A stretch of DNA of 34,804 bases from Chromera velia (lineage: Eukaryota > Sar > Chromeraceae). Shown here piece after piece: positions 1 to 34,804 of this stretch. Below the pieces are notes generated by a model, which ran no database searches, was not told where the DNA came from, and saw nothing but the letters and a program-made list of their open reading frames with translations. The stretch is taken from positions 17,501 to 52,304 of the forward strand of contig JAHBMJ010000294.1 in assembly GCA_018398765.1 (NCBI GenBank). The letters are read 5' to 3'. Numbering within the stretch: the first letter of the stretch is position 1; each line of letters starts with the position of its first letter. Both the position numbers and the translations under genes were made by a program.

Positions 1-485
1 ACACAGGGAGAGAGGTAGAGAGACAGAAAATAGAAGAATCCCTACACAGCAAGAGAAGGAAGGAAGAAGTGGACGAACAGCTGGAAAGACAGCTAGATTC
101 CTAGGTAAGCGAAAAAATGCGACCAGGCGCTTCTTCCGGATGTCCCCCAAAGCAACAGAGACGGGCGGGAAAAGTTGAGAACCACCCACCAGTTTTGAAA
201 AAACCCTCTTTCCGAATCTTCTGTTTCAAACCAGACCAGCAGCCACATCCTAGAGACGTGCAAGTACAGATGAATAGAATGGAAGACAGACACAGACAAG
301 GAGAATTGTCAGTCAGTGGATAGGACAATCAGTCTAAGAAGCACAAGAACAGACAAACATCAACCAATCAAAAGCACAATGGATCGACACCCCCCTTATC
401 GCACCTTCCCTTCACCTGCTGACTGACGAACTCCCACTCACTAACCTGCCCACAAAATGACTAACACACCGCCCCATGCACTCAC
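1..485. other. No confident gene; possible terminal exon or UTR of the ankyrin gene
   Basis: AG-rich sequence. On the minus strand a window of about 100-250 follows a possible acceptor (ctctag) and stays open for about 50 codons, but it matches nothing I recognise. I cannot tell whether it is a 3' exon, UTR or intergenic DNA. Nothing else is supportable. Confidence 0.3.
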
Positions 486-535
486 CCCTGCTCCCGTGAG
501 ACTCCACGTGGCGGCACGGAAGGCCAAACTCTCGC
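486..535 (-). CDS. Possible 50-nt exon, downstream in the ankyrin gene
   Basis: On the minus strand this segment has a good acceptor (cttctttcag) on its 5' side and a consensus donor (gtgagt) on its 3' side, and all three frames are open. It is in the right place to be a later exon of the ankyrin-repeat gene that starts at 4387. The reading frame cannot be fixed, because the exon before it lies in the duplicated block. Treat it as a splice-site-supported guess. Confidence 0.3.
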
Positions 536-748
536 CTGAAAGAAGAGAAAAGATGAACTCAACAAAAGAAAAGAAATGGATTGGTTGTGGTGAGGAAGAG
601 CGTTGGTTGTTTAGCCTCTCCGAGCAGAAATTGGATCTAGTATAAAAAGGAGCAGAGAAAACAACACAAGAAAGCAGCAGAAAAGAGGGAGGCCCCTGTG
701 TTGTCTTTGAGGGCCAATGAGCAGCGACACGGACTGCGAAAGAAAAGC

Positions 749-761
749 AATCGAATACACA

Positions 762-818
<57 letters not shown>

Positions 819-822
819 AGAG

Positions 823-856
<34 letters not shown>
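749..856. repeat. (CA)n(GA)n compound microsatellite
   Basis: A CA run of about 20 nt leads directly into a GA run of about 75 nt with a few interruptions (gggagg, gcga). The same CA-to-GA transition occurs at 1863-1920 immediately before the second copy of the duplicated block, so it marks the left edge of both copies. Confidence 0.95.
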
Positions 857-858
<2 letters not shown>

Positions 859-860
<2 letters not shown>

Positions 861-1670
861 AAGCAAGAAAATAAGCAAAAGCATTCGAACGGCAAAAAAA
901 AACGAAGAGATCCGGAGCGACACTCGGACCAGTTGAGATGCACACGACCTTCGCAGAGAAAGAGAAACATGGGAGGCACACAGGAGAAAAAACCAGAAGT
1001 CAGGAAAGGAAAAGAGGCACAAAATCAGTGGGAAAAAAATGAAGAAGAACAAGCAAGATGGATGCGGACCAGTTGCGTTGGACGTCTCCACAAATTGCAC
1101 CAACGGACAGTCCCTCCCCTCATCAGCTGAGGACTGCGATAGCATTCGGGCGGCCTGCTCTGATCCCATCCTCTGGGCCAGGAAACGGAACATACGTACG
1201 CTCTCGCTCCTCCTTTCAAAATCAAAACCCTCAGGATTTTCAGCAAACTCAGTGGCGCGCGCAGCTCTTTCTGCGAGTCTTTCTGTCACATCCACGCAAA
1301 GACATACACAGACACGAGGCGAAAGTAGCAGAGGAGTGAATCAGAAAGTAGTGAAGGAGCCACAGTCATACAGCAGGATAGATGCATACAGAGGCGCTGC
1401 GTATGCCTTAAGAATTGAATTTATTGAGTCCTTTCCCAGTGTCATCATCAATCGAACGCCCCCTCTCCACATTGATCTCTCTGAGAGCGTCACAGACACT
1501 GACGACCTCCTCTCTTCTCTTCTCCTTTCGTTCCGTTCCGTTCTGTCTCTTTCAAACCACCTCACCATCTGAAGCCTCTCTGCGTGCCCTCTCCAGGTCC
1601 CCCCCTCCCGCCGTGTCTTCTGCCGTCTCCTCATCCAATAGGATCTCCTCGTCAGCCTCCTCTGCAATCG
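859..1670. repeat. 812-bp perfect direct duplicate, copy 1
   Basis: Positions 859-1670 are identical to 1921-2732 (constant offset 1062). Every six-frame translation inside the two blocks agrees residue for residue. The copy ends exactly at the isolated ambiguous base at 1671, after which the sequences diverge. It contains duplicates of two ankyrin-gene exons (about 1070-1282 and 1566-1661 on the minus strand). Contig-end overlap left uncollapsed by scaffolding is the simplest reading, and a real tandem duplication is the alternative. Confidence 0.95.
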
Positions 1671-1671
1671 N
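1671..1671. other. Single ambiguous base, probable contig junction
   Basis: A lone n sits exactly at the right end of the 812-bp duplicate. It is one of two places in the window with ambiguous bases, the other being the 324-n gap. Its position at the repeat edge suggests a scaffolding join with no real gap estimate. Confidence 0.75.
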
Positions 1672-1862
1672 GAGAGAAGAAACTCTTGAATGAAACCAGA
1701 AGAGAGAGAAGGTCCTCAATCAGTAAATGCTACGACAGGTAGTAGAGGAAATGAATGCAAAGCAAGCGGCTGACGGACCTCTACTGTCTGTGACAGTCGC
1801 CAAGTTCACACCAAGCTTCTGAGAGTCTCTCAGGAGAACGAGTACTAGGCCTGCACTCACTC

Positions 1863-1873
1863 ACTCACACACA

Positions 1874-1920
<47 letters not shown>
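1863..1920. repeat. (CA)n(GA)n compound microsatellite, second occurrence
   Basis: A CA run of about 28 nt is followed by a GA run of about 28 nt, then the start of duplicate copy 2. It is shorter than its counterpart at 749-856. The unique 190 bp to its left (1672-1862) has no similarity to the sequence left of copy 1. Confidence 0.95.
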
Positions 1921-1922
<2 letters not shown>

Positions 1923-2131
1923 AAGCAAGAAAATAAGCAAAAGCATTCGAACGGCAAAAAAAAACGAAGAGATCCGGAGCGACACTCGGACCAGTTGAGA
2001 TGCACACGACCTTCGCAGAGAAAGAGAAACATGGGAGGCACACAGGAGAAAAAACCAGAAGTCAGGAAAGGAAAAGAGGCACAAAATCAGTGGGAAAAAA
2101 ATGAAGAAGAACAAGCAAGATGGATGCGGAC

Positions 2132-2344
2132 CAGTTGCGTTGGACGTCTCCACAAATTGCACCAACGGACAGTCCCTCCCCTCATCAGCTGAGGACTGCG
2201 ATAGCATTCGGGCGGCCTGCTCTGATCCCATCCTCTGGGCCAGGAAACGGAACATACGTACGCTCTCGCTCCTCCTTTCAAAATCAAAACCCTCAGGATT
2301 TTCAGCAAACTCAGTGGCGCGCGCAGCTCTTTCTGCGAGTCTTT
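2132..2344 (-). CDS. Ankyrin gene exon 5 (3' end uncertain)
   Basis: Acceptor gatgtgacag, in phase with exon 4. It begins ERLAERAARATEFAENPEG and continues through RMFRFLAQRMGSEQAARM to VQFVETSNA. The helical, charged composition ends where a poly-pyrimidine reading begins. Donor candidates are gtccgc (exon end 2132) and gtccaa (exon end about 2146). An identical copy lies at about 1070-1282. Confidence 0.5.
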
Positions 2345-4387
2345 CTGTCACATCCACGCAAAGACATACACAGACACGAGGCGAAAGTAGCAGAGGAGTG
2401 AATCAGAAAGTAGTGAAGGAGCCACAGTCATACAGCAGGATAGATGCATACAGAGGCGCTGCGTATGCCTTAAGAATTGAATTTATTGAGTCCTTTCCCA
2501 GTGTCATCATCAATCGAACGCCCCCTCTCCACATTGATCTCTCTGAGAGCGTCACAGACACTGACGACCTCCTCTCTTCTCTTCTCCTTTCGTTCCGTTC
2601 CGTTCTGTCTCTTTCAAACCACCTCACCATCTGAAGCCTCTCTGCGTGCCCTCTCCAGGTCCCCCCCTCCCGCCGTGTCTTCTGCCGTCTCCTCATCCAA
2701 TAGGATCTCCTCGTCAGCCTCCTCTGCAATCGATCAATTAATCGATCATCCATGGGTGTTCATGCACATACAAGTAAGCAGATTTCCCCATCAAGACACA
2801 GGCAGACAGGCAGGCAGGCAGCTCAGAGAGGTGCAAAAGTGAACAAGCAAGCGTCTTTCCTCGCACACGCGGAGACCGCTGATTGAAAAGAGAGACTTCC
2901 AGTGAAGGTCAAGTGAAACGAGAATGTGAGAAAGAGGACTCGCCAAGAGGGCTCAGGGGGTTCCAAGCAAGAAGTCGCCAGCCCCAGCGACCTCTCTCTG
3001 TCTCTGTCTCTCTGTGTCTGTGTCTGCGTCTGCGTCTGTGTCTCTGTCTCTGTTTGTGTCTCTGTCTGTCTGTCTCTCACGCACACTCGCACATTCCCCT
3101 CCTCCCCCACATACACACACAGAGGCGGCATAAGGAGAAGAGGTAGAACGAACCAGACACCCTGCCATGTCCACACATTCCTCTATCTCTTTGCGTATGC
3201 ACTCGCTCACTCACCGCAGTCCTCCCAGTCCTCCCCGTCGCGCAGAACGAACTCATCCAAGTCGAGGTGTGCAAACACGTTCACGCCGTCTCTGTCAAGG
3301 CTCAAAAGGTCGGCTCCCCTATCTGCCATGAACCTGAGAGAGAAAGTGAAGGGGGGGGCGGACCAAGTGAGAGAACGACGTGGACACGCGCATGCACGCA
3401 CTGCGCGCATACAATTCTGCGTACAAAAAGAGACAGGGGGAGAGAGAGGGGGGTGCATCAGTGCGTGCTGAAGTGAATTGGAGTTCTCTTTTTCCGTCTA
3501 CAGGACGTGTGGGTGATCGATCAGCCTGTGGGCCCCTTTGTCCAGCATCCGCGAAGCGTCCAAGCAGTACAACAAACAGTGACTGAGTGAGCATGCCACG
3601 GCACGACAGACGATTCACGTCAGCAAACGAGTGGGTCAGGTCAAGAACGTGACGGGAAACTTCTTCCCCCAGTCTCCCTCCCTGTACGCAGGCTTCCGAG
3701 AAATAAATTATTTCTACACTGCAAGAAAAACGAAGAAGAGTCTGGGGCACAGGCAACCGATCAAACGACTGACTGGACTTCCGCAAATCGATTCTCCTTC
3801 ACACAATGGTTCAGGTAGGTCGGCCCAAACGCCATGATTTCGCTCATGGCAATCTGCTTGCAGGCCTCCTCGTCCCCCAGCTTCTCCCACTCTTCCTTTA
3901 GCATATCAAAGTCTGCACTCTTCCCGTACAGACGCTCGGCAGGCGTATACGCATTTTCCAACAAAAAGTCAATTGCGTCTTGGCAAGTCGGCGTCTCCTC
4001 CTCTTCCTCGCCGTCTCCGCCGTCTCCGTGTCCGTCTCCAACCGTTCGTTCAAGTGAAGTCCCTTCTCCTCCCGCTGCTTCACGTGCAGCTTCTCTGCGA
4101 TGCTGCCTGCGGAGTTTAGCTCTCTCGATTGCTGCCTGTATGGCCTCTGCGTGCTTTAAGGGCGTTCTATTTTTGAAATTCTTGACCCTCAAATCGAGGC
4201 CTCTCTCCTTCATCACCCTGAGCACGGCAACCTCGTTCTGCATCGCTGCATAGTGGGGCAGGAGCATGCCCTTGGCGTCCATCGCCGTCTGGTCAAAAGA
4301 GGGATCGTTGGCTACCAGCTCGTTCACCAGCCCCCAGTCGCCCTCTTGGGCCGCCTCAGACAACTCCGGGCTCATGCGACCCGGCAT
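2132..4387 (-). CDS. Ankyrin-repeat protein gene (multi-exon; overall span of recognised exons)
   Basis: The gene starts at the ATG at 4387 (CAT on the plus strand). Five exons can be chained with matching phases: 3774-4387, 3502-3582, 3215-3333, 2628-2723 and about 2132-2344. Residues about 6-82 contain two ankyrin-like units, with DAKGMLLPHYAAMQ as a divergent DxxGxTPLHxAA and NFKNRTPLKHAEA as a second. Another unit, broken by introns, ends in HPHVLFMADRGADLLSLDRDG. Between them lie an Ala/Arg-rich helix and an acidic EEEEE linker. The later exons encode acidic then Arg/Glu-rich helical sequence (GDLERARREASDERLAERA). Ankyrin repeats are protein-binding scaffolds, but no catalytic domain is visible, so function beyond interaction is not inferable. 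No stop codon can be assigned. The 3' end falls in or beyond the duplicated block and the gene may extend to about 486 or further. Confidence 0.65.
2628..2723 (-). CDS. Ankyrin gene exon 4 (96 nt)
   Basis: Acceptor attgcag, donor gtgagg, phase 1 in and phase 1 out. It encodes a strongly acidic run (EEADEEILLDEETAEDTA), a Gly run encoded across seven G residues, then DLERARREASD. The seven-G tract is a natural place for sequencing indels, but as written the frame is continuous. An identical copy lies at 1566-1661. Confidence 0.6.
2996..3080. repeat. TCTCTG/TGTCTG simple repeat (intronic)
   Basis: CT/GT-rich hexamer-like repeat with interspersed tgcgtc units. It lies inside the intron between ankyrin exons 3 and 4 and has no coding evidence. 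Confidence 0.9.
3215..3333 (-). CDS. Ankyrin gene exon 3 (119 nt)
   Basis: Acceptor ctctctcag and consensus donor gtgagt. In phase it reads MADRGADLLSLDRDGVNVFA and then an acidic tail ending DGEDWEDC. The GAD...D.DG pattern is the beta-turn of an ankyrin repeat. It ends in phase 1, matching exon 4. Confidence 0.7.
3502..3582 (-). CDS. Ankyrin gene exon 2 (81 nt)
   Basis: Acceptor gctcactcag precedes it and donor gtagac follows. In the phase set by exon 1 it reads HHCLLYCLDASRMLDKGAHR and continues to HPHVL, which is typical ankyrin helix content. It ends in phase 2. Confidence 0.6.
3774..4387 (-). CDS. Ankyrin gene exon 1
   Basis: ATG at 4387 with a second in-frame Met at codon 5. The reading frame is open to 3774, where CCA is followed by gtcagt as donor (phase 2). 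It holds the clearest ankyrin motifs, the basic KLRRQHRREAAREAA helix and the acidic EEEEETP linker. The frame continues a little past the proposed donor before a stop, so a donor slightly upstream (gtgaag, near 3806) is possible. The phase of the next exon favours 3774. Confidence 0.7.
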
Positions 4388-4620
4388 CTTTCAGTAGAGT
4401 GTCGATCGGCTTCGGAACTTTCAGAGTGACTTCGAATTTCCAAAATGCGGCAGTCGATACGTGATGCATGAAAGCATTGACTGTTGTGGAATAGACTCAG
4501 TGTACTGAGACCACGAAATGGCAGGTCGGAAATGCGGCAATTCAAGAGCAGCCTGTCAGAGCCGGGAAGAGTCTCAGCTAGACTCTCAGCCATCCGATAC
4601 GAGAATTTTTTTGTGTCCCC
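4388..4620. other. Upstream region of the ankyrin gene; no motif identified
   Basis: Intergenic DNA 5' of the minus-strand start codon at 4387. I see no TATA-like element in the expected place. The ORFs across it are short and not protein-like. Confidence 0.4.
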
Positions 4621-4805
4621 TGCCCCGGAAAGATCACTGAGGGGGCACTTAACTCAACTCGACTCCAAAGTCCAAACTTAATTTCGCTTTCCGGGCCATT
4701 CGCACGTAGTGGCCCCGGAAAGCGAAGCGGGGGGCACTTACCAAACAATCCCCTGAGCCCACACATGCATACAGCTTTCATCAAAAAAAAGGCCCCGGAA
4801 AGTTC
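4621..4805. repeat. Cluster of palindromic GGCCCCGGAAAG repeats
   Basis: Three direct copies of a CCCCGGAAAG core occur at 4621, 4711 and 4791. The first two are each followed by a G-run and GGGGCACTTA. A fourth, inverted copy (TTCGCTTTCCGGGCC, 4683-4697) forms a perfect-to-near-perfect hairpin with 4711-4726 over a 13-nt loop. The same core plus its flank recurs at 10932-11112. It looks like debris of a short dispersed repeat family. Confidence 0.75.
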
Positions 4806-5051
4806 TACTCCCAATTGGCTTAGAAAAGCGTACGTCAGAATAGGCCATGTGCGGCGGCGCTTGAAACCGATCGTAATCCCCCCCCCTTCCCCAGCCTCTG
4901 CTTCTCTCTCTCGCAAAAGATGCAAAGAAGAAAAAGAAAGAAGAAGAGAAAGTCCCCTACCTTCCTCTTCCACGTGAAGAAGAGAAGAAGCTTCTAGAGA
5001 AGGTGCAAAGAAGAGAAGGAAAGAAGAAGAGAAACAGAGAATCGTCGTTCC

Positions 5052-5474
5052 GTCTCCTTCTTACCAGCCTGCTTTCATGCTTTCAGCACGTTTGTCTGCT
5101 TTCTGTTTCCCTGTCTCCTTCTTGCCTGCTTGCTGCTTTCCTTTCAACACGCTCATCTGCATTTCGTCTGTCCATCTTCTGGTTGTCTGCTTGTTTTTTT
5201 CCTTCCATCACGCCTGCCTACATTCTGTCTGCCCGTCTCCTTGCTGTATGTTCGTTTTTTTCTTTTCAGCACGCTTGTCTCAGTTCCGTCAGCCTGCATT
5301 GTGCCTGCCCATCTCCTTTCCTCCAGGACGCTGGGCTACATTTTGTCTGACCGCCTCGTTCTTGCGCGCGTGTATCTTTCCTTCCAGCATGTCATCCTGC
5401 ATTGTGTATTTCCGTCTCTTTTTGGCCGGCTTGCTTGTATATTTCTAGTGTGCCCAGCTTAATTTTATCCGCAA
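5052..5474. repeat. Degenerate 61-bp minisatellite, about 7 units
   Basis: Units beginning RTCTYCTT... start at 5052, 5113, 5174 and 5235 (exactly 61 bp apart). Less regular units follow at 5311, 5353 and 5414. Each holds a CTG-rich half and a TTTCAGCACG-like half. All three plus-strand frames are open for more than 100 codons, a by-product of the pyrimidine-rich repeat. I see no reason to call it coding. Confidence 0.8.
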
Positions 5475-5540
5475 AGAGAGAAAAAAGGAAAGAAAAAAAA
5501 GACAGAACAGAGGAAGAGAAGAGAAACAGAAGAGACAGAC

Positions 5541-5546
<6 letters not shown>

Positions 5547-5597
<51 letters not shown>

Positions 5598-5610
5598 CAG
5601 AGACAGAGAG
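5547..5610. repeat. (GA)n microsatellite
   Basis: A GA dinucleotide run of about 60 nt with a GAAA interruption and CAGA ends. It lies between the minisatellite and the RRM gene. Confidence 0.95.
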
Positions 5611-5881
5611 ATGCAAGCTTACTTACGTCAGATGCGTCAGATGACCCAACATATGTCTGTACTTGAAACTTCTTCTCCAATCACGTCTTGCTAATATGTC
5701 TTACTATGTCCAGCTATGTCCAGCTCTATCCTGCAGCTCTGCACGAACTTCATCTATTTGCTCACTAGCTCCTTCACCTAAACTTGCGACTTCGTCAGAG
5801 TAATTCGGTGAAATTTGGGTTTGTACTCGTCGCTTCTAGTAGCCCCGTTCACAGGTAGAGTCCCCCCCTAGCATAGACACC
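5611..5881. other. Upstream region of the RRM gene; nothing recognised
   Basis: Mixed-composition DNA with short repeats (cagatgcgtcagatg, tatgtccagctatgtccagctc). No clear promoter element is visible before the ATG at 5882. Confidence 0.35.
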
Positions 5882-6529
5882 ATGACTTCCTTTCATACAA
5901 CTTTGTCTCTGGCAGCATTGTTTCTCTTCTCTCTGTTCGTCTGTGGGAAGACCCAAGACAAGAGATCCGTGCACGTCGTTAATATGATTGTGTGGAGCAC
6001 AACCAACGAAGATCTCCGTGAGATGTTCAGTCAGATCGGCACTGTGGAGAGTGCTGAGGTGCAGCGGGAGGCCGATCGCCGCTCCAGAGGCTACGGCATT
6101 GTCATTTTTCAGTCTCTTGAGGAGGCCCAAGCAGCTGTTCTCGAACTTAACGGCATAGAGCTGGACGGCAGGACTATTTTGGTTAGACTAGAGAGGTCCG
6201 GGCCCAAAGAGCCGGAACGCCCTTCTTGCCGGGGCCCCCTTTCAAGAGACCAGCTGCCCACTGAAGAGACTGCCGGTTCCTCAAGGTCTGTGCATGTCAC
6301 AAATGTTGCCTGAAACACAGGCGACGAAGCTCTTCATGAGATGTTCAGTCATGTCGGCACTGTAGAGAGTGCTGAGGTGCAGCGGTACGCCGACGGCCGC
6401 TCCAAAGGCTACGGCATTGTTGTTTTCCAGTCTCCTGATGATGTCCAAGCAGCTCTTCTCCAACTCAACAAGACAGAGCTGGAGGGTAGGACCATCTTGG
6501 TTAGAATCGCCGGAGAGGAGGCGGGCTGA
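5882..6529 (+). pseudogene. Two-RRM RNA-binding protein gene with an in-frame TGA in the second RRM
   Basis: Single-exon reading frame from the ATG at 5882 (context caccATGa). Residues 1-22 are a signal-peptide-like hydrophobic stretch (TLSLAALFLFSLFVCG). RRM1 follows, with RNP2 VHVVNM and RNP1 SRGYGIVIF. After a Pro/Ser linker, RRM2 has RNP2 VHVTNV and RNP1 SKGYGIVVF. The frame is interrupted once, by TGA at 6311-6313, then continues clean to TGA at 6527-6529. RRM1 has Trp three residues after its RNP2 (VHVVNMIVW) and RRM2 has the stop at the equivalent place (VHVTNVA*), so this looks like TGG to TGA. RRM proteins bind single-stranded RNA. With one stop and no other decay, this is a young pseudogene, a truncated one-RRM protein (143 aa), a readthrough gene, or a base-call error. 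The hydrophobic leader is unusual for an RRM protein and could be an organelle-targeting start. Confidence 0.7.
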
Positions 6530-7485
6530 AGAAATCGGCAGACTTCCCGGCCCCCCCTCTTTTCCCATTTGGGTTCAAGAGTGGAAAAGAAACGAATGGG
6601 CGACGGAGTAGGTACTGAAGGAGGGAAGGCTCAGGCGTACTCAAAGAAAACTCACCCGGAAAGGTGACGCTGTAGAAAAAGAGGAGGTCTGCCTATCATT
6701 ACACTGCGAGTCCGATTGATAGACGTGTGGCATACCACCGGAGGGGTTAGAGAGAAAAGAGAGAGAGAGAGCCTAGGAGAGAGCCGCCTCACAAACTCCA
6801 GGAGTGACTGTCCATTAAGCTAATGGCATTCTTGCTGCAAGATACAGGGATAGAAGGAGAGGGCGAAGCAGCCGAGGAGTATCACTGACAGTCTTGGAGT
6901 GTCTCTGGTGCATGTGTTTTTTTAAAAAAAGTATGTTTGTTTGTGTAGATTTTAGAGCGCTTGACTGCACGCCAGGAGCCTGGCAGAGGCCGAAGAGAGG
7001 GGAAAGGAAGGGAAGAGCAGAAACGGTCTGATCGATTAATTGATTGATTGATTGCCGATGATCAGAAGAGCCTTCTTTCTTCTCTCCCTTTTTTTCTTGC
7101 TTCCTTCGTCAAGCCTTACTGAGATTGACCCATGCGACCTGACTCCTGCATAAGATTTCCATCCTTGCATATGTCTCCAGAATCTCCGGGGCGGTGCATA
7201 TTGGGATTTTAGAAATGTTGTATCTAAGCGAGAAGGAAGAGGTGTAGGTGCCAAACCACTCGAAAGCGACGTTCAGTTTCAAAAGTTTCTTCTACACCGT
7301 CCAGGGGAAGGAGGGGCCTCGATCTAGGCCTCAATCTGACTTTCTTCTTTTTTCTTTTTTTTTCTTTCCGAGTCTGCTGTCACTCTACTGCATGTCTGCA
7401 ATGAGTCACGATGTTTATGGAGGGAGGAGTCATCGCCTCACAGCTATGAGACATCATTAATACGATTCATCATAGCGTTGAGAGA
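6530..7485. other. About 950 bp without a supportable gene
   Basis: Contains a GA-rich patch (6750-6780), a (ATTG)n patch near 7035-7055 and T-rich runs near 7345-7370. ORFs are short and unlike protein. No RNA gene was recognised. Confidence 0.5.
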
Positions 7486-7493
7486 GGGGCAGC
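7486..7493. repeat. Left 8-bp target-site duplication of the hAT-type element
   Basis: GGGGCAGC immediately left of the inverted terminus, repeated exactly at 9104-9111 on the other side. An 8-bp duplication is the hallmark of hAT transposition. Confidence 0.85.
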
Positions 7494-9103
7494 TAGTGAC
7501 CATGTTTGATTTAATTATATTTGATTTGATTTGATTTGATTTGATTTGAGCTTCAACCTCAAATATTTGATATTTGAGGTAAGATTTGAGGTTAACCTCT
7601 TAGGGTTCCTCACTGAGTCACTGACTTACTGTCACTCTGATCATTTTTCTCATGACAATAGTTATCAGAACATTTCTGATGTGTGTTTCAAAAATTTAAA
7701 AAAATATATACAAAATTATAACTTATCAGTTCTGTAAAAAAAATATGCCTGTATGGCAGTGTATATATACTAGTTACTGAGACTCACTCTAGTACTAATA
7801 GAGATTAAGAACGTAAAATTGATAGTAGATTTGAAATTGCATATGACTTTTTGTTGATACGATAAAGTTAGAACACGTACCAAAATTGAGATGACAATCA
7901 CTCAGCTTTATGGCACTTCCTTTTGCTCTTCTTCATGATCACTTTCTTTAATGTGAATCGAATTGATCGGTGGTGGGAGCTGCTGAGAGTTTTTTCTCTG
8001 GCTTTTCGGCTTTCCAGGAGTGGGTGCTCCTGGGCTTCTATTCGGTTGCAGAGAGATGACAACGGGGTGAGACGGAGAACCGCGCACACGTTTGCTATTG
8101 CTATTGGTGTTGGAACCGTCCTGTTTCTGGGCAGCTAAGTATACAGAGTTGGTAAGTTCGGCTACCTTCTATGCTGCGCCAGGGCCAACAACAAGCCCCT
8201 TGTGTTGGAGGTGAATATAGAGAGGTCGGTAGCCTTCCTCACAAGGAGTGATGACTTTCTCAGGAGCGGGAAGTTTCCCCCTAGCCTTCTCAGCATTTGC
8301 GTCTGCGGCCGCCTCCTTTAGTTTCAAATTGGTCCTCCCGCCGGGCCTTGCAGGAGCGGCCCCCCCTCCAGCACTGTCAGCAGCCCCCCCGTTGCCTGTT
8401 CCCTTGCCTTTCTGGAACTGCTCCACACCGACAGGGAATGGAGCAGCTGCACATGTTTATCAAACGTGATTATCAAGCCATGCTGATTAATGAGGTGGGT
8501 TTGAAAAGAACTGGTTGCCGCTGCTGCATACTCATGGCCACAAATAGTTTCTCCTTCCCCCTTGGCTCCTTGTATTTTCACCCGACACTGAATCACATTT
8601 GCCCCCTTTTGCACGGACCATATTTTTTTTGCGTACCCGGCTCTAAAAACAAATACCTCCTTCTTCCCGTTCGACCCTGTCGGATTGTGTGACATGTCTT
8701 TACGGGGTGTAAAATGTTTGCAGACGCTCAAAAAGGGGGCTGTAAAAGATGTTCCAGCACCAGAAAAGTCAAAACAGCTGTTTGGGAAAACGTTCAGCTG
8801 ATTGGTTTACCTGTGTATGAAGTAAAAGAGGGTGAAACATCAATTTTAGTGCAGCTCAAAACGTTTTTTTTTGAGAGCAAACCATCAAGATTTAGATTTT
8901 TTTATTTGAATCAGCATGCGTGACGGATTGGTACTTGCAAAAGTTTTTTTGGGACCTTCATATTTGAGGTTGAAAGTCATATTAATCAAATATTTGATCG
9001 TATTTGATAGGTCTTTTAACACTAGGTCCTCCCTGACTGGATATTTGATTTGAGCTTAAGCCCTACCTCAAATCAAATCAAATCAAATCAAACATGGTCA
9101 CTA
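7494..9103. mobile_element. hAT-type DNA transposon, defective (1.61 kb)
   Basis: Both ends read inward as TAGTGACCATGTTTGATTT (19 bp, perfect inverted repeat), followed by (TTTGA)n-type subterminal repeats. Both ends are flanked by the 8-bp duplication GGGGCAGC. A TA start with an 8-bp TSD fits hAT elements of the Ac/Tam3 kind. The interior carries only a broken N-terminal piece of a transposase on the minus strand (8169-8695). There is no room for the RNase-H-like catalytic core or the hAT dimerisation region, so this copy cannot move by itself. The interior is AT-rich compared with neighbouring genes. Confidence 0.85.
8169..8695 (-). pseudogene. hAT transposase N-terminal fragment with BED-like zinc finger, frameshifted
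   Basis: From the ATG at 8695 the frame reads MSHNPTGSNGKKEVFVF and AKKIWSVQKGANVIQC. A second Cys (ETICGHEY) and HLINQH follow, giving the W...C...C...H(x4)H layout of BED-type fingers that bind transposon ends. The two Cys are 14 residues apart, wider than the classic CxxC. Near 8450 the frame shifts: the continuation in another frame (from VEQFQKGKG through KLPAPEKVITPCEEGYRPLY) runs to a stop at 8169. The catalytic DDE region is absent. A BED finger inside an element with 8-bp TSDs is mutually supporting. Confidence 0.65.
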
Positions 9104-9111
9104 GGGGCAGC
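9104..9111. repeat. Right 8-bp target-site duplication of the hAT-type element
   Basis: GGGGCAGC, identical to 7486-7493, directly right of the inverted terminus ending CATGGTCACTA. Confidence 0.85.
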
Positions 9112-10335
9112 GGCAGCGGCCGCAATCGGGTAGAAGGAAGAATGATCAGCCTTTCCTAATGGATAAGGCAGGGTCGTGGGAAGGCATGGAGAGCCCATAG
9201 AAGTTTAAGACTGCAGTCGTATCAAATCTAGGGGTTGATTGTTGTTCTTATCTTTAGGGCTTCTTGTTAACTATCTACTATTCATTATATAATCTAGTAT
9301 ATAATTAAATTGATACCAGATTGATACCTATCTAGGATACCTATAGACTGATATATATGTGCTTAATTATGCAGTGTATTGTGAGTCCTTGACTGGGATG
9401 ACGATTTTCTTTTTCAACCAGCCGCTAGATCAGCTGACCAACCCTGCAAAGACCTATAACAATTTAGGCAGGAACTTAGATACGAATCTAGAGGAATGTT
9501 TCTAGAAGAATTTAGACAAGAATTAGAAGGAATTTAGACAACGTAATAGACGTCTAAAATTCCTAAACTTTGGGGGTCAATTAAAATTCTCATAAACCCT
9601 ACTACCCTAGCATAAACCATAATCATAGTAGGGGGCGACCTCTATAAAAAAAAGATAGAAAAAACGGCAACAGTGCTCTAGAGCGGCAATAAATCACTAT
9701 TTAGCACTATTACTAAGATTCATGCAAAAATCAAAATATTTTGACGATATACTCTAAGATATAGTTTTGACTGGCAATGACTGCATATGTGTAGTTTCAA
9801 CTAGAATTTTAATTTTAAAAAATTAAGTGTTTAAGAATTAAATGAGAAAAAATAAAAAATATACATGTAGTAATTTATTTAAGACCTGAATGTATAGTTC
9901 AGTTTAGCTTTGGACCTAAAGTGAAATCCGAATCATTATCCGATGTAGAGATTAGTGCAGAGATGATTGCTGAGATGACAAACCCAAATTCTAGCCCAAA
10001 TTACATAAGCAGTATTCCGACCTATAGTACTCCAACAAGTTCCAGGATAAAGTACTATCCGATAATCTAGATTCTAATGGGGGCGCTCTTCAGATCCGCT
10101 TGAAAGCCTGTTTTTCTCAACACACTGGGCGGCTATTTTTTTGTCCTCTTTAGTTCACTCAGAGGACATGAGTAATTGGTAATTATCTCTTTACACTCCA
10201 ACAATAGTAGAAAAGACACCAATGAATGAGGAAAAGCAGAAGATTTTCAGACACACCCTGGCACATGGCAGAAGGAAAGAAACGACGACAGGATCCGAGT
10301 GAGAAAAGAGACCTGTCCAACCCCCTTTCTGGCCG
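9112..10335. other. AT-rich intergenic stretch, no gene seen
   Basis: About 1.2 kb, markedly AT-rich from about 9240 to 10080, with stop codons dense in all frames. A short segment near 9676 (ctctagagcggc...tttagcac) resembles the left end of the MITE at 31167, but I could not find a matching right end. The 3' end of the giant minus-strand gene lies at the right margin. Confidence 0.5.
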
Positions 10336-10745
10336 TTACTGATGCTGTTCTGCAGGCATTGTTTGTCCCTGAGCCGCTCCGGCTGCCGCCTCAGTCTGAG
10401 GAGGCACCGCTGCAGGAGGGGCGACTGGAGGGGGAACGACGGGTGGCGGCGCCTGCTGATGCTGAGTCTGCAGCGCGGGAGGCGGAGGTAAAGGGGACGA
10501 GGGCCCGCCACCTGCCCCTCCCCCCACAGCTTCTGCTGCTGCCCCCACCCCTGCCGCAGCGTGCGGCTGTTGCTGCTGCTGCTGCGTCGGACTGCTTGGA
10601 TGAGGATGATTTGCCTGAGGCTGCGGTGCAGGGGGGGACGGAGACGCCGGTGCCCCTCCTCCCGCTGAAGAGACACCCGTCACGCCACCTACCCGCCCAG
10701 CTTGCCCGGGAAACGACCGGCCGTCCTTCATCCGAACCTGAGCAT
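10336..10745 (-). CDS. Giant gene, last exon (Pro/Gln/Ala-rich tail and stop)
   Basis: Starts HAQVRMKDGRSFPGQ in phase with the exon before, then becomes Pro/Ala/Gly/Gln rich with a QQQQQQ run and ends TMPAEQHQ-stop (TAA). The acceptor (cttgtgcataaag) is weak, so the exact start could differ. Composition is that of a disordered C-terminal tail. Confidence 0.6.
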
Positions 10746-10804
10746 CTTTATGCACAAGACAGAGTTCATGCATACAAATGTACAATGAGCATGAAAATGC
10801 GCAG

Positions 10805-10839
<35 letters not shown>

Positions 10840-11556
10840 CAGCACGTGTACGCAAAGGAAACGCTTGTGGGATGCACGCATCGCAGTTGCCTCTTGGATT
10901 CTGCCCCCTTTCCATCTGACGGACGCGAAGCGTGCGAATGGCCCGGAAAGCGAATTTTCGGGCGTTCGCAGCTGCGAGGTCCTGGGTTCGAGCCCCTGCA
11001 CCCTCACTTTTTCGTCCAAATTTACGAGGAAATCATGCATGCATGCCCAGCCAGCCACGCGGTCCCCGTGCAATTGTTTTTAAGTGCCGTCCAGAGCTTC
11101 GCTTTCCGGGCCACAAAGGCAAGAAAAGCGAACAAAATTAGGGGGGCATCGATCGATCAGAAGGTCCAGCAGAAAGGGATGGACGGGAGCCCCCTCACCA
11201 TGCACATGTATGTATGGATACATATGTTTTACCCTACAATGCAAAAGCATGCGCACAAAGCTAAAGAAAGAAGGAAAGACGCAGGCAAGCACAGCAACAA
11301 GAAAGGGAACGAGTGAGAGTAACGTGCCTCCAGAATTGCGTTCTCCTGCAGATTTAGGTCAAACGGGTTCTTCTCCTGGTCAATCTCGTCGCCCTGCATG
11401 CATGCAATGCGTACGGACGGAAGTAAACAAACACATGGACTGACTCTTTTGAGATCCTTGAGAAGTAGAGAATCGGTTGACGGTGCGTCTGTTGCGAAAA
11501 CTGAAGACAACGAGTGTTCTCTCTCTCTTTCTCTCTCTCTCTCTCTATCTATCTCT

Positions 11557-11619
<63 letters not shown>

Positions 11620-12347
11620 GAAGAGGAAGGAAGGAAGAGACGAAGGAAGAAACAGAGAAAGAGGAAACGGACCTCAAAGAACAACCTGATGTCTGCAGAC
11701 CTCACCCCGACGTTTCTGCTGTAGCTCTCAACCAGCTTCCTGCATGCAGTGACGCACAAAGAAAAATGCCCACATGGAACCGCATGCGTTTTGTGGCATG
11801 ACCATAAGAACACTGATGGAATCTCGTCATCCTAGGTTGAAGGACAGGCACCAAAGGGGTGTAGGAGGTCACAACCAGCTTCCAACCACGGCAGAGCAGA
11901 GCCATCAATCAATATACCGCTGGACGATTCGCAATAAACGAATAGAGCCAAACCCCAGCCAGACGGAGCAGAAGGAAGAAGGAGAAAAACAAAACAGGAG
12001 AAGACGAAGCACGGACACAACATGGCAAAGACTAAAGAAAAAAACCTATGGGGAAACACACACAGAGACGCAATGGAAAACCGTCCGAAACCAAAAAACA
12101 GGAGAGAGAGATCCTTTCACATTCCAACTCTCTCTTTCACCCGACAGACTGAAAGGGGAAAGGTGCGCGCATCACTTTTCGTTCTGCCGATTCTCTTTCG
12201 ATCAAAAAACGCCCGACTTCTACTCCATCTCGGTCACTCCGGTGCAACCGCCATCCCTCACCCCCGACTGACGAGAAAGGCGTCGTCACGGCAGCGTTGA
12301 AGCGCAGTCGGGGAAGCTCTGGCATCTGGATACCTGCAAGCACGCAT

Positions 12348-12387
<40 letters not shown>

Positions 12388-15300
12388 GCTTGAATGCATC
12401 TCACTTTGTGGACTGGCAGAAATATCACGCGACAAGAAGCTCCGTACCCTCCCAATGAGAGGGTGCGCTTCAGAGAGACTGACTTTGCTGCCAGTCCTTT
12501 CACAGACAGGCCGCCTGACTTCTTTCATGTTTTTTTTTCAATACAAACAGCATTCAAACGGGCAATCACAAAAGAACGAACACACAGGCGGAGGACAAAG
12601 AGACGGACAGACAGCCAGGCACCCACAAACCCGCCCCCCCCGACCTTGAATGAAGAGCGAGACCCAAATCTTCTCTGCGTATTGAAGGGAAGACATCACC
12701 ACCACCTCCACCTTCACACGCCCACCCATACAATAGTCGACAGGGGCTAGGTCAGGAATCAGCTGCAGCGTTCGTGCCAGGAGGAAGAACAAACACGTAA
12801 GAGGAGGGGGAAAGCAAGCAAAAAATTGAACCTTCACAGAAACAAAGAAGTACGGCCCAAACTCAATCACTTTGTCAGATGAGATCGAGACGAAGGACGC
12901 GATGAGCAGGGGGCGAGACGGAGAAGAATATAATCAGTGTGCGTATGGCTGCAGGAAGTGAATAGAGAACAGTGCTGAACAAAGACACAGGCTCAAGGTA
13001 TACTGAAGTAGCTTGGTGGTGAATAAGTCTGCGTGACACTGGAGCACGGCAAGGCGAAGCAGAGAAAGACAGACAGACGGTCTTTCTATGAACCGACAGA
13101 CAGACTGACCACTTCCTTGCCATCTCTCCATCTGAGCTCGAGGACTTTCTTGTTCACCTCAGGGTGCATGCTCTGGTAGTGCCTCAGGATCTTCCTGCAA
13201 ACATCGACCCACGCATATGTTGTTCAGTCTTGCTTGCGCGGCTTTCTTTCTTCGTAATTTCTCACTACAGAGCACCCGCTTTTTGCACCTCCTGATTCCC
13301 TCCCACGAGCGCCAAGACTACCGGCGAGCAATGAAGAACCGACCAACACACTGCATGAGAAAATGATTAGAAGAGAAAGGAAGGGCCAAATAAAAGCAAA
13401 CCGAAGAGTAGAACAAAGGGAAGATCGAACCGTCAAGAAAAAGATACAGAAGGTGTCCGAGCAAGAAAAAGGACAAAACAGAAGAAGTAAGGAGCAAAAA
13501 GTCGACAAAGAATATCAAGGAGAATCGATACTAAGGGAAGAAAAGAAAGAACCCCGACATGACCTGAAGGGCATCGCCGTCTGCACTCTGAAGAAGACAC
13601 TGTTGCTGTTGGCCCTCTCCACGCACACCTCGATCATTGCGCTCTTCTCACTGGGCGAACCCCCGCCTGTCATTTCAGCACCTGCAGGCAGACAGAGAAG
13701 AAGCAGAAAAGCTTGTGTGTATGTTATTTGAACGATGCAGATCCGTAGACAAAACTCTCCTCTCAGAGATAAGTTTCTCATTTCGGCCCCTACACGCACA
13801 ACCTCACACCGGAACACGGCAGAACAAAAGAGAAAAGCAAGGCAGCAATGCAAGCAAAGGAAAACAGAGAGAAAGAGAGAGATCGAAAGGACTGACGGAC
13901 CTACCGACCTGGGGTGAGGCCCATCTCGGGTTTCTTTCCGAAGGCGCGGGTCAGCTGCACGAGCAGATGGGAGGGCGGAAGGAAGAAGAGAAAGCACGCA
14001 GATACTCTTCGTTGTACTGCGTCATTCTTGTAGTGACTCGTCTCTGTGCCTACGGATATATTACTATAGACCTGTGAATATATGAAGAAACACATGGAGA
14101 CATGATGAATTGCCAAATGATTCAGAGGCATCGTATGTCTTCGTGTTTGGTTCTGCTTTTTGGCAGGCAGATACAGGGGGGACTCCTCTCCCCCCCGCTT
14201 CCGATTTCCACTTCCTCTCGGTCCGTACGTGTGTGTTGTAACGCATACCCGCTCCTTTCCTGCCTCTCTCTGTCTCTTTTTTTAATATCTTGCAGCCTCC
14301 ACTTCAGACTTCCCCTCCCCTCTGTTCCTCCCCGCCCAACCGTCTTGCAGAGTGCCGCGTGGTTTGCGGAGGCGAAGATGAACTTCTTGGCCTTCTGGCA
14401 GATCGCGGAGAGGAACTGGATGACCTGCACGAGAGGGGGGAGGGAGGGAAATAGAAGGGAACATGTGAAGAGATAGAAAGGGAACGGACCGACTGAGTGA
14501 GTGACGGCATCAATCCACAAGCAAAATCATACACTCAGAAAGGGAACGCGATGAAAGGAGAAACGGAAAAGACCGAGTGGGATGGGCAAAGGAAGGTGTC
14601 GAGTGAGGGCAAGCGATCCAAAAGACAGGTGTAAACAGAGACGCTAGCGAACAAACAAACGAACCCACAGAACAAACAAACAAACAAACGAACGCACACA
14701 ACAAACAAGCAAACAAACGAACGAATGAAGGTACAAACGAACGCACAGAACGAATAAACAAACAAACAAACGAACGCACAGAACAAACAGAAAAACAAAA
14801 AAAAAGACCCACATGTCCCGTCACTGCGCGTCCCCCATCCTCGGACTGCAGAGGGACTTGAGACAAGTCGACCTCCCGAGCTCGTGAGAGGAACGCCACG
14901 ATCAGAGGAAGAACTCCCGGTTTGCACTCTGACGGCTGGAGCCGCAGACATGTGGAGTAAGAAAGGAGAATCGCCTTCGACGCACAGCTGCAGACAGTCA
15001 CAACAGAGAAACCATGCGTTCTTTCACAGGACTGCTGCTGTGCATAATGCCGAAAGCACAGATAAAGCCACCCCCATGAAGTGAATGAAATCAACCAAAA
15101 GGAAACTCGAGCTCCTGCGGTGCCAGACGAAAGCACAAATGCACAGGGACCTGCTCTACACACTTGCTCAAATACACGCACACGAAGACAAACAGACCCA
15201 CCTGGAGCAGACTCTGCGGAGTCGCGCAAAATCAGGCAGAGACAGGAATGAGGCGATGTATCCCCCCACGCCAAGAGGGATCACCCTCTTTCCTCCCGCT

Positions 15301-18300
15301 CCAAAGGAAAGGAAGACTGAGGGTGCCGCCCTCCCACTGCTGCTCTCATCCACGCACGTGGCCTTCCTGTACCTGTGCGGAGGCCACACTACGAACCGAC
15401 GGCACGCCAGGCCGACAGGGTATCCGGCAGGGGGCATGTTCGGCTGTGTGAGTGGATACGGGTGGTGGAGGGTGTTGTGTCTGAGTCTCCGGGTTCCGTA
15501 GAAGACAGAAGTCCTGCACGCACGCGTGCGTGAACGAAAAACAAAAGCTGAGGTCACGCTAAGTCTCTTGCTGTCCTGATGAATTCTGTTTGGCGAGGCG
15601 TGTCGTATGGCGTGCCTCCCTCTGCTGTTCATGCTGTTTGTTTGGGAGTGAGGCCAGGACGGAAGCTTGCAGACGGACTGAAAAGTGGAGATGCACAAAA
15701 GAATAACAAAGAACGCTAACGCTGAAACAGCACACGATTGAGACAGAGAACAGACCAAAGGAAGGACTGGAAGACTGGAAGCGAGAGAGTCAAACTGAGA
15801 CACGACGCCTCTCTGTGTCAGCCAAGCAATCCCCCCCGACTGACCAGAAATGTTGTCTGGCCACGCGTATGTGTTCGGGTTGTCTTCTCATCGGTGCGGG
15901 GAATGGCATAGGCAACACCGGGTTGTTCGTCCTCAAAACGTCCAGGGCATCGTCGAGGCAGTCCTCGTGCCTCTGCATGGTGCGGAGTGCAGACTGGACA
16001 CTTCGAAAAGAGGGTTTGTCTCTGTCGTCCCACACATTCTTCAACATACGGTGACGTTCGAGCAAGTCCGAGGAGGCATTATGGATAATTCTCAAGGCTC
16101 CCTCAAGAGATGTTGACCCTGTGATGTGTTCAAACATCGGCATTTTGGGACCAGGCTCCAAGGGGGGAAGGTCTCTGTCAAGCTCCTCCTCCTTCCCCAA
16201 GGCCTGTGCCTCCGCTTCCTCTGCCCCGCGTCTCTCCCGTCTCCTTTTCAACGCCTGCCGTCTCCTGAACTCGACAGTGCGGTGGAAGTCTGAAGGGGTA
16301 GGGCGGGGGGTCGGGGGGTCGTTTTTCCACCAGTCATCGTCGTCTTTTGTGTGGGACCGTCCGAAGAGGTTGGGCACACCTGACTTCTTGCCCTCCTGCA
16401 GAGACCTTCTTCTTCTCTCAATCAGGGTCGGAAGGACCATGGGCAGAGAATGGGACGCAGAGGAAGAGGATGCTACTGCTGCGGTGACGGCGCGAGCAGG
16501 GGGCGCAGGGGGAGAAGAGGAGACGGAGGGGAAGGCAAAGGACTTCGGGCGGGGTTTCCGACGCCACTTGTACCTCTTCTGCTGCTGTTCTGCAGCACCC
16601 GAAGAGGCGACTGCCGTCACACCTGTACCTGAAGCACTGGCAGCAGCAGCACTCGCAGGAGACGGAAGCAAATTGGGGGGCAAGGGGTGAAGAGGAGGAA
16701 GCTGAGCCTCCGCCTCGGCCTGGGCATCTGCCCCTGCCTGCTCTCCTTCGTCTGCCTTTTCGTCCTCCTGTGCCGCTGTAATCTCTTCCAACGACGCACC
16801 CCCCCTTTCCCTGGACGGCAAATTTCCCTCCGATCCCCGGAATGAGACGCGGCGCGCCCCGTCCCGGAAGACCACTTTCTCAGCCACGGCAACGTTTCTT
16901 GGAGCGAGTGCGAGGCTGAAAAGCGAATGGAAGTTCACCACCGGATTCAACGGTACATCATACTCTCCTGCGACTGCGTGGAAGGTCTTGACGTCTAGTT
17001 CGTTCCACAGGGGGGAAACGCCAGGGCCCCGCTTTCCGACAGCACACGAGGGCACGGACCCTCCGAAAGAGGATCCTCCAGAGTGTTTTGCCTTCTTTCT
17101 CATGATGGTGCTGCGGCAAGAGCCGAAGATGGTCTTTTTGCAGAAGGGACAGGTCGCCTCGAATTTTTCCTCTTGGACTAGGTGGCATCCCTGGGTGGCG
17201 CCTGAAGCGCTCTTGAACATCGAATGATGAAGTCGTGCGGTGAGGGGTTTGGGGGGGTGTTTGAGCTTGGGCGGGGGGGCACTGGGGGGTTTGGCGGGTC
17301 CGGGTGTGACTTTTCTATGGGCAGTCGCGCCGAGGAGGGAGAAGGGCGTCCATGGAAGGGGAGAGGGAGACGGGAGGAGGCCGTCAGACAACCAGGAAAC
17401 TCCTGGGGGTGGGGGTGGGGGTGGGGGGGAGTTTGAATGTGAGGATGTGTGCGGAATGAAGGAAGTGTCGATTCCGAGGGGCACGAAGGAGGGAGGATGC
17501 AAGATGGGGGGGGGGGAATTGTCTTCTCCTTCTTTTCCGTTTTCGTTTTCGGAATCCGAATCGGATCCGTCTCCCTCCTTCGCCTTCTCCTTCTGAAGTC
17601 GGGCACTTCGCCGGGGTGGTCCCTTTCCTTTTTTTGATGCAGACAGTCCTTTTGGAGCTTTCTCTTCGCCTTGTCCTCCCTTTCCCTTGCTTTCTCCTCT
17701 TTTCTGCATCTTTTGACGTTCTGTTTCTTCGGCACTTTTCTTGCCTACTCTCTCGGAGAGTCTTCTTGAAAAGGAAGAAGCAGCAAGATGAGGGTGAGGG
17801 GGTGAGGGTGATCTCGATTTGGTTTCTTTGTCCCCTTCTGCGGAATGTTTCTGCAGCCCCTTTCCTTTTCCTTTCCGAGAGGACGGGGCTGCCTGTCCTC
17901 CTGTTTTCTCTGCCACTTTTCCCCCTTCCCCCTTTTCCACAGAGTCACTCTGAGGGACAAAAGTGACTCCTTCTGCAGTGATCTTCGGCATGTACGAGAT
18001 CCCACAGCAGGAGACGGGCTGGCACTGTTGGCGTTTTCTGATCAGGGAGGCCGTTTCTGTCGACCCCGGGCTTTTTGCCAACAGGGGAAGCGTGACGTCC
18101 CCATGACTTCCAAACGAGACGTGCTCCCTCGCCTTCGCCCCACTGATCAAAGGCTCTCGGCGTTGCAACTCACTGCACGAGGCGTAGAGACCCAGACGAT
18201 CGGCTGCAGGCCAGCCGGGCGTGTTTCGGACGACTGCTGAGATGAGTGTGGGCGTGATGGGAGAATTTGTGAGACAGGCTTGGAGGTACGAGTAGTCTCT

Positions 18301-21300
18301 CAATAGCTGATCTCGTCTCTTGACTAACCAACGAAGGGGAGTGAGACCATCTGGAGGTTTGGTCTTGGAAGTCAAGTAAGAGGATAAGGCTTCGGGGGGG
18401 TCTGTGTGGGGGTCTGTGACTGTTTTGACGAAGTCTTTCAGGCGCGCTTGAGAGAGAATGGCTTGGGAGAACTGAAGGGTGCTTGACTCAAAAAGAAGGG
18501 AGGGACGGCTGAGAAAGAAGGCACGGGCTGTCTGGAACAATTTCTCTGGACCGAGACCGTCAACGGACACTTCAGCCTTGTCTCCGCTTTCTCCTAATCT
18601 TTGCTTTTCTTTTGTCTCACTTCTCCCCCCTTCGTTTCCTTTGGACGAACTGGAAGAGGAGGAGTCGACAGTACTTTTCGCGTTCTCTCCCTTCTCTTCT
18701 GTCCCCTCAATTTCTCTGAAGTTCTCCTCCTCGCGAAAGAAATCTCTGTTCGCAGCGACTCTGTCTCTTTCGTCTGAAAGACCTAGAGCGACGGGATAGA
18801 TCAGACGCGACAGCTCGGAATCCAACCACGCCAACCGAGATCCACGAACTTTCAAATCGTTCTTCTCATCTTCACTGCTACTCTTTGACGAATTGCCTCT
18901 GGACTCTCCCCTCTCTGGCTCCTTCTTCTCTTTGCCACTTTTCTTTGCCTCCACTATCACCCCTCCGTTTTTCTTCCGCCCTGACCGTCTGAGAGACGGC
19001 CTCTCTGCATCTCCCGCATTCTCCCTGCCCCTTTCTCTCCCCTTCCGTTTCCCTTTTCCTTCCTTCAACTCCTCTGCGTTCCCCCCACCTGCTGCAGAAG
19101 CAGAAGCAGGAGACCCAGTCTTCTCTTTCTTCTTTCCTTCGTCCTTCTTTTCTGTCGACACACTCCGCGAATCCTTTCTCTCCTCCTCCTCCTTCTCCAC
19201 TTCCACACACCCCCTCACCCCTCCAGACTTGATACCTGACTCCTCCCCCCNNNNNNNNNNNNNNNNNNNNNNNNNNNNNNNNNNNNNNNNNNNNNNNNNN
19301 NNNNNNNNNNNNNNNNNNNNNNNNNNNNNNNNNNNNNNNNNNNNNNNNNNNNNNNNNNNNNNNNNNNNNNNNNNNNNNNNNNNNNNNNNNNNNNNNNNNN
19401 NNNNNNNNNNNNNNNNNNNNNNNNNNNNNNNNNNNNNNNNNNNNNNNNNNNNNNNNNNNNNNNNNNNNNNNNNNNNNNNNNNNNNNNNNNNNNNNNNNNN
19501 NNNNNNNNNNNNNNNNNNNNNNNNNNNNNNNNNNNNNNNNNNNNNNNNNNNNNNNNNNNNNNNNNNNNNNNNNNCAGCCGAGTCCGGCCCCCCCCCTTCC
19601 TTCTCAACTTCCACAGTCTCAATGTTGGCAAGCGCAGAGTTCAAGTCAGACATTTGCGAAGAGCTGAAAGGGCCCCCACCTCCACCCAGGGCTACCGCAG
19701 GCCCCGGCAGAAACCGCATGCGCCCCCGTCTTCTCAAAGAGTAACCTTGCGGCTCGTCAGACTCAAACAGCGGGCCCAGTTGCGGAAAATTCTGCAACAT
19801 CGGAAGCGGATCGTAAAGCGCTCTCTCCGCGGATCGTAAAGCGCTTTCGGTCTGCTCCGCGTCGCCTGCTTGAAAGGTCGACAGCCCCTTCTGCAAGACA
19901 AACGACAAGGGGCGTAAATTCTTTGTACGCGGAAATGTTCACACACGCGAGTATATGCACATGACCACACTTTCCTTTAATCGGGAGGGCAGAAATTGTA
20001 ATGAAGACACCTAACAGGCAGTCCGATCCAGAAGAAGGGAACAGAGCAGGAGGGCAGAAAGAACGAAAGCCAGGAAAAACAGAACCGCATGCGACCCCTT
20101 TACTACAAGGAACATCTATGAGTATTTACTGTGTGAGAATCACGGTGCATATAGACAGGACAGTTGGGCTTTGTTTGGTGATTCCTCCCAACCAACCCTT
20201 CACCGTCTACACACCTTTTCCCTCTCCACAACTTTCCACAGAAACCGAAAGACCTCCTGAAAGGCAGGGAGACGCGAAGGATCTTCAGCCGAGACGCGAA
20301 GCATAGCCAGTGTCTGCTGTGCGAGTCGGAACTCTTTTCGTCTTCGTGCGAACCCCTCAAGGACATGCTCATCGTCCGTCTCTACCTTCAACTTCAACCT
20401 GCACGGCCTTGCGGCGACCATCTGCGCAGAAGAAGAGGAAGAAGAAGAAGAGGGGCATTCAGGTGCCCCCTCTTCCTCTTCCACTTTCTCTTCTGCCTCA
20501 TCCTCGGTCTCTCCAATTTGCAAACTCTTCGTGTTCTGCGCAAATCCGTAGTCCAAAACTTTCAGCATGGTCTCAAAACCCTCGAAGGAGACTTTGAACA
20601 GGTTATCGGACCGAAGTTGAATCCCGTACGCATGATGGAACAAGACCTGTAGACAGTTCGTCAAACCGTCAACAGCAAAACCAACGGCCAAAGCCCAACT
20701 GCTCTCCTGAGCCTCCACCGCTGGAGGCGACGCAGGAGGTACCAGGGGGGGCGGTACGGAGATCACCTTGCCGGCAGTTGCTGGGGGGTTTGAGGCATTC
20801 ATGAACTCTCGCCTGCCGTGCGGACGCCCGGGCCCGACCCTCGCGCTTGTTGCCCATGGCAGGGGCAACCATGTGAAGGGCAAGGGAGAGGCTGGAGAGA
20901 GTTTCAAACCTGTACCCTTCTCCTTCTGTTTCTCATTTGCTCGACGGATGAGTGACATATTCTCTTTGTCTCCTGCATTCTTCTTCTCTTCACGTCCTTT
21001 TCTCATCAAAGCCTCTCTTTCTGCCCTGCGTAAGTTCCGGGAAGAGGGCGCACCCATATCGGGTGACTGGACAGCCCTCGGGGCACGGGGGGGACTCTTG
21101 GACTCCTTTTCTTTTTCCGTTTGTTTTTCTCTTTGTTTCCCTCCTCTTTCGTCACTCTGAAAGGGACGCGGCCGTTTTCGGTCGCCCTTCCCCTCTTTGT
21201 CTCTGTCGCCTCTGCCAGCAGGAGTGGCTGCCTGGATGGTGTGAATGGTCTCGATCGCTCTCAACTTGGCCTGTCTGGCGTTGGCACTTCTGCTGGATTC

Positions 21301-24300
21301 CTGCCCATCCTTTCTTGCCGAGCGCGAGGCTTTGCCTCCACGAGACGGAGAGACGGCAGTGGGGTGGCGTGTCGGAGTGACGAGACGGGAGGCACGGGTC
21401 TGTCCTCCTCGTCGTCCTTCTCCTGCTCCTGCTGGTTGGGGAGGGGGGGGGGATGCCCGAGAGGTTTTGTTGAGAGGAACTGCGGATTTCCCTTTCTCTT
21501 CCTTCTCCTCTCTTTCTCTCTTAGCCCCCCCCCCTCTTCCTCTCCCTTTCCCCTCGTCGTTCTGGAGAGCTCTCTGCAGCGTCCTTGACGGGCCTGCGGG
21601 AGATGAGATGGATGCGTGCACTGAGATGATGATATGAATGTGCGAAGCGGCTGTATCTGTGTACGCGTGAAGAGCCTTCCGCTTCATCCTTGCCGGGCTT
21701 GATGCGGAGGGAAGCTGACGGGAAGAGAGAAGAAGGCTAGCGAGAGGAAGGTGGTGATGCATTCAACAACCGGCAGTGTCTTCAGTTGCCGTATTCTATT
21801 TCTCTGAATGAGGGGCAACGAAAAGGAATCCAAAAGGACCACGAAAGCGAGTAAAAGACACAGGAAAAGGGGGTACAGAAATGAATTGAACGGGGCGGGA
21901 AAACGTGTTTTTAATTCGGGAAAGAGATTCCAAAATAAGGCTAGGAAGGTCGACTGCCTCACTGACTTTTGGCCAAATCGCTTTGAGATGGTTCTCTCTT
22001 TGAGGCTGAAGGAGAACGGGAGAGTTGGGGGGACTTTTCTCTTTTGTCTCCCCCCCCCATTCCTCCCTTCTCCCTCCTTCCACAGCCGTGCTGTCGGTGC
22101 TCTCCATTTTCGGGTTCACGGTCGCTTCCAGGGGCAGAAAGGGATGGGGTGGGTGAAGGGGGGGAAGGGGCCGGTGGGAGTCGGGCTGAGATCGAAAGGG
22201 CTGGCAATTCGCACCGTCCGATGGGCACATACATGAGGGGAGGGGGGGGGGCAGATGCGTTTGCCTGGATGGGCCCTGAAGACTCCATTTGGAAAAACCG
22301 TTTTGCAAATTTGGAACCTCTCTTCAACTTCTTCCTGCTCTCCTTTCCTCCCTCCTTAGGAACCTCTTGAGGTTCTCCTGAGCTCTCTTTTTCCTTTTTT
22401 TCTTTTTCTTTGTCTCTCTTCGGTGAGGAAAGTCCCTTGTCCTTTCCTCGTCCTTTCTTCTCAGGGGGGGGAGGAGAAAGAGGGCGCTCAAGGGAAGAAG
22501 GCTTCGAGCGGACAATGGAACCGTTCACCATTACTACTGGAGACGGCTTCCGATTGTTTCGATTCGCTTTGTCTGTCTCCAGAGGTCCTCCCTGTCCACT
22601 GTCCTCATTCCTCACATTCACGCCATCTTGTGTTCCCATGTCCTCATCCTCATTCTTCTCTCCTGCTGCTGCTACTGCTGCTGCTGCTGCTGCTGATGCT
22701 GATGATGACGATGACACTTCCGCCTGCCTGCGTACAGCCCCGTCTCCCTCCTTCGAGTCTTTCGTTGCCTCGGAACCTGGAATGCTTGTCAAAGCTCCTC
22801 TCTTTACCCTTACCCGAAGTCGCGTTCTCTCAGACACTCCCCCCTGCTCTTTCTTATCCTTTGGACCTTCCTTTTTCTCGTCAAACTTTCCTTCTCCCTT
22901 CTGAGGATGCACAGGCGCACCCCATCCGGCTCCTCCAAGACCCTCCTTCTCAGACAACCCCCCCTGCTTCATAGATTCTTTCTTCCCTTTCGCCCTCCCT
23001 CCAGACTTATCTGCACAATCGCCCCCTCCAACTCCTTCATACACACCCGACGACCCACTCCCTTTCTCTCCCACACCGCTCTCTCTCGTCTCTTCCGCAA
23101 CCCCCGCCCCTTCAGAAGTTTTCAGCAACTTTCTCGGCCCACCGTCTTTCCCCGCACCCCCTGTGGAAAAAAATCTCTCCTGTACGAAATCTGCACAGAC
23201 CCATGCACATAGAAAAGAGAAAGCATGAGACTCAACAGAAAACAAATCCGAAAAGTGGTCTTAAATGCAAAAGCACGAGCGCTTCACTTCTCTGGAAAAG
23301 TGAATTTCTTTTTCCTCTTTCTTCCTTCCGTCTCTCCGTCTGTCTGTGTCTGTGTGAGTTGCGGCTGGAGGAAGGCACACGCACCCACCGAAGAAGACCA
23401 TCTCACTCAGACAGAGGCACACTGATTGCTCGACACATACACAGACAGATAGATTCTACACTGAGGCCACGGGACCACGCAGACAAAGAAAGAAGAAGAA
23501 GAAGAAGCAGGCAGGGCACAGACCCACCGACCGAATGCGTTGAGAGGATCAAAAGTCTGCACCCCAAAACGTCTCCACACTGGAAGGCCCCGAACGTACG
23601 AATTCTGTACAAGAACCCTGCGCTGTCTCCTCTCTCTTGCCCTCTCCTGAAGCACCACCGCCAAATCACCCCCCCCTTCTTTCGCCTCAACCTCACTCTC
23701 CGCTCTTCCTGCAGCCCCCACCGCACTCTTTGTCTCCGACCCACACAGACATTCCCCCCCCTCCCCAAACGCCTTTGCTCCCTTTTCATTTCCTTTTGCA
23801 ACCTCCTCTTCTTCATCTCCCCCTTCCGACTCGCTATCGCACTCCTCTGCCACGCTCTTGAACTTCATACGGAGCCTCTCGGACCCCGACCGGATCAGAG
23901 ACCTCATCCACACACCCATCCACATACGAGCTGATTGTAGTCCAACACACTGGAAAGGCTGCGGGCTGTCCAACGCAACTTTCTGGTGGGGACCGACGGG
24001 CAAAAGAGGGGTCAGGTTGGTCAGGCAACACAGAAAACGGGGCTCACACGCGAACATGTCTGGTCCAAAATGGACAGAGGGCGGCGCCTCGGCCAGAATC
24101 TGGTGGAGACGCGTCAAGCGGGGAGGGCGCGTTTTGCGCGCACGGCAAGTGCCTTCCCCATCGATCCGTTGCTGCTCTGCAACTAGACGCCCAACCTCCT
24201 CCATGTCGAAGAGACGGGTGGTAGGAGACAGAGAGGCGTCTGCACGGGCTCCTTCTTCTCCTTCGTCTCCTTTCCTCTCCATTTCCCCAGCTTCTTTCTT

Positions 24301-27300
24301 CTGTGACGCCACTTCCTCAACTCTCTCACCTTCACTTACCACCACTTTCTCTCCCCCGTCTCGGTCTTCCTCCTGTCTGTCCTTTCCCTCTGCTGACTTC
24401 CCAGAAGGACACTCAGCAGATCCACCTGCAGGGGAGGGAGGAACGGAGAACCCACAGACATCTCCCTGCTCCCCCAGCTCACTCTCATCACCTTCGAGCT
24501 CCTCCACCCCACTTCGGAACTGCATGACCGAAGGCTGGTATCCCAGCACCTCTTTCATTCCGTCCTCTCTTCTCTCTTTGTTGCGCGCACCCTCAAGCAA
24601 TGGGGCCCCTTCACCCTCTGCTGGATCGTCCTCTCGGGACCTCTCCATTAGCTCGGCATACCCAACAGGACCTCCGCTCTTCGCAAAGTTCTGACAGGAT
24701 CGAAGGGCACTCACGACCTTGAAGAGAGCCTGGGGGAATAGTGGCGTGACCTCAGGATGAAGAGGCATCCACACTGCGGGGGCAGCAGTTTGCTTCTGTT
24801 GTCTTTCGTTGTCGTTACTTTCCCCCCTCTCTCTTTCTCTGTCTTTGCGCAACAGAGAGATTCCTCCCGATGCCGCTTCTCTGCAGAGTCGGAGTGCCTT
24901 CTCTCCCACAGAGAACCCGGACGACAGTCTTTCTGAGAGAGGGACGGAGGGACGGTCTACGAAAAGATGGAAAGGGAGATCTGCAATTACTCGTGTCTGC
25001 TGCAAGCAGAGCGTTGCGATCCGAGGATTCGTGCGGGGATCTGGGAGGTGTGTCGGGATGGGTAGTGTGAAAGGAGGATCTTCCAGACACCACCGGGAGA
25101 AGGGCCCTCTGTACGCCCCCCCATCCGAAGGACTGTCGGGATTGAATCTTCGAGAACTCAGCAGAGCGTCGAGAAGGGGGTTCTCTTTCGTGTCTGTCCA
25201 CATAACAGAAAGAGGCAAGGGACCTGACGCACGCAGAGCTACAGACTTACACGATCTCAGAAGCGCCCTCTCACAACCCGGTAATTTCTTCAGAGATTCG
25301 AATGACTTCTCCTCATCAAGCGAACGAGAGGGAGGACTTAGTCTTGAAGCGAGGGAACCGAGGGGGGAGGCAGAATGGAAGTGAATTGCCGTTGCCCCCC
25401 CCCCTCCTGCTTGCGGCCCTGTAGCAGCAACGGGGGGAGATAACACTTCCCATATCAACCCCCCGCCGAGAGACGCCCCGATACCTCCCCCACTGACCGA
25501 AGGCGGCTCTGCTCCTGTGATCGGTGCAAGTCTAGGGGGTTGGGGCACAGTAGAGGCGCGGTGCTTCCCTCCATGCTGCCCCTTTCCCCCCCCCGTAGAG
25601 TTGCGAAGAGCGCGTGTTGCCGTGGCGAGTGCCTGTTCTCTCTCGAGTGTGCGGGCTGTTTCGAGAAGTTCTGCCGTTCTGGAGAGACCCGAGAGGCCCC
25701 CCTCAGCGAACAGACTGGAAGGCAAAGGAGAGGAACGAGATAGAGAGAGGGACAGAGAACCCTCACACACCCCAACAGACGCACTCTCACGAGGGCCCTC
25801 CAAGGCTGCCTTCCACCTACAAGGATGGGGAAAGACAGAAAGGAAGGAAGGATGGGCGGGACACATGCATGCAGAGAATCAAAGAGGGCCGGTGACCAGG
25901 AAGACAAAGGAGAGAAGCAGCGGACACAGCAATAGAGAGAGTGCGCATTGTCTACAGGTGGTGTACACAATGAGACTAATCATAGACTCGTCACTGTTGT
26001 TACGAAGTTGAAAATTCGTACTCATTTCAGTCCAGGTTGGTCTTTGACAGACTTACGATGCGACTGCTGGCTAAACACACGAATACAAAAAAGGGAGATC
26101 GGCAACAGAAGAACTGGCGAGGCAAAATTCTCTCAACCCAGACGCATTGTCCGAGCCACTGCGCCTCAATAGAATGAACTGTTTCTCGTTTACCCATTGA
26201 AGCAACCACCTTCGACTCCAATCGAAACAAAATCGGTGCTACTTACTTGTCAATGTCTCTTTCAAGGTTCGCGATTTCATTGAATCCCGTCTCTGCGCAG
26301 GTCATCATGGCCTGTGTCCTTGCCAGCATGCCGACCAGAAAGTTATTCACTTCTCTCGACGCACACATGGCCATCCAGGCACTTGCCTCCTCGGCAGAGG
26401 CCGTCGAGACGTCCCAAGTAGTCAACCCTCCCTGGTAGTGTGCCGTTCTGTCGGGTGCAGGGAAACGACTGGTCAAAAACGCAGCGCGGAGATTCGCTAT
26501 TTGTTCAAACGGGTTTCTCACCCCCTCCAACATCGTTTCAAAGGGTCCCCCTGTGAATTGACTCAAAGTGGAGCCGAAATTCAAACCGGGAGGAACAAGG
26601 GGAGGGAAGTTTGATGGGGGTCTCTTCCTTTCGCCATCGAAGTCCCCTTCCCCCCCTCCAGGCCCTGGAGGCCCCTTGTCTCTCTTCCCCGCCCCCCCGT
26701 CCTGCTGTCGAGTCTTTGTTCGCGAATCCTTTGCTCCTCCCTTCCCTCCTGTCTTCTGCTTCGGAGGCGCAGGGGAGGAGGGCGCAGGGCTGGAAGGCTC
26801 GGACAACTGCGCGGCCAGACCCGGCAAGGGCAACGGTGGGTGGGCCTGCAGGAGGGTGAGGATATTCGGGAATCTGCGGAAGTCCTGTGCTGGTGGTTTG
26901 GTCTTCTTCCACGAATGTGTCGGCACAGGGAGAAACACGGTCTCATCACAACCACCTGACACCGACACTGTCCCTGCCGCGCCTTTAGACACAAACACAG
27001 GTCGACTTTGAAGTGTTGCTAGGTGGTCATCAAAAAACCCACTCAGTCGGAGGAGTTTTCGATGGACACCGTCATTCCGTCGTAGAAGGCCTTCAGAGCG
27101 TCGGAGGGTGATGGCGGCGTGTCTGAGCACCATAGCAACTGCGTTTCGCAATGCAGCGTTCGAAGGAAGTGTGGGATTCGGGCCTAGGGCTGCCACAGCC
27201 ATGGCGGCGACGGTCTGACCAGGCTCACCGCCAGGCAACCCGTTGAGCCCCCCGCCGCCCCCAAAGTTTTCAAACTCGAAAGGCCCGAGGAAAAGTAAAT

Positions 27301-30300
27301 TCTGGGCAAACGGATTCGGCAGAGGACCCCCCCCTCCACCTGCGGGGCCGTCTGGGAGGGCATCTTCAGGGGGGGGGGGAAGAGGCGGGAGGGGGGGGCC
27401 GGCTTGGGGTCCCCCTCCGAAGGGCACTAGCGTCGCCTGTACAGTAGCCGGCACCCCGGCTGCGCCCAGCATGGCTTGAAGCAAATTGGCAAACTGCCCC
27501 GGCGCAGGACCCAGAGCGCCCCCCCCCGGTCCGGCGCCCCCTAGAGGCCCTTCCTCGTCTCCTCCTACGTCCATATCTGAATCACCACCTTCGCCTTCCT
27601 CTGGCTGACCTGCACCGCCTCCCCCTCCTCCTACCCCCTCACTTCCACTGCCTGCGCCCATCACGGCGTCGCCATCTGCCGGCTGCTGCTCTGGTACAGG
27701 TACGGGCCCAGTCACCGGTGCTGCAGCTGCTGCGGCGGCGGCAGGTGCGACTGGTTCGTCCACTTCTGCAGGAATCGGGAGGGGCAGAGGGCTGTGGGGG
27801 GTCAGCGGAGGGGGGGCTGAGGAGGAAGAGGGGGCAAAGGGGCTGAGGAAGGCCGGTGGCTGCACACTTGCCGGTGGAACAGGTGGAGGTAAAATGTCTC
27901 CGTGTGCTGGCTGATTGGATGCAGAGGAAGACGAAGAGGAGGACGAAGAGGAAGAAGAGGGGTTCGGAGGGTGCGGTTGCTGCTGCTGCTGTTCTTCTTC
28001 TGCTTGTGCCTTTTGTTCCGGCTGTTCAGGAGCAGACTTCACTTGAGGGGGGTGAGAGGAAAATTGCTGAAGGGAGGGGAACGGGACGGATGAAGACAGC
28101 GACGAAAAAGGAGCAGACGCAAAAGAAAGTGGCGGAGGCTTCTTGGCATCACCCGCGTCTCCTGAGACGGCAGCGCCTGTCTCGAGGGGTTGTGCTGCGG
28201 CGCCTGTGCCTGTCCCTGTGTCAGGGGCGCCTGTCAGACACGGCACAGCCAAAGACGAGGAAGAAGAGGAAGAGGAAGAAGACGCAGAGGATGGTAGAGG
28301 CCCTGCTCCCCTTCCTCCACCGAGAGAGAAAGAGGGCGCAAAGGGAAGCCCTCCCCCCCTCCCACCTCCCCCTGCCGTGACAGGAGCCAGAAAGGGAAGA
28401 CCCCTTCCTCCTCCTCTTGGTGCCCCTGCCTGTTCACCCGAGGAGCCTTTCATAGCCGCAGAGAGAGAAGGAAACGAAGAAGATGCCCCTCCGGTCTCTG
28501 CTGTTCCAGACGCCGCTCCTCCTCCTCCTCCTCCCTCTGCCTGTGCTTGTTCGTCTGTGTTCACATTCGGTTTGGTTGTGGCAGGTGCAGATGCAGACGG
28601 GGACAGAGACGGACTCAGCAACCCACCCCCATTCCCTTCGCTATCTGGAGACGGAGACGGAGACGGCAAGTCCACCAGGAGACCGCCTTGAGGAGACCTG
28701 CAGGGAGATAGAATGGAAACAAAAGAAGGCAGGGGAAAGAGCACGGGTGCATGTGCAGACGCGCCGTTTGACCACAAGTTTTGCTTGCAATGATGCCTCC
28801 CTGTCTCTCTGTCTGTTTGCCGTTCACAGAACGGAACGTGACCGAAAAAGGAAACAGATGCCGAAAGGAAGGAACGCGGTCCTTTCCTGTTGATTTGAGG
28901 GAGGCTCTACCAGGAGGTAACATCCTCACTCCAAAAAAGATAAACAAACAAGAACAACAAAGAGACCACACGGCCACTTTGACAGACCAACTTCTGTCAG
29001 ACTGCACGAGACAGTCAGAGTCAAGGTTCTGGCCGGTGTGAGAAGGTGAGAAGCTGTGTGAAAAAAATAAGAAAACGAGACGGACAGACAGATCGACCCA
29101 CCCACCCAGGTGCCGAAGAACCCGAAGACTGAGGAGGAAGATCCCCCCCTCCCCCTGCTAGAGCTTGGGGGAGGGCCACGTCGGCACCTGTAGGCTCTCC
29201 TCCTCCTTCCGTCTCTGTTGGTACTAGAGGGAGCGGGTTTCCTCCTTCTCCTCCTCCGGTTTGGGTGGGCACAGGGGCAAGGGGAGGCGGTGGAGGGGGA
29301 GGAGCCAGAGGGGCATCTGCTTGACCCGGTCCCGGAACAGTCCCCGGTGGCGGTGGAGAAGGAGGCGGATCTCCTCCCTGTGTCCCTGATCCTGGCTGCT
29401 GCATGCTGTCCATCTTTTTTCGAATTTTGATCAGAGTGTCAATTTGCTGCTTGACCCCCTGCAGTCTGTTCAGCTGCCTCTCCTGATTGGAAATTTGCGT
29501 CCTCACACCCGACTCTACTGTGTGCCACTCTGTGGGCTTCAGAGTGCGTTCGACATGCGCGGTCAGAATCTGCAGTCACAAAACAGTGGTTGCACGATGA
29601 GGCAAGACGAACGAGAGCACGTTTTTGACGAAGAACAAAATGTGACTCCCTTTGCGGGCTGCCTGAAAGGTGCGGATGGACGGCACCATCGGACGGCATT
29701 CTGGCCAGGATAGTAGGATACAGAGCGGGCGGAAAGGAACGTAGAAGAAAAGAGGGGCACGGGAAAGGCAGAGAAAACAGCAGAGAGCTTTTGTTTCGGA
29801 AAGTGTCACTGAGCCTGGGTGCTTACCGTATGACCTTTCTTTCAAGACAAGATTTTGCACTGCTTGAGTCTGCATCTCTAGAAAGAGGACGCGCAAAAAC
29901 GGAGAGAAAACAAAACAACAACGGCAGTCCGTCTGTGTCCCTTCTTGCACCTTCCCCCGACCCTTCCTTTCCCACCTGTCTCGGCAGCGGAGGAGCGTAG
30001 CAGCATTCCTCCGGCATAGTAGGGGTTGTGAGTTTGAGTCCTGTCTTCTTCGGGAAGTCCCTTCTCCGGACCCTCAAAGAGAAGATGATGGACCCCCGCG
30101 CCGCCTGACTGCAGTAGACGTTCTTCCACGCCGCAGCGCTACAGCACCCGTGCCCTCTGACACCCTGGGCCTCCATCAACTCGTGAAGAAGAGGGGAGCC
30201 CAGAAGGACGGCCTGGCAGTTTCCCAGACGTACAGGCGTCTTCTTGCGGTCGTCGTGAACACACGTGTACTTATTGAGTCTCAGAGGCATAAGGAGGGAC

Positions 30301-30908
30301 AAGAGGTCTTCCAGCTCAGGGTCGTCTACAACTGCGTTGGTGTGTCTGAAGTCTTCGAACGAGAGCCAGTCGGCAGGTGGAGCGACTGGGAGGCTGTGGT
30401 AGTGTACGTACACGAGGCGGGAGATGAGCACGTCGGGACAGAGAAGGGCGGGGCCGGCTGGGTCCACTTCTGAGACGACGGGGAGGCTGAGACCGGCAGT
30501 CTTGCAGATGGCGCGCAGGTTTTCAACCATGAAGTCGTGCAGCTTTTTGAACGCGGCATCGAAGTCGGCATACACTGAGTGCCCACAGGGAGAGTAGATT
30601 GCCTGCAGAAAAGAGGGGAGAAGAAAGAGTGCAAAAAGAACAGGGCGAAAAACCGTCTGGGGAGATCATTGCAAGGGGGGAGGCAGACTGACGAATTCCC
30701 GGCAGTCGTGGGGAGTGAACATCGTGGTGTAGTAGAAGGGCGTGCTGCGGAAGCGGGACCATGCTACACGCCAATCTGTAGGAAAAATGAGTGGCGAGGT
30801 CAATTCATCTGAAAGGGTCAAAGGCGCATAGCCGTCCTGAACAAACTTTCCGACAGCTGTCTGGACCTTTGCGGCCCTCGCAGGGTTGACCCGCCGTTTT
30901 GCTTCCAT
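10336..30908 (-). CDS. Giant multi-exon gene, about 4,704 codons, C-terminal tandem SUMO-like domains; function unknown
   Basis: ATG at 30908 (MEAKRRVNPARAAKVQ), stop TAA at 10336-10338. Roughly 20 exons can be linked with every splice phase consistent. The coding sum is 14,115 nt, divisible by three. Layout: residues 1-220 globular; about 220-350 coiled-coil prone (ISNQERQLNRLQGVKQQIDT); about 350-2870 mostly disordered Pro/Gly/Ser/Lys/Glu-rich sequence with ordered islands; about 2870-4215 one 4-kb exon with a possible zinc-binding patch. Then many small exons follow: an F-box-like segment (about 4290-4320), a helical segment, two SUMO-like domains (about 4410-4575) and a Pro/Gln-rich tail. 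I do not recognise the family. SUMO-like pairs are known in Rad60/Esc2/NIP45, which act in SUMO-linked genome maintenance, but those proteins are far smaller. Two or more adjacent genes remain possible. The most likely break is near 15514-15844, where a TGA at 15790 would end the upstream frame if the proposed intron is wrong. Confidence 0.5.
10808..10838. repeat. (GA)n microsatellite (intronic)
   Basis: About 30 nt of GA repeat in the last intron of the giant gene. Confidence 0.9.
10932..11112. repeat. SINE-like or foldback repeat with GGCCCGGAAAGCGAA inverted ends and a pol III B-box-like motif
   Basis: GGCCCGGAAAGCGAA starts near 10940 and its perfect inverted copy TTCGCTTTCCGGGCC is at 11098-11112. 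Between them, 10985-10995 reads GGTTCGAGCCC, a perfect tRNA-type B box (GGTTCGANNCC). TGGCCCGGAAAG about 48 nt upstream is one base off an A box (TRGYNNANNNG). The left 23 bp (10932-10954) recur as an exact reverse complement at 4683-4705, and the right end (TAAGTGCC...CTTTCCGGGCC) resembles the reverse complement of 4711-4740. It lies in the last intron of the giant gene. Confidence 0.55.
11324..11393 (-). CDS. Giant gene exon: SUMO-like domain 2, C-terminal part
   Basis: Acceptor gcatgcatgcag and donor gttact. Reads GDEIDQEKNPFDLNLQENAI and then LEA, in phase with both neighbours. It would form the second half of the second SUMO-like fold. Confidence 0.65.
11516..11615. repeat. (CT)n(CA)n microsatellite (intronic)
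   Basis: CT run of about 75 nt with CTAT and CCCT interruptions, followed by about 20 nt of CA. It is the reverse-complement version of the CA/GA compound repeats at 749 and 1863. Confidence 0.95.
11706..11739 (-). CDS. Giant gene micro-exon (34 nt)
   Basis: Acceptor catgcag, donor gtgagg. In phase it encodes KLVESYSRNVG, completing TTPFSKLVESYSRNVG, the PFxKLxxxY signature helix of a SUMO-like fold. The fit of motif and phase across three exons supports it despite the small size. Confidence 0.6.
12273..12333 (-). CDS. Giant gene exon: start of SUMO-like domain 2
   Basis: Acceptor cgtgcttgcag. The frame reads IQMPELPRLRFNAAVTTPFS. Two donors compete: gtcagt at 12272 gives the phase needed for KLVESYS, while gtgagg at 12261 would give the wrong phase. 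The gtcagt site is chosen. Confidence 0.6.
12345..12385. repeat. (CA)n microsatellite (intronic)
   Basis: About 40 nt of CA repeat immediately upstream, in gene sense, of the exon at 12273-12333. Confidence 0.95.
12645..12762 (-). CDS. Giant gene exon: end of SUMO-like domain 1 and start of domain 2
   Basis: Acceptor gctgcag, donor gtcggg, phases 0 and 1. The first 20 residues, LIPDLAPVDYCMGGRVKVEV, match the loop plus last strand of a SUMO-like fold (pattern L.P..TP.dL.m.dgd.idV). The rest (YAEKIWVSLFIQ) is a fitting first strand of the next domain. Confidence 0.7.
13110..13194 (-). CDS. Giant gene exon: core of SUMO-like domain 1
   Basis: Acceptor gtttgcag, donor gtcagt, phases 2 and 0. 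Reads KILRHYQSMHPEVNKKVLEL then RWRDGKEV. This is the main helix and the following strand with the xFxGxxV turn of ubiquitin/SUMO-like folds (compare LRF.FDG..I in SUMO). Confidence 0.75.
13564..13681 (-). CDS. Giant gene exon: first hairpin of SUMO-like domain 1
   Basis: Acceptor ctgcctgcag, donor gtcatg, phases 1 and 2. A Gly/Ser linker (EMTGGGSPSEKSA) leads into MIEVCVERANSNSVFFRVQT and AMPFRK, the two-strand hairpin ending in the (T/M)PFxK start of the helix that is diagnostic for SUMO-like domains. Confidence 0.75.
13909..13954 (-). CDS. Giant gene exon (46 nt)
   Basis: Acceptor ctcgtgcag and donor gtcggt. Reads LTRAFGKKPEMGLTP, in phase with both neighbours. It is a linker between the helical exon at 14341 and the SUMO-like region. 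Confidence 0.65.
14341..14424 (-). CDS. Giant gene exon (84 nt, helical)
   Basis: Acceptor ctcgtgcag, donor gttggg, phase 0 both sides. Reads VIQFLSAICQKAKKFIFASA and then NHAALCKT, an amphipathic helical segment reminiscent of alpha-helical repeats, but too short to assign. Confidence 0.7.
14655..14795. repeat. AAAC/GAAC tandem repeat (intronic)
   Basis: Runs of (AAAC)n with GAACGCACAGAAC punctuation repeating roughly every 40-60 bp, within the intron after the exon at 14813-14935. Reverse-strand frames through it (SFVCLF-type) are by-products. Confidence 0.9.
14813..14935 (-). CDS. Giant gene exon (123 nt)
   Basis: Acceptor gcggctccag, donor gtgggt, phase 0 both sides. Reads PSECKPGVLPLIVAFLSRAR and then EVDLSQVPLQSEDGGRAVTGH. 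The LPLIVAFLSRA part resembles an armadillo-type helix. A nearer AG (ccgtcag) would shift the phase and is less likely. Confidence 0.6.
15198..15513 (-). CDS. Giant gene exon with F-box-like segment
   Basis: Acceptor gcgtgcgtgcag puts the exon in phase with the 4-kb exon upstream. The end is either 15198 (gtctgt, phase 0, fits the next exon) or 15202 (gtgggt, phase 2, better consensus). Near the end, VIPLGVGGYIASFLSLPDFA then RLRRVCSRW follows the F-box pattern (lP.ev...IlsfLsl.dl.rlr.Vcr.W). F-boxes recruit proteins to SCF ubiquitin ligases. Here the motif is internal and divergent, so the call is tentative. If the gene is split, an internal ATG at about 15437 (MPPAGYPVG) could be a start. 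Confidence 0.5.
15845..19890 (-). CDS. Giant gene, largest exon (4.05 kb) spanning the N gap
   Basis: Acceptor gtcttgcag; begins KGLSTFQAGDAEQTESALRS. After a Gly-rich tract comes the 324-n gap, then long Lys/Glu/Ser-rich disordered sequence with ordered islands (ARAFFLSRPSLLFESSTLQF; LRWLVKRRDQLLRDYSYL). A Cys patch follows (CPFCKKTIFGSC near 17150, with His and Cys further on) that could bind zinc, then an LWNELDVKTFHAVAGEYDVP region. Near the end it has a helical stretch (SLEGALRIIHNASSDLLERH). Proposed donor gtcagt at 15844. Without splicing the frame would stop at TGA 15790-15792. The frame is continuous across the gap only if the n count is right. Confidence 0.65.
19251..19574. other. 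Assembly gap (324 n)
   Basis: Run of 324 n inside the 4-kb exon. Flanks are C-rich on both sides (tcctcccccc and ccccccccttcc), suggesting a poly-Gly/Glu low-complexity tract that broke the assembly. Confidence 0.99.
20215..21593 (-). CDS. Giant gene exon (1.38 kb)
   Basis: Acceptor catctcccgcag, donor gtgtgt, phases 1 and 0. The N-terminal two thirds is basic and disordered (KREREEKEEKGKSA and similar). The C-terminal third is ordered: SSWALAVGFAVDGLTNCLQV, LFHHAYGIQLRSDNLFKVSF, then an acidic and poly-Ser spacer, then RRKEFRLAQQTLAMLRVSAE and FQEVFRFLWKVVEREK. I do not recognise the ordered part. Confidence 0.7.
21967..23190 (-). CDS. Giant gene exon (1.22 kb, disordered)
   Basis: Acceptor gtctgtgcag, donor gtcagt, phases 1 and 1. 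Lys/Glu/Gly/Ser-rich throughout, with a poly-Ala/Ser stretch encoded by GCA/GCT-type trinucleotide repeats near 22665-22715. No ordered domain is visible. Overlapping plus-strand frames are shadows. Confidence 0.65.
22663..22712. repeat. Trinucleotide repeat (CTG/GAT) in coding sequence
   Basis: About 50 nt of (GCT)n passing into (GATGAT) on the plus strand, encoding the Ser/Ala run of the minus-strand exon. Such tracts change length by slippage. Confidence 0.8.
23532..25816 (-). CDS. Giant gene exon (2.29 kb)
   Basis: Acceptor catccttgtag, donor gtcggt, phases 2 and 1. Begins WKAALEGPRESASVG, continuing the coiled segment of the previous exon. Ordered islands alternate with acidic and Ser-rich linkers. 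Examples: LLDALLSSRRFNPDSPSDGG; IATLCLQQTRVIADLPFHLF; FPQALFKVVSALRSCQNFAK; LVAEQQRIDGEGTCRARKTR; RMWMGVWMRSLIRSGSERL. None is recognised. Confidence 0.7.
26247..28697 (-). CDS. Giant gene exon (2.45 kb, Pro/Gly/Ser/Ala-rich with ordered C-terminus)
   Basis: Acceptor atctccctgcag, donor gtaagt (best consensus in the gene), phases 2 and 2. The first 500 residues are Gly/Pro/Ser/Ala/Gln low complexity. Ordered segments follow: NAVAMVLRHAAITLRRSEGL and PFETMLEGVRNPFEQIANLR through CAETGFNEIANLERDIDK. If the donor is not used, the frame stops at TAA 26243-26245, one codon later, so termination here is the alternative. The phase match to the next exon (DIDK|WKAALEG) favours splicing. Confidence 0.7.
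29106..29529 (-). CDS. Giant gene exon (coiled coil then Pro-rich)
   Basis: Start chosen at acceptor gcccacag because its phase fits the exon at 29827. A stronger-looking acceptor (gtgactgcag, exon start 29569) gives the same reading frame but not the right entry phase. Reads SGVRTQISNQERQLNRLQGV and KQQIDTLIKIRKKMDSMQQ, a heptad-like coiled coil, then a Pro/Gly-rich tail. Donor gtgggt within a gtgggtgggt stretch. Confidence 0.6.
29827..29877 (-). CDS. Giant gene exon (51 nt)
   Basis: Good acceptor (cctctttctag) and donor (gtaagc). In phase it encodes MQTQAVQNLVLKERSY, helical and continuous with the coiled coil downstream. Confidence 0.6.
29976..30602 (-). CDS. Giant gene second coding block (one exon, or two split by a 53-nt intron)
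   Basis: Acceptor cttttctgcag at 30603. Globular sequence: AIYSPCGHSVYADFDAAFKK, FMVENLRAICKTAGLSLPVV, DWLSFEDFRHTNAVVDDPEL, RLNKYTCVHDDRKKTPVRLG and SPLLHELMEAQG. From about 30160 the same frame becomes implausible (CCSAAAWKNVYCSQ). Another frame from 30108 reads GVHHLLFEGPEKGLPEEDR and TQTHNPYYAGGMLLRSSAAE. A 53-nt intron (30109-30161, gtcaga...ctgcag) or a frameshift would reconcile them, and the phase into the next exon supports the switch. Not recognised by family. Confidence 0.55.
30693..30908 (-). CDS. Giant gene exon 1 (start codon)
   Basis: ATG at 30908 with purine context (aaagATGga). Encodes MEAKRRVNPARAAKVQTAVG and on to FTPHDCREF. Donor gtcagt, phase 0, fitting the exon at 30602. 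No signal peptide. An upstream non-coding exon cannot be excluded. Confidence 0.6.
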
Positions 30909-31147
30909 CTTTCTGCCTTTCTTTCAGGACAAAAATGAACCCCTTTCGTTAAGAAAAGATGTCATTTCGTCAATTAATGAGAGTTCCGAGCACGAGAAAG
31001 TTGCATGTTTTTGTCCTCCTGCAACGATGCGCAGATCTTGTGACATCCTGTGACGACGTACGAAGACAAGCAACGCTTTTCGATCGTCGGATGTTGCTGA
31101 AGAGACAGCAATTAAGGCGATTATATAAAGGCGTCTCCCACACATGA
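30909..31147. other. Upstream region of the giant gene
   Basis: About 240 bp between the start codon and the foldback element. It holds the TATA-like run noted at 31120-31131 and no ORF of interest. Confidence 0.4.
31120..31131 (-). promoter_or_regulatory. Candidate TATA-like element
   Basis: The minus strand reads cctttatataat about 215 bp upstream of the giant gene's ATG, in otherwise GC-balanced DNA. The distance is plausible for a 5' UTR, but TATA use in this organism is unknown, so this is weak. Confidence 0.2.
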
Positions 31148-31158
31148 TTAGGTAATCC

Positions 31159-31166
31159 AACTAATG
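31159..31166. repeat. Left 8-bp TSD of the nested MITE
   Basis: AACTAATG, repeated at 31644-31651. The uninterrupted right arm has a single AACTAGTG at the same point (reverse complement near 34600-34607), which is the empty site. Confidence 0.9.
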
Positions 31167-31643
31167 CAGGCTCTCTAGAGCGGCCATTTTTAGCACCGCG
31201 GCGCGGTTCCCTCCAGGCCCCTCCGCGGCGGCGCGCCCTCCCATTTGGGACATGGCCCCATATACCGTCAAAACGGCTTTTTCTGCGCGCCACAGGCGCC
31301 ACAAAATTTTTTTTAAGGTGTTTCAATGATAAATTTGATCAATTGCTGATCAATTTGGTTCAACTTACCTCAGAAAAGGTAAAGAACGGAACAATCACGC
31401 CGCGGTTCCCCCCTTTCTTCAAGGTTTTACAACCGCGGCACCGCGGCGTTTGACCGTAAATGCCGTGGTATCTAGAAAGAATCAGAACGGCGCAATGCGT
31501 GCGCGATTATTTGCAAACATGCAGAACGGCGCAATGCGCGCGCGAATATTTGCAAACATGCAGAAATAAAATGCATGCAAATAATCGCGCGCGCATTGCG
31601 CCGTTCTGATTCGGCGCAATGCGCCGTTCTGATTGAAAGCCTG
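31167..31643. mobile_element. hAT-type MITE nested in the foldback left arm (477 bp)
   Basis: Begins CAGGCTCTC, ends GAAAGCCTG (short imperfect TIR starting CAGGCT), and is flanked by 8-bp duplications AACTAATG. CAGG termini with an 8-bp TSD indicate the hAT superfamily. The interior has CCGCGGC-rich repeats and a long hairpin: 31479-31499 pairs with 31592-31612, around direct copies of TTTGCAAACATGCAG. No coding capacity. Confidence 0.85.
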
Positions 31644-31651
31644 AACTAATG
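31644..31651. repeat. Right 8-bp TSD of the nested MITE
   Basis: AACTAATG directly after AGCCTG, identical to 31159-31166. The foldback arm resumes with AAGAGTCAAATG. Confidence 0.9.
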
Positions 31652-32104
31652 AAGAGTCAAATGTATGGCAGCTACACTAGCAAAAAAATGAGCCCCATTT
31701 TTGAAGGGCATCTTGGCTGTGGACTTTGTCTCTATTCTTTTCTATTATGGTGGTCTCAGTATAAGCACTCCAATGGTGGTCCCGCTTGCAGTCACCAGGC
31801 AGGCAGTCAGAGAAAAGAGAGCTCTGCAAGGAAGGGGGTTACACATGCAGAAAGAAGATAAAAAAGTCAAATCTGCATTGCATTCTTCCTCCCCTCTGCT
31901 TCTTTCTACACATGCTTTTGCTAGCTTTCACTACCAGAGTAACCAAAACAGCCGTATTTTGACCTCAAACCTGTCAGGTAATCTTTGCAAAATATAGGGG
32001 ATCTTCAATCAAGTATCCAATTTTTAAGATGTCCATTCTACAGAAAACGACATGTTGCCATATTGCAATGCATTTACACAAAGCACAGAAAGGGTGTGCT
32101 GGAC

Positions 32105-32110
32105 GCATAC
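32105..32110. repeat. Left 6-bp TSD of the 1.04-kb insert
   Basis: GCATAC, repeated at 33150-33155. The right arm of the foldback reads continuously through ACATAC at the matching point. Confidence 0.75.
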
Positions 32111-33149
32111 CGTAAAATAGTGAGGTAAACCATGGGACCAGCCAATCCCGGGGTAAGCCGAACTAACGCGCACTGCCGCTACACGGGACGCCCGCAGCTC
32201 AAAGACCAACACACGCATACAGGCTTATGGAGGCGCCGCCATACCAGTGTATATTAGAAGAGAAATAAATAAAATAGAAATAAAATGGAATTAATTCAGT
32301 CAGCTGCGTATAGCCTAGATTGAGTAAACAACACTAGCTTGTAAAGCTTCTAGAAGCAGTTTGGAAGTGAACCTTGAACTGACAGACTTTCCGTAGTAGA
32401 GATCTAACCAAACTAAGTCTAGGGGGTAGCACTTCATATATGGGTAGCAAGACGCCATTTTCTGGTGGGGCTTGATATATATGAACTATAATAAATAAAA
32501 GTTGATCAAAAAAATGAGTAAATAAAGCAGTATTTGCACAATTTGAATTTATTCTTCATTTGTTTCTAACGAATCTGATATTTTTAGCATATTTGTATAA
32601 AAAATGGAAACTTCTTTGTTACCACGATTTGGCGGATGGCGGGGCTAGCGGGGGATAAAATTTTAATTTTTGCATAAATGTATTTTATGAACAAGAATGA
32701 ATGTGCAGGTGATATTTAAACAAAATCGGTGACCAAGGAGTAAAAAAAAATAATTGTGGCACTAGTTTTAGCTTGTTTTGATGAAATAATTTATGAAAGG
32801 GGCTTTAAAGTCATTTTATACTGGCGGGAACGCTTGGCGGGGCCACCCTATGGGCGGGGGTGTTGTTTCGCTTCCCACCACGAAGGAGCAATCCCCGCCA
32901 GAGATCAACTCCCGCCAGATCGTGGCGACATCGCTTTGATGGCCCGCCAAAGCCCCGCTATGATAAAACAAAGCCCACCATTATTAAAAACGAGTAGAGC
33001 ATGATTTATTGTGCAGAGTGTTCCAAATATGACCTCCTAATATATTATAGTGACATCATTTTAGACCCCGCCAAACTACTGTCCTAGTAGAGTATTACCC
33101 CCTAGGAACTAAGTGCGCTCACTTAAGAGAAGAGGAGTCACCTCCTTAT
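32111..33149. mobile_element. 1,039-bp insertion in the foldback left arm, class unknown
   Basis: Defined by comparison with the intact right arm: the left arm breaks after GGACGCATAC and resumes at GCATACTGTTGC. No terminal inverted repeat and no long ORF. The interior is AT-rich with GC-rich CCCCGCCA/TGGCGGGG clusters (about 32622-32960). Some of these form inverted pairs, for example CCACGATTTGGCGG against CCGCCAGATCGTGG. The insert may itself be composite. Confidence 0.65.
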
Positions 33150-33155
33150 GCATAC
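33150..33155. repeat. Right 6-bp TSD of the 1.04-kb insert
   Basis: GCATAC, matching 32105-32110, immediately before the arm resumes as TGTTGCTTG. Confidence 0.75.
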
Positions 33156-33452
33156 TGTTGCTTGTTTTCCTTACCTGTTGCATGATATATATAACTTGCA
33201 ACCGTTCAATAGAATTTACACCGCCCGCCCTGCATTATCTACAGGCAAGGTCTCTGCTACTGAGCTGTTTCATGTAAAGATTCATAAACGTTCCCGCTTC
33301 ACGGTCAAAGCAGGTATGTAGAAGCTTGACTAAGAGAGGAATACATGTATAGACGGAGGGGTCGACATGCTCATAGAATTCTACTGTGCGCAGCCCCAGA
33401 AAGCACCTGTGCATATGAATTTATATTGGGTGACTCTTCATAATTTGGATTG

Positions 33453-33855
33453 AGGAGACAGGAGTGAATATGTGCTTCTCTGCTGTCTTTGCAGGCCTGT
33501 CGGACGCCTCTGTGACCATGCGCACACCTGGCCCCTCCCTTCATTGCACTCTTTGCTCTCTTCAGTCAGTAACTGACTATCTACCACTTCTCTCTACTCT
33601 ATGTTCTATACATGGTGGACTCTTTCCTCTCTTATCTGTCTCTCTTGTCCCGTATTGGTCTCTTTTGCTCGCAAAGTTTAACCCCGCAAAATTGTCAGCA
33701 CGACGAAAGATTTTTTCTTTTCTTTTCTTTTGCTCCCCCTGTAGCAGGCCAAAAAATAGGGAAAAAATTGAAAGAGTTAGATTTTACTCAGTGCATCTTT
33801 TGTCACAGCCCCAACTTCCCATATTGTTCCTTTCTGAAAATAAAGTTTCCTTAGG
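33453..33855. other. Loop of the foldback element
   Basis: 403 bp between the arms. It is open on the plus strand from an ATG at 33470 through the loop and into the right arm (to 33937), but the translation is Cys/Leu/Ser rich and unlike known domains. A polyadenylation-like AATAAA lies near 33839. Its first 21 bp (33459-33479) recur outside the element at 34732-34752. Confidence 0.5.
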
Positions 33856-34620
33856 CAATCCAAATTATGAAGAGTCACCCAATATAAATTTATATGCACA
33901 GGTGCTTTCCGGGGCCGCGCACAGTAGAATTCCATGAGCATGTCGACCCCTCCGTCTATACATACATTCCTCTTTCAGTCAAGCTTCCACACACCTGCTT
34001 TGACCGTGAAGCCGGAACGTTTATAGATCTTTGCATGAAATAGCTCAGCAGCAGAGACCTTGCCTGTGCAGAATGCAGGGCGGGCGGTGCAGATTCTGTC
34101 AAACGGATGCAACAGGTAAGGAAAGCAAGCAACAGTATGTATCTAGCATACCCTTTCTGTGCTTTGTGTGAATGCATTGCTATATGGCAACATGTCGTTT
34201 TCTGTAGAGTGGATATCTTAAAAATTGGATACTTAATTGAAGATCTCCTATATTTTGCAAAGATTACCCGACAGGTTTGAGGTCAAAATACGGCTGTTTT
34301 GGTTACTCTGGTAGTAAAAGCTAGCGAAAGCATATGTAGAAAGAAGCAGAAGGGAGGAAGAATGCAATGCAGATTTGACTTTTTTGTCTTTTTCTCTGCA
34401 TGTGCAACCCCCTTCCTTGTAGACTCTGAGCTCTCTTTTCTCTGACTGCCTGCCTGATGACTATAAGCGGGTCCACCATTGGAGTGCTTGTACTGAGACC
34501 ACCATAATAGAAAAGAATAGACGCAAAGTCCACAGACAAGATACCCTTTAAAAATGGGGCTCATTTTTTTTGCTAGTATAGCTGCTATACATTTGACTCT
34601 TCACTAGTTGGATTACCTAA

Positions 34621-34804
34621 AAAAAATTTATTTCGAGACAGAGAGAGAGAAGAGAACAAAGATGATTCAATATGTTGTAGTGCTGGTATACCCTCTTCTT
34701 TTATGAAACTTTCAAAGCGTTGCTCTGTCTGCAGGAGTGAATATGTGCTTCTTTGATAGGGGGGTGAAATGCTTTTAGTATGGGGGGGGGGGGGGGGGGG
34801 GGAA
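34621..34804. other. Right flank; ends in a G homopolymer
   Basis: Short flank with no gene. It contains the 21-bp copy of the loop motif (34732-34752) and ends in a G run of about 20 (about 34781-34802), likely where sequence quality or the contig ends. Confidence 0.6.

Follow-up and report, generated by a model that had tools for sequence, protein, structure and literature searches.

Tandem ubiquitin-fold domains, one clearly and one probably SUMO-like, encoded at a Chromera velia locus

Two adjacent built-in SUMO folds are the hallmark of Rad60, Esc2 and NIP45, a small family of genome-maintenance adaptors (RENi). A preliminary description of a Chromera velia locus placed such a pair, here called SLD1 and SLD2, at the C-terminus of an enormous protein. 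The question is whether the locus encodes an adaptor of this family, and how much upstream sequence belongs to the same protein. The window is the whole stretch of 34,804 nucleotides that was analysed (C293:17501-52304), and its right end is the end of the contig. Some other features were observed in it. A perfect direct duplication of 842 bases (829-1670 and 1891-2732) is possibly an assembly duplication. Two nested inverted repeats occupy the right end of the contig (31644-32113 / 34132-34609 and 33148-33452 / 33856-34142; 91% and 86% identical). An RRM protein, whose hydrophobic N-terminus looks signal-like by eye, is encoded on the plus strand at 5882-6313 (RRM_1, E 2.2e-17), and an 83% repeat (5998-6187 / 6316-6505) suggests tandem RRMs. 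An ankyrin-like open frame lies on the minus strand at 3764-4381 (Ank_2, 23.4 bits; cut-off 27.3).

All of the peptides quoted in the preliminary description were found encoded where it had placed them, in six exons of the minus strand (Table 1). Each of these exons is bordered by AG and GT with compatible phases. Together with the two exons before SLD1 and a tentative last exon, they encode 352 residues to a TAA stop. The acceptors were ranked by a leave-one-out splice score among the 340 AGs of 15700-10300, and the ranks were 1 (13681), 4 (12333), 8 (11739), 12 (11393), 14 (13194) and 92 (12762). The weak acceptor at 12762 was kept on homology, as the junction KEV/LIPDLAPVDYCMGG falls within the top PDB alignment of SLD1. 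Two runs of a simple gene finder, which differed in the intron penalty, each returned the same four of the six exons exactly. The gene finder used an acceptor at 12711 instead of 12762, prolonged the 12333 exon to 12150, took 10995 as the acceptor of the last exon and added an exon at 12467 under the weaker penalty. Where the gene finder and the splice model conflicted, the homology-supported model was kept.

Table 1. Features of the SLD locus and of the region upstream of it (positions in the window).
Feature	Position	Strand	Basis
Chain of long open frames, mostly Pro/Gly/Ser/Ala/Glu/Lys-rich; may be the N-terminal bulk	15845..30908	-	gene finder, composition
Exon with F-box-like segment, under Pfam cut-offs	15202..15513	-	Pfam, gene finder
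Exon with faint leucine-repeat look (by eye), without Pfam match	14813..14987	-	gene finder
Two exons (14424-14341, 13954-13909) directly before SLD1, helix-like by eye	13909..14424	-	splice model, gene finder
Exon, SLD1 strands 1-2 (SAMIEVCVERANSNSVFFRVQTAMPF)	13564..13681	-	splice model, gene finder (same borders), SUMO profile alignment
Exon, SLD1 helix and strand 3 (RKILRHYQSMHPEVNKKVLELRWRDGKEV)	13110..13194	-	splice model, gene finder, SUMO profile
Exon, SLD1 end, linker of ~8 residues (by eye) and SLD2 strand 1	12645..12762	-	PDB alignment; weak acceptor
Exon, SLD2 strand 2	12273..12333	-	splice model, Pfam, acceptor score
Exon, SLD2 helix and strand 3	11673..11739	-	splice model, Pfam, gene finder, alignment
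Exon, acidic C-terminal half of SLD2	11324..11393	-	splice model, Pfam, gene finder
Tentative last exon, completing SLD2 strand 5, with Pro/Gly/Ala/Gln-rich tail to TAA	10336..10745	-	weak acceptor, phase fits

Comparison of the joined protein with the Pfam Rad60-SLD model gave an E value of 4.2e-12 over two stretches. SLD2 alone was clear (E 1.1e-9), and SLD1 alone fell under the cut-off of 23.8 bits (E 0.054; 13.8 bits). The SUMO profile scored 17.4 bits for SLD1 and 34.6 bits for SLD2. None of the 2000 shuffles per domain reached the real score; a score was returned for 1707 shuffles of SLD1 and 1578 of SLD2, with maxima of 5.9 and 6.6, respectively. Judged from these profiles, the locus encodes two ubiquitin-fold domains in tandem, of which SLD2 is clearly and SLD1 probably SUMO-like. 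The earlier claim of two adjacent SUMO-like domains stands for SLD2 and is weakened to a probable assignment for SLD1, which is under the cut-off when taken alone. As cut, SLD2 contains eight acids and one base in its second half, and SLD1 six and five in its own; the corresponding counts are nine and two in SUMO2 and six and three in SLD2 of NIP45. In the alignment of the SIM groove, RFNAA of SLD2 and FFRVQ of SLD1 stand against QFKIK of SUMO2, in which Q31, F32 and I34 are key SIM contacts.

SLD2 probably ends in a further exon that completes its last strand. The tentative acceptor of this exon at 10745 is weak (rank 77 of 340) and compatible in phase. If the exon is right, it adds about 130 residues beyond SLD2 as a tail. 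The alternative acceptors at 10995 and 10971 were rejected because both lie inside a dispersed repeat with at least 50 genomic matches besides itself (40 of the 94 first-look candidates scored). This repeat of about 200 bases lies on the plus strand in the last intron (10913-11113), and by eye it has inverted-repeat ends (TGGCCCGGAAAGCGAA / TTCGCTTTCCGGGCCA) and a tRNA-like GGTTCGAGCCC inside; a tRNA search found none. The claimed lack of di-Gly holds in the translation for the SUMO position, and the two SUMOs of the genome itself carry GG there. By eye, a GG is present in the tentative tail exon, 14 residues beyond its position in these two SUMOs.

The size of the protein depends on the gene finder. 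It joins 30908 to 10336 into one chain, of 4618 residues (32 exons) under one intron penalty and of 4792 residues (22 exons) under the other; its training on the window's own frames is circular, and some of its SLD borders differ from the splice model. The 4792-residue model, itself uncertain, was inspected in steps of 100 residues and is in large part rich in Pro/Gly/Ser/Ala or in Glu/Lys/Arg; its first 400 residues and about 300 residues before SLD1 are not. No Pfam match over cut-off was obtained in nine scanned upstream stretches. The SLDs may instead form the end of a distinct, smaller gene with its start near 15.5 kb, the giant being an artefact of joining. A stop at 15790 closes the long upstream frame, and the giant model spans a 324-N assembly gap (19251-19574), which lies in its longest open frame. 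In contrast, both gene-finder runs join a high-scoring donor (GTCAGTCG after 15845) in phase with a high-scoring acceptor at 15513, the score having been trained partly on these same sites. We regard the smaller gene as a genuine possibility that is nevertheless doubtful. Each of the other readings could be true alongside it.

The genome (177.8 Mb, 4040 contigs) was searched for the SUMO pathway and for relatives of the locus. The light-harvesting family PF00504 gave 58 matches counted exon by exon, and therefore the organism is photosynthetic. Two SUMO genes with GG were found (C560 and C145), together with eight matches to UBC9 (best 42%), which represent E2 genes and candidates for the SUMO E2, and two zf-MIZ matches over the cut-off (SP-RING candidates). 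A SUMO pathway is therefore likely to be present. The Rad60-SLD model gave 30 matches, also exon by exon. Judged by eye from translations, 22 of the 30 comprise four single SUMO-like domains (C560, C145, C3545 and C3153) and 18 ubiquitin-like ones, and no second SUMO-like tandem within an open frame was seen among these 22. A search of viral contigs for close relatives gave three pattern matches, and no relative was confirmed. Three individual loci were noted. A separate one-frame protein with one C-terminal SUMO-like domain and no di-Gly is encoded at C3153:2500-12090, around 6750-7530. At C3545:24800-26200, a SUMO-like open frame closely resembling the C145 SUMO ends in TGC instead of VGG. 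A polyubiquitin gene of tandem 76-residue units lies at C3441:65148-68360.

The layout was compared with that of S. pombe Rad60, S. cerevisiae Esc2 and animal NIP45/NFATC2IP. RENi proteins connect SUMO conjugation with genome maintenance, and PMC549199 describes them for animals, fungi, a slime mould and plants. The window protein shares with them the adjacent SLD pair near the C-terminus, the acidic second half of SLD2, a short linker as in animals, the lack of a conjugation di-Gly at the SUMO position and, as far as the uncertain upstream model goes, a putative low-complexity N-terminal side. It differs in being apparently about ten times larger, in the sub-threshold F-box-like exon and about 300 ordinary-complexity residues before SLD1, and in the tentative Pro/Gly/Ala/Gln-rich tail behind SLD2. 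The proposed RENi layout was upheld in its diverged first and clear second domain; the kinship that it implied is inseparable from kinship with SUMO by sequence. On balance, we lean towards a RENi-type adaptor in which SLD2 would act as a SUMO mimic on Ubc9, SLD1 would engage a second partner and the low-complexity part would be a tether.

An alternative is a lineage-specific fusion, in which SUMO sequence was inserted twice into an unrelated scaffold without RENi descent. The fusion seems somewhat unlikely to us, and its product would still be a non-conjugated SUMO mimic. The organism's own SUMOs share the fold and are among the sequences closest to SLD2. However, SUMO works as a free modifier and carries GG, whereas the window domains are internal and lack GG there, and SLD2 has lost groove residues. 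The C3153 protein also differs, with its single SLD, its 276-residue open frame and an N-terminal part that is unrelated by eye. The fusion seems somewhat unlikely to us, and its product would still be a non-conjugated SUMO mimic.

It is very unlikely that SLD1 is a Ras-association (RA) type of ubiquitin fold not derived from SUMO, which would make the protein an RA-like domain plus one SUMO-like domain. The RGL1 Ras-association domain has a ubiquitin fold and is a weak full-length sequence match to SLD1, but it has no likeness to SLD2 (Z -1.1) and belongs to other biology. The Pfam search of SLD1 up to E 10 gave, besides Rad60-SLD, two zinc-finger models and no RA family, at a range where the HMMER filters lose most matches above about 0.1. 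The SUMO-profile score of SLD1 and its shuffles also argue against RA, and three of the seven other PDB matches are SUMO.

The F-box-like exon could make the protein a real SCF substrate receptor, whose SLDs would offer the protein itself or its targets to a ubiquitin ligase as SUMO mimics. The same stretch of about 20 residues is matched by two Pfam F-box families, but both matches are under the cut-off (14.3 bits against 24.3 and 13.4 bits against 20.5) with only half of the profile covered, and at E up to 10 the stretch has a single PDB match, to an unrelated, non-F-box protein. An F-box identity is not claimed, and this receptor is highly improbable. Of the earlier picture of an F-box-like segment on an enormous protein, the segment remains below threshold and the size is apparent, being a gene-finder join. 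A genome search for paralogues of the 30602-30234 exon and of the F-box/helix stretch returned only the locus and a single further match (E 0.37). Also highly improbable is one chain of about 4,600 residues that would combine an F-box-type Skp1-binding module with the SUMO-mimic pair, as a scaffold holding the SUMO E2 through SLD2 and an SCF ubiquitin ligase along one long, flexible polypeptide. Such a protein would be a fixed bridge between SUMO and ubiquitin, built on a RENi chassis by a photosynthetic alveolate.

In the favoured RENi-type adaptor, SLD2 would be a non-conjugable SUMO mimic, with the back face of Ubc9, the SUMO E2, as its expected docking site. SLD1 keeps more of the SUMO groove (strand 2 / helix), and the second partner expected for it would be the E1, a SUMO ligase or a protein with a SIM. 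The long stretch of low complexity may serve as a scaffold or tether through which SUMO conjugation reaches selected targets, probably in the nucleus. We infer E2 binding, a division of labour between the SLDs, a scaffold role, a nuclear place and a single giant protein; E2 docking would fall to SLD2 and groove-type contacts, if any, to SLD1. According to PMC10497417, the human NIP45 mutant Asp394Arg, designed from homology with a Rad60 mutant, abolished UBC9 binding. Asp394 is the Asp of FFFDG, counted back from residue 419, and in the alignment with NIP45 its equivalent in the window is the Glu of FFEG (codon 11675-11673, the last of its exon). An acid stands in this column in SUMO as well, which supports E2 docking and not RENi descent. 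PMC2946365 reports that the groove of Rad60 SLD2 is likewise obscured, through other residues, and that S. pombe can do without SLD2 but not without SLD1, the role of SLD2 being thought wider than E2 binding. The Glu of FFEG is predicted to be necessary for E2 docking and offers a clear, sharp test point.

In the PMC literature, no paper was found that links Rad60-SLD with apicomplexa, that joins a SUMO-like domain, Plasmodium and Rad60, or that treats Rad60 with alveolate and Smc5. Among the titles listed for Chromera velia and SUMO, none is about such a protein, and by title and abstract start none describes an F-box and a SUMO-like domain in one protein. The word SUMO is absent from the main text of the chromerid genome paper (PMC4501334). 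The phrase 'tandem SUMO-like domains' leads to Esc2. A tandem-SLD protein in a photosynthetic relative of the apicomplexans would extend this layout to another lineage. It would also suggest that the layout tolerates extreme N-terminal growth.
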